Shown: positions 1 to 48,625, numbered from the stretch's first letter. The stretch: 48,625 nucleotides of DNA from Deltaproteobacteria bacterium (GCA_015233135.1 JADFYH010000023.1:1-48625), one strand, 5' to 3'. Translations and numbers: made by a program. Notes: generated by a model not told the origin, from the sequence alone.

Positions 1-126
1 AAGATCCGTCGCTATTTTTTAGAGGAAAAAGTGGGTCCCTATCCTTGCGAACCACCGGGTCCCTATCATGCGTACAGGTGGGGCCCTATCATGCGAACTC
101 CAGGCTCCCTGTCATGCGCGCTGACA
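1..126 (-). mobile_element. Terminal repeat region of an insertion element (IS21-like architecture), right-hand edge
   Basis: Degenerate tandem repeats of a GGGTCCCTATC-TGCG unit lie at about 33, 57, 81 and 103, spaced 22-24 bp. The same sequence recurs in inverted orientation at 48504-48625, including the 14-nt AAGATCCGTCGCTA (1-14 here, complement at 48562-48575). Read inwards, both copies begin with TG and reach GACAGGG at the same distance (20 nt). The element ends in CA at 125-126 and the TOTE primase fragment begins at once. Multiple internal repeats with TG/CA termini resemble IS21-family transposase-binding ends. The family is inferred, because no transposase lies inside the window. 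Confidence 0.6.
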
Positions 127-352
127 AGTAGGTCTTGATTCTTACGACAGGCTTTTTCCCAATCAAGATACGATGCCCAAAGGAGGATTTGGAAATCTTA
201 TTGCGCTACCACTTCAGCGGGAACCCCGGAGTCGTGGCAATAGTGTGTTCATCGACGAAAATGGAAATCTGTATGAAGATCAATGGGCCATTCTTTCCAA
301 GATAAAAAAGATCACGGAAAATCAGATTCATAATATTCTTATCTCTGTTTAG
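127..352 (+). pseudogene. C-terminal piece of a TOTE-type archaeo-eukaryotic primase domain, cut off upstream and ended by an in-frame stop
   Basis: Frame 2 is open from the element boundary. It reads VGLDSYDRLFPNQDTMPKGG, then the motif GNLIALPLQ and, near 240-290, GNSVFIDENGNLYEDQW. I recognise these as the end of the archaeo-eukaryotic primase domain of TOTE-type primase-helicase proteins. A TAG at 350-352 stops the frame, yet the same frame continues straight into the helicase at 380-1909, so this was one gene. The 5' part is missing because the element end at 1-126 abuts the coding sequence. The primase is certainly incomplete here. Confidence 0.7.
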
Positions 353-379
353 TTTCGTGCTGAAGTAGGTGAAATCCAG

Positions 380-1909
380 TTGATCGATGAAGAAGATGAA
401 ACTCCCATCAAGCCTTGGAAAAAATCAGAACGAAAATCCAAAAAAATCAATGGGCCATTCCCTGAAAAGGCCAAGATCACATTAGACAATATGATCTATG
501 TCGAAAAAAGTGGCCTCCCCTCGGCCATGCTCAATCGAATCCTGCGCATTGCAGCTTTTCAAAATCCGGAGTTTTATAAAACTCAAGCCATGCGACTTTC
601 CACTTACGGAAAACCAAGAATCATTTCCTGTGGCGAAGACTTTTTAAACTATGTTGCTATTCCAAGAGGCTGTTTAAGGGAGCTTGTCGATTTATTCGAA
701 GAACACAGTATCAAATCTGAAATTATGGATGAACGCTTTTCAGGAAAATTGATTCATGTACGTTTCAAGGGGGAACTTCGTGAACTACAAAAGGAAGCTA
801 CTCGAGAACTCTCCAAACACGATATCGGAATACTTTCAGCCACAACTGCCTTTGGGAAAACGGTGGTTGCCGCAGCTATGATTGCCAAGCGGAAGACCAA
901 CACTTTGATTCTCGTGCATCGTAAGCAGTTGATGGATCAATGGAAGGAGCGTCTTTCCATGTTTTTGGAACTTGCTCCAAAATCCATGGGTGAAATTGGT
1001 GGAGGAAAATCAAAGGCAACAGGAATCATTGATATTGCGATGATGCAAAGTTTGCATCGTGAAGGTGAAGTGAAGCCCATTGTCTCAGAATATGGTCATG
1101 TCATTATCGACGAATGCCATCACATCTCAGCCTTCAGTTTTGAGCAGGTACTCAAACAAGTGAAAGCGAAGTATGTGCTCGGCCTTACCGCTACACCCGT
1201 TCGCAAAGACGGCCACCATCCGATTATTACCATGCAATGTGGGCCCATTCGTTTTAAGGTAAGTCCCAAGCAGCATCAGCAAATGACCCAATTTGAACAT
1301 TTGGTCATTCCACGACACACAAAATTTAGCCTGCCAGAAATGGGTCAGCACAGTATTCAAGAAATTTATTCAGCACTGGTCCAAAATGAGCAACGCAACG
1401 ACCTTATCTTTGATGACATTTTACAAGCACTCGAATCAAAACGATCTCCTCTTGTTCTTACCGAGCGAACGGAGCATTTGGAGACTTTTGAAAATCGCCT
1501 CAGAAAATTTGTAAAACATATTTTTGTTTTACGAGGCGGAATGGGTAAAAAGCAAAGAGTAGCTTTAATGGATGAAATGGCTGCCCTGCCAAATTCTGAA
1601 GAGAGAATTATTCTTTCTACAGGTCGTTACATCGGTGAAGGTTTTGACGACAGCCGTCTGGATACTTTGTTTCTTGTGAGCCCCATCTCCTGGAAAGGCA
1701 CCTTGCAACAATATGTCGGGCGACTTCATCGTTCGCATGAAGGAAAAAGTATTGTCCAAGTTTATGATTATGTGGATCAGGAAGTGCCCATGCTTCGAAG
1801 AATGTTTCTCCGTCGACTCCGAGGCTATAAAGCCATTGGATACTCGTTGCATGAACTGCCAAAGGACAAGCCAGAAGAAAAAGAAATCCAATATGAAATG
1901 GAGCAATAA
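380..1909 (+). CDS. SF2 DEAD/DEAH-type helicase part of a broken TOTE-type primase-helicase
   Basis: The 509-residue open frame is a superfamily 2 helicase. It has Walker A (SATTAFGKT, about residue 153), the Walker B variant DECHH (about 245), motif III GLTATP, and a C-terminal RecA lobe with STGRYIGEGFD and the arginine-finger motif QYVGRLHR. The N-terminal 100 residues (SGLPSAMLNRILRIAAFQNP, AMRLSTY, PRGC) are the linker typical of TOTE primase-helicases. The frame is the same as the primase remnant upstream, and only the TAG at 350 separates them. The start at 380 is a TTG with no good ribosome-binding site, so the gene is probably dead. The intact family is thought to act in conflict or mobile-element systems as an NTP-dependent nucleic-acid machine. 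Confidence 0.72.
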   Translation: MIDEEDETPIKPWKKSERKSKKINGPFPEKAKITLDNMIYVEKSGLPSAMLNRILRIAAFQNPEFYKTQAMRLSTYGKPRIISCGEDFLNYVAIPRGCLRELVDLFEEHSIKSEIMDERFSGKLIHVRFKGELRELQKEATRELSKHDIGILSATTAFGKTVVAAAMIAKRKTNTLILVHRKQLMDQWKERLSMFLELAPKSMGEIGGGKSKATGIIDIAMMQSLHREGEVKPIVSEYGHVIIDECHHISAFSFEQVLKQVKAKYVLGLTATPVRKDGHHPIITMQCGPIRFKVSPKQHQQMTQFEHLVIPRHTKFSLPEMGQHSIQEIYSALVQNEQRNDLIFDDILQALESKRSPLVLTERTEHLETFENRLRKFVKHIFVLRGGMGKKQRVALMDEMAALPNSEERIILSTGRYIGEGFDDSRLDTLFLVSPISWKGTLQQYVGRLHRSHEGKSIVQVYDYVDQEVPMLRRMFLRRLRGYKAIGYSLHELPKDKPEEKEIQYEMEQ

Positions 1910-2001
1910 AGATCATCATATCACAGCTCATTTTTTCCTACGTAACATCTTTTGGGACCTTCTTTTCATCCATTCCACCAAATCGGATTCCAAGATCATG
2001 A

Positions 2002-2271
2002 TGTTTTTCTCGAGCCGGAAGACAGGCCAGTTGGGGACCCCATTATCACGATGTTGGAAAAATTATTGAAAAAGAAAAAAACAAACTTTCTAAACCACTC
2101 ATCGGGCATCTGGATAGGGTTCTTTCGATTTCTAGACATCTGCGATTGGAGCGTGAAACGAGCTTTTATGGTGATGAAGATTTGGAGCTTCCCCCCGAAG
2201 AGCTTTATACCCAAGTGGACGCAGACCGGGCAAAAGAGGATGTGAAATGGTTGAAACAATTTGTGCCTTAA
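2002..2271 (+). pseudogene. C-terminal fragment of a HEPN-domain protein
   Basis: Frame 1 is open for about 89 codons after a TGA at 1999, with no start codon. It contains RQASWGPHYHDVGKII, RLERETSFYGDEDLELPPEE and a YTQVDADRAKEDVKWLKQF tail. The S-F-Y-G-D-E-D-L..PPEELY..-DA..A pattern is typical of HEPN proteins paired with nucleotidyltransferases as toxin-antitoxin modules. There is no room for the N-terminal half, and I see no nucleotidyltransferase partner. With the broken helicase just upstream, this looks like a decaying defence or conflict locus. The HEPN call rests on recalled motifs only. Confidence 0.5.
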
Positions 2272-2277
2272 AATTTT

Positions 2278-3855
2278 CTAGCGATATAATTCCTTAATCA
2301 AATTCTTCCTCAAAATCACAGAAGCCGTTAAAAGCCCAGCCATCAAGGCACCGGCGATTCCGTCGGTAGTAATATCTTGTCCGGTTAAAAAAAGATTTTT
2401 GATGGGAGTCTGAGGTTTCAGCCAATCTTGATCGAAGCGCTGAGGCGTGTGGGCCAGGCCGTAAATTTCTCCCTGAGCGTAATTGCAATAGTATCGTGTG
2501 GAGAGAGGAGTAGAAATTTCATAATAATCAATTTGATCTTTCACCTGAGGCACATGTTGGTAGAGTAACTCCAAAAGGGGTTTGGCTAATTTTTCTTTGA
2601 AGGCCTTGTAATCGTCTCCTCGTTCGCGTCGAGGTTTGTCTTCCCATTTTTTAAACCACTCATAAGGGCAGACGCCAATTACTTCAATTGTTGATTTTCC
2701 AGGAAAACGTTTTTCCCACGAAGGATCTTTCGCAGAAGGGAAAGAAATGTAGCAAACGGGAGGCGCCGAGTTTTCAGGGTCTTTGAGGTAAGACGCGATA
2801 CTTTGATCGTGATCGGCTGAAGGATAAATCCAGTAATTGCTTTTGGGGAGCTGCAGTATTTCTTGAGGCTGTTTTAATCCGATATATAAACAGAGATGGG
2901 CTAGAGAGGGTTCTACTTCTTTAACGGCATTTTTTAATTTTTCGGAAGGCTGGGGAATGAGCTTGTTGTAGGTATTTAAAACTCCTACATCGCTAATCAC
3001 CAGCGGGGCTTCAATGATTTCTCCCCCCGCCAATTTTACGCCATAGGCCTTTTGATTTCGAATCAGAATTTCTTTTACCTCGGCTCTGACGAAAATTTCT
3101 CCGCCATGTTTTTTGAGCATACTATAAATTGTGGCGGCAATTCGTCCGGATCCTCCCACGGGATAAGATCCTCCTTCGAAATAATGCTTGGCCACCAGGG
3201 CATGAATGGCAAAAGAACTTTGTGCGGGTGCTAAGCCGTAGTCGCCGTATTGGGCGCTGAGTACAGCGCGTAGTTCCTGATTTTGTGTGAGACGATTTAA
3301 AACCTGCAGGGTACTTTGTCGGGAAAGTTTTAGAAAATTTTTCTTTAGCCAGGACGAAGCAAGGGGAGCAATCAAAGAGGGGAGGGCTTTTGCCATGAAG
3401 AAATTTTTGGAAGAACGTGTCAGCTCAAACACTTTTTCAACATAGCCTTCAATGGCTATTTTTTCGTTTGGAAAATATTCGATGAGTTTATTTTTAAAAT
3501 TTTGAACACCTTTCACAAAATCAAAACTTTTTTCGCCAATGAACACCTTGTCATAAACCTCGCCCATGTCCGCCCAGTCGAGCTGCCCATCCGATAAATA
3601 GTCGAAGGCCTTGCGCAGTAGATTTTTCTGCTGTTGTACTTCGCCCACATAGTGCAGGCCTACGTCCCACTCGTAACCCTTGCGTTGAAAAGTATGGGTG
3701 AACCCGCCTGCTACTTTGTGTTTTTCTAAGATTAAAACTTTTTTTCCATTTTTGGCCAAGAAACCGGCGCAGGCAAGCCCTCCAATGCCAGAGCCAATAA
3801 TCAGGGCATCAGGGGCTAGACAAGGTCCTTCGGTTTTGAATAGAGGGTAGTTCAT
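2278..3855 (-). CDS. FAD-dependent phytoene desaturase/retinol saturase-like oxidoreductase
   Basis: This 525-aa protein opens with a dinucleotide-binding motif (ALIIGSGIGGLACAGFLAKN, about residues 18-37) and the LEKH acidic end of the second strand. HKVAGGFTHTF and WDVGLHYVG follow, which are characteristic of all-trans-retinol 13,14-reductase and carotenoid isomerase/desaturase-like proteins. The C-terminus has the FAD-closing motif LFLTGQDITTDGIAGALMAG. Such enzymes saturate or desaturate polyenes at the membrane; the substrate cannot be told here. The start overlaps the end of the decayed gene upstream by 4 bp, so the two were probably once co-transcribed. The length is normal for the family. 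Confidence 0.85.
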   Translation of the reverse strand: MNYPLFKTEGPCLAPDALIIGSGIGGLACAGFLAKNGKKVLILEKHKVAGGFTHTFQRKGYEWDVGLHYVGEVQQQKNLLRKAFDYLSDGQLDWADMGEVYDKVFIGEKSFDFVKGVQNFKNKLIEYFPNEKIAIEGYVEKVFELTRSSKNFFMAKALPSLIAPLASSWLKKNFLKLSRQSTLQVLNRLTQNQELRAVLSAQYGDYGLAPAQSSFAIHALVAKHYFEGGSYPVGGSGRIAATIYSMLKKHGGEIFVRAEVKEILIRNQKAYGVKLAGGEIIEAPLVISDVGVLNTYNKLIPQPSEKLKNAVKEVEPSLAHLCLYIGLKQPQEILQLPKSNYWIYPSADHDQSIASYLKDPENSAPPVCYISFPSAKDPSWEKRFPGKSTIEVIGVCPYEWFKKWEDKPRRERGDDYKAFKEKLAKPLLELLYQHVPQVKDQIDYYEISTPLSTRYYCNYAQGEIYGLAHTPQRFDQDWLKPQTPIKNLFLTGQDITTDGIAGALMAGLLTASVILRKNLIKELYR

Positions 3856-4349
3856 GATTTGTCTTCCTGGATAACCTTCTTTTTAATCGGTGACAACTCC
3901 CGATATTTCTCTATTGTTTCCGCTACAACAGTATTCTGCTCCTCCACCCACTGGGTAAATAATTCCAAAATTTGTGGATGCGTAAAATAATGAGCGCTGT
4001 AGGTTTCGCTGGGCTCAAAATTCGAAATGCAAATTCGGAATCGGTTCACGGCAGCCCCAGTAACGGCCATACAGTTTGTTTCCTTTTTTTAAATTGAAAC
4101 TCCCTGCAATATATTCCCCCTGTTTTTTCGCCAAGACGAGTAAAAGATTTTGACGCAGTTGATGATGGCAGAGTCTGAAAAAACGAAAGAAAAATAAAAA
4201 GCCTTCCAGTAATGGGGCAGGTTGATGCTGCGGGAATCTTCGAGGCATTTTAGAAAATCGTAATCCAGAAAGGGATGATCTGCTGGGCTTAAGGCGTTCC
4301 AGTCTTCTTTTTTGAATTGGGAGATGGAGCTAAATGGCTGGATTTTCAT
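3852..4349 (-). pseudogene. Decayed GNAT/FemAB-like acyltransferase (DUF482, 'peptidogalycan biosynthesis' type)
   Basis: Three reading frames carry successive pieces of one family. The N-terminus (from 4349) reads EDWNALSPADHPFLDYDF and continues LKCLEDS. The middle (about 4200-4025) reads QLRQNLLLVLAKKQGEYIAG and KKGNKLYGRYWG. The C-terminus (about 4020-3852) reads FEPSETYSAHYFTHPQILEL and RELSPIKKK. Two internal deletions are implied: one after the N-terminal block, and one between LHFE and FEPSE, where family members carry the C-terminal acyltransferase core. About 500 bp remain of an expected gene of about 1.1 kb, so it cannot be functional. Confidence 0.65.
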
Positions 4350-4510
4350 AGGTAAAATAGTGACTAGTTTGAAAAAGAGAGGGCGTCAAAAAAAATACGC
4401 AACTTCTTCTTGGAGTTGTCGATAGTTGTTAAGGCATTGTCATTGCGATGACAAACACGAATACGTAAAAATTACCGCATTACCTGAGTGAAAAATAGTG
4501 AGAAAACATT

Positions 4511-5272
4511 ATGCGAGAAATACAAGGATTAAGACAATCAAGTACAACGACCATTGCGGAACGAATAGAAAATGTAGTTCGAGAACATTCAGCTACGCTG
4601 GCCCAGGGCCGTTTTTTACTGAATGCTGCTCAAGAATCTTTGAAAGATTTAAAACATCAGATTTTTAACACTCTTCATCAATCTTTAGCTTCACATTTCT
4701 CTCATAGTGCTTTGCAACCTGCTTTGGCAACTGTGTTGGATACCCTACAACAAGAAGTCTTCACTCCCGAGTTTGCGATGGAACTGAGTTTGATGACTGT
4801 CTCGGGCGCAGTCGGCGGTTTGCTAGGCTCTGCGTTGACTTCTTCTTTACAAAATCGAACGCTGGCTTTTGGGTTAAGAATGGCTTTGACGCATGTAGTT
4901 TCTTCTCGTGCAAATGAAGGGATGCATGTGTTTTTGGGGCATACTGAAGAAATTAGCGGAATCTCTCTCAGAGATTTGGGCGGGGTAGCAAATCTCAGTA
5001 GTGCCGAAGGCATTAATCATGTGTTGCAACCGTTGTTGCGTCGTTTTATTTCTAATCCTCTTCTATCTTTTGCGGTGGGCCGAGTGGCGGGTGCTCTCAC
5101 CATGATGGCCTCATCTGCTGTAGAAACAAAAATAGGAAACATGTTGGGTTATAGTCACGAAGATTGGCATAGTCAATTCGCTACAGGTCGTGCTTTTACA
5201 CGATCCCTTACACGTTCTTTGGCTTTGGATGTGGAATTCATGGTGGCAACGCAGTCTCGGGGCGAACAGTGA
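4511..5272 (+). CDS. Unrecognised protein with a hydrophobic Gly/Ala-rich centre
   Basis: I do not recognise this 253-aa protein. The first 90 residues look helical and coiled-coil-prone (REIQGLRQSS, ENVVREHSATLAQG). A Gly/Ala-rich stretch around residues 95-115 (TVSGAVGGLLGSALTSSL) could be a membrane hairpin, and a second hydrophobic patch follows near 190 (FAVGRVAGALTMMASSAV). It overlaps the next gene by 4 bp (GTGA), so the pair is translationally coupled. The ATG at 4511 has a weak ribosome-binding site. Its neighbours and the protein at 8519 share a style of hydrophobic segments inside large non-conserved proteins. Confidence 0.6.
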   Translation: MREIQGLRQSSTTTIAERIENVVREHSATLAQGRFLLNAAQESLKDLKHQIFNTLHQSLASHFSHSALQPALATVLDTLQQEVFTPEFAMELSLMTVSGAVGGLLGSALTSSLQNRTLAFGLRMALTHVVSSRANEGMHVFLGHTEEISGISLRDLGGVANLSSAEGINHVLQPLLRRFISNPLLSFAVGRVAGALTMMASSAVETKIGNMLGYSHEDWHSQFATGRAFTRSLTRSLALDVEFMVATQSRGEQ

Positions 5273-6558
5273 GTTGGGCGGGGGAGAATGGAGTTAGGCA
5301 TTGGAATCGGATTACGCAAGAAGTGAAGGCCTTTGGAAAAAGTATAGCGACTACTTTGCAAGATAGACGGGGTCTGCCTTTAATGGCTGGGTTGGGAGGT
5401 TTGATTACTATTTTGCATCCGGGGGTTGCGGAAGCAGCGACGCATACTTTGGCGGCAAATCACGGCGTATGGGGCCTTTTGGGTTTGACGGCCTTGCTGG
5501 GGAGCGTATTTGGAAATCATAGGAGTGATTGGGGAATTTCTATTCCTGAAAGGGGATGTTTGGAAATGGAAGACTGGAAAATTACGGCCGGATCACTGCA
5601 ATTTGGAGAAAATAGATTTCAAATTTATTCTCAGGGTTTTATTTTGGGTATGGATTGTTGCAACACGGTAGTTCAAAAATATTCCCCGGGATTTGTTAAT
5701 CGTTGGGAAAACCTTTCTTCGCTTATGATTGATGCACAATTTCGCTACATGGCTTCTCCGGGGATTTATCGTTTTCTACAAGGGGGGCGGTATTTATATG
5801 TAAAACTTGAGGAACCTGCTTCTCGAATTTTCCTGTTTTCGCGTGCAAGTTTTGAGAATCCACATCCTCATGCGAGTGAACAAGCTCCAGTCCTTCCTCG
5901 TCCTACTGTTCCTCCAGTTGCTCCGCCTCCAGCGTCTGCACCAGCGAGGCCTTCGAGAAAAGGGATTGGATTTGTGGTGAGGCCTCCGGAAAAGGGCCTT
6001 GCGAGTGTTTTTGATTTGCTGGATCCACGAAGAATATTTTTATCCTGTGCTGCTGAACAACAAAGGGTTTGGGGTCTTTTAACCCCTCAGCAAAGAGAAC
6101 TGGTTTTTAGGACAGAAGATCCTTCGAGTCTTAGGGTACAAGCTTTGACTCCCGGAGAAAGAAGAAATATCCCTGTGGAGGAGCGTACACGTATAGCCGA
6201 TGTTGCTGAAAGGGTGAAGCTTTGGGAAGGCCTCACTCCAGAGCAGCAGGCTATGGTTTTAGCTTGGAGAGCTTGTTGGGCAGGACTTCCTGAAAGACAT
6301 TTCATTCGGGAAATACTCTCTGCGGTGAAAATTGTGTCATTTTCACACATGATCAGGGATATGGCCGGCAGTACAGGACGTGAAAGGTGTTACCAGATCT
6401 ATAGTGAAGGCCCTCCGCTGCTTCTCTTGTTGGCTGGAAATCGTCGTGTTTGTCTTGAGCCGGGAGAAGGGAGCAGACGACATTTGGGAATTGCGGGGGA
6501 AGAGGTTCAAATTTTTTATGATAGGGAGCGGCCTTTGAGAGTCACTGTCCGGCTCTAA
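5269..6558 (+). CDS. Unrecognised membrane-associated protein with a proline-rich linker
   Basis: This 429-aa protein starts at a GTG inside the stop of the previous gene. Two hydrophobic segments (about residues 36-60 and 65-85) are followed by a soluble domain and an Ala/Pro-rich linker (about 200-235, [19 protein letters not shown]). A second soluble domain ends the chain. The two soluble parts share a weak pattern (RFQIYSQG and CYQIYSEG), which may be an internal duplication. No catalytic motif is visible and the function is unknown. Its last four bases overlap the convergent nadA stop. Confidence 0.6.
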
Positions 6559-7472
6559 CTCCACTCCAGCATCCGCTTCAAAGGTAAGTAAGCCCGCTGT
6601 CTCAACTCTTCTTTCATCAAAATCTCCGGTGTTTCATTATTCATGCAGGCCAATAATTTTTCCAAAGTGTTGAGTCGCATGTAGGGACATTCGTTGCAGG
6701 CACAGCCGGAATCATTCGGGCCTTCCAGAAATATTTTATCCGGAGAAGCTTTCTGCATCTGGTGAATAATTCCCGATTCCGTCAGTACGATGAATTTTTT
6801 GGATGAACTCTTCTGGGTGTAATCGAGCAGGGCCTTGGTAGACCCAATATAGTTCGCCTGATCCAAAATCACCTTTTCACATTCAGGATGGGCAATCACC
6901 TCGGCATCGGGGTTTTGCAATTTTAACTGCAGCAATTTTTTTTCATTAAAAGTTTCATGTACGATGCAGACGCCTTGCCAGAGCTTCATCTCACGTCCGG
7001 TTTTTTGGATGAGATAGCGGCCCAGGTGACGGTCGGGTCCAAAGAGGATTTCGCGATCTGCGGGGATGGATTGAATCATCTTGAGCGCGTTGCTGGAGGT
7101 GCAGATCAAATCGGAGAGGGCCTTAATTTCCGGAGAGGAATTGATATACATCACCACATAGGGATTGTTCAGTTTCTTTTTGAAGTAGGCAAATGCGGCG
7201 GGTTGGCAGCTATCCGCTAAAGAGCAGCCGGCCTCCAAATCGGGGAGCAATACTTTTTTGCCGGGATTCAGAATCTTCGCCGTTTCGGCCATGAACTTTA
7301 CGCCACAAAAAACAATGGTGTCGGCCTTCGTTTTTTCGCAATATTGGGCCAAGGCCAAAGAATCGCCCACACAGTCCGCCAAGTCTTGGATAGCCGCCTC
7401 CTGGTAATAATGGGCGACGATCACGGCGTTTAGTCTTTTTTTCTCTTTCAGGATTTCGTCGTTGATATTCAT
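6555..7472 (-). CDS. nadA: Quinolinate synthase NadA
   Basis: NadA condenses iminoaspartate with dihydroxyacetone phosphate to give quinolinate in de novo NAD synthesis, using a 4Fe-4S cluster. The 305-aa sequence has AHYYQ near the start and the three cluster cysteines in their family contexts: AGCSLADSC (about residue 82), AHPEC (about 198) and [15 protein letters not shown] near the C-terminus. The length is that of the short NadA class. It is divergent from the epimerase gene, with a 51-bp shared promoter gap, and convergent with 5269-6558. No nadB or nadC is adjacent. Confidence 0.95.
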
Positions 7473-7523
7473 GATTTATTTCAGATAGTAGCTGGACTGG
7501 CTTTTGTAAAGGGGACAAAATCA

Positions 7524-8447
7524 ATGCGCATATTCATCACCGGCGCTGCCGGATTTATTGCTTCTCATATTCAAGATGCTTTTCTGGATTTAGGTCATGA
7601 AGTGGCGGTGCTCGATAATTTGATTAGTGGCAAGCGTGAAAATATAAATCCCAAATCCAAATTTTACGAGCTGGATATCGTGAATCCCGAAGTGGAAGCC
7701 GTCTTTCAGGAGTTCAAACCCGAAGTACTCTGCCATCATGCGGCTCAGATGGAGGTGCGTCGTTCAGTAGCCGAGCCTGCCTACGATGCCAAAATCAATA
7801 TCCTGGGGACCCTAAATTTACTCGAAGCCGGCCGAAAAGTTGGGCTTAAAAAGGTAATTTTTGCCTCCAGCGGGGGGGCTATTTATGGAGAGCAAGATTT
7901 TTTCCCCGCCACCGAAAAACATCCCCTGCGACCTGCCTCTCCTTATGGTTTAAGCAAGATGGTGGGGGAGGAATATCTCAGGCTTTATGAGCGGCTCTAC
8001 CAGATCAAGTCTGTCTCCCTGCGTTATGGCAATGTCTATGGTCCTCGGCAGAACCCCCATGGGGAGGCTGGGGTGGTGGCTATTTTTTTAGAAAAAATGC
8101 TCAAAGGAGAAAATCCTGTCATTAATGGGGACGGCCTGCAGACACGGGATTATGTCTATGTGGCCGATGTGGTCAAAGCCAACGTCTTGGCCTTGAAGAA
8201 TGAGGTAAATGGGGTTTTTAATATTGGAACTAATTGTGAAACCAGTGTGATTCAACTCTTTGAAATATTAAGTTCTTTTTCTCAGGTCAAAAGGGCAGAA
8301 CATGCCCCAGCCAAGTTGGGCGAACAAAGACGAAGCCTGCTTTCTTTTGAGCAGGCCAAGAGCGAGATTTCATGGCTTCCCCAAGTTTCTATTTCCGAGG
8401 GTCTAAGGCTTACTTTTGAATGGTTCAAAAATTGTAAAAAAAGTTAG
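7524..8447 (+). CDS. NAD-dependent sugar-nucleotide epimerase/dehydratase (GalE-like, extended SDR)
   Basis: This 307-aa extended short-chain dehydrogenase begins with the NAD-binding motif FITGAAGFIASH (residues 4-15). The adenine-side acidic residue follows in AVLDNLISGKREN. The catalytic serine lies in IFASSGGAIYG and the Tyr/Lys pair in SPYGLSKMVGEEYL. The sequence RYGNVYGPRQNPHGEAGVV and the RDYVYVADVV motif are typical of UDP-glucose 4-epimerase-like enzymes. It probably makes a sugar nucleotide for surface polysaccharide. Substrate specificity cannot be read from the sequence, and no glycan cluster surrounds it. Confidence 0.88.
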   Translation: MRIFITGAAGFIASHIQDAFLDLGHEVAVLDNLISGKRENINPKSKFYELDIVNPEVEAVFQEFKPEVLCHHAAQMEVRRSVAEPAYDAKINILGTLNLLEAGRKVGLKKVIFASSGGAIYGEQDFFPATEKHPLRPASPYGLSKMVGEEYLRLYERLYQIKSVSLRYGNVYGPRQNPHGEAGVVAIFLEKMLKGENPVINGDGLQTRDYVYVADVVKANVLALKNEVNGVFNIGTNCETSVIQLFEILSSFSQVKRAEHAPAKLGEQRRSLLSFEQAKSEISWLPQVSISEGLRLTFEWFKNCKKS

Positions 8448-8518
8448 CAACTTTTCCGAGAGGATGACGATACCCGCTTGCATGACTTTTTAGACCAATC
8501 TTTCAGAGGGGGTTTTAT

Positions 8519-10549
8519 ATGGGAATTATTATCGATGATATTCGCTTTACCCGTGAAGTACCACAGCCTACCGAAAGTGAGACCCCCTCACCACCGCGTC
8601 GTCATCACGGAAGGTCGCCTGCAGCAAGCGAATCCTCCACTCAGGGGTCTTATGTGGCCGATGTCATTTTTCGTGAAGAAGGGAATCCAAGACAACATCA
8701 TTTGATGTTAAGGAGGACGGCTCAATCTGATCCTGAGGATACCAATATTTTTCCAAGCACTGCAGCTTTTCGGTTTTTTCGTGATTTTAGAGCGACTCGT
8801 TTTGTTCCTATGCACTTTAATGAGCCAAATCGGCCTGAAATACAGGCTATCAATCATGCATCGCTAGATCTTAGCTCCCCTGACTTTCAACATAGAATTT
8901 TTATACAACAACTCCTTTCGGATCCCAGTCTTGGTGTGCCCTTCGACTTGGTGTTGGGGGGGGAGCGCATGCAAACAATGCTTTCTCAACACGAGGCGCT
9001 TTATAGATCTTTGCGTCTCTATGTGGGATTAAATGAAGCAAATGTGCAGGATGATATTTCTTTAGAGAGAGTGAGAACCTTGTTTTCAGGCTTAGGAAGT
9101 CTTTCCTATGCAGAGCAAGACATGTTGCAGGTGGGTTTTAGTGCACTGCTGACGGGAAATAGGCCTTACATTAACGATGTCGATACCTTCACTGCAGTCG
9201 CAGGACAACCCGGAGCCCTAAGCCGAACTTATCGCATTTTAGATGCCTTAAGCCTTTTGCACGATACTCAAAGGGCTTTTGAACCCAGCATAGAAGATGG
9301 GCATCAGGCTCCTCGTTTGGCGACTGTGCCAGATCTCGTTAAGGCCGGAGTACACCAGGTTGCAGCTCAATTGGTGAGTTATTTGTACTTGGGAACCCCT
9401 CCTTTAAATTCTTTTGGAGAGAACTTAATTAGTTTGGCCACAGAGCTTTATCGTTTATCCCCTGCAAACAATCGATACAATTTATTAGAGGTGATACAGG
9501 CAGACCTTATGGCGATGACGAGGGCAGAGGGAAGAGGCGACTTCTTTAGAAACTCTGCAAATCAGCGTCGTTTGACTGATTTGAGAAATCTTATTGGAAG
9601 ACCCGAAAATGCAGAGCGTCTGCGCTTGGCGCTTTTGCCTCCGGAGCAGGCCTTTGCACAGTCGCTGGCCGCTCGTCTGGTGAGAGACAATATTCTGACT
9701 CCAAGGACTCCGCATCCAGCAAGCGAAAACATTTCTGTCCCTTCCGGTTTTAATCAAACCTGGTTGAATCAGCACCTGCCTGAACTTGTGCTAGCTTGTT
9801 TGAATATTAATGCGAGTGGCCCGGTTCATCCTCTGGCCTCTGTAGAGGTTGTCCCTTCCACAAATGCTGCTCCGGCAGCACTTAGAATAAATGTAGGGAA
9901 CTTGAGAGAGAATTTGAACCGTCTCATTCAATCGCATCCCAATGAAAGATCCTTATACCAAGCAGCGGCCTTGGCCGTGGCCAGACATTTGTTTGGAAAT
10001 GGTCAGCCCCGAGACACATTAACTGCTTTTTATCGTAATGGAGATCAAACTTTTCACTTAACTTATGACGACCGTGCTCAGTTGAATGGCTATTACAATA
10101 GTCTCATTGCCAATCTGGCCAGGGATGAAGGGGCGAGTAATGCAGTGCGTGACTGGACTCCCCCTATTGCTGCGGCTGGGGCCGTTCTGGGAGGTGTAAT
10201 TGGAGCAACAGCCTGTATTTATATTGCATCTCACGACGTCGGTTGTGTTCCTGGTGAACCTAGTGTGGGTGGGGCTTTATCCGTGGGCTTTCTAGCCGCG
10301 GGAACTAGCCTTTTCCTGGGTCGAGTAATCTCTCCCCCTTCTACTCGAAGAAATGTGTTAATCACTGATTTGCTCTATGCAGGAACTGGTGCTGTAGTGG
10401 GGGTTGTAGCTGGAGGAGGAATTCCTTGGCTGCTTCCCACGCCAACACCTCCTGCAGGAACGCCTGTAACCCCTCCCCCTGTCATGCCTCCCCGACCCGC
10501 GACCGGTACGGTGATTCCTTCAGGCAATCCTACTCCTGGATCTCCTTAA
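8519..10549 (+). CDS. Large unrecognised protein with C-terminal membrane segments and a proline-rich tail
   Basis: I do not recognise this 676-aa protein. The start at 8519 follows AGAGGGGG, a strong ribosome-binding site. The first 60 residues are Ser/Pro/Arg-rich and probably disordered. A long mainly helical soluble region runs to about residue 540. Three hydrophobic segments follow (PPIAAAGAVLGGVIGATACI, VGFLAAGTSLFLG, AGTGAVVGVVAGGG), then a Pro/Thr-rich tail of about 45 residues (TPPAGTPVTPPPVMPPRP). The layout suggests a membrane-anchored cell-envelope protein. No enzymatic motif is visible. Confidence 0.6.
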   Translation: MGIIIDDIRFTREVPQPTESETPSPPRRHHGRSPAASESSTQGSYVADVIFREEGNPRQHHLMLRRTAQSDPEDTNIFPSTAAFRFFRDFRATRFVPMHFNEPNRPEIQAINHASLDLSSPDFQHRIFIQQLLSDPSLGVPFDLVLGGERMQTMLSQHEALYRSLRLYVGLNEANVQDDISLERVRTLFSGLGSLSYAEQDMLQVGFSALLTGNRPYINDVDTFTAVAGQPGALSRTYRILDALSLLHDTQRAFEPSIEDGHQAPRLATVPDLVKAGVHQVAAQLVSYLYLGTPPLNSFGENLISLATELYRLSPANNRYNLLEVIQADLMAMTRAEGRGDFFRNSANQRRLTDLRNLIGRPENAERLRLALLPPEQAFAQSLAARLVRDNILTPRTPHPASENISVPSGFNQTWLNQHLPELVLACLNINASGPVHPLASVEVVPSTNAAPAALRINVGNLRENLNRLIQSHPNERSLYQAAALAVARHLFGNGQPRDTLTAFYRNGDQTFHLTYDDRAQLNGYYNSLIANLARDEGASNAVRDWTPPIAAAGAVLGGVIGATACIYIASHDVGCVPGEPSVGGALSVGFLAAGTSLFLGRVISPPSTRRNVLITDLLYAGTGAVVGVVAGGGIPWLLPTPTPPAGTPVTPPPVMPPRPATGTVIPSGNPTPGSP

Positions 10550-10717
10550 AACCCAAAAGGATAAACAAAATTTTTTGGCTGCATCAAATCACTTGCAAAG
10601 TTTTTATAGCTTTGATTTAGAGTGTCCTTCCTTTTGTTGCGGGAGTCCTACAATACGAAAAGCAGGACCTCCGCCTGTAATCGCAGAGCTTGCGATTGAG
10701 CAGGCTCTACTCAACAT
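10550..10717. other. Intergenic stretch upstream of tRNA-Gly
   Basis: No gene is visible in these 168 bases. A near-palindrome, GGAGTCCT ... AGGACCTCC (about 10643-10675), could form a hairpin without a T-run. An AT-rich segment (TTTTTATAGCTTTGATTT) may hold the tRNA promoter, but no clear -35/-10 pair stands out. Confidence 0.35.
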
Positions 10718-10789
<72 letters not shown>

Positions 10790-10882
10790 TTTTTTGTATG
10801 TGCGCTCAGCATGAGTGTACATAGAGCAAGAGCTTACTAAGATTCTTCTTCTCTTTTTTCTTCGGCTGCATAGAGTCCCTCC

Positions 10883-13486
10883 ATGCAAGAAATTGAAGCC
10901 AAACCCAGTGTGAATCTCACCCCCATGCTACGCCAGTATTTGGAGCTGAAGCAGCAACACCAGGATGCCATTCTGTTTTTTCGCATGGGTGATTTCTACG
11001 AAATGTTTTTTGAAGATGCCCACAAGGCCTCGGCTATCTTGGAAATTGCGCTCACCAGTCGCAACAAGGGCGATGAAAATGCGGTGCCCATGTGTGGTGT
11101 TCCTTATCATGCGGCTTCTTCTTATATTGCTCGATTGGTTCAAGCAGGACTCAAGGTGGCCATTTGTGAGCAGATGGAAGATCCCTCGAGCGCCAAAGGA
11201 ATTGTACGCCGAGAAGTGGTGCGTGTGATTAGCCCTGGGCTTGTCTTGGAGGCCGAGTCGCTGGATGCGCGTGGTAATAATTATTTGGCCTCTCTCAGTT
11301 TTCATCAAGATCAGATTGGTTTTTCTTTTGTGGATATTTCTACCGGTGAAATGGGCGTGGCTTATTTTCAAACTCTGGAGGCCTTGCAGTCTGAGCTTCC
11401 CCTTCGTGCACCCAAAGAAATCATTGTGGCCCTTCAAGACCTGGAACATCCTTTTCTGAAAAATCTGAAAAATATTCTTCCTCACTGTGTGCTGCAAACT
11501 TATGCGGCAGAACTCGATTCGAGTAAAATTATCAATCAATTTTCTGACGAGTTTCAAAAATGTTGGAAGGCCTTGGGCCTTGAACAGGTGTCTCCTCTGG
11601 CTCAGCGGGCAGCGTTGCGCTTGCTGGCTTATATTCAGGAGGCCCTCAAAAGCAGTGTGAATCATCTGCATGAAATCCATTGGGTGAAAGAACAAGGGCA
11701 TCTGGTGCTGGATGCCACCACGGTTCGTAGTCTGGAACTCGTGCGCAATTTGCAAGAAGGTGGTACCTGGGGCACTCTCTTTCAGGTGCTGGACAACACC
11801 AAAACCTCAATGGGAGCACGGAAATTGAAGAGTTGGATTTTATATCCGCTCAATTCCATTGCGGCAATTCTTCAGCGTCAGCAAGCGATTGCGGAACTTT
11901 TAGAAAACTCCTTTTTATCGGAGCCGCTGTCGGGCCTGCTGGCTCAAGTGATCGACTTGGAACGTCAAAATAGCCGCATGGCCACTGGCATTGCTAATGC
12001 GAGGGATGTCTATGCCGTTGGAAAAAGTCTGGAGCTGCTTCCTCAAATTCAAGAAAATATTTCACATTTTCACTCTGCCTTTTTTCAAGGCCTGCTTGCC
12101 GATTGGGAAAATTTGAAGGATTTGAGTTCGAATATCCTCAATCTATTGAGAGAAGATGCCCCTCTTACCTTGCGTGAAGGGGGCTTGATTCGCGACGGGG
12201 TACATGCAGAGTTGGATGAACTGCGCGCCATTGAAAGAGATGGAAAAGGGCATCTGGCGAAAATGGAAGAAGAGGAAAAGCAGAGGTCGGGAATAAGTTC
12301 TCTCAAAATTCGTTACAACCGGGTGTTCGGCTATTACATCGAAATTTCCAACACCAAGCGCGATCAAGTGCCTGCACGTTATATCCGCAAACAAACCCTG
12401 GTGAATGCTGAGCGTTACATCACTCCCGAACTCAAATCTTATGAAGAAAAAGTATTAGGCGCCGAAGGACGTATTCGTGTGCTGGAATATGAATTGTTTA
12501 GCCAACTGAGGACTCAGCTTGCAACTCAAGCTTCTAAAGTCTCTAAAATGGCCCGTAAAATTGCCGAGATGGATGCCCTGCTTTCGCTTTCAGCTGTGGC
12601 GAAAGAAAATAATTATTGCTGTCCTGATTTTGTAAGTTCCGAAGAATTAAACATTATCGAAGGTCGTCATCCGGTATTAGAAAAGTTGTTTCCCAGCAAT
12701 CGTTTTGTGCCCAACGATGTATTATTAAATGGAGATACTTGCCGTCTGATGCTCATCACCGGCCCCAACATGGCCGGCAAATCGACGATTCTTCGTCAAA
12801 CCGCAGTCATTGCCATGCTGGCTCACATGGGGTCTTACGTGCCCGCAAGATCTTGCCGGCTCAGTTTACTCGACAGAATTTTTACGCGCATTGGGGCTTC
12901 GGATAATCTTTCGAAAAATCAATCCACTTTCTGGGTGGAGATGGAAGAGACCGCGCATATTTTGGCTACTGCAACTTCTAAAAGTTTAATCATTTTGGAT
13001 GAGATTGGCCGGGGCACTTCTACCTACGATGGTTTGTCGGTGGCCTGGTCTGTGGCAGAATATCTGCACGATGTGGTGAAGGCCAAGGCCTTGTTTGCCA
13101 CCCATTATCATGAGCTCATCCAGCTTGCGGATGAAAAAAAAGCCCTTCAAAATTTTCACATTGCGGTGAAGGAATGGAAGGGCGAAATTCTGTTTTTGTA
13201 TCAGTTAGTACCCGGGGGCACTTCACAAAGCTATGGGGTCAAAGTCGCGTCGCTGGCAGGGATTCCCAAAAAAGTAATTGGTCGAGCCGAGGAAATTTTA
13301 AAGCAGCTCAGTGAAAAAAATCCTCCTCAACCCACTCCTGCCAGCGAAAGTCTCCAGATGCCTCTCTTTACGCGAGAAGAAAATCCGCTTATCAAGGAGA
13401 TAGAAAATTTACAAATCGATCATTTAACTCCCTTGGAGGCTTTGCAGATACTCTATGCTTTTCAAAAGAAAATTCGCGGCCTTTAA
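10883..13486 (+). CDS. mutS: DNA mismatch repair protein MutS
   Basis: MutS recognises base mismatches and small loops and starts methyl-independent or methyl-directed repair with MutL. The 867-aa protein has the mismatch-wedge motif GDFYEMF (about residue 36), the connector and lever domains, and a C-terminal ABC-type ATPase. The ATPase shows Walker A GPNMAGKSTILRQ (about 629), the STFWVEM signature region, Walker B SLIILDEIGRGTST and the FATHYHEL switch. The length is typical of full MutS1. The ATG at 10883 is the first in frame. Its end overlaps the likely glnD start by 32 bp. Confidence 0.97.
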   Translation: MQEIEAKPSVNLTPMLRQYLELKQQHQDAILFFRMGDFYEMFFEDAHKASAILEIALTSRNKGDENAVPMCGVPYHAASSYIARLVQAGLKVAICEQMEDPSSAKGIVRREVVRVISPGLVLEAESLDARGNNYLASLSFHQDQIGFSFVDISTGEMGVAYFQTLEALQSELPLRAPKEIIVALQDLEHPFLKNLKNILPHCVLQTYAAELDSSKIINQFSDEFQKCWKALGLEQVSPLAQRAALRLLAYIQEALKSSVNHLHEIHWVKEQGHLVLDATTVRSLELVRNLQEGGTWGTLFQVLDNTKTSMGARKLKSWILYPLNSIAAILQRQQAIAELLENSFLSEPLSGLLAQVIDLERQNSRMATGIANARDVYAVGKSLELLPQIQENISHFHSAFFQGLLADWENLKDLSSNILNLLREDAPLTLREGGLIRDGVHAELDELRAIERDGKGHLAKMEEEEKQRSGISSLKIRYNRVFGYYIEISNTKRDQVPARYIRKQTLVNAERYITPELKSYEEKVLGAEGRIRVLEYELFSQLRTQLATQASKVSKMARKIAEMDALLSLSAVAKENNYCCPDFVSSEELNIIEGRHPVLEKLFPSNRFVPNDVLLNGDTCRLMLITGPNMAGKSTILRQTAVIAMLAHMGSYVPARSCRLSLLDRIFTRIGASDNLSKNQSTFWVEMEETAHILATATSKSLIILDEIGRGTSTYDGLSVAWSVAEYLHDVVKAKALFATHYHELIQLADEKKALQNFHIAVKEWKGEILFLYQLVPGGTSQSYGVKVASLAGIPKKVIGRAEEILKQLSEKNPPQPTPASESLQMPLFTREENPLIKEIENLQIDHLTPLEALQILYAFQKKIRGL

Positions 13487-16187
13487 AAAAGAGGCCATCC
13501 ATCTTTTACACGAAGTCTCGGAAGACCTGTCTGTCTATCGTATTCCCTTTAAGATTGGGGAAAGTGCGGTAGAATCGGCGCGTGAATATCGCGAACACTG
13601 CCAGGAAACCTTGAGGAAGATGGAGCTGGAAGCTTATTCCAGTGATTTTTTGGTTCGCTTGGCCTCGCTTTACATGGATGATTTGATTTTAACCTTGTTT
13701 GAACGCGCGGATTGGCTTTTTCAGGAAACTCATCCCAAACATCCCCGAAAGTGCGCCCTCTTTGCCTTGGGGGGCTATGGCCGCTCCGAAATGAATTTGC
13801 ATTCGGATGTGGATTTGCTTTTTGTTTATCCGGATGCTCCGGATGAATATGTCAATTATCTCACCGATGCGATTCTGTATGTGCTTTGGGATATAAAACT
13901 CGAAGTGGGTTCTGCCACCCGCAGCCTCAAAGATTGCCAGAAAATCATGCGTGGGGATGTCGTTACTTTCACCAGTTATTTGGATCAGCGTTATTTGGCT
14001 GGAAACCAGGAAACGGCTCAAAAATTAATTCTGCTGCTGGGTGAAGAACTTGCTTCCAAAAATAATACCCGGATTTTTGCAGAAGCTAAACGTAAGGAAA
14101 TGCTGGAACGGCATCAAAAATATGGGGCCTCAGTTTATATCCTAGAACCTAATTTGAAGGAAGGGGAAGGGGGCTTGCGTGATTATCAAACCCTGCTTTG
14201 GATTGGGCTAGCGCTTTCGAGCTTCAGACATCTGGAAGATTTTGTCATGGCGGGGATCTTGACAGAAGGTTCTTTTAACGAACTGATCAGCGCCAGAAAT
14301 TTTTTATGGAGGCTTCGCAATGCCATCCATTTCAGGGTTCAGAAAAAAAGTGACCAGCTTACTTTTCCTTTGCAGGAGCAAATTGCCAGGGAATTTGGTT
14401 TTGAAGAGAGTGGGGGAGTGCTGGCCGTCGAAAAATTCATGCAGTGCTATTATCATCATGCGGCCAACATCAAGCGCATCACCAGTTTGGCCATCTCTCT
14501 GCTTATTCAAGCTCCCGAAAAAAGATTGAAGATTATCCAGAAGAAAAGCACAGAACATTTTGATGAATATTTTGGTCGCCTCGAAGGAAGAATTGTCCCG
14601 CTCAAACAGGATGTGTTTGAAAAAAATCCGCTCAATCTGCTGAATGTTTTTTTGATTGCACAGAGAGAAAATCTGGCCCTCGATGAAGAATGTCTCCGCC
14701 TGCTGACCCTCAATGTGACTTTGGTAGATGAAGAATATCTTAAAAAAGCGGAAGTGCAGGAAAGGATACGGGAACTTTTTGGGCACATTCGAGGCTTGGG
14801 TCGTATTCTTACCCTCATGCACGATGTCCGCTTGCTCGACCGACTGATCCCCGAATTTGGCGAGGTGCTCTATCGTGTGCAGCACGATGTGTATCATATC
14901 TATACCGTGGATACCCATTCCATTGTTGCGGTTTACGAACTGACGAAATTGCTGGAAGGGGCCTATGATGAAGAGTTTCCCCTCTTTAAAGACGTGCTGC
15001 TGCAAACCCCTCGTCCTGACTTGCTGGCCTTGGGGACTTTTTTTCACGATGTGGGAAAAGGTCGCGGAAAAAATCATTCGATAGTGGGCGCGGAGATGGC
15101 GCATCGAGCGGCACAGCGCATGGGCTACGACGACAAGGAATGTGAAACGGTTGAGTTTCTGGTGAAGAGTCATTTGCTGATGCCCCATCTTTCCCAACGC
15201 CGCGATCTGGGCGACAGCAATCTCATTATTCAGTTCGCCAGGTCGATGCAGCACATGGACAACCTCAATATGCTATTTCTGCTTACCTGGGCGGACATCC
15301 GCGCAGTGGGGCCCGAGGTGTGGACTCCCTGGAAGGGGAGTTTGCTGACGCAACTCTACCAGCGAACGAAACAGGTTTTGGAATCGGGGAATTTTACCAA
15401 AGAGCGGGCTGAAAAAATGATGTTGGAGGTGCGAGACGAAGTGGTGGCTGCTTTGGGAAATCACGTAGACAGCAGCGTTAAACGTGATTTTCTGGATCAG
15501 ATGCCCATTAAATACTTCTTGGCTCACAGCCCTGCTGAAATTGCCAGCCATTTGAAGCAGATTGAAGAAGTGGGCCTAGGTCATATTTTGATTCAGATCA
15601 CTGAACTCAAAGATGAAAATATGAATGAGCTTTTACTGCATGCTTCTTCCACCCCAGGTTTACTCGCCAAAACCACGGGAGTGCTGGCGGTAAACAATTT
15701 GAATATTCTGGAAGCCAAACAATATATATCCAAAAACGGCTGGGCCTTAATTAGCCTGCGTTTCACGGATATTCAGGGGCAAATGCTCAGCGAACATCGG
15801 CGTTGGGATCTGCTGAAAAAAGATTTACTCGATATCTTTGAGGGTCGATTGCGGATTTCGGATCTTATTGAACAACGCAAAAGACCTTCATGGCTCACCA
15901 AAAAAGTAGCTCGCAATCTGCCCACTCGCATTGAGATCGATAACGATGTGTCCGCCTACTATACCATCATCGAAATCTACGCCAACGACCGGGTGGGGAT
16001 CTTGTATCAAATACTAACGGCCCTCTCCAGTCTAGGCTTGTACGTGGATGTTTCAAAAATTTCCACCAAGGTTGATCAAGTGGCCGACGTGTTTTATGTG
16101 AAAGATATTTTTGGTCAGAAAATTATGGAATCTGAAAAATTAAAAAGAATTAAAATGGAATTGTTAAAAGTGATAGAAGGGGATTAA
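13455..16187 (+). CDS. glnD: Bifunctional uridylyltransferase/uridylyl-removing enzyme GlnD
   Basis: GlnD uridylylates PII proteins when glutamine is low and removes UMP when it is high, so it is the main nitrogen sensor. The 910-aa sequence shows the nucleotidyltransferase motif ALGGYGRSEMNLHSDVDLLF (about residues 97-116). The HD hydrolase site follows in TFFHDVGKGRGKNHS (about 528-542). Two ACT domains for glutamine sensing end the protein, around SSTPGLLAKTTGVLAVNNLN and NDRVGILYQILTALSSLGLY. The start overlaps mutS by 32 bp; a later start would still keep the NT domain. Both catalytic sites look intact. Confidence 0.94.
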   Translation: MLFKRKFAAFKKEAIHLLHEVSEDLSVYRIPFKIGESAVESAREYREHCQETLRKMELEAYSSDFLVRLASLYMDDLILTLFERADWLFQETHPKHPRKCALFALGGYGRSEMNLHSDVDLLFVYPDAPDEYVNYLTDAILYVLWDIKLEVGSATRSLKDCQKIMRGDVVTFTSYLDQRYLAGNQETAQKLILLLGEELASKNNTRIFAEAKRKEMLERHQKYGASVYILEPNLKEGEGGLRDYQTLLWIGLALSSFRHLEDFVMAGILTEGSFNELISARNFLWRLRNAIHFRVQKKSDQLTFPLQEQIAREFGFEESGGVLAVEKFMQCYYHHAANIKRITSLAISLLIQAPEKRLKIIQKKSTEHFDEYFGRLEGRIVPLKQDVFEKNPLNLLNVFLIAQRENLALDEECLRLLTLNVTLVDEEYLKKAEVQERIRELFGHIRGLGRILTLMHDVRLLDRLIPEFGEVLYRVQHDVYHIYTVDTHSIVAVYELTKLLEGAYDEEFPLFKDVLLQTPRPDLLALGTFFHDVGKGRGKNHSIVGAEMAHRAAQRMGYDDKECETVEFLVKSHLLMPHLSQRRDLGDSNLIIQFARSMQHMDNLNMLFLLTWADIRAVGPEVWTPWKGSLLTQLYQRTKQVLESGNFTKERAEKMMLEVRDEVVAALGNHVDSSVKRDFLDQMPIKYFLAHSPAEIASHLKQIEEVGLGHILIQITELKDENMNELLLHASSTPGLLAKTTGVLAVNNLNILEAKQYISKNGWALISLRFTDIQGQMLSEHRRWDLLKKDLLDIFEGRLRISDLIEQRKRPSWLTKKVARNLPTRIEIDNDVSAYYTIIEIYANDRVGILYQILTALSSLGLYVDVSKISTKVDQVADVFYVKDIFGQKIMESEKLKRIKMELLKVIEGD

Positions 16188-16191
16188 TTTA

Positions 16192-16410
16192 ATGAAATGG
16201 TTTGAACTCCTCATTTTTATCCTAAGCATCCTGGGTCTTTTCTTCTGGGTCCTTCGCTTGCGCCTGCGCGAGCAGTTTTTTTTAAACAAGAAAACCAAAG
16301 AAGCTATTTCGCCCGAACTCCGAAAAAGTTTGGAAGAGGAATCTGCCGAGAGTAAACGTAAAAAAGAGAAATTTGAAAATATTATGAAAAATTTTGGTAT
16401 TGAGGAATAA
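16192..16410 (+). CDS. Small single-span membrane protein
   Basis: This 72-aa protein starts 4 bp after the glnD stop, with AAGGGGAT inside glnD as its ribosome-binding site, so it is co-transcribed with glnD. Residues 4-23 (FELLIFILSILGLFFWVLRL) form one membrane segment. A basic, then mixed-charge, probably coiled-coil tail follows (RKSLEEESAESKRKKEKFEN). No family is recognised. Confidence 0.6.
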   Translation: MKWFELLIFILSILGLFFWVLRLRLREQFFLNKKTKEAISPELRKSLEEESAESKRKKEKFENIMKNFGIEE

Positions 16411-16514
16411 TCGGTTTTGACGCAGTACGTAATAAAAACCTGAGAAATGAAAGCTTTTACAGCTTTTTGATTGCCAAGATTTTTTGACTTGGCTATATCC
16501 TTCAAACTTTTTCT

Positions 16515-16859
16515 ATGTCCCCAAAAATAAAAATCTGCAAAGAAAACAAGTGTTCAAATGCCCAGACGACAGAGGGTTTTTGCCGTTTTCACTACCTCAA
16601 AAATTGGTCCAAGATTCAGGCTGAAAAAAAGAAAAAATCGGCGAAGGCCCTAGAACGCTATGTAGACAGTATCTTAAAGCGAAATCCCGACGCAAAGACG
16701 GTACAAAAACGTTCAGTAGATGCCGATCCCCTCGATTTCGAAGGGACGACCACGCCCTTCTTTTCCCGGGATGATTTTGATGATGTGATGGAAGATTTGG
16801 GATATAAAGAAGATCTTGATCGATTGTTAGATAACATCAAAGTTGACAAAGATTTTTAA
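16515..16859 (+). CDS. Small protein with an N-terminal Cys/His putative zinc motif
   Basis: The 114-aa product begins with C-x4-C-x7-C-x3-H (KICKENKCSNAQTTEGFCRF, then H; Cys 8, 13 and 21, His 25), a likely small zinc-binding knuckle. A highly basic segment follows (QAEKKKKSAKALERY), and the C-terminus is acidic (RDDFDDVMEDLGYKEDLDRL). The polarity suggests nucleic-acid or protein binding, but no family is recognised. The start at 16515 lacks an obvious Shine-Dalgarno sequence. Confidence 0.6.
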   Translation: MSPKIKICKENKCSNAQTTEGFCRFHYLKNWSKIQAEKKKKSAKALERYVDSILKRNPDAKTVQKRSVDADPLDFEGTTTPFFSRDDFDDVMEDLGYKEDLDRLLDNIKVDKDF

Positions 16860-16865
16860 TTATTC

Positions 16866-16883
16866 GTTGAGACCCTTCTCAAC
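16866..16883 (+). terminator. Short hairpin after the 114-aa gene
   Basis: GTTGAGA-CCCT-TCTCAAC forms a 7-bp stem with a 4-nt loop just after the stop codon. No T-run follows, so it may end transcription weakly or only stabilise the 3' end. Confidence 0.4.
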
Positions 16884-16910
16884 ATCGAAACAATAAATTT
16901 GTAAAATTTC

Positions 16911-17226
16911 TGACATCCCCCCTGGGTAAAAGTTGTCTCTTTCTAAGAGAAAAATCATCCTTTCTTTTAACTTTTTCTGGCATCCTTTGACAAGTTTAAC
17001 GGGAATGTATTTTGCACACCTAAACCCCTGTTAGGGCGAACGGAAAAAATCATTATTAAAAAACTGGATGTGAAAGAGACTGAAAAGTTCCAGAAGATGC
17101 TAGGTGAAGTTTCTTCGATCTTTATGTATTACTGAAAGATCCTTCCCCTCGACTTCTGTAGAGAATTTTATTTCTTTTCTTTTCATGTTATTTTTTCTCA
17201 TTCACTTTTTGAATTAAGGGGGGGCT
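16911..17226 (+). promoter_or_regulatory. Duplicated 316-bp leader, copy 1, upstream of a secreted pectate-lyase-like gene
   Basis: This non-genic stretch is closely similar to 19967-20279, which precedes the paralogous gene. Shared blocks include CCCCCCTGGGTAAAA, ACAAGTTTAA, CACCTAAACCCCTGTTAGGG and AACTGGATGTGAAAGAG. Both end in the same ribosome-binding site, GGGGGGGCTATG. Within it one frame stays open in both copies (reading KFNGNVFC-PKPLLGR-EKIIIKKLDVKE), and several differences between copies are at third codon positions. It could encode a very short peptide, be a conserved 5' UTR, or be a remnant coding piece. No usual start codon is evident. Confidence 0.5.
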
Positions 17227-19908
17227 ATGCTATTTCGAAAAAGAATAAGGACTTTGTCCTTTTGGATAGCCTTAGGGCTATTCGGAGGCGTTTCCACCAC
17301 TTGGGTAAGAAATGCCCAAGCCATGGAATATTATGCAACAAACCGAAGTTTAAATATTGCCAGAGGGGGGACAGCGAGCAGCGCGATACAGATTATTCCC
17401 TATGGGTCTACGGGCCCGGTGACTTTTACTCTAACAGGGGGAAATGGAATTACAGCCGCGGTTCCAGCCATCAATATTACGAGTAACGCAGACATTAATA
17501 GTCGCGTTACTTTTTCTGCTTCTGCCACGGCAAGCACAGGAAATCAGAATCTAGTGTTAACGGGTAAAGTGGGTACTAGTACTTATAGACAAAGTTTTAG
17601 TCTGAATGTCACTGGCACAGCTGCAAGTACCTTCACCCTGGCTTTGTCCTCTGCTTCTCTCTCAGAAGTACAAGGCCAGTCTGCTTCCAGCAACATCACT
17701 CTTTCTCGAAGCAGCTTTACTAACCCAGTTGCCTTTTCTGTCACTGGACTGCCTGTAGGGGTGAGCGCTGCTTTCAGTGCCAACAATACCACCGCAAATA
17801 GCAGCACTTTAACTTTAAGCGCTTCTACTGCGGCAGCAGCAGGCAGTTTCACGATAGCAATACAAGCAGTGGGGGGAACGATTACACGTACAGCCAATTT
17901 GAACCTCAGTGTACAAACTCCTGGGAGCTTTGCAGTGACTGCTTCTCCTGTGAGTGTGACTTTAATTCAAGGTCAGGCTGCATTCAGTGTTGCGGTTAAT
18001 ATCACCCGCACAAATTTTACAAATGCTGTGGCCTTATCGCTGACGGGTTATCCCGGTGGAGTGACTGCAAGCTTTAGCCCTGCCTCTAGCACAGGCAATA
18101 CCAGTAGCCTCAGTTTAACTCCAAGTGCCTCTGCTACAGTGGGAACTTTTGCGGCCACCCTGAATGCAGTGAGTGGGGGCATCACTCAAAGTGTTCCTCT
18201 GAGCATTACCGTGAATGCTGTGCCTGCGAACTTTACTTTGAGTGCAAGCCCAACTTCTCTTTCGCTTGGACAGGGCAACAGTGGGAGTTTTGCATTGAAT
18301 GTTGCCAGAACCAACCTGCCTGATTCTGTAGCTTTTACAGTGAGTGGAGTTCCCAGCGGAGTGACTGTTTCTTGCCCCGCTACAACATCCAACAGCTCTA
18401 CTTGCACCGTGAATGTGGCTTCTAGCGCGACGGTGGCTTCTTCGAGTCTAAACATTCAAGCCTCCGCTGCAGGCATTAGCCGTACAGTAGCAGTCAGTTT
18501 GTCTGTCACTGCTCCTGCAGCTACAGGTCTAAAAGCCTTTCCCAGTGCGGAAGGTTTTGGTGCAGTGTCTACCACTGGAGGCCGTGGAGGAACGGTTTGT
18601 AAGGTCAGCAACTTAAACAACAGTGGTCCAGGTTCTCTGCAAGATTGTTTTGATTTGCCTGGCCCTGCATACATTGTCTTTACTGTAGGTGGAATTATTG
18701 ATGCTTCGTTAGAATGTCATTACGGAAATAAAACCGTCGCGGGTCAAACTTCTCCTACAGGGATTATTACTCGTGGCATTATTTTCGATAATGTTTATGA
18801 AACCAATCCTGGTTGCCAAAACATCATCTTACGCCATTTGCATTCGCGACCTGCAGCAGGGGAAAGAGCTGCAAGCGGTTATGTGAATGACGATTCAATT
18901 CGTTTAGATGGTGTAAAAAATATAGTGCTCGATCATATGTCTTTTGAACGTGCGAGCGATGAATCTTTCCAGCTTTCTCGTTCATCCGATATTACGGTCC
19001 AAAACAGTATCCTCGCCGAATCTTTGTCGGATCATTATTGGGATGGAATGTTGATCAATTATTCGACCACGGTTCAGGATTTGAACAGACTCTCCATCCA
19101 CCACAACATGTGGAATCGTATTCGTGGCCGTTTGCCTGAAATCAGCTGCGAAGAAAATGCAGATGGTCGTTTGGGAACCACCAACTGCAGCGGAAAACGT
19201 TTGCAACTCGAGTTGTCCAATAACCTGCTGTTTGATCCTAATGTGGACCCTATCTGGTATAACCGCTGCACTGGAACCAATGCGGGTAACGATTGTGCGG
19301 CTACCGGTCCTTCTTTCTTTGTCGATCTCAATTGGGTAGGCAATTACATGAAAGCGCGTACGGGCTCCGATAACGCCATGTTGGGCTATGATTTCCAAAA
19401 TGAAAGCCGCAATGGTTTATTCTATCAAGACGATTTCTTTGATGCCGGTATTGCGTGTTTGATTGGAATTGGCCATGCAAATGCCTCTGCTGCGTTTGCG
19501 TATCCCAGTGTTACTTATATTCCTGCCCAACAAGTGACAGGATATATGCAAAATAATGTGGGCCCTTTCCCTCGGGATCCTATGGATCAACGTTTGGTCA
19601 GTTATCTCAGTCAAGATATCAATAGTGTTGCTGCAACTCCTTCTGCACCTCCTAGTTCTGGCCCTCTTCTAGATGCTTTTAATACCTTGAGCAGTTCCTG
19701 CGCCTATCCTGCAGATACAGACAATGACGGCATGCCCGATATTTGGGAAATTCGTCATGGTTTGAATCCTGCGGTGGACGATCATAACGGAATTAATCTT
19801 TCTAGTGAAGGATATACTAATATCGAGATGTATCTGGAAGAATTGAATAATCAGGTGGTTGCTCGTGGATCTTCCACAGATGCCTTGTGCAATATTGCCA
19901 GTTGGTAG
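17227..19908 (+). CDS. Secreted modular protein: Ig-like repeats plus pectate-lyase-like beta-helix
   Basis: The 893-aa protein starts with a signal peptide (residues 1-32, cleavage after NAQA). About four beta-sandwich repeats of roughly 90 residues follow (each with a variant of LPVGVSAAFS and a Ser/Thr-rich strand). From about residue 434 begins a right-handed beta-helix domain of the pectate lyase type (KAFPSAEGFGAVSTTGGRGG, VSNLNNSGPGSLQDC, NKTVAGQTSP). The end has a calcium-binding thrombospondin-3-like motif, DTDNDGMPDIWEIRHGLNP. It probably binds or cleaves polysaccharide outside the cell. Lytic activity is not certain, because catalytic residues cannot be assigned by eye. Confidence 0.82.
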   Translation: MLFRKRIRTLSFWIALGLFGGVSTTWVRNAQAMEYYATNRSLNIARGGTASSAIQIIPYGSTGPVTFTLTGGNGITAAVPAINITSNADINSRVTFSASATASTGNQNLVLTGKVGTSTYRQSFSLNVTGTAASTFTLALSSASLSEVQGQSASSNITLSRSSFTNPVAFSVTGLPVGVSAAFSANNTTANSSTLTLSASTAAAAGSFTIAIQAVGGTITRTANLNLSVQTPGSFAVTASPVSVTLIQGQAAFSVAVNITRTNFTNAVALSLTGYPGGVTASFSPASSTGNTSSLSLTPSASATVGTFAATLNAVSGGITQSVPLSITVNAVPANFTLSASPTSLSLGQGNSGSFALNVARTNLPDSVAFTVSGVPSGVTVSCPATTSNSSTCTVNVASSATVASSSLNIQASAAGISRTVAVSLSVTAPAATGLKAFPSAEGFGAVSTTGGRGGTVCKVSNLNNSGPGSLQDCFDLPGPAYIVFTVGGIIDASLECHYGNKTVAGQTSPTGIITRGIIFDNVYETNPGCQNIILRHLHSRPAAGERAASGYVNDDSIRLDGVKNIVLDHMSFERASDESFQLSRSSDITVQNSILAESLSDHYWDGMLINYSTTVQDLNRLSIHHNMWNRIRGRLPEISCEENADGRLGTTNCSGKRLQLELSNNLLFDPNVDPIWYNRCTGTNAGNDCAATGPSFFVDLNWVGNYMKARTGSDNAMLGYDFQNESRNGLFYQDDFFDAGIACLIGIGHANASAAFAYPSVTYIPAQQVTGYMQNNVGPFPRDPMDQRLVSYLSQDINSVAATPSAPPSSGPLLDAFNTLSSSCAYPADTDNDGMPDIWEIRHGLNPAVDDHNGINLSSEGYTNIEMYLEELNNQVVARGSSTDALCNIASW

Positions 19909-19934
19909 TCGTCGATGGCGAGCGCTTTGTGATA

Positions 19935-19967
19935 AAAAAGCCCCGATGAAAATCGGGGCTTTTTTTT
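19935..19967 (+). terminator. Rho-independent terminator after the first beta-helix gene
   Basis: AGCCCCGAT-GAAA-ATCGGGGCT forms a 9-bp GC-rich stem with a 4-nt loop, followed by a run of eight T. It also has an A-run on the other side, so it could work in both directions. Confidence 0.9.
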
Positions 19968-20279
19968 GACACCCCCCTGGGTAAAAATTGCCTTTTTCTA
20001 AAAGAAAAATCCCCTCTCTTTTCAACTTTCCTTGGCATCTCTTAACAAGTTTAATGGGAATGTTTTTTGCCCACCTAAACCCCTGTTAGGGCGAGCGGAA
20101 AAAATCATTATCAAAAAACTGGATGTGAAAGAGAAGGAAAAGTCTCCGGAGTTGATCGGGCGGAAGCTTCTTTGGTCTTTCATTTACGTTGAAAGATTCT
20201 TCTCCTCGACTTCTGCGTGAATTTTAATGCCTGCCTTTTCACACTTTTTCTCATCTGGTTTTTTTGGATAGGGGGGGCT
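19967..20279 (+). promoter_or_regulatory. Duplicated 313-bp leader, copy 2
   Basis: This is the second copy of the leader at 16911-17226, lying between the terminator and the second beta-helix gene. The core (CACCTAAACCCCTGTTAGGGC, continuing through AAAAAACTGGATGTGAAAGAG) is nearly identical, while the part just before the gene has diverged. The open frame here could start at a TTG near 20032 and give 62 residues, but there is no convincing ribosome-binding site. Confidence 0.5.
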
Positions 20280-22331
20280 ATGTCATTTTTAAAGAGGGGG
20301 AAAGGTCTATCCTTCTGGATAGCACTTATGGCGTCCACTGCCTGGGTGGGGGTAGCTCATGCAGACTGGTACGCGGGAAAGCGCGACTTCAATTTGAAGC
20401 GCGGGCAAAGTTTTACAACCAGTATCTCCATCGATAGGTATGGAAATACAAGTCCCGCGTATTTTCAACTCATAGGGGCAACTGGCATCACGGCAGTAAC
20501 AAGCCCCAGTCCAATCACCGGCAATACAGGGAGTGTCACATTTACAGCCACGGCTACTGCGCCTTTGGGTACTCAAAATCCATCTCTAAGAGCAACCTTG
20601 GGAAGTTCTGTCAGTAGTCAGCCTTTTAGTATCAATGTGCAAGCCGCCGCATCTAACGCTGCACTGAGCCTTTCTGCTTCTTCAGCTACCTACACCTCGG
20701 TGCTGGGAGTAGCTCCATCAAGTCAATCTTTTACACTAAGAAACAGCAGTACCGTTTTAGCCAATACGCTTACTTTAAGTTTGGCAGGAAGTAATGCCAG
20801 CCAGTTTCAGCTTCAGAATAACAATTGTAGTGGGAAAACTCTTGCGGCAGGAGCCTCTTGTACCTTTGGTGTGACAAGTTCTGCCCCCGCCGCCGCGCAA
20901 AATTATCTAGCGACAGTTAATGTCCAGTCAAGCAATGTGCCCAGCAGCCCCACTTTAAATTTAACACTGCGTGGAATAGATTATTCTCTCAGTTTAGGAT
21001 CTACTTCCCTTGATCTTCAGGCGGGAGCCACGCAAAATGTGAGCGTCAATCTTAATCGCAATTTGAATAGCGCAGCTGCACTCACTGGGGCAGCCAATAT
21101 CACCGTGGGGGCCTTGCCTGCCGGTGTTACGGTAGATGCTTTAAGCATAGCAGATGGTTCAAGTGCCGGAACCTTGGTATTTCATGCGGCCACCAATGCC
21201 AATTCTACGGCGATTTCTATTCCTTTGAGTGTGAATGCCTCCCTCAACGGACGCTTAAAGTCAGCTCCTTTAAATTTGAATATTTTACCCTTGCCCAGCA
21301 TTGCCTTGTCTTCCAATTCTCCTTCTCTCAATATTACCCAGGGCACTTCTGCCGATGCCACCCTTTCCATTACTCGAGTGAACTATACGGCTGCGGTGGA
21401 TCTTTCAATCGCGGGTCTTCCTGCGGGAGTCACTGCAAGTTTTAACCCCGCTTCAATCAGCGACACTTCGAGTGTTCTGACCGTTGCGGTGGATTCTTCT
21501 GCAGCACCTGGAGATTATTCTATAACTGTGAGTGCAGTAGGAGGCACCTTGACGGACAGCGTATTGATGGGCCTCACGGTGACGGCAGCCCCAGTCCCTA
21601 CACCGACTCCAGTTCCAACACCAACACCAACTCCTGCCCCTGTCCCAGTGGATACGACTCCTGGTTCTTATTTCCAATTCTATTTACAACGCGATTTCTC
21701 AAAAGCGATTGGTGACACTTGGAGCGATACCCTCACCATGGATTGGTATGGTAATCAACATTCCGTGCAGTTTGAAATTGTGGGTTTGTCAGCAAGCAGC
21801 GGGCTTACGGCAGTAGTCAATCCAAATCCTGTGACTGTTGACTCGGGAATCAATCCTACGGTGACGTATAGCATTGGTTCCTCTGCAGTCTCTGGATATT
21901 ATACTTTCATACTGCGTGCGACTGCAGGAACTGTGGTGATCGATCAGCCGATGGAACTCACGGTGACAGGAAGCAGCGGCGGAACGACACCTCCTCCCGC
22001 TCCAACTCCGACCCCTACGCCAGCTCCTACTCCAACCCCTGTTCCTACTCCAACTCCCCCGCCCACGCCTTCTCCTTCAGGATTAAAGGCCTTCCCTGAA
22101 GCCGTTGGTTTTGGTGCCTTTGCCACGGGAGGTCGTGGAGGGGATGTCTATCATGTGACCAATCTCAATACTGCAGGTGCAGGTTCCTTGCAGTATGGAA
22201 TTGATTCAAAATCTGACACACTTCCCCGTACCATCGTGTTTGATGTAAGTGGAATGATTAATTCGCTCATCGAATTTCAAGGCAAGAGCGATATTACGAT
22301 TGCTGGGCAGACCAATCCCATCCGGTTTTAA
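20280..22331 (+). pseudogene. Second secreted Ig-like/pectate-lyase-like protein, 3'-truncated at an IS remnant
   Basis: The start at 20280 follows GGGGGGGCT, as in the paralog, and gives a matching signal peptide (MSFLKRGKGLSFWIALMAST, cleavage after AHA). Several beta-sandwich repeats follow, with two Pro/Thr linkers (PVPTPTPVPTPTPTPAPVP and a similar one). The beta-helix domain then begins (KAFPEAVGFGAFATGGRGGD, YHVTNLNTAGAGSLQ, RTIVFDVSG). It stops at DITIAGQTNPIRF, only about 85 residues in, where the paralog has about 460 more. The sequence then becomes an IS transposase on the other strand. The product would be exported but lacks its catalytic or binding helix. Confidence 0.8.
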
Positions 22332-23018
22332 AAGCAATCCAAAAACAACTTGCGTACAATCACTGCGTCTTTCTTTGGAATACCCAAACTGACGGAGGCC
22401 TGTGGCTTCGGTGCTTTCAAAGCGTAGGGTCGTGAGATCATAGAGCACCACATCCACTTCGTGACTTAAAAGATCCCTATCCTGCCAGAATAAATCCAGC
22501 TCAATTTCTTCTTTGTGTTCCGATAAAATACCCAAAGCACGGTAGAGTTGATGCAACTCCGTATCTCCCACAAGCATCTCAGGATAAAAGCGATTTTGCC
22601 AGTGTTCGTAAATCTTGAGTTTAGATCCAGGTTTAACAAAGCGCGAGGCCACCATGGTAAAAATCAATTTTTTAAAATCAAAGCCTAGCTTGGGATGTTT
22701 AGCAGCAATTTTCAAAAGAACTTTATCGATACCACTGGCCCTAAACATGCGTTCTAAAACTAAAAGCGGGCCAAGAATAAAAGTATCTGACACAGAAATA
22801 TTTTTAGCGAGATCCATCAGGGTTAAAACATCTTTGTGTTTACCAATGGCAGAAATCACCTCGTCCATACGATCTTCGCCCGCACGGCCAAGAGACATGA
22901 GGGTGCGCTGTCTGACTTTACCGTCTTCTCGATACGATTCTACAAGATGGTAATAGCTTTGACCGGCAGCATTTGTGGTGGTTCGGATATACACGACAGA
23001 CAAGTAACAAAAGTACAT
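22318..23018 (-). pseudogene. IS1634-like transposase, 3'-truncated
   Basis: The N-terminal 230 residues match IS1634/IS4-superfamily transposases: YIRTTTNAAGQSYYHLVESY, REDGKVRQRTLMSLGR, ASRFVKPGSKLKIYEHWQNR, and the first catalytic Asp region VVLYDLTTLRFES. FGYSKERRSDCTQVVFGLLL follows, where intact proteins continue for about 250 more residues with further catalytic residues. The frame instead runs into the antisense of the beta-helix gene. A GTG at 22992-22994 (VYIRTT) is the more usual family start. No downstream end of the element is present, so it cannot move itself. Confidence 0.8.
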
Positions 23019-23255
23019 GCCAGTGAAAATAAAAAAATAGAGAAAGGAAAATATTGTTCACTACATTTTTGATGTTTTAAAATCACACCACATACCCAGA
23101 CTGCATTTGCGGGTGTTTATTAAAATCTGGTGTCAAAGTCGGGAATTATTTCTTAATAAAATGGATTTTAACGTCCATTTATTATCGTTAATAAAGATCT
23201 ATTAACACATACATAACCTGGATCTTGAATAGGAGTCCTTACGACAGGCTGTCTT
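23019..23255. other. AT-rich intergenic stretch with IS flank
   Basis: No gene is visible. It presumably contains the outer end of the IS1634-like remnant, but no matching inverted repeat is available to place it. An imperfect palindrome, AATAAAATGGA ... TCCATTTATT (about 23154-23182), could form a hairpin. Confidence 0.35.
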
Positions 23256-23414
23256 CTATCGATTAGGAATAAAAGTATAAGATGTGCGGTGAACTGGAAC
23301 ACCCTGCTCACGGCATTGACCATTAACCACTGTGCCTTGGACAGTTATAGTATCGTGGCTAGTATGTCGTGTGGTAAATTCAACCGGAGTACCTGGGGTT
23401 TTTATTGGATCCAT
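23256..23414 (-). CDS. Small hypothetical protein (52 aa)
   Basis: The minus strand has a clean short gene: the ATG at 23414 follows AGGAGAATAAA, a good ribosome-binding site, and TAG lies at 23256. The product (MDPIKTPGTPVEFTTRHTSH, later VQGTVVNGQCREQGVPVHRT) is polar, Thr-rich, lacks a membrane segment and has one cysteine. No family is recognised. The strong ribosome-binding site is the main evidence that it is real. Confidence 0.5.
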   Translation of the reverse strand: MDPIKTPGTPVEFTTRHTSHDTITVQGTVVNGQCREQGVPVHRTSYTFIPNR

Positions 23415-23645
23415 TTTATTCTCCTAAATTTTGGTTATTGGTTAAACTCCTTTAGTAACTAAAAAAACCAAATTTAATATCTGGCTTCTTAGCAATTAGT
23501 ACAAAGCAAAGATCATGCCGAAGCAATCATTTAATATTTGTTAAGACTTACTAAGTTTTTTAGATTTTTCAGAAGCTAAAATGGAAACGGAATCACCAGA
23601 AGTGTACATAGGTTGAGGTCTGTAGACCCGACATGAAGCCCTTTT

Positions 23646-23754
23646 CCCCCTTTGAAAAAGGGGGATGCAGGGGGATTTTACAATAGACATACCTCCCTTA
23701 AGGGTACTGCTCTGTTATGAAAATCCCTCCTGACCTCCCTTTTTCAAAGGGAGG
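23646..23754. repeat. Long imperfect palindromic element (REP/MITE-like), copy 1
   Basis: Two hairpins flank a central spacer: CCCCCTTTGAAAAAGGGGG (23646-23664) and CCTCCCTTTTTCAAAGGGAGG (23734-23754). The sequences between them (GGGGGATTTT ... AAAATCCCTCC) are also complementary, so the whole 109 bp can fold back on itself. A similar architecture occurs at 24787-24882. It follows the end of etfA (minus strand) and may act as a transcription terminator or mRNA stabiliser. Confidence 0.7.
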
Positions 23755-23782
23755 AATTCCATCCTTTTAGCGGAAGAATTTT

Positions 23783-24766
23783 TTATGAATCCGCCAGTAA
23801 TTTTTTAAATTCCGTCGTCAGCAAAGGCACCACCTGAAATAAATCCCCTACGATGCCGTAATCGGCCTTTTGAAACAAAGGCGCTTCGGGGTCTTTGTTG
23901 ATCGCCACGATGATTTTCGAAGTACGCATTCCTGCCAAATGTTGAATCGCTCCAGAAATTCCGCAGGCGATGTAGAGTTTTGGATTGACCACTTTACCGG
24001 TTTGACCCACTTGCATATCTTGTGGTGCAAAACCGGAATCCACCGCTGCGCGAGAGGCACCCACACTGGCTCCAATGACATCGGCCAGATCTTGAAGAAT
24101 TTTAAAGTTCTCAGCGGCCTTCATGGCACGTCCACCCGACACGATGATTTCGGCCTCGGTTAAATCGACTTTATCCGTAGCGCCTTTCACCATTTCCTTC
24201 ATGGGGGCACGAAGGGCTGCCAACTCCACACTTATTTTTTGCACTTCAGCCGTGGCAGCTGCTTCAGGGGCACCCACACCAAACGAGTTTGCACGCACCA
24301 AGGCGATTTGAGGCAAACTTGTAATTTTCACATCGACCAAGGCCTTACCGGAATAGATCGGGTGAGTAGCCACTAATTTGCCATCGCCGCCAATGCTCAA
24401 TTGAACCGTATCGGAGGCAAGGCCGGTATTTAAACGGGCCGCCAGGCGAGGCATGAAATCCTTGGCCACGGGAGAGGCTGATCCAAGCAGGATATCCGGC
24501 TTGGCCTGGGCCACCAGATCTGCCAAAGCCTTAGTAAACGCCAAGGTGTTGTACTGACTCAAGGCGGCGTTTTCCAACAAATACACTTTTTTTGCACCAT
24601 AGCTGGCAAGATCATTTGCCAAGGCATCCAAACCATTTCCGACAAGCACAGCTTCCACGGATCCACCTGTTTTTGAGGCCAGCTCTTTGGCCTTGGTTAA
24701 AAGTTCAAAGGCTGTTTTTTTAATTTTACCTTCTTGATGTTCTGCAAAGACTAAAATGCTACTCAT
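23783..24766 (-). CDS. etfA: Electron transfer flavoprotein alpha subunit EtfA
   Basis: EtfA binds FAD and, with EtfB, passes electrons from acyl-CoA dehydrogenases to the quinone pool. The 327-aa protein has the C-terminal FAD-binding signature VGQTGKVVNPKLYIACGISG and continues AIQHLAGM, INKDPEAPLFQKADYGIVGD, LFQVVP. The N-terminal domain begins SSILVFAEHQEGKIKKTAFE. It lies downstream of etfB in the same orientation with a 137-bp gap holding a palindromic element, so alpha and beta levels may be set separately. Confidence 0.95.
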   Translation of the reverse strand: MSSILVFAEHQEGKIKKTAFELLTKAKELASKTGGSVEAVLVGNGLDALANDLASYGAKKVYLLENAALSQYNTLAFTKALADLVAQAKPDILLGSASPVAKDFMPRLAARLNTGLASDTVQLSIGGDGKLVATHPIYSGKALVDVKITSLPQIALVRANSFGVGAPEAAATAEVQKISVELAALRAPMKEMVKGATDKVDLTEAEIIVSGGRAMKAAENFKILQDLADVIGASVGASRAAVDSGFAPQDMQVGQTGKVVNPKLYIACGISGAIQHLAGMRTSKIIVAINKDPEAPLFQKADYGIVGDLFQVVPLLTTEFKKLLADS

Positions 24767-24786
24767 AGTATTTCCTTCCTTAGTTC

Positions 24787-24882
24787 CCCCCTCTTAAGCT
24801 AAGAGGGGGCTAGGGGGCGTTATGGCAATTTGATTCAAAGTGACCATAACTCCTCCCGACCTCCTCTTAGCTTAAGAGGAGG
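24787..24882. repeat. Long imperfect palindromic element (REP/MITE-like), copy 2, between etfB and etfA
   Basis: Hairpins CCCCCTCTTAAGCTAAGAGGGGG without its central bases (24787-24809) and CCTCCTCTTAGCTTAAGAGG (24860-24879, stem to 24882) flank an inner complementary pair (GGGGGCGTTATGG ... CCATAACTCCTCCC). The layout equals that at 23646-23754, though the stem sequence differs. It sits inside the etf operon, where a strong hairpin would affect readthrough or mRNA half-life. Confidence 0.7.
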
Positions 24883-24903
24883 TGAGTATGTAAAAAACAT
24901 TAA

Positions 24904-25674
24904 TTATATTACCTTCGCTTCTTCCCTCAAAAGCTTCACCAACTCCTTCACCGCGGCCTCCGCCTCACCCGGAATAATCTTTCCAGGGGCCTTCTCAGGA
25001 GGTAAACGATAGTTGGAACACAACACCTTTGCCGAGGCATCCCCTTTCAGCGCAGACACTTTCAAACTCTGAATGGGTTTGCTCTTTGCCTTCATGATAT
25101 TCGGCAAAGAGGCATAGCGAGGGGTGTTAAGCCCTTTTTCGCAGGCAAAGAGAGCAGGCAATGCCACATCGTAAATTTCTTTTGCGCCTCCACTCACCCG
25201 CCGGGTGGCAATGGCCTTTCCAGCGACAAATTCAATTTTTTCCAAAATGGTCACTTGAGGCCAATCGAGAAATTCGGCAATGGACTGACTCACCTGCCCC
25301 ATGTCCGCATCAATGGCCTGTTTCCCGGTGAAGATCACTTCCAATCCCTGTTCTTTGATAACTCCCGCCAAAACTTTTGCAGTGACATAACTGTCTAAGG
25401 CCTGACCTTCGTCATCAATATGAACCCCTTTATCCGCACCCATGGCCAAGGCAGTCCGGATGGAATCCACAGCCCGTGCAGGTCCCATGGAAATAGCAAT
25501 CACTTCACTGCCCGCATTTTTTTCTTTCGTTTTAATCGCTTCTTCGATTGCATATTCATCGTAAGGACTCACGATAAATTTAACACCATCGGTTTCAATG
25601 CCAGAGGCATCGGCCTTGATCCGAATCTTGGTTTCGGTATCCGGGACTTGTTTGAGTAGTACTCCGATTTTCAT
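24904..25674 (-). CDS. etfB: Electron transfer flavoprotein beta subunit EtfB
   Basis: EtfB binds AMP and shapes the FAD-containing heterodimer with EtfA. The start at 25674 (MKIGVLLKQVPDTETKIRI) follows GGAGGAACTT, giving 256 residues. The family signature lies in VALPALFACEKGLNTPRYAS followed by LPNIMKAKSKPI. Residues such as GADKGVHIDDE and TGKQAIDADMGQV are typical of the AMP pocket. It is preceded by the enoyl-CoA hydratase in the same orientation, which supports a beta-oxidation operon. Confidence 0.95.
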   Translation of the reverse strand: MKIGVLLKQVPDTETKIRIKADASGIETDGVKFIVSPYDEYAIEEAIKTKEKNAGSEVIAISMGPARAVDSIRTALAMGADKGVHIDDEGQALDSYVTAKVLAGVIKEQGLEVIFTGKQAIDADMGQVSQSIAEFLDWPQVTILEKIEFVAGKAIATRRVSGGAKEIYDVALPALFACEKGLNTPRYASLPNIMKAKSKPIQSLKVSALKGDASAKVLCSNYRLPPEKAPGKIIPGEAEAAVKELVKLLREEAKVI

Positions 25675-25710
25675 AAGTTCCTCCATATATATTAGGGTGA
25701 GGTAAAAACT

Positions 25711-26508
25711 CTAAATTCCCCTAAACTTAGGTTTTCTCTTTTCCACAAAGGCTGTGACACCTTCTAAAAAATCTTTGGATAAGGCTGTTGCACGCACCGC
25801 TTCAGTTTCCCAGTTGAGTTGCGTTTCAAAAGAATTTGCCATCCCTTCAAAAACAAGTCGCTTGGCTTGAGCTAAAGCCTGAGTCGGAAGAGTAGCGATC
25901 TTTTTCGCAAAGGCTAAAGTTTGAGATTCAAACTCCGCATCCTCAAAAACTTCAGTCACGAGTCCCAAAGCGTTTGCCTCTTCGACACTCAAATTTTTTC
26001 CAGTCGCCAAGAGAGAAAATGTTTTATGCGTTCCCAAAATTTTGGGAAGGCTGAAGGTTGAACTTCCATCGGGTGACAAACCAATATTGAAATAAGCCAA
26101 ATTAAAATACGCAGATTTACTAGCAACAACCAAATCTCCCAAGGCGGCCAAAGCAAAGCCAGCCCCTACTGCAGGACCATTCACCGCACAAATCACTGGT
26201 TTTTTTACCCTCTTCATTCGTAAAGCCATCTCATGCAGCTGAGTAGGCATTTGATAAATAGAAAATTTTTTTTCTTCTTCCGATTGATCTAAAATCTGCG
26301 AAAAAAATTTAACATCTCCCCCTGCACAGAAGGCCTTCCCTGCCCCACTCAAAAGGATAACGCGAACACCGGCATCCTCTTCGGCCAGGACAAAGGCCTT
26401 TTGAAGTGCCGACAGCATTTCAAAATTGAGGGCATTAAAACTCTCGGGGCGATTGAGAGTCAGGCGGAGGATGGCATTTTGTTTTTCGATTAAGAGAATT
26501 TTGGACAT
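25711..26508 (-). CDS. Enoyl-CoA hydratase/isomerase family protein
   Basis: This crotonase-fold enzyme hydrates or isomerises enoyl-CoA in fatty-acid degradation. The start at 26508 (MSKILLIEKQNAILRLTLNR) follows GAGGAG and lies directly after the tetR stop, giving 265 residues. Oxyanion-hole elements are visible in AFCAGGDVKFF and CAVNGPAVGAGFALAALGDL. In the second acidic position there is SPDGSSTF rather than a clear catalytic Glu, so isomerase or hydratase specificity is unclear. It is the second gene of the tetR-echA-etfB-etfA set. Confidence 0.88.
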   Translation of the reverse strand: MSKILLIEKQNAILRLTLNRPESFNALNFEMLSALQKAFVLAEEDAGVRVILLSGAGKAFCAGGDVKFFSQILDQSEEEKKFSIYQMPTQLHEMALRMKRVKKPVICAVNGPAVGAGFALAALGDLVVASKSAYFNLAYFNIGLSPDGSSTFSLPKILGTHKTFSLLATGKNLSVEEANALGLVTEVFEDAEFESQTLAFAKKIATLPTQALAQAKRLVFEGMANSFETQLNWETEAVRATALSKDFLEGVTAFVEKRKPKFRGI

Positions 26509-26510
26509 AA

Positions 26511-27110
26511 TCAACTCCTCAAGCCCTCCACCAACATCAACGAAATCTGCTCTGCCACCTGCTTCAATGAATATTTTTTCTTCTTCATCAGCACCCATTC
26601 CAGGGCCATTTCATCTACCGCTCCAAAGATGGCCCGCTTGACGATAGAAGCCTGGATCCCTTTTTTAAACAAACCCTGCTTCTGCCCTTCTTCAATCGCC
26701 TCGGAAATAATCGCCAGATAATCCATGAATTTTTGAGCGGCATATTCCTTCATGAACTTGGTGGACTGTCTCAGTTCGATTTGTAAAACCTGCGCCACAT
26801 CCTGATTTTCTTCGACCAGCTCCAGATGCAACTCAATAAAATACTGCAGTTTGGCGACAGGATCATTTACCCCTTCCAGCTTGTCATGAGCCGCTTTGAT
26901 AAATCGATCGATGCTCTCTTCAAAAATCGAAATCAGGATATCATCCTTATTTTTGAAATAAAGGTAGATGGTTCCATCGGCTACTTCCGCTTCCCGCGCC
27001 ACATCGGAGACCTTGGCATTATAGAAACCTTTACTGGCAAACACGTGAGTCGCAGCCTGAATTATTTTTTGATATTTATCGCTTTGATGCTTTTCGACTG
27101 CAATTTTCAT
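26511..27110 (-). CDS. TetR-family regulator of fatty-acid metabolism (FadR-like)
   Basis: The 199-aa protein has the N-terminal TetR helix-turn-helix (IIQAATHVFASKGFYNAKVS, EVADGTIYLYFKNKDDIL), with the ligand domain after it. Helix 3 (DGTIYLYFKNKD) and the C-terminal half (VKRAIFGAVDEMALEWVLMK) resemble the Bacillus-type FadR/fatty-acid TetR group. I chose the ATG at 27110 because the upstream TTG has no ribosome-binding site. A matching operator lies 25 bp upstream, so it likely represses its own operon until long-chain acyl-CoA binds. Confidence 0.88.
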   Translation of the reverse strand: MKIAVEKHQSDKYQKIIQAATHVFASKGFYNAKVSDVAREAEVADGTIYLYFKNKDDILISIFEESIDRFIKAAHDKLEGVNDPVAKLQYFIELHLELVEENQDVAQVLQIELRQSTKFMKEYAAQKFMDYLAIISEAIEEGQKQGLFKKGIQASIVKRAIFGAVDEMALEWVLMKKKKYSLKQVAEQISLMLVEGLRS

Positions 27111-27134
27111 AAATGCCAAACAGGGAATTCAAAA

Positions 27135-27152
27135 TGAATGAGTATTCATTCG
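27135..27152. promoter_or_regulatory. FadR-type TetR operator
   Basis: TGAATGAGTATTCATTCG contains the inverted repeat GAATGA-GTAT-TCATTC. It matches the Bacillus FadR operator consensus as I recall it (TGAATGA-N-TA-N-TCATTCA) at all but the last base. The position upstream of tetR fits autorepression and control of the downstream beta-oxidation genes. Confidence 0.75.
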
Positions 27153-27190
27153 CCGCTAACATGGGGGTTTCGGAGCTGTCAAGGTGGGAG

Positions 27191-28567
27191 TTAAAGGTGA
27201 CGCCGTTTTGCTTCTCGTTCTGGCAGATTCATCGCGGCCAGGAGACTGATGACAGAGAGAAACGTGAGATAAATCGCCGGGGCAAAAATGCTGTGATAGC
27301 GGCGAACGAGCCAGGTGGCAACGAGAGGCGCGGAACCGCCAAAGAGACACATGGAGATGTTGTAGCCAATACCGATTGCGCTGTAGCGCAGGCGTGCGGG
27401 AAACAGTTCAACCAGGGTCGCGGGAATCGGCCCGAGGAAAAGGCTCATCAATACGGTGAAGCAGAGCTGAGAAAAAAGAACCAGGACAAATGAACTCTGG
27501 GCGACTAACAAAAAGAGAGGCAAAGAGAGCAGCGTCATCCCGAAAGCACCCATTACCAAAAGAGGTTTTCTGCCCCACTCGTCCGAGAGGCGACCCGTAA
27601 TAGGAATCAAGGTAATCAAAAGCAGCATGGAGAAAGTATTGAGTGCCATCGCGTAGGGCACATGAGGGTGAATAAAGCGGCTCAGCAGTGTGGGCCACCA
27701 GACAAAAAGGAGATAGAAACCACCGCCGACGAGCACGATCAGGGCCGAGGCGTGAAAGATTCGCCCTGGCACCTGGGACATCGCTTCGGCCAAGGGATGT
27801 TCTCCATACTTGCCCTCTTTTTTCATTTGTTCAAACACGGGCGTTTCCGTCAGCTCACTGCGCATCCAGAGCCCCGCCAGACCGATCAATATTCCCGCAA
27901 GAAAAGGTAGACGCCACCCCCAGTCCGCCATGGCTTCAGCTCCGAGGGCCGCGTTGAGCACAAACGCACTGAACGAACCCAACAGGATGCCACCATAGCA
28001 ACTCGCAAAGGTCCAGCTACTGAAATAACCTCGTTGCTCTGGCGGCGCGGTTTCGGCAACAAAGGCAATGGAGCCAATCAACTCTCCACCCACCGAAAGC
28101 CCTTGTATCATGCGTAATAACACAAGAAGGACAGGTGCAAACACTCCAATTTGGGCATGGGTGGGTAATAAACCCATGAGACAGGTGGGCAGAGCCATCA
28201 TCATCACCGAGAGCTGGAGAGCCTTCTTGCGCCCCAGGCTATCGCCAATGTGGCCAAAAATAATTCCCCCAATCGGTCGCATGAGGTAGGCCGCCGCAAA
28301 GACGCTAAACGCACTCAGGAGAGAATCCAGAGGGTCGTTGGAGGGAAAAAACTGCTCGCCGATGACCGGCGCAAAGAAACCAAAAACGGCAAAATCAAAC
28401 CACTCGAGGACGTTGCCAATAATGCCGCCAATCATGTTCCTGAGCAAGGCCCCGGATAGATTGACGAACACGTGCTCCTTGCGCCGCAGTATTTGGGCTT
28501 CGCGGTTGGAGATAATTCCTATCAGTAAATCTGTAGCTTCCCTGGCAGCGGCGTCGTTGGTATCCAT
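27191..28567 (-). CDS. MFS transporter of the metabolite:H+ symporter (ProP/ShiA-like) type
   Basis: The 458-aa protein has about 12 membrane segments and the MFS loop 2-3 motif FGHIGDSLGRKKAL. GNVLEWFDFAVFGFFA, RMIQGLSVGGELIGS and ETAPPEQRGYFSSW are typical of the metabolite:H+ symporter group. The start lies only 7 bp after the last gene of the magnetosome cluster, and by eye its codon use is GC-rich like the cluster and unlike tetR downstream. Magnetosome islands of other bacteria include MFS proteins (MamH, MamZ), but I cannot show it is their counterpart. The first 45 residues may not belong, as no strong ribosome-binding site precedes 28567. Confidence 0.85.
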   Translation of the reverse strand: MDTNDAAAREATDLLIGIISNREAQILRRKEHVFVNLSGALLRNMIGGIIGNVLEWFDFAVFGFFAPVIGEQFFPSNDPLDSLLSAFSVFAAAYLMRPIGGIIFGHIGDSLGRKKALQLSVMMMALPTCLMGLLPTHAQIGVFAPVLLVLLRMIQGLSVGGELIGSIAFVAETAPPEQRGYFSSWTFASCYGGILLGSFSAFVLNAALGAEAMADWGWRLPFLAGILIGLAGLWMRSELTETPVFEQMKKEGKYGEHPLAEAMSQVPGRIFHASALIVLVGGGFYLLFVWWPTLLSRFIHPHVPYAMALNTFSMLLLITLIPITGRLSDEWGRKPLLVMGAFGMTLLSLPLFLLVAQSSFVLVLFSQLCFTVLMSLFLGPIPATLVELFPARLRYSAIGIGYNISMCLFGGSAPLVATWLVRRYHSIFAPAIYLTFLSVISLLAAMNLPEREAKRRHL

Positions 28568-28574
28568 AAACTAT

Positions 28575-28883
28575 TTAGCAAGGAAGCAGAGTCTTGCAAC
28601 GGTGCCGCTTCTTTCGGGAATCCGAGATGCCTAGCGCCAAACCTATGGCACCACCCGCCAATCCGCCAGCTGCCTTTGTCAGGGCTGTGGGAAGCAAGGT
28701 GGATTCGAGGACAGCCCCTATGCCCGTGGTTCCCAGGATGACCGCAATGAAGCCGATCCCGATACCCGCAATGGTCTTCGCGCCCACGAGGAGAAGCTCC
28801 TCGGTATTAAAGTCCTCCTCCAAATCGATCTCGGGAGTAGTGTTTTTTGCCAAAGATTCGTCCTTCAGAATATCTTCATTCAT
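28575..28883 (-). CDS. Small Gly-rich membrane protein at the 3' end of the magnetosome cluster
   Basis: The 102-aa protein has an acidic N-terminus (EIDLEEDFNTEELLL) and two hydrophobic Gly/Ala-rich segments (about 33-57, KTIAGIGIGFIAVILGTTGI; about 66-88, LTKAAGGLAGGAIGLALGIS), then a basic end (SRKKRHRCK). The two-span, Gly-rich layout recalls small magnetosome membrane proteins such as MamC or Mms13, but no motif proves it. The ribosome-binding site is AGGGGAAAATT. It is 21 bp downstream of the next cluster gene. Confidence 0.6.
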   Translation of the reverse strand: MNEDILKDESLAKNTTPEIDLEEDFNTEELLLVGAKTIAGIGIGFIAVILGTTGIGAVLESTLLPTALTKAAGGLAGGAIGLALGISDSRKKRHRCKTLLPC

Positions 28884-28904
28884 AATTTTCCCCTTATTTA
28901 AAAC

Positions 28905-29327
28905 TTAGTAATTTCCAAATACTGACGAAAGTCTGCGAGACTCACTGACACGACCTGTCCCTCTTGATTTTACCGAATGGGTCAATTTGACCGCAGCTCC
29001 GATTCCGGTGCCGGCAACGGTCATACCTACAACAAACGGCGCCACAATGGCATGCGCCGCAATCACCCCGCCGATCAAGGTGACACTTCCATACCCGACC
29101 ACCGCGCCCGCCGCCGCCGCCAAACCAACCCCTTTCAACCTTTTTTTCTTTTCCTCATGGGCGACTGTCTCGTGTGCCCTCTTTTTATCCTGAGCCGCTA
29201 AGGCCGCCAATGCACGGTGTTTATTATTTTCCCGTTTGTTGCAGATCGTCAGATAGCGCCGATGTAAGCGGCACATTTCCTCACTGTATCCGTGATACTC
29301 GCAACCTTTGCAATATTTCAGGTTCAT
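28905..29327 (-). CDS. Small protein with a Cys/His N-terminus and Gly/Ala-rich membrane segments
   Basis: The 140-aa protein starts YCKGCEYHGYSEEMCRLHRR, continuing YLTIC, a possible metal-binding cluster of four cysteines and two histidines. A charged helix follows (AAQDKKRAHETVAHEEKKKR), then hydrophobic Gly/Ala-rich segments (GVGLAAAAGAVVGYGSVTLI, APFVVGMTVAGTGIGAAVK). Its ribosome-binding site (GGAGGAAATT) overlaps the mamB stop, so the pair is coupled. No known family is recognised. Membership of the magnetosome operon is inferred from context. Confidence 0.65.
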   Translation of the reverse strand: MNLKYCKGCEYHGYSEEMCRLHRRYLTICNKRENNKHRALAALAAQDKKRAHETVAHEEKKKRLKGVGLAAAAGAVVGYGSVTLIGGVIAAHAIVAPFVVGMTVAGTGIGAAVKLTHSVKSRGTGRVSESRRLSSVFGNY

Positions 29328-29328
29328 T

Positions 29329-30204
29329 TTAATTTCCTCCTGTCACAAAACCGATGGAGATATCTTTGATTCTTTTTTCGTGTTTCCGGATCAGGACAGC
29401 AACCTCTTCTTCCAGCTTATCCACCTCTTCGACGGTCAAGTTTGACTCTACCTCAAGTTCCAAGTCAACCTTAATAATCTGCCCCATCGATCGTGCTCGG
29501 ATACTTCGGATCCCTGTGATGGTCTTGACAGACTTTATCAATTTCTTGATCCGTAGAGACAGCTCTTCGTCCGAGGAATAATCCATCAGACCCCGTACAG
29601 AATGAATGAGATGCCCGCCGACAATGTAAAATAAAAAGAGTGTAATACCGATCGCGATAACAGGATCTAGATGGCGGATTCCAAGACTGGTGCCAATAAC
29701 CCCGATCAGCACCGCCAGTGACGTAAAGGCATCGGAGCGAACCGCCCAAGCAGCAGCCTTCACCGTGACACTGTTCATTTCATTCCCCACACAGTGAAAA
29801 TATCGATACAAAGACTCATTGGCAACAATCGATGCAATGGCAATCACCGCGGTCGTGACATGAGGAACATGATGAAGCTCTTGAAGGAGCGCCCGCATAT
29901 TGGAAATAAAAAATACCGTGATCACAACTAGAATAGACAGGCTCACCACAGAGGAGGCAACAAACTCGATCTTTCCGTACCCATATGGAAAACGCTCATC
30001 CTCTCCCCTCTTGGCAAAAGAGTGAGTGAACAAGATGGAGGCGGACGACACCATACAAATCGTGGAATGAATCGCCGCAGCTGTCACTCCGGCGGATCCC
30101 CCAAACCATCCGATGTAATACTTTAACAAGGCAAGCGTGAGACTGGTGAAAACACCGGCCCAGGCCGCCTTGACCACACACTCTTCACAGTGTGAATACT
30201 TCAT
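29329..30204 (-). CDS. mamB: MamB-like cation diffusion facilitator with degenerate metal site
   Basis: This 291-aa CDF protein resembles MamB as I recall it: N-terminal C-x2-C (SHCEECVVKAAW), DERFPYGYGKIEFVAS, and NESLYRYFHCVGNEMNS with RSDAFTS in TM5. MamB moves iron into the magnetosome lumen and is a membrane-invagination hub. Here the transport site is eroded: the TM2 acidic residues are Ala43 and Cys50 (TAAAIHSTIC), and the first TM5 ligand is Ala154, so only Asp158 remains. The C-terminal metallochaperone-like domain is intact. It overlaps the next upstream gene by 4 bp. Confidence 0.82.
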   Translation of the reverse strand: MKYSHCEECVVKAAWAGVFTSLTLALLKYYIGWFGGSAGVTAAAIHSTICMVSSASILFTHSFAKRGEDERFPYGYGKIEFVASSVVSLSILVVITVFFISNMRALLQELHHVPHVTTAVIAIASIVANESLYRYFHCVGNEMNSVTVKAAAWAVRSDAFTSLAVLIGVIGTSLGIRHLDPVIAIGITLFLFYIVGGHLIHSVRGLMDYSSDEELSLRIKKLIKSVKTITGIRSIRARSMGQIIKVDLELEVESNLTVEEVDKLEEEVAVLIRKHEKRIKDISIGFVTGGN

Positions 30205-30869
30205 GCTCTCTCCTCAAAATACTCGATGGCTCGAAGCCCGACCTGTCTCGCCTGAAAGATATTCATCCCGCTTCCGAGGATAGCGCCAAGGATGGGTAAG
30301 CGCTGAACAAACCATCTCGTCATGTTCTTCTCATTCACAATAAACAACTGGGTTACAAATCTTTTGGCCAGCATCTGATCAGCCACCCGGGTGGCGGTCT
30401 TGGTCATGGTTCTTTTTGCATTCCGCTTTGACAGATCAAACCCCGAGAGGGAGTCTTTTTTTCCGCACTCCAAACCAACAAGAGGGAGCACCTCAGAAAA
30501 TTTAATCCTCTTGGGTGAAAGGCCATAGAGATTTCCAATCCTCAGCACCATGGTAAACAAGGCCCGAAAAATAAAAAGCTCCTCGGGAATAATAGAGGCA
30601 TACGCCACCCCAGTACCAATAAACGGGATCATCGAAAGGGAAGAAGTCGTCAAACCCGCACGGCTACACTTCCAAATACAGTTTCTAATGACACTCTTTG
30701 CCCTTTCTCTCTCACTCCAGTTCTCATGAACCTCGCTTAAGAGGAGGTTATCCGAAACTATCTCATCCGCAGAAATACTGTAATAGGTGTCACAAATGAC
30801 AGCTGCCAATTTTTCACCCACCGTGACCAAAAAATTGCTTTCCAAATTTTCCAGAGACTCTGCCATCAA
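30201..30869 (-). CDS. EcsC-like protein in the magnetosome operon
   Basis: The 222-aa protein resembles EcsC-family proteins. It has hydrophobic SSLSMIPFIGTGVAYASIIP in the middle and the conserved C-terminal pattern LPILGAILGSGMNIFQARQV, then GLRAIEYFE. EcsC proteins are poorly understood and often membrane-associated. The gene overlaps mamB and the LapA-like gene by 4 bp each (ATGA), so it is translated with them. A role in magnetosome formation is inferred from that coupling only. Confidence 0.65.
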   Translation of the reverse strand: MMAESLENLESNFLVTVGEKLAAVICDTYYSISADEIVSDNLLLSEVHENWSERERAKSVIRNCIWKCSRAGLTTSSLSMIPFIGTGVAYASIIPEELFIFRALFTMVLRIGNLYGLSPKRIKFSEVLPLVGLECGKKDSLSGFDLSKRNAKRTMTKTATRVADQMLAKRFVTQLFIVNEKNMTRWFVQRLPILGAILGSGMNIFQARQVGLRAIEYFEERA

Positions 30870-31135
30870 TCTTCCTCAAGGCGCCTTCGGCGCCGCTCCT
30901 TACCTTTGGCCAGCTGGAACTTGAGCTGACGGATCTTCACTCGAAGCTCTTCTTCCTTGCGGAACACAAAATAATAGCCGGCCAGAAATCCCAAACTAAA
31001 GCACATGAGCATCAGAAATATGGCTTTTAAATGAGCCTGACCATTCAAGAAAACCACCTGCACATCGACGTTGTTCTGAACGACAAAAAGAACCAGAAGA
31101 AATATTGCGATCAGATAAATTGTTTTCTTCAACAT
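30866..31135 (-). CDS. mamL: MamL/LapA-like small membrane protein
   Basis: The 89-aa protein has two membrane spans (about 5-22 and 36-57) and the LapA-type pattern FVVQNNVDVQVVFLNGQ and CFSLGFLAGYYFVF. Its C-terminal tail is strongly basic (KLQFLAKG-like region ending KGKERRRRR, residues about 77-85). MamL of alphaproteobacterial magnetosomes is a small two-span protein with a basic C-terminal helix that helps bend the membrane, and this fits. A plain LapA-domain protein is the alternative; the operon position favours MamL. Confidence 0.6.
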   Translation of the reverse strand: MLKKTIYLIAIFLLVLFVVQNNVDVQVVFLNGQAHLKAIFLMLMCFSLGFLAGYYFVFRKEEELRVKIRQLKFQLAKGKERRRRRLEED

Positions 31136-31161
31136 CTTTTCATCTCCATCTTTGTAGTTAC

Positions 31162-31527
31162 TTAGGGCGTTCCAGGTTGTTTAGACATCCGCTCGGACTG
31201 CATCAGCTCTCCGCATTCCGGGCAAATGGGGAGGCCTATCTGCCCACACTCAGGGCAGATAAAAAGGCCGTTGGCCAAGGGCTGCATGATCTTTTTGCAG
31301 GCCGCACAAACCGGGTAGCCATGAGTGTGATCTCTGGGACAGAAAACACTTCCCTCGGCCATCCGTGCAGGGGCCGTAAAAGCCACCTTATCCACGTGAT
31401 GTCGGATATCATCGGCATTCATCGTCCTCTTGCTGCCGGACAATACAATAACGACCGCGGCCGTAATCATGACAATCACGCTCACCAATAAAGGCCACAA
31501 TCTTTCGTTCTTGCTTCTTTCTTCCAT
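31162..31527 (-). CDS. Membrane-anchored multi-zinc-ribbon protein of the magnetosome cluster
   Basis: The 121-aa protein has one membrane span (residues 11-30) and then seven cysteines: CPRD at 63, CAAC at 74-77, CPEC at 91-94 and CPEC at 102-105. The blocks CAACKKIM and CPECGELM share a CPxCxxxM form with the next two small proteins. The pairs suggest zinc or other metal binding, with the Cys-rich domain probably outside the cytoplasm. I do not recognise a named family beyond rubredoxin-like or zinc-ribbon knuckles. Confidence 0.65.
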   Translation of the reverse strand: MEERSKNERLWPLLVSVIVMITAAVVIVLSGSKRTMNADDIRHHVDKVAFTAPARMAEGSVFCPRDHTHGYPVCAACKKIMQPLANGLFICPECGQIGLPICPECGELMQSERMSKQPGTP

Positions 31528-31536
31528 TATTTTTCT

Positions 31537-31860
31537 CTACTTAAAGTACGTGGCGCTCATCTCGCGACCACACACGGGACAAACTGCCTTCCCGTTGATA
31601 TCGTAATCCGGAAGCCCGGTCGCCCCATGCACGGGGCAGACAAACTGTCCGGCCTGTTTCGTCACCACCGACTTTTTTTGCTCGGGAACAGGTGGCAGAG
31701 TTTGAGGCGTGGTGGTGCCGGCCGCCATGGAATACGTGACAGCGGTCTTCATATCGCCTTTCCATTTATCGTATCCGTTGATCGCGACATAGAGCGCGGT
31801 GCTCAACAGAACGACCACGAAGATGACGACCATCCACAATCCAACTTTTCCCTTTTGCAT
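31537..31860 (-). CDS. Membrane-anchored heavy-metal-binding-domain-like protein
   Basis: I place the start at 31860 (MQKGKVGLWM), after GGGGAGGTTTGAG, giving 107 residues. A membrane span lies at 8-26. The C-terminus has FVCPVHGATGLPDYDINGKA followed by VCPVCGREM, which closely follows the pattern YTCPMHP..xxPGxCPxCGM of the heavy-metal-binding domain found in copper efflux proteins. Cys75, Cys94 and Cys97 with Met101 could bind a soft metal or iron. It lies 13 bp downstream of the mamO-like gene. Confidence 0.7.
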   Translation of the reverse strand: MQKGKVGLWMVVIFVVVLLSTALYVAINGYDKWKGDMKTAVTYSMAAGTTTPQTLPPVPEQKKSVVTKQAGQFVCPVHGATGLPDYDINGKAVCPVCGREMSATYFK

Positions 31861-31873
31861 CTCAAACCTCCCC

Positions 31874-32806
31874 TTAAGGAACCGCCCCCCAAGCCTCTTT
31901 GGCAAAATTAATGGGTACCGCGAAACCAATCCCGGTGAAACTATCTCCTTGTACGTAGGAAGCAAAAGCAATTCCGACCACCTCGCCATCGAGGTTCACC
32001 AGGGGCCCGCCGGCATTCCCCTTGTTGATAGTGGCATCCGTCAGAATGGCATCGCGCACCGCCATGCCTTCCACCGTCACGTCTCTTTTTCCGCTGACGA
32101 TTCCAGAGGTCACTGTGCCCGACAACGAAAACGGATTGCCCAGCACCATCACCCCGTCACCCGTCCTCAGACGATTAGAATCCCCCATCCGAACGAACGG
32201 GAATTGCTGTCCCGCTGCTGCACGGATCTTGCCGATCACGAGTGGAGAGTCTGGATCGCGGGCAATCACACGGGCCGTGAATTGAGTCTGACCCGCACGA
32301 TAAAGCGAGACCTGAAGGTCGTTGCCGTCGCCCACCACATGCTTCGTCGTCAGAAATAAACCCTGCGGATCGATAATCACGCCTGATCCCACCGCCTGAT
32401 CCGGGGTCAGCGGAAAAGCATCGCCCATCTTGATACCGCTGGCCGCCGCATCGGCATTCTTCGACGGCATCACAATAACTTTCAGAACCGCGGGTCGAAC
32501 CTGCTGCACCAGTGAATGAATGCTTTCATCCAAAGCCCCACCGGCCCCCGGAAGCGGGGCCTGTACCGCAATACCTCGCCCTTCCAACGGCGGATTGTTG
32601 CTCGGCACCTGCTGCCACTCCGGGTTCATTTCCCCTTCTCCGACCACCCCATTCCGGATAGGGGTCGGTTGGGGCCAGAATTTTTTCAAGAAAAAACCGA
32701 CCACAAAGGCCATGATCCCCAGCTTAAACAACAAGATCCAAACTGCCGATCGGATGACAATTTTCTTCGTGAGACGAAATTCTTTGAGTCGCCTGAATGT
32801 CCCCAC
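31874..32806 (-). CDS. mamO: MamO-like degenerate trypsin-fold protein
   Basis: The 310-aa protein has an N-terminal membrane anchor (about 19-41) and an HtrA/trypsin fold. The histidine is kept (TTKHVVGDG, His156), the usual DLAL block reads DPDSPLVIGKI, and the nucleophile motif GNSGGP has become GNAGGP (Ala265 for Ser). It is therefore very probably inactive as a protease, as described for MamO of Magnetospirillum, which instead binds metal and promotes mineral nucleation. The start is a GTG at 32806, with GAGGG upstream. It directly follows the intact protease gene. Confidence 0.75.
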   Translation of the reverse strand: MGTFRRLKEFRLTKKIVIRSAVWILLFKLGIMAFVVGFFLKKFWPQPTPIRNGVVGEGEMNPEWQQVPSNNPPLEGRGIAVQAPLPGAGGALDESIHSLVQQVRPAVLKVIVMPSKNADAAASGIKMGDAFPLTPDQAVGSGVIIDPQGLFLTTKHVVGDGNDLQVSLYRAGQTQFTARVIARDPDSPLVIGKIRAAAGQQFPFVRMGDSNRLRTGDGVMVLGNPFSLSGTVTSGIVSGKRDVTVEGMAVRDAILTDATINKGNAGGPLVNLDGEVVGIAFASYVQGDSFTGIGFAVPINFAKEAWGAVP

Positions 32807-32807
32807 C

Positions 32808-33563
32808 TTATTTCACCCTCATCCTCTCGGTCGAAAAATTTATGGCCACGTCCATGGGGATCGCAAACCCCTGTCCTGCGAAGCCGCCTCGAAAAGGGTC
32901 CTCCGCCAAAATAGCAGAATTAATTCCAACCACTTCCCCACGCAGATTCACCAGCGGCCCCCCGCTATTCCCCTGATTGATGGGGGCATCCGTCTGAATC
33001 AGCCCCTCGTAAACCAGCCCTCCCACTTCAAGAGTACGTCCAGTGGCACTGACAATGCCACTCGTGACCGTGTGCGAAAGGCCGAAAGGATTTCCGATAG
33101 CAACCACCCGATCCCCCGTCTTCACTTGCGCTCCCGCGTTGCTCAGGGCCACTCGTGCTACAGGGAAGGTCTCTCCCGCATGAGGCTTAATGCGGATCAA
33201 CGCCAGATCCAGCTTCTTGTCGGAACCTACTACTCTTCCTCTATAGTTCTTGTTCTGCACACGCCACAGAGTTACTTCGATATTTTGAGAACCCCCCACC
33301 ACATGTTCGTTAGTGAGGATATAACCGGCCTCCGAAATCAGAACCCCCGAACCGATACTCTGGACAAAACTTCCATTGCCCATCGACTTCAATGCCTTGA
33401 TATTCACGGTTGCAGGCCTTGCCTCAGCCAGCGCTTCTTTCGTCAGGGTCTCAATCGCTTTGGGCCCCACAGCACCTTGTTGAGGAAGGATTTGCGTCAC
33501 CCCCGCCCTCAGAGGAAGAGAAAACATCAGGATTAAAAACATTAAAATAAATAGCTGTACCAT
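32808..33563 (-). CDS. mamE: HtrA-type serine protease without PDZ (MamE N-terminal type)
   Basis: The 251-aa exported protease has an N-terminal hydrophobic segment (VQLFILMFLILMFSLPL) and a complete triad: His87 (TNEHVVGG), Asp119 (KLDLALIRI) and Ser200 (NQGNSGGPL). It has no PDZ domain; the PDZ domains are in the adjacent gene upstream. Split MamE genes (N-terminal protease and C-terminal PDZ part) are known in deltaproteobacterial magnetosome islands. It probably processes magnetosome proteins such as the MamO-like partner during crystal growth. Confidence 0.75.
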   Translation of the reverse strand: MVQLFILMFLILMFSLPLRAGVTQILPQQGAVGPKAIETLTKEALAEARPATVNIKALKSMGNGSFVQSIGSGVLISEAGYILTNEHVVGGSQNIEVTLWRVQNKNYRGRVVGSDKKLDLALIRIKPHAGETFPVARVALSNAGAQVKTGDRVVAIGNPFGLSHTVTSGIVSATGRTLEVGGLVYEGLIQTDAPINQGNSGGPLVNLRGEVVGINSAILAEDPFRGGFAGQGFAIPMDVAINFSTERMRVK

Positions 33564-33579
33564 TTTGCCCTCACCCTCT

Positions 33580-35160
33580 TTACCTCTTCCCTAACGATGC
33601 CGATCCGAAGACCGCGACGCTTGGAACCAGCTTGCCTTCGCGGAAGGCCTGAATCACATCCTCTATGGAACCAAAAACGCCGGCATAAACGGCGATCTTG
33701 GCATCGCTCAGCGCATCGTAGGCCCGCGGGCCTATCCGGCCAGTGATCACCGCATCAATATGATTTTGCATCAGCCATTTGGCAGCCAAAATCCCCGTCG
33801 CCTCGGACTGCGTATTGGCAACCGCATTCAGGGTCCCTTTTTTCAAATCGACGAGGATGAAATAGGGACTCTTCGTAAACATCGGTGACACCTGGTCCGC
33901 TGAGGTGGAGCCCATGGCCGCCACGGCCACAATCCTCATGCCATTATCCACCGGCAACTGCTGGGCGACCTGTGAGGCAGCCGCAGAGTTGGGAAGCTGA
34001 TTGCCCTGGCGATCTAATCCTGGCGAAGCAATGGTGACAAAACGATGTCGACCGCCACGCCACACATCCACCATCGCACCTTTGGCCCCTTCAGTCGCAT
34101 CTTTGAACTGCCGAAGCGATGCTGTCGGCATCCCGTTGATGGCCATGATAATGTCGCCTACCTGAAATCCAGCATTGAAGGCCGGCCCGATGGAAATGCC
34201 GTCCACCGCGATTCCCCGGGTCTCTGGAGGCAGTCCCAATTCCTTGGCTTCCAGAGGATCAATAGGAACCACTGTCAGTCCCAGCCAGCTGGCTTCCACC
34301 TCAATATCCGCTGGCGGCAACTCTTGAGGAGGCAAGCCTGTCGGAGAGTTTGGCAACACCGCCGCTGTCACCCCCACCTCTTGCGTAAAACCATTTCTGA
34401 TAATTTCAAGTTTGATCAGGGCCCCCGGACTCTTGCCCTGAAGCACCTCACTGAAACCGATTCGGTCGTTCACGGGAACCTTATCGACCGTGCGCACCAC
34501 ATCGCCTCTCACCAGGCCACTTTGCGCCGCCGGTGAACCCGGCACCACGTACGAGATGATCACTCCACGCGGGTCAGCGAGCTTCAGCTGACTCATCATC
34601 ACCGCATCCAGGGACTGGACATCCAGGCCCAGCCACGCATTTCCATTCACATCCGGAGTGGCATTGGGCCTCGTGGGCGTCATGCCCACAGCGGGGACAT
34701 TGGGATTAACAGCCTCAGCTGCGGGTCGGGCCTTCAAAACTAAACTCAAGGATTCCTTTTTATTGTTTCGCAGCACTCTCAACTTGATCCGATCACCGTC
34801 TTTCTTGCCTTGTAGAAAAGTCGCTAAATCCGCCGTACTGGTAATTTTGACCGTGTCTACACTGGTAATCACATCCGCTCGTTTCAAACCGCCCAGCTCG
34901 GCCGGCGAATTCGGAAATACCTTTTGGACATAAACTCCAGGCTCCGCAGAAGTGACATCGTCTAGGTCAGCACCCAACCAGACGGAACCCGCTGCCTGAT
35001 TCAGCGCGATGGCAATCGGCGCCTCTTCGGGACGCCTGGGCAAGGGCTTGTCAATGAAATACAGCATCGTCCAGATCACGAGGGCGATCGTCAACCCGAT
35101 GATAATAATCGTTCGCAGATCAAAGTTCTTCCAGGGGCTTCTTGAAGATGGCTGGCTCAA
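33580..35160 (-). CDS. Membrane-anchored triple-PDZ protein with C-terminal NifX/NifB-like domain (MamE C-terminal type)
   Basis: The 526-aa protein has one membrane span (residues 17-36) and three PDZ domains (about 50-130, 170-260 and 285-370; ligand loops near WLGADL, WLGLDV and WLGLTV). The last 110 residues are a dinitrogenase iron-molybdenum cofactor-type domain (VAAMGSTSADQVSPMFTKSP, AVITGRIGPRAYDAL). It has no CxxCH haem site. With the stand-alone protease downstream it resembles the C-terminal half of MamE. The NifX-like domain suggests binding of a metal cluster or iron. It overlaps the next gene by 4 bp. Confidence 0.75.
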   Translation of the reverse strand: MSQPSSRSPWKNFDLRTIIIIGLTIALVIWTMLYFIDKPLPRRPEEAPIAIALNQAAGSVWLGADLDDVTSAEPGVYVQKVFPNSPAELGGLKRADVITSVDTVKITSTADLATFLQGKKDGDRIKLRVLRNNKKESLSLVLKARPAAEAVNPNVPAVGMTPTRPNATPDVNGNAWLGLDVQSLDAVMMSQLKLADPRGVIISYVVPGSPAAQSGLVRGDVVRTVDKVPVNDRIGFSEVLQGKSPGALIKLEIIRNGFTQEVGVTAAVLPNSPTGLPPQELPPADIEVEASWLGLTVVPIDPLEAKELGLPPETRGIAVDGISIGPAFNAGFQVGDIIMAINGMPTASLRQFKDATEGAKGAMVDVWRGGRHRFVTIASPGLDRQGNQLPNSAAASQVAQQLPVDNGMRIVAVAAMGSTSADQVSPMFTKSPYFILVDLKKGTLNAVANTQSEATGILAAKWLMQNHIDAVITGRIGPRAYDALSDAKIAVYAGVFGSIEDVIQAFREGKLVPSVAVFGSASLGKR

Positions 35161-36431
35161 AGTGTTTTCCTCCTACCCGAAAATCCCGGGCCGATAGGCA
35201 CGTCATTTGGAGTCGCCGGAGCCCCCACCGCTTTCAAGCTTCCCTGTTTGAAGGCATCTATCGCCCCTCGGACATCTCCATTCACTCCCGGGTAAAGGGT
35301 GATTCCAAGATTAGTGAGCCCTGTCGCTGCGCCTTGACCGATGGCCCCGCAGATAACCGCCTCCGCTCCCAGATCCATCAGATCCTGTGCCACTTGCAGC
35401 CCCGTGCCACCTTTATTTTGAACCACCTTGAAGGTATTTTTCTTGAGATCGACGACAATGAAATAAGGAGAACTCGTCAGTTCGTTGGATAGGGCGTCAT
35501 TCACATTTTTGCCTGTGGACGCGACGGCAATCACCGAGGCGGTCCGCCCCTCTTCGATCACGGCCGTTTTGGGATCTGCCTGTGCAAAAGCAATAGGATT
35601 GCCCTGGGGAGCCGTCCCCTGGGGACCCTGCGTTCCCAGAGCCACCTGGGCCGCAATGTCCGGCATGCTAAATCGGAATATTTTTTCTCTTTGTTGACGC
35701 CATACATTCACACGCACCGTATCTCCGGCGGCAAAAGTACCCAAGGCGCGCTCCAACTCGGCGATGGTCTCGACCTTGCGAGTGTCGACCATGTAAAACA
35801 TATCTCCATTTTCCATCCCCAAGTTGGCAGCCAGCCCCCCCGGCAATACCCGCGTAATCACCGCGCCCTTCTTGTCCGGAAGATCGAGCTTGAGAGTCAT
35901 CGCCGTAGTAGCCTCCGTCAACTCCAGCCCAAGAATACTTTGAGCATCCGCTACCGTTAGAGCCACCGGAGTTCCCTGAGCATCGAGAACTTGATGACAG
36001 ACTGCACAGGGCCCCCAGTAGGGATGAGTCATGGTTGCTGTAACCGGAATTGAACCTCCATTAATTGGAGCACGGCTCTTGGGGCCGATCACCTCATGAC
36101 ATTTTGTGCAATCCTGCCCGTAGTTGGGATGAGTCATCACATCGCTCAGTTTGATGGGAGGGATACCCCCACCACCCTTCGCAGCAGCAAGCTGGCCCTG
36201 CATCACCATCGGTGGGGGCATTCCGCCACCCGCCACAGGAATGGCCGCATTCTTAGCTGTTGCCGAAGGATGAATCGCTGCACGATACTCTGCCGCATAG
36301 ACAGGGTCCCGCTTCATTTTGATTTCGTGATACGTCACCCATCCCATCGTGAGTAGAAACACGGCAACCAGAAGCCCCAGCAGCGGCCTTAATTCTTTTT
36401 TACAAAAGGGTGTCGGCTCTTTTTTAGTCAT
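35157..36431 (-). CDS. mamP: Magnetochrome-PDZ-NifX fusion protein (MamP/MamE C-terminal type)
   Basis: The 424-aa protein has a membrane span (about 15-33) and two c-type haem sites in magnetochrome context: THPNYGQDCTKCH (haem Cys at 108, 111) and THPYWGPCAVCH (142, 145). A PDZ domain follows (about 165-255), then a NifX/NifB-like domain (about 305-405, VASTGKNVNDALSN, AVICGAIGQGAATGL). Magnetochromes are found only in magnetosome proteins (MamE, MamP, MamT, MamX) and set the Fe(II)/Fe(III) balance for magnetite. The domain order differs from classic MamP (PDZ then haems), so mamP is a best-fit name. Confidence 0.8.
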   Translation of the reverse strand: MTKKEPTPFCKKELRPLLGLLVAVFLLTMGWVTYHEIKMKRDPVYAAEYRAAIHPSATAKNAAIPVAGGGMPPPMVMQGQLAAAKGGGGIPPIKLSDVMTHPNYGQDCTKCHEVIGPKSRAPINGGSIPVTATMTHPYWGPCAVCHQVLDAQGTPVALTVADAQSILGLELTEATTAMTLKLDLPDKKGAVITRVLPGGLAANLGMENGDMFYMVDTRKVETIAELERALGTFAAGDTVRVNVWRQQREKIFRFSMPDIAAQVALGTQGPQGTAPQGNPIAFAQADPKTAVIEEGRTASVIAVASTGKNVNDALSNELTSSPYFIVVDLKKNTFKVVQNKGGTGLQVAQDLMDLGAEAVICGAIGQGAATGLTNLGITLYPGVNGDVRGAIDAFKQGSLKAVGAPATPNDVPIGPGFSGRRKTL

Positions 36432-37375
36432 GATTCATTCCCCAAAAACGGTTTGAGGCGGACGGTGACTTCACATTCAAAATCGAGCTTGGACCGCACC
36501 GCTCGAGAGACACCCGCCTTGATTCCATCAAATTGCTCCACCTTAATATCTTTGTCTACGAACACCGCCACTTCCACCTCGGAGGTCGACCCTAGTTCCC
36601 GGGTACGCACGTTCTTTACGCCTTTGATACCAGAAACCTCTGCGACGGCCTTTCGGATTTCAGCAATCGTCTTGTCATCCATCGAATAATCCATGAGCTT
36701 CTTGACAGCTTCCAGAAACATGTCTGCTGACGACTTCAGGATAAGGATCGCAACGATGATCGCCGCAATCGAATCCAAAACAGGAAGTGAGATCTTTGCA
36801 CCAACGATTCCCACCAGCACGGCGGCTGAAGAATAGGTATCTACCCTCGATTCGAGGGAAACTGCGGCGACCGAGGGCTTGTTGTAAAGCACATCGACGC
36901 AATGGGCTTGACGACACATGAGTTCATTCACAATGATGGAAATGAGTGCGCCCCAGGCGGTAACCAGATGCGGGGCAACGTAGCGACCGAGGTAAACATC
37001 CCGCGCGCCGTCGATGAAGATATAGATGCCCAGGATCAACAAGAAAAACGAAATAATCAATGCCGCGATGTACTCGACCTTGCCTCGTCCGTAGGGATAG
37101 TCCTTGCTTCGAGGCTTGTCCGCAACTTTCAAGGCAATAAACATCATAAAGCTCGCCAGCAGATCCCCCAGCGAATGAATGGCATCTGCCACCAGGGCCT
37201 TAGAACCCCCAACGATTCCCAGGTAGGCTTTCACGATGATAAGAAACGTGTTCCCCGCCACATTGACGGTAGTGACATGCCTGAGACAACGCTCGCAACT
37301 CTCTCCAGGCTCAAATTGCGCCGTCACCTCATCCTCAGAATCTTCAGAATCTATGGTTGTTTTCGAATTAGCCAT
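36428..37375 (-). CDS. mamM: MamM-like cation diffusion facilitator
   Basis: The 315-aa CDF transporter has an acidic N-terminal tail with C-x2-C (ESCERCLRHV), then KAYLGIVGGSKALVADAIHS and LGDLLASFMM, close to MamM as I remember it. Metal ligands are kept: Asp64 and Asp71 in TM2, Glu175 and Asp179 in TM5 (ESRVDTYSS). The C-terminal regulatory domain is complete. It would bring iron into the magnetosome lumen, probably as a heterodimer with the MamB-like protein at 29329-30204. It overlaps mamP by 4 bp. Confidence 0.82.
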   Translation of the reverse strand: MANSKTTIDSEDSEDEVTAQFEPGESCERCLRHVTTVNVAGNTFLIIVKAYLGIVGGSKALVADAIHSLGDLLASFMMFIALKVADKPRSKDYPYGRGKVEYIAALIISFFLLILGIYIFIDGARDVYLGRYVAPHLVTAWGALISIIVNELMCRQAHCVDVLYNKPSVAAVSLESRVDTYSSAAVLVGIVGAKISLPVLDSIAAIIVAILILKSSADMFLEAVKKLMDYSMDDKTIAEIRKAVAEVSGIKGVKNVRTRELGSTSEVEVAVFVDKDIKVEQFDGIKAGVSRAVRSKLDFECEVTVRLKPFLGNES

Positions 37376-37380
37376 GAGGA

Positions 37381-37488
37381 TTACTTCAGTGAATCCTTGT
37401 CGTTCATTCGTTTCTCAAGCGCCACCTGCTTCTTATAAACCATCCAGATTCCTACCAAAAGACCGATCAGCAATAAGAGTTCAATCAT
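37381..37488 (-). CDS. 35-aa single-span micro-protein in the magnetosome operon
   Basis: The short frame MIELLLLIGLLVGIWMVYKK continues QVALEKRMNDKDSLK and stops with TAA at 37381. The ATG at 37488 follows CGGAGACTTT. It fills the otherwise empty gap between the ferric-reductase-like gene and mamM, 5 bp before the mamM start. One membrane span and a charged tail are typical of small accessory membrane proteins. Confidence 0.6.
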   Translation of the reverse strand: MIELLLLIGLLVGIWMVYKKQVALEKRMNDKDSLK

Positions 37489-37522
37489 AAAGTCTCCGTA
37501 AAAAATCGTAGTTACGAAAAAT

Positions 37523-38008
37523 CTAGAAAACGTAATGCCCCTTCAAAAGACAAAGGCACATGATAAAAAACACCACCATCTGCGTGTGCAAAAAATAAAG
37601 TCCTTTGCCCACTACGGGATGCAATCCGTCCATCAGATATTTGAAGCGCAGAACCACTCCCCCAAAAGTCAGCCAACCCATCAGGATCAAGGCAACCCAC
37701 AGATAGGTGTTGTGCCAATGCGTCACATAGCAATGCAGGCACGCCGCCACAAACAGGATGATGTTAATCCAGCAGTGGACTCTGAGAAATGTTGCAAAAA
37801 AAGCGTCGTCCTTCAGCATGAAAAACAGGCGCAGATACTTCGCCGGAATATAAGACTGCGCGGCGATGAAAAGCACCATACAAAGGTTTCCCGAACCCGT
37901 CGCCAGATTATAGTCGCTCCAGTAGGCAAACAAGATGCAGGCGAGTATTAACGCCAAAATCAAAAGCGTTTTCAGTCGGATGTCGGCACTGGAAAAATAC
38001 CTATACAC
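37523..38008 (-). CDS. Ferric-reductase-like/cytochrome b-type membrane protein
   Basis: I place the start at the GTG at 38008, after AGGAAGG and 11 bp past the mamQ stop, giving 161 residues with about five membrane spans. Histidines occur in pairs on hydrophobic helices: H-x13-H (HCWINIILFVAACLH) and H-x10-H (HPVVGKGLYFLH). This is the pattern of transmembrane haem b ferric reductases. No flavin or NAD domain is attached, so it would need an electron donor. A role in Fe(III) reduction for magnetite is inferred from the operon. An upstream start would overlap mamQ by 125 bp. Confidence 0.65.
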   Translation of the reverse strand: MYRYFSSADIRLKTLLILALILACILFAYWSDYNLATGSGNLCMVLFIAAQSYIPAKYLRLFFMLKDDAFFATFLRVHCWINIILFVAACLHCYVTHWHNTYLWVALILMGWLTFGGVVLRFKYLMDGLHPVVGKGLYFLHTQMVVFFIMCLCLLKGHYVF

Positions 38009-38018
38009 ACATGCCTTC

Positions 38019-38792
38019 CTATGGAGCCCTCTTTGGGTCCGTGTTCTGGGGTGCCTCTTTATTTTCAAACATAGGCACGAAATTGGCCCCCCCCTTGTCC
38101 GGCTCGAAATAGGGGAGCGGCTTATATCTAAAAATAAAACCAAAAAAGTTCCCAGGGAAGGTCTGCAGCGCCGTCAGGTAATAATTGGTCGACTCGTTAT
38201 AGCGCACGCGGGCGGCCGCCAGCTCTTTTTCACTATCCATGACAGCAGTAACCGCGTAGTGAAACTCGGAGCTGAACTTCAGGTCGGGGTACTGCTCGGC
38301 CAAGGCAAAAAACTGACCCAGGATGGGATTGGCTTTCTTGATTTCTTCCACCGCGGCCGGATCCATTTTTATCTCCGACGGCATTTTCTCTCGACCCACC
38401 ATGGCGGTTTTGATTTCCGCCACGTATTTGAAGATTTCTTTCTCATGCTGGATGTAGGCGGAGGCCAGATTTGAAATATTGACGCTTAAATCGCGTCTCA
38501 TCTGCATGTAAACGACAACGGAAGACCCATCTCTCCGCGCGTTCCACTCCAGCTTGTAGAGGTGATTGTAGTAATATACGGAGACCAGCAACATCAAACA
38601 AGCACTCAAGATCATCCAGCGCCGTCGCAGAACATACCCCAGACGCCAGACCACCCCGTGGATCCCTTTACGAGCCCCAGCCCACTTGCCCAAATCCTCA
38701 AAATCATCCTCAGGACCCGATTCAAGATCCTCCTGATTCGATCGACCCGGAGAAAGCTTATTAATAATGTGTTTGACCCTTGACTTCATCAA
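38019..38792 (-). CDS. mamQ: MamQ-like LemA-family protein
   Basis: The 257-aa protein has a membrane span near residues 55-75 (MILSACLMLLVSVYYYNHLY) and a LemA fold: helices with WNARRDGSSVVVYMQMRRDL and the family end ARVRYNESTNYYLTALQTFP. A long acidic N-terminus precedes the span. MamQ is required for magnetosome membrane invagination in Magnetospirillum. It overlaps mamA by 4 bp, and the ferric-reductase-like gene follows at 11 bp. Confidence 0.78.
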   Translation of the reverse strand: MMKSRVKHIINKLSPGRSNQEDLESGPEDDFEDLGKWAGARKGIHGVVWRLGYVLRRRWMILSACLMLLVSVYYYNHLYKLEWNARRDGSSVVVYMQMRRDLSVNISNLASAYIQHEKEIFKYVAEIKTAMVGREKMPSEIKMDPAAVEEIKKANPILGQFFALAEQYPDLKFSSEFHYAVTAVMDSEKELAAARVRYNESTNYYLTALQTFPGNFFGFIFRYKPLPYFEPDKGGANFVPMFENKEAPQNTDPKRAP

Positions 38793-39595
38793 TCGAGATC
38801 CTCGGTGGATTCGAGTTCAAGAACTTTCTTGAAACACTTGCCAGCTTCCGCTGCATCTCCGGCACTTTGAAGTGCAAAACCCAGGTGTTGAAAATATTTC
38901 GGTTCAGCCGGATTTAATTCGGCGGCCTTTCTAAACGACGCGATCGACTGCTCCAAATCACCCTTTTTGTCTTGTGCTACACCCATCTTGTAGAAAATTT
39001 CGCTGTTGTCCGGACTCATCTCAGAGACTTCTTTCAAGGTCGCCAGGCATTGATCATATTTTTTAGCTCGAAGATAGGCATTGCCCAGTTGATACAAAGC
39101 GTCTTTGCTCTTGGGGAGTAGGATCAATGTTTTTTCAAAACACTCAATGGCCTTGTCTGACTCGTCCAGATTGTAATAGGTCTTCCCCAAAAGATAGAAA
39201 ATCTGTGGACTCCCACGCCCCGCCGCAATCCCGGCCTCAAAAGCTTCTGCAGCTTTTTGATACTCACCCCGTTTGAGATACTTCTTGCCAAGATTCTCAT
39301 GGATCTGACCTTTTTCTTTCTCATCGAGAGAAAAAATATTGTTGTAGGCAGCAATAGCCCTGGCCAGAAGCTTTCCAAGCACTACCATGGTGATGTGCAT
39401 GGAATAATCAAAGCCCACCTGAAACGAGGCTTTTTTTTCAGTCTTTTCTGATGTCCGCTCTGCCTCTTTCCGAAACTCGGTTTTTCCTTGAGGAGACTCA
39501 AGCTCTCCCCTGGCTTCAAGCGTTTTAGATCCAGATTCAAACTCCTTAGACCCCTCTTCTACATCCTGTTGTTTATTTTCTTTATGTTTGCTCAT
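38789..39595 (-). CDS. mamA: MamA-like TPR scaffold protein
   Basis: The 268-aa protein has a Lys/Glu-rich N-terminus of about 70 residues and then about five TPR repeats: LGKKYLKRGEYQKAAEAFEA, LGKTYYNLDESDKAIECFEK, LGNAYLRAKKYDQCLATLKE, MGVAQDKKGDLEQSIASFRK and LGFALQSAGDAAEAGKCFKK. MamA coats the magnetosome surface and recruits other proteins. TPR proteins are common, so the name rests on the operon, size and repeat number. It overlaps mamQ by 4 bp. Confidence 0.78.
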   Translation of the reverse strand: MSKHKENKQQDVEEGSKEFESGSKTLEARGELESPQGKTEFRKEAERTSEKTEKKASFQVGFDYSMHITMVVLGKLLARAIAAYNNIFSLDEKEKGQIHENLGKKYLKRGEYQKAAEAFEAGIAAGRGSPQIFYLLGKTYYNLDESDKAIECFEKTLILLPKSKDALYQLGNAYLRAKKYDQCLATLKEVSEMSPDNSEIFYKMGVAQDKKGDLEQSIASFRKAAELNPAEPKYFQHLGFALQSAGDAAEAGKCFKKVLELESTEDLD

Positions 39596-39619
39596 ACTTG
39601 TGTTCCTCCCTGCCTTTCT

Positions 39620-39814
39620 TTAATCCGTATCATTTTTCTTATGATTGTTGTCACTGTTGTCACTCATGATGGCAATCCAAATAGCAAAAACCCCAAAGCC
39701 GACTAACAAGATCGGCACGATACCGCTCAAGAGATCCTTGAGATAGTACCACTGGTCAACTACTCCCCAGATCCCCACCCCTAATAATGTCAAACCAAAG
39801 ACGATATGAACCAT
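39620..39814 (-). CDS. mamI: MamI-like small two-span membrane protein, copy 2
   Basis: The 64-aa protein has two membrane spans (VHIVFGLTLLGVGIWGVVDQ; IVPILLVGFGVFAIWIA) joined by a WYYLKDLLSG loop. The G-x-W/Y-G-V-x(3)-W/Y-x(5)-LL-x-G-x(2)-P-x-L pattern matches MamI as I recall it. MamI is needed for bending the inner membrane into magnetosomes. Its end is Asp/Asn/Lys-rich (SDNSDNNHKKNDTD). It starts 3 bp after the paralog at 39818-40024. Confidence 0.72.
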   Translation of the reverse strand: MVHIVFGLTLLGVGIWGVVDQWYYLKDLLSGIVPILLVGFGVFAIWIAIMSDNSDNNHKKNDTD

Positions 39815-39817
39815 AAT

Positions 39818-40024
39818 TTAACTTATCTTTTTTGAAAGTCCGGCTATGAGTGCGACGATTCCAATTCCGATGAGAACTAGCGGCCCCACACCCTTTAGCA
39901 CATCGATGACATTGTAGTATTCGTCGTAAACCCCATAGATTCCGTTCGCTAGCGCAAACACCCCTACGCCCAGCTCAATCTTTCGTTTTAGACTCATGCC
40001 CCTGACATTTTCAACAATTCTCAT
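39818..40024 (-). CDS. mamI: MamI-like small two-span membrane protein, copy 1
   Basis: The 68-aa protein has the same layout as its neighbour: spans ELGVGVFALANGIYGVYDEY and GPLVLIGIGIVALIAGL with a YYNVIDVLKGV loop. Its N-terminus is longer and basic. The pair looks like a tandem duplication of mamI that has diverged. The ribosome-binding site is AGGAGGGG upstream of 40024. Confidence 0.72.
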   Translation of the reverse strand: MRIVENVRGMSLKRKIELGVGVFALANGIYGVYDEYYNVIDVLKGVGPLVLIGIGIVALIAGLSKKIS

Positions 40025-40042
40025 TCAAACCCCTCCTTATTG

Positions 40043-40609
40043 TCACTTTAGAGCCCCATTTTTTGCCCAATCGATAATGACCTGTGCATCCTTTTCTGCG
40101 AAACGATTCATTGACCCCCCGGGCCGGACCAACAACACCAGAAGACCATTGTCGACATAGGTTTTGACCTTCTCATAGGTCATCAAGTTACGAAGCGGTC
40201 CATCGTGACAGCGAGAACAATTCACCTCGATAGTCCCAGAAATCGTATTGGTGTAAGTTACAGCCTCTACAGGGGCTTGCGCAGAAGGGCTTGCGGTGGG
40301 GGCCACAACAGTGGGTCCCGGAGGATCTGCCGCAGGCCCACCAAACGCGGCTGGTTTCACTACTTGCGGCGCCTGTATTCCAATACTTCCATTCCTATCC
40401 GTACGGGGGGAACCCACGTACAGGGCCCGATGCATGAGACGCTTGCAGGCCGGACACTTGATCTGACCACAGCTTTGGACCCCTGGGTGTGTCAGGACAG
40501 TCTCATCGTAGGGGCAGATACAATCCTGCGCTACAGGAGCCCAGGCAACTCCCCCCCCAAGGGAGAAAGCAACGACTACCAGGAAAATCAATGGTTTCAA
40601 CATTCGCAC
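40043..40609 (-). CDS. Periplasmic mono-haem c-type cytochrome with CPxCxxxM motif; first gene of the magnetosome operon
   Basis: The 188-aa protein has a signal peptide (1-24), an N-terminal Cys block (DCICPYDETVLTHPG, CPACKRLM), a Pro/Ala linker and a C-terminal cytochrome c module with CSRCH (131-135) and the axial Met in PGGSMNRF (Met167), ending DAQVIIDWAKNGA. The Cys block resembles the motif of the proteins at 31162 and 31537. It would carry electrons in the periplasm or magnetosome lumen. It is the first gene, after an AT-rich upstream region. Confidence 0.72.
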   Translation of the reverse strand: MRMLKPLIFLVVVAFSLGGGVAWAPVAQDCICPYDETVLTHPGVQSCGQIKCPACKRLMHRALYVGSPRTDRNGSIGIQAPQVVKPAAFGGPAADPPGPTVVAPTASPSAQAPVEAVTYTNTISGTIEVNCSRCHDGPLRNLMTYEKVKTYVDNGLLVLLVRPGGSMNRFAEKDAQVIIDWAKNGALK

Positions 40610-40887
40610 ACTTTTTTCTTATTAATCAGTAAAAACAAATGGTTAAGAGCGAGCAGGGGTAACCCACACTTTTTCTCAATGCAAGTTTTTTTCTATTTTT
40701 GTTTTTTTTTTTTCACTAAGTCACAAACAAAAACAATGAGGGTTATCTAACCAATTATTATTATGCGACTTTTTATATTTGTCTCAAGGAACTTTCATTG
40801 CTTATCCTTCTGACCCCGGATCGCAGTTCGGAGTAAACTGCAATCAGAATCTCCAGTGAAAATCATCAGAATGAGATTTATTATCAA
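40610..40887. promoter_or_regulatory. AT-rich region upstream of the magnetosome operon
   Basis: No gene is visible. The stretch is markedly AT-rich, with long T-runs (about 40686-40716), and should hold the promoter for the minus-strand cluster. On the minus strand TTGCAT (about 40681-40686) could be a -35 box, but a good -10 box at the right distance is not clear. No palindrome typical of a Fur box was seen. Confidence 0.4.
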
Positions 40888-42723
40888 CTACTTAAAAGAT
40901 GTATTCACGGGAGGAGCAGGCGGCGCCACTTTCTGAGACTGCGTCTGAGCCTGGGCCTTTTGCAGTTGAGCGATTGCTTTTCGTTTTCCACTGCGCCTTC
41001 CCCAGACATAACCAAAGAGCAACCCAAACAAAAAGATAGAAAATGAAGGGCAAAGGACATACATCAATATCCATTTACCTTTTTCCAACCCTCCCATTTG
41101 GCTGAACACCAAGCCCATACTCAAGGGTTGAATCGTGGTTTTATTCAACACGGGAATCGGAAGTGTGTGGGTTGGAGTTGGATTGAATCCAGGACCAGGA
41201 ATGGAAGGAACCAAGGGTGGACTTGAAACGGTGTTATTGGCGGGTTGTGAAGTCGCCGTCAGATCTTGCCCCCCTGTCCCCACAGGAAGTACGCTGAAGG
41301 AATAAGGGATTTCATCGGTCCCGGAAGAGAAATGCTCCCTAATTTTAATAAACACAGGCCCCGCTTTTTGAAAGCTGACGTGATCAAACTTTGCAACGGC
41401 CCCTCCATTAGGAGAATAGGTTTCGGCGACTTGAACCCCATCCACATCGGTCAGAACTATATCCAATGAAATTTCAGGTTTTGAAGATCGCGCCTTGATC
41501 TCATACGAGGTCCCCGAAATTGGATTGAATTTGAAGATATCCAGGTTATCTCCAACACTCAGAAAATTCTTATCATACTGGCCTGCTTGTATCTCTAGGG
41601 CTGTTGCCTCGGTGTCTCCTGCATCTCTACCAGAATTTGCATCCGACATGTCTTGTATATCCACCTGGAAGCGATGGTCTTTATTTTGAGCATCATAGAT
41701 GGAACCCACCAGGACGTAGTAACGTCCTTCTGCACTGGAAGGCACAGCAAAACTCAAGGCCTTTTTTTCATTACGGCCCCCGATAATATCTGCGCGACCA
41801 ATTTGCTGACGTTGAGAACTATGAATCGCAATTCCTGCATAAGGGTTGCCTTTGGTAATCGTTGCCTGATTCAGTGTGCTATCGATAGAAACACCATCTT
41901 CACCCGTTTCCACCTTTGCAAGCAGACGTTGCCCTCCTTTTAAATCAATATAAAAATAATCATACTGATCTTTCTTTTGATGATGATCGAGGCGATAGAG
42001 TTTCCCGGGATTGAGGGAAACTGCAGTCTCGTAGGAGTCTCCACCCCGAATTGCATCCCCATAGGTACTGGGTTGTTTTTTGACCACCAGCGCATCCTTC
42101 GTGAGCTCCTGGAGAGAACTTGAAAGTGAAGCTGCATCGCGCGCATCTTTGTAAGTGCCACCGGTTGCAGTACTGAGACCTTCCAGCTGTGCTCGAGCGG
42201 GCGCATCGACATCAATGCCGATGGTGTGGATTTTAACTTTAAACCCCCTCGCGACCAAGGCTCTGGCTGTAGCAATCGGGTCACCTCCACAACTCTCTTC
42301 TCCGTCACTCACCAGAATAATCACGGCCTGTTCATCACTGACCGCGCCAAAATCAAGGGCCGCTTGTTCTAAAGAATAAGCAATCGGCGTTTCGCCCAAG
42401 GGCTGGGCTGCATTCACAATCGTTTGAATGAGAGGCTTATTGACGGGTCCAAAAGGCACCACCAACTCGGTGTCTTTGCAACTGGCCACCTTATCGCGTG
42501 GAGAAATACGATGGGAATAAAGTCTTAAGGCAACAATGGCATCGTCGGGGGTACCTGCCAAGGCGAGAGCAATAGCCTTTCGGGCGGCTTCAATTCGTTT
42601 TTCAGAACCCAGCATTTTGTTCATGGAACCGCTTACATCCAGAATAATTTCCGTTTTGGAGGCTGCGTAAAGTTCTGTCGAAAAAACAAAGAAGATAAAA
42701 AATACAGAAAGGATTTTTTTCAT
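40888..42723 (-). CDS. Secreted or membrane-anchored VWA-domain protein
   Basis: The start at 42723 (MKKILSVFFIFFVFSTELYA) follows AGGAGAAATG and gives 611 residues with a signal peptide cleaved after YAA. A von Willebrand factor A domain has the metal site DVSGSMN and continues with ILVSDGEESCGG. Two beta-rich modules resembling PPC domains follow (GKLYRLDHHQKKDQYDYFYI; DNLDIFKFNPISG). A Pro/Thr linker and a C-terminal membrane span (WILMYVLCPSFSIFLFGLLF) end the protein. It probably mediates surface or envelope protein interactions. It runs in the same direction as the magnetosome operon, but the 278-bp gap separates it. Confidence 0.82.
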   Translation of the reverse strand: MKKILSVFFIFFVFSTELYAASKTEIILDVSGSMNKMLGSEKRIEAARKAIALALAGTPDDAIVALRLYSHRISPRDKVASCKDTELVVPFGPVNKPLIQTIVNAAQPLGETPIAYSLEQAALDFGAVSDEQAVIILVSDGEESCGGDPIATARALVARGFKVKIHTIGIDVDAPARAQLEGLSTATGGTYKDARDAASLSSSLQELTKDALVVKKQPSTYGDAIRGGDSYETAVSLNPGKLYRLDHHQKKDQYDYFYIDLKGGQRLLAKVETGEDGVSIDSTLNQATITKGNPYAGIAIHSSQRQQIGRADIIGGRNEKKALSFAVPSSAEGRYYVLVGSIYDAQNKDHRFQVDIQDMSDANSGRDAGDTEATALEIQAGQYDKNFLSVGDNLDIFKFNPISGTSYEIKARSSKPEISLDIVLTDVDGVQVAETYSPNGGAVAKFDHVSFQKAGPVFIKIREHFSSGTDEIPYSFSVLPVGTGGQDLTATSQPANNTVSSPPLVPSIPGPGFNPTPTHTLPIPVLNKTTIQPLSMGLVFSQMGGLEKGKWILMYVLCPSFSIFLFGLLFGYVWGRRSGKRKAIAQLQKAQAQTQSQKVAPPAPPVNTSFK

Positions 42724-42766
42724 AACTACATTTCTCCTGATTTCACACTCCATTGAAAAATAAAAT

Positions 42767-42940
42767 TTATTTTTTTACAGGACAGGGCACTGGATCGCAT
42801 TTGATTTTACCATCCGGCCCTCGATAGCATTTTTCACATTTTGGAGCTTTTTTGTCTTTACTCCCCTCTGCTTGCACGAAACGCAGTGGAAGCGCCAGCA
42901 ACGACAAGAACGCCAGTGTGAATACAATCTTTTTCTTCAT
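42767..42940 (-). CDS. Small secreted Cys-containing protein
   Basis: The start at 42940 (MKKKIVFTLAFLSLLALPLR) follows AGGGAGAAA and gives 57 residues. A signal peptide ends at VQA; the mature part is about 35 residues with four cysteines (KCEKCYRGPDGKIKCDPVPC). It lies just upstream of the VWA gene and could be co-transcribed. No family is recognised. Confidence 0.65.
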   Translation of the reverse strand: MKKKIVFTLAFLSLLALPLRFVQAEGSKDKKAPKCEKCYRGPDGKIKCDPVPCPVKK

Positions 42941-42983
42941 ATTTTTCTCCCTAATCAACACAATCCTCTCTATACACAACTGC

Positions 42984-44090
42984 CTAAATATAGCCAACTT
43001 TCTCTGCAGAGCCCCGCAACTCCCGTTTTGCCTCTTGGGCCTGTTTCATCTTGTATACAATCGCAAGCGTCTCTGCCACTGCCGTATAAAGCTCTTCGGG
43101 AACTTCTTGACCTTCTTCCAGCTCAACCAGCGACCAGGCCAAGGCGACGTTGCGAATAATGGGCACGCTATATTCTTCCGCTAACTTTTTGATTTTTTCT
43201 GCAAACAGGCGTTGCCCCTTGGCCACGACTTCCGGGGCACCCATCTCATTCTTATCGTATTTGATAGCCACTGCAACATGCGTAGGATTGGTAACCACCG
43301 CATCCGCATTCTTCACCTGTTGTCCCACATCTCCAAAAACCATCTCGCGATGCAAGGCCTTACGGTGGGATTTGATATGCGGGTCTCCTTCATCTTGCTT
43401 GTATTCCCTCTTCACTTCTTCCTTGGTCATGCGCATCTGCTTCATGAATTGCCAGCGCTGTATCATAAAATCAGCTGTGGCAATGGCAATAAAGAGAATC
43501 ACGACTTTCAGTACAATTTGAAAGATAAGACTTCCACCCACGCGAGCGCTGTCCAGAGTGGAAATCCGGGCAGTCTGTAATACCTGATACAGTGAATTAT
43601 CCAACACTTTATAAGCAATAAAAAAGATGAAACTAAGTTTTAAAATATTCTTGACGAGCTCAATAAGGGTCATGGTTTTAAACATGTTTTTGATCCCCTC
43701 AATCGGGTTGAGCTTTTTCCCTTGGGGGGCAAGAGGATCTAGAGAAAAGATAGGACCCACCTGCATAAAACCAATAATGAGAGAGACTGAAAATCCTGCC
43801 AGCAACGCCGGGGCAGAAACTTTGGCCAGGGTCATCAGGGCCATTTTTCCAAGGTCCAACATCTCTGGACCGCCTATTTCTTTTTGGGCCGCAACCAAGA
43901 AAACCCTTTGCATAAAGATTTTAATCTGCCCCCCCATGTAGCCCATTCCCAAACAGAGGGTGACAAAAAGGGCGGCCATCTCAAAAATAGTAGTGAGATC
44001 CTTGCTCTTGGGCACTTGCCCTTTGCGCCGGGCCTCGCGCAGTCGCTTGGGGGTTGCATCTTCACTTTTTTCTTCGCTGGATTCGGACAT
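42984..44090 (-). CDS. flhB: FlhB/SctU-type export apparatus switch protein
   Basis: FlhB controls the substrate switch in flagellar (or injectisome) type III export. The 368-aa protein starts with SEDATPKRLREARRKGQVPK, has four membrane spans, and contains the autocleavage motif NPTH (VVTNPTHVAVAIKYDKNEMG). The C-terminal domain continues IIRNVALAWSLVELEEGQEV. No other flagellar or T3SS genes are adjacent. The N-terminal basic segment favours flagellar FlhB, but SctU cannot be excluded. Confidence 0.88.
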   Translation of the reverse strand: MSESSEEKSEDATPKRLREARRKGQVPKSKDLTTIFEMAALFVTLCLGMGYMGGQIKIFMQRVFLVAAQKEIGGPEMLDLGKMALMTLAKVSAPALLAGFSVSLIIGFMQVGPIFSLDPLAPQGKKLNPIEGIKNMFKTMTLIELVKNILKLSFIFFIAYKVLDNSLYQVLQTARISTLDSARVGGSLIFQIVLKVVILFIAIATADFMIQRWQFMKQMRMTKEEVKREYKQDEGDPHIKSHRKALHREMVFGDVGQQVKNADAVVTNPTHVAVAIKYDKNEMGAPEVVAKGQRLFAEKIKKLAEEYSVPIIRNVALAWSLVELEEGQEVPEELYTAVAETLAIVYKMKQAQEAKRELRGSAEKVGYI

Positions 44091-44116
44091 GGTTTATTTA
44101 TCGGTCTTTCCTGTTT

Positions 44117-45109
44117 CTAAAGTTGCTCTTTGAACCAAGCAGCCACTTGTTTGGCAAAGTAGGTAATAATCAGATCGGCCCCCGCACGTTTCATGGAGAG
44201 CAGCGATTCTAACACCAGTTTTTTTTCGTCAATCCACCCCTTTTCTGCAGCAGCCCTAATCATTGAATATTCTCCACTTACCTGATAGACGGCAAGTGGA
44301 ACATGAAATTCGTCCTTTAACTTTTTCACTATATCCAGATAAGGCAGCCCGGGCTTCACCATTAAGATATCAGCCCCTTCTTCAATGTCTAAAGCGGCTT
44401 CACGAAGGGCCTCTCGGGAATTGGCTGGATCCATCTGATAAGACGCCCTATCCCCAAACTGGGGGGCAGATTCGGCCGCATCCCGAAAGGGGCCATAAAA
44501 AGCAGAGGCATATTTGACGGCATAAGAAAGAATGGGGATATGAGCAAAGTCATTCGCATCCAGAATTTTGCGGATGGCAGCTACCCTGCCATCCATCATA
44601 TCTGAAGGGGCAATCAAATCGGCCCCAGCCTGGGCATGAACCAAGGCCATTTGGGCAAGCCATTCGAGGCTCTTGTCATTATGGATGATCTGAGAATTCC
44701 CACGGGACTCCACCAAGCCACAATGCCCATGCTCCGTATATTCGCAAAGACAGATATCACTGATAAGCAAAAGCTTTGGAGCCAAGAGTTTAATCTTGCG
44801 AATGGCTTCACAGACAATATTATTCTGGGCATAGGCAGAGCTGCCCAAATTGTCTTTGGAAGCAGGCAGACCAAATAGCAAAAGCGCGGGTATTTTAAGT
44901 GAAACGATTTCTGCAATTTCTTTTTCCAAATCCCCCAGAGAAAGTTGAAAAACCCCCGGCATGGAGCCTACTTCTTTTTTGGAGCGCCCCTCCACAATAA
45001 ACAAGGGATAAATCAAATCCTGCAGCGAAAGGCGGGTTTCTTGCAGCATTTTTCTTAAGGTGGCATTTTCTCGAAGGCGCCTGGGGCGCGCGATAGGAAA
45101 TTGTGGCAT
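44117..45109 (-). CDS. hemB: Delta-aminolevulinic acid dehydratase (porphobilinogen synthase) HemB
   Basis: HemB joins two 5-aminolevulinate molecules to make porphobilinogen in haem synthesis. The 330-aa sequence has the Schiff-base lysines in [17 protein letters not shown] and [10 protein letters not shown], and the Cys-rich zinc loop [34 protein letters not shown] is the family substrate region. The protein is full length. It is 26 bp upstream of flhB in the same direction. Confidence 0.95.
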
Positions 45110-46750
45110 AGGCTCTGGACCCTAACATGCCTTGTTTACGGAGGCAATTCTTGAATTAGGCCTGAATGGGATTGAAAAGATCGTGCCACTTCGATTCCAT
45201 ATTACCGTTTACTGTGGCGCTGGTGGTAGGAGAGAGCGCACATAAATACGGTCAAAAGAAGCATTCACTGTGGGTGTCCCACCAACGCTTACTATTCCTA
45301 CCCCGTAATTTACTGCCGTAACAGGAGTGAACCAGACGGTTGAAGCTGCAATTGCCACAAGGGTCCAGGTGCTAGGATAAGTAGAGGAGGTTCCTGTCCC
45401 ATAAAAGGCTTCAACGGTATTGGCAAAAACTCTCAAACGCAGATAACCGGTTCCATCTGCAGGCAGTACGGTAGTAACTGTTGAGCCTATTTGACAACAA
45501 CCATTCCAAAACTGCAGGCTCAAATTCCCTGATGCCACATAGCCCGCATAGATGCCAATTGAATCTGACATCCAAGTTGTATAAATCACAAGCGCCGCGC
45601 CAGTGGTTGTCGTGCCTGAATAGGAGGCGAGACGGGCAACTACTTCCGCCGCAGTTGGATTAATAGGCTGCGCTGTAAAATCGGTACTGTACGCTCGAGT
45701 CACATGAGGTCGATTGCCTGCCGCATTGATGTCTACATTAGTAGAAGACAAGTCTATTGTCGCTACCCCCGTATTTACGCTTGCCGCACCCAAGCCATTA
45801 GTACTTGTCCAACCGCTCGAGCTGCTGAGAGAAGGCGTTACGGATTCATAAGCATTTGCCGCAATAGACGTTTTAGAAGACCAAGTAAGGGTTCCAGAAC
45901 CATTGTTGCTTAGTACTCCTGCAGAGTTTGAAGATGGAAATGCGGTGGTTACATTGTTTAACTTTACGATATCGCCGTTTCCATCCACCTGAAATTTATC
46001 ACCACTCCCTACGGTAAGAAGAGCGGCGGGAGAAGAATCACCAATCCCTACATAACCGGAAGAGTTGACGGTAAGCCTGGTAGCTGATGCGGTAGCATCG
46101 TACAATTGAAAGTTACCCACACCCGAATCATCGCCTGAACCAGTAGATCCTAGAACGTAACTACGGCCACTCCCTTCCGAAGTATGATCAAACCCTATAT
46201 AAGCACCGCTTGTACCAGCAGATGTTTTTGCATTGATGGTTATTCCCGACCCTACAACATCGAGAGGATAAGCAGGGGCAGTGGTTCCAACTCCCACATC
46301 GGCATCCAAAATATTTACTCTATCGGTACCCAAACCATTGGCATCAAAAGCAATGCGACCCGCACCCGAGCCAAGACCCAGCCATTGGCCATCTGCAGAA
46401 GCATCGGCAAAAGCGTCGCCTGAAGCCATCGAACCTACTGCCGTAATATCTCCTGATCCACCACCGCCACCTTGAACTACCCAGCTATTAGTAGCCTCAC
46501 AGAGATATAACATCTGCCCACTTGCCGCATTATTTTTCATGAAATGTTCACCTACCGTACAAGTTCCTGGTAGAGAAGTACCGTTGGGAAGGAGTAAGGT
46601 GGCGCCAGCAAAATTCCAAGCACCTGTCAGAGTGGGAGAATCATTAGTATCAATGAGTGGCGCATCTTTGCCAGCCAAACGCGCCAACTCGGCAGAGGAA
46701 ATCCCTGTCCCATTGAGATTAATGGCATTATCCCAGCCTGAACCAATTTT

Positions 46751-46958
46751 AATTGCACTTTCAGTGGCATCTGCATCTCCTGTAATCCCCGCAATCTCTA
46801 TCCCTATCACTTCATTCGATACCCCCGTGTGATCCGCATTGGTGTAATTTAAATAGATTCCTCTAAATGTATCTGATCCATCCATCGCTCCTAACGTCCC
46901 TGAAAGAGTGAGAGCGTTCGTGCTCCCTCCCGCCGCGTTTACCTTCGTCGAGCTGATG
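46751..46958 (-). repeat. Internal repeat of the surface protein gene, copy B
   Basis: This block is about 207 bp and closely matches 48297-48503, including the stretches encoding TLGAMDGSDTFRGIYLNYTN and SSTKVNAAGG. The two copies differ mainly at scattered third codon positions, as expected for an old coding duplication. Confidence 0.75.
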
Positions 46959-48296
46959 GCCTGCGTTCCAAAGCTTGGACTGATCTTTGTCCCTGCGATC
47001 GCTGCATTCGTATCAATGTTTGCATTCCCAATGTCCGTTCCTATCTTCGCCGCGCTCACTTCCCCGTTCTTGATCTTCACCGCTGTAATTGCATCGTTCG
47101 CGATTGTTAAAGTTCCATCATTCAGAATCGTTGCATCTCCCGACATACTCACCGCTGCGGCTTGATTAGATACATTTCCAACCAGCACCTTTCCATCTGC
47201 AAGAGATACCTTTGTAGAGGTTATCGCTGCTCCTGCATTGATGTCCTCATCTAAAATAGTTCCATTCAAAATAAGACTGGAGGTAATGTCTCCCACACCT
47301 AACCCCCCCGCCACTGAGCCCCAGCTCAAGGTCCCAGATCCATTGTTGCTCAGCACTCCTGCAGAGTTCGAGGAAGGAAACGACGTCGTCACGTTGTTCA
47401 GTGCGATAATATTCCCATTCCCATCCACCTGAAACTTCCCGCTCCCTACCGTAAACAAAGAAGCCGGATTCGAATCCCCTATCCCCACATTCCCCGAATT
47501 CAAGATCCTCATGTCTTCTGTCGCTCCATTGTTGCCCGTCTTAAATATTATATCCGCTCCCGCTCCCCCCGCTCCACTCGTCGATTGCAGGGTCAGCGTA
47601 CTCGCCGCCCCCGTTCCTCCTGTTACCACCGGATCGGTAATCCCCGTCGTAAATGTCGGAGACGTCCCAAACACCGCCGCTCCACTCCCCGTCTCATCCG
47701 TCAGGGCACCCGCTAAACTCGCTGAACTCCCTGCCAGTTTCGAAAAATCAATCGCCGCACCTCCGCTCACATCCGCATTCACGATAGAACCTGTCAGGTT
47801 CAGTTTGCTGTAAGCTATCCCTGCATTGTTAGCGATATTTGTATTTGCAATATCCGTCCCTATCTTCGCTGAGGTCACCGCTCCGTCTGCAAGATCTCCC
47901 GCTACTATACCATTACTTAAATTTAATTTGGAATACGCGATCCCCGCCGCTGCATCAATGTTCGCATTCCCTATATCCGTCCCCAGCTTCGACGCGCTCA
48001 CCTCTCCGTTCTTGATCTTCACTGCTGTGATCGCATCGTTCGCGATCGTTAAAGATCCCGCATTATTTATCGTCGCATCTCCGCTCAGGGCCTTGTCGGT
48101 CGCTACTCCCAGGGCACTCCCTATAAAAATATGCCCATCCACTAAAGCATTCGAACTCTTCCCATCCAACTGCGTCTGGATATTCGATGTCACTCCATCC
48201 AGATAACTCAACTTGGTCGAATCCAGGATTGTCGCTCCTGTCTTGATCGAGTTGTTTCCTAAATCCAACCCCACATCCCAACCATCTCCTACCTTC

Positions 48297-48503
48297 ATCG
48301 CTGTTTCTTTCGCTTGCGCATCTCCGGTAATCCCCGCGATCTCCATCCCTATCACTTCATTACTGGCCCCCGTGTGATCCGCATTCGTGTAATTTAAATA
48401 GATCCCTCGAAACGTATCCGATCCATCCATCGCTCCCAAAGTCCCGGATAACGTCAGCGCGTCCGCACTCCCTCCCGCTGCGTTCACCTTCGTCGAGCTG
48501 ATG
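48297..48503 (-). repeat. Internal repeat of the surface protein gene, copy A
   Basis: The partner of 46751-46958. Its upstream end coincides with the TG terminus of the insertion element at 48504, while copy B continues normally upstream, which marks the exact break point. Confidence 0.75.
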
Positions 48504-48625
48504 TGCGAAATCGCAAGACAGGGACCCAGTGATCCGCAAGGATAGGGACCCACTCGGAGCGTAGCGACGGATCTTATTTTTTCTTTTTATAGGTGGGTCC
48601 CTATCGATGCAATTTGTTTTTTTCT
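48504..48625 (+). mobile_element. Terminal repeat region of the insertion element, second copy, inverted relative to 1-126
   Basis: It begins TGCGAAATCGCAAGACAGGG, and the units CGCAAGACAGGGACCC (48512) and CGCAAGGATAGGGACCC (48535) repeat with a 24-bp step. The sequence then reaches the shared 14-nt block at 48562-48575. A 13-bp inverted repeat, GATAGGGACCCAC (48541-48553) and GTGGGTCCCTATC (48593-48605), flanks this part. It interrupts the 5' end of the surface protein gene. No transposase lies in view. Confidence 0.6.

Follow-up and report, generated by a model that had tools for sequence, protein, structure and literature searches.

The mamAB-type operons of two Desulfobacterota, Desulfovibrio magneticus RS-1 and Desulfamplus magnetovallimortis BW-1, follow the order mamQ - mad2 position - (mamB) - fmpB - fmpA - mamE - mamO - ... 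- mamM, as read from the RS-1 locus numbers (PMC4287615; PMC13200544). In strain RS-1, the protein joining magnetochrome, PDZ, and NifX domains is FmpB, and that with three PDZ domains is FmpA (PMC4287615). Magnetotactic Bdellovibrionota, including genus CAIRTR01, possess Mad28 without MamK, the latter being absent from all described islands of that phylum, and bullet-shaped magnetite has been observed (PMC13200544). One of these published islands belongs to "Oligoflexia bacterium" Kiruna3_bin-3974 (genus CAIRTR01, class UBA1018 / Bdellonasia; PMC13200544). In UBA10199, the magnetite-type Mam proteins of the genomes nDJH6_bin20 and nXX_bin1 separate in trees, and transfer versus tree artefact was left undecided (PMC7602337). 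Descent of magnetosomes has been argued to be mainly vertical (PMC7602337), and a first inter-phylum transfer has been reported, into Nitrospirota (PMC9376291).

Gene Content and Order of the Island

Eighteen open genes, all on the minus strand and joined by 4-bp overlaps or short gaps, fill positions 28575-40609 of the window, that is, of the whole 48,625-nucleotide stretch analysed (table 1). An earlier sequence-only reading had described about 17 same-strand genes; strand and tight packing hold, while the count is corrected to 18. From the operon 5′ end, a CxxCH protein is followed by MamI1, MamI2, MamA, MamQ, and a His-rich membrane protein, then by MamB, the FmpB/MamP-like and FmpA-like proteins, and the MamE-type and MamO-like proteases, and in the 3′ part by two CxxC proteins, a LapA-domain protein, an EcsC-like protein, MamM, and two small proteins. 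This order is of the RS-1/BW-1 (Desulfobacterota) type, in line with the non-alphaproteobacterial arrangement recognized earlier, and the magnetochrome, PDZ, and NifX architecture of FmpB occurs in both. The host differs from RS-1 and BW-1 in having no canonical MamK match, a NifX domain on the FmpA-like protein as well, MamE and MamO without TauE domains, and several island-specific small genes. With the islands of Magnetospirillum MSR-1 and AMB-1 it shares MamA, B, I, M, and Q, MamE homologues, and MamO- and MamP-like proteins, but gene order is different, MamE is split, and MamK is lacking; the MamH, MamN, and Mms models matched no island protein in the scans made.

Table 1. Features of the island and the adjoining transporter gene (positions in the window)
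Feature	Position	Strand	Evidence
MFS metabolite:H+ symporter-like transporter, candidate island gene	27191..28567	-	GC3; phylum distribution; 67-70% copies beside Bdellovibrionota islands
Small glycine-rich membrane protein, island-specific	28575..28883	-	54-71% identity, same place in G060/G406/G236
Small protein with CxxC motif and hydrophobic segment	28905..29327	-	38-49% identity to G060/G236
MamM-like CDF iron transporter	29329..30204	-	NF033615, 209 bits; CDF tree: with MamM of L041, 100/99
EcsC-like (weak) membrane protein	30201..30866	-	PF12787 E=0.005, below cut-off; 44-48% in G060/G406
LapA-domain small membrane protein	30866..31135	-	PF06305 above cut-off; MamL models: no match
Membrane-anchored CxxC / CPxCG protein (zinc-ribbon or rubredoxin-like)	31162..31527	-	Weak zinc-ribbon matches; 53-59% in three Bdellovibrionota islands
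Second CxxC-type membrane protein	31537..31860	-	Reading frame, start shifted inward from 31989 to inner ATG; relatives 54-59%
MamO-like degenerate trypsin-type protease	31874..32806	-	Trypsin_2; His retained, Asp and Ser (GNAGG) gone
MamE-type protease domain, His-Asp-Ser intact, without PDZ	32808..33563	-	NF040960, 163 bits; Trypsin_2; aligned triad
FmpA / MamE-Cter-like: three PDZ and NifX-type domain	33580..35160	-	PDZ x3; PF02579 E=2.6e-17
FmpB / MamP-like: two magnetochrome CxxCH, PDZ, NifX-type domain	35157..36431	-	PF18509, 42 bits (cut-off 30.4); PDZ; PF02579
MamB-like CDF iron transporter	36428..37375	-	NF033616, 231 bits; CDF tree: with MamB of L041, 100/100
Multi-helix membrane protein with conserved His, probably mad2 position	37523..38017	-	43-71% conservation between mamQ and mamB elsewhere
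MamQ (LemA family)	38019..38792	-	NF040966 E=1.7e-18; PF04011 E=1.7e-24
MamA (TPR protein)	38789..39595	-	NF040959, 168 bits; next TPR family 72 bits
MamI copy 2	39620..39814	-	NF040963 E=3.3e-17
MamI copy 1	39818..40024	-	NF040963 E=7.4e-13
Secreted/anchored protein, CxxC pairs and one CxxCH heme site	40043..40609	-	Sequence; Mad1-like by content only

Island proteins were assigned to families by NCBIfam and Pfam profile searches. Every NCBIfam Mam equivalog score lies under NCBI's curated cut-off, and the proteins are thus divergent homologues, which fits a host from a divergent phylum; nonetheless, the best named family is the Mam model for MamM, MamB, MamQ, MamA, and MamI. The MamM/MamB-like CDF transporters, LemA and TPR proteins, and two MamI-like proteins of the sequence-only reading are all recovered in this way, the CDFs scoring highest, among the named CDF models, with those of MamM and MamB. 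Its magnetochrome sites and PDZ proteins are likewise found, the former above cut-off and the latter as three PDZ domains in the FmpA-like protein and one PDZ in the FmpB-like protein. The reading had named, as grounds against itself, grouping of the CDF, LemA, and PDZ genes with housekeeping families and of the magnetochrome sites with unrelated cytochromes. In a phylogeny built from 61 CDF proteins, taken from magnetotactic genomes and others, both island CDFs fall among magnetosome MamB and MamM, apart from the ordinary CDFs, which form their own clade (100/99); the heme sites, for their part, fall into the magnetochrome family. The core genes mamA, B, I, M, and Q are clustered, and a protease, a pseudoprotease, and a magnetochrome-PDZ protein (the mamE, mamO, and mamP functions) are present by domains and catalytic residues, on separate genes as in Desulfobacterota. 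The conserved order, with up to 18 homologues in three Bdellovibrionota genomes and most of the core in two from Desulfobacteraceae, rules out chance. It is near certain that the island is a magnetosome gene cluster; its core is of the mamAB type, a new member of an already known kind of system. The earlier proposal, either a capacity for magnetosome formation or inheritance of the island, still holds, with magnetite as the predicted product. Beyond that reading, the analysis adds a second island part on another contig, Mad28 without a MamK match, and a probable transfer between phyla. A search of a phage collection gave distant CDF matches only, and the PF11783 profile matched nothing, controls included, and is hence uninformative.

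The protein at 30866-31135, MamL-like in the sequence-only reading, was matched by its LapA domain alone and by none of the MamL family models. For the His-rich membrane protein at 37523-38017, homologues occupy the interval from mamQ to mamB in Bdellovibrionota and Desulfobacteraceae and also in G044, the other host-phylum genome with magnetosome genes; its structure prediction is of low certainty (mean pLDDT 58.8). The CxxCH protein at 40043-40609 has relatives at 53-57% identity in the Bdellovibrionota genomes G060, G406, and G236; in Desulfobacteraceae it is represented by three copies in tandem (46-50%). Elsewhere in the window, two adjacent large repeat-rich secreted proteins occupy 17227-23018; the second ends at a transposase-like gene (22206-23018), by which it was probably truncated.

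Proteases, Fmp Proteins, and MamM

The FmpB-like protein matches, by sequence, the solved MamP structure 4jj0 and NifX/NifB structures. Two trypsin-type domains correspond to the intact and the degenerate protease noticed earlier, His-Asp-Ser being present in one and Asp and Ser lost in the other. By alignment, the MamE-type triad is kept in the host island and in the related Bdellovibrionota islands. In the MamO-like protease, His is kept and Asp lost in all four related islands; the catalytic Ser is lost in the host and G236 and kept in G060 and G406, a pattern resembling stepwise protease decay. Magnetospirillum MamO is a degenerate protease fused to a TauE domain. A domain scan of the host protein found no TauE domain and, given a degenerate protease without it, we name the protein MamO-like rather than proven MamO. 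Where CDF proteins usually have their metal site, MamM carries HxxxC and AxxxD, a form common to all four related islands and absent from Desulfobacteraceae MamM.

The altered metal-site positions of MamM and the missing catalytic residues of the MamO-like protease could also be taken as signs of a silent or decayed island from which magnetosomes are no longer made. We regard this as very unlikely: the MamM change is common to the four related islands, MamO-type proteins are degenerate by nature, the MamE triad is retained, all 18 of the 18 frames are open, and the Feo, actin, and MFS genes described below are open too, contig end aside.

A Second Part of the Island and a Candidate Transporter Gene

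The host genome (2.61-Mb, 98.3% complete, 0.08% contamination) holds the island in two pieces on separate contigs. On contig C18, positions 44249-55613 encode two FeoB, two DtxR-type regulators (one FeoA-fused), one CDF-like protein, the third MamI of the genome, and a pair of MreB/ParM-like proteins; the contig then breaks off within the gene for a Mad28-like actin, of which the C-terminal half is present. The MreB/ParM-like pair, together with a 166-aa protein, lies at 51572-54746 (L011/L012), adjoining mamI and mad28, and the proteins of this stretch have relatives at 32-67% identity on the island contig of G406. For mamK, the best match in the host genome reaches 72 bits (cut-off 400), comparable to MreB-looking matches in other genomes; since no described Bdellovibrionota island has MamK either, we do not treat it as defining. 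Mad28-like proteins were found in 8 of the 8 magnetosome genomes tested and in neither of the two host-phylum genomes without Mam genes. Searches of PDB sequences with the actin-like proteins returned nothing useful.

Next to the island, the MFS gene at 27191-28567 has an island-like GC3 (0.61), occurs in 2 of 46 host-phylum genomes, precisely the two with Mam genes, and has copies at 67-70% identity adjoining Bdellovibrionota islands. Given these three features, we propose it as a candidate island gene, and the island probably stretches to it. Until now uncounted as such, this transporter is, on sequence grounds, a possible new magnetosome gene.

Nearest Islands and the Phylum of the Host

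Among named genomes, the best match is contig CAIRTR010000220.1 of Kiruna3_bin-3974 (G060). All 18 host-island genes recur there in identical order at 38-71% protein identity (MamB 71%), and FeoB, DtxR-FeoA, MFS, and Mad28 are present too, with no MamK match. In contrast, G060 belongs to another phylum (RpoB 64% and MutS 44% identical to the host), and the host feo/actin block is on a separate contig. G406 and G236 carry the same island, with Mad28/other actin-like genes on the contig of the mam block. Identity of the three Bdellovibrionota islands to that of the host is 38-74% per gene (MamB 66-71%), about 50-70% being typical.

In an RpoB tree the host falls among members of its own phylum, whereas G060, G406, and G236 cluster with other Bdellovibrionota. 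Host RpoB is 68-76% identical to that of its own phylum and about 63-65% to that of the three others, and an RpoC tree confirms the placement of the host. Bdellovibrionota are mostly predatory bacteria. For the host phylum we examined 46 genomes, all of one class, G060 not among them; for that of G060, which is separate from the host's group, 369 were searched. L041, a locus with a matching island, was ruled out as a close host relative by MutS and RpoB. The host phylum is probably UBA10199, a name inferred from phylum size, position, and the two published magnetotactic UBA10199 genomes, nDJH6_bin20 and nXX_bin1 (PMC7602337); the host genome may be one of these or a relative of them. One of the two has two island kinds, as does G044. 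The second, divergent magnetosome-like cluster of G044 (L013; G044:C171, 2009-17942) is without magnetochrome CxxCH, displays CxxC..CPxCG motifs and PTAG repeats, and is possibly greigite-type.

Probable Transfer between Phyla

A tree of eight concatenated island proteins pairs the host with G236 (95.8/93), and G060/G406 lie next to this pair; the island of G044 is distant from that of the host and pairs with other Bdellovibrionota. The mad28 tree, built on the separate contig C18, gives the same grouping (host and G236, 97/97, 87% identity). Topology tests reject monophyly of the host-phylum islands (p-AU 4e-41), monophyly of the Bdellovibrionota islands (p-AU 2e-54), and RpoB trees uniting the island carriers (p-AU 1.4e-6 or less). 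Because simple vertical inheritance is thereby rejected, transfer between phyla is best supported, and we consider it likely, from these sequence comparisons, that the mamAB-type core came to the host lineage in this way, its nearest relatives being the Bdellovibrionota islands. Trees with the host branching outside these three Bdellovibrionota islands survive the test (p-AU 0.066), and the direction of transfer is therefore only suggested. The identities of only 50-70% argue for an old transfer and so leave a small probability to ancient duplication with differential loss.

Under such vertical descent, two island kinds would have coexisted in the ancestor shared by Bdellovibrionota and the host phylum, and different lineages would have kept different ones. 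The two phyla are indeed neighbours in the first RpoB tree (91/90), and both island kinds are present in both. Yet two full islands would have had to persist through deep time and then be lost in all but 2 of 46 host-phylum genomes. Path lengths also speak against it: the island/RpoB ratio is 0.65-0.78, the lowest of all, in the five pairs that link the host, G236, and G060/G406 across lineages, at least 0.93 for all remaining pairs, and 3.2 for host versus G044. Moreover, the host island nests with that of G236 rather than outside those of Bdellovibrionota, at both loci, and its base composition stands out (GC3 0.575 vs 0.454 for the genome, p=6e-10). We thus judge vertical descent unlikely. 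The raised GC fits a donor of ~50% GC (G060-like), not the nearest island, G236 (about 41-43%).

That same deviating composition, and a flanking gene order common to no relative in the phylum, might instead suggest that the island of a co-sampled Bdellovibrionota cell was misassembled or misbinned into the host genome. This explanation is scarcely credible. The island is embedded in a single contig, flanked by 27 kb and 8 kb of native DNA; its tetranucleotide profile resembles the host most (r 0.89), ahead of G060 (0.83) and G236 (0.82), and the genome, as given above, has very low contamination; C18, with native genes on one side, repeats the pattern, and the nearest known copies are far from identical. 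In each compared bin, too, the island flanks match their own genome in tetranucleotides, which makes contamination of those bins unlikely. As to the insertion site, host-phylum relatives carry a VWA gene but no common neighbours, and an empty site is not reconstructible.

Transfer between phyla remains our preferred reading. No description of transfer between these two phyla was found in the literature searched, and it is apparently undescribed, although transfer was already named as an option for UBA10199 sequences (PMC7602337). On a wider scale, we lean toward a scenario in which a MamK-less, Mad28-based island, with iron supply genes and the MFS transporter, passed one or more times between Bdellovibrionota and another phylum, and in which a second, different island kind crossed between the same two phyla (G044 with G061, G139, G135, and G140).

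Proposed Working of the System

All biochemical steps, magnetite over greigite, chain formation, and the direction of transfer are here inferred, with roles taken from established family functions. MamI, MamQ, and MamB would shape the inner membrane into a vesicle, coated by MamA. MamB and MamM would exchange Fe2+ for protons, with Fe2+ supplied by the FeoB encoded on C18. The intact MamE-type protease would set off maturation, and the MamO-like pseudoprotease may aid nucleation. A balance of Fe2+ and Fe3+ suited to magnetite might be kept by the FmpB-like magnetochrome together with the CxxCH protein (40043-40609) and the His-rich membrane protein (37523-38017), while Mad28 could align the vesicles in place of the missing MamK. 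Other Mad28 proteins have already been expressed in a mamK deletion strain of Magnetospirillum gryphiswaldense. Bullet-shaped magnetite is expected, since it was seen in magnetotactic Bdellovibrionota of the class of Kiruna3_bin-3974, from a sampling that also yielded a member of its genus (PMC13200544).

Implications

Whether magnetosomes are ancestral or transferred is in dispute, and the host island offers a testable case between two other phyla, one with mad28 as a second, independent locus and with accessory genes that match. Islands with Mad28 and without MamK now extend beyond Bdellovibrionota. If repeated transfers are true, magnetotaxis in these phyla would be a repeatedly transferred, not an ancestral, trait.
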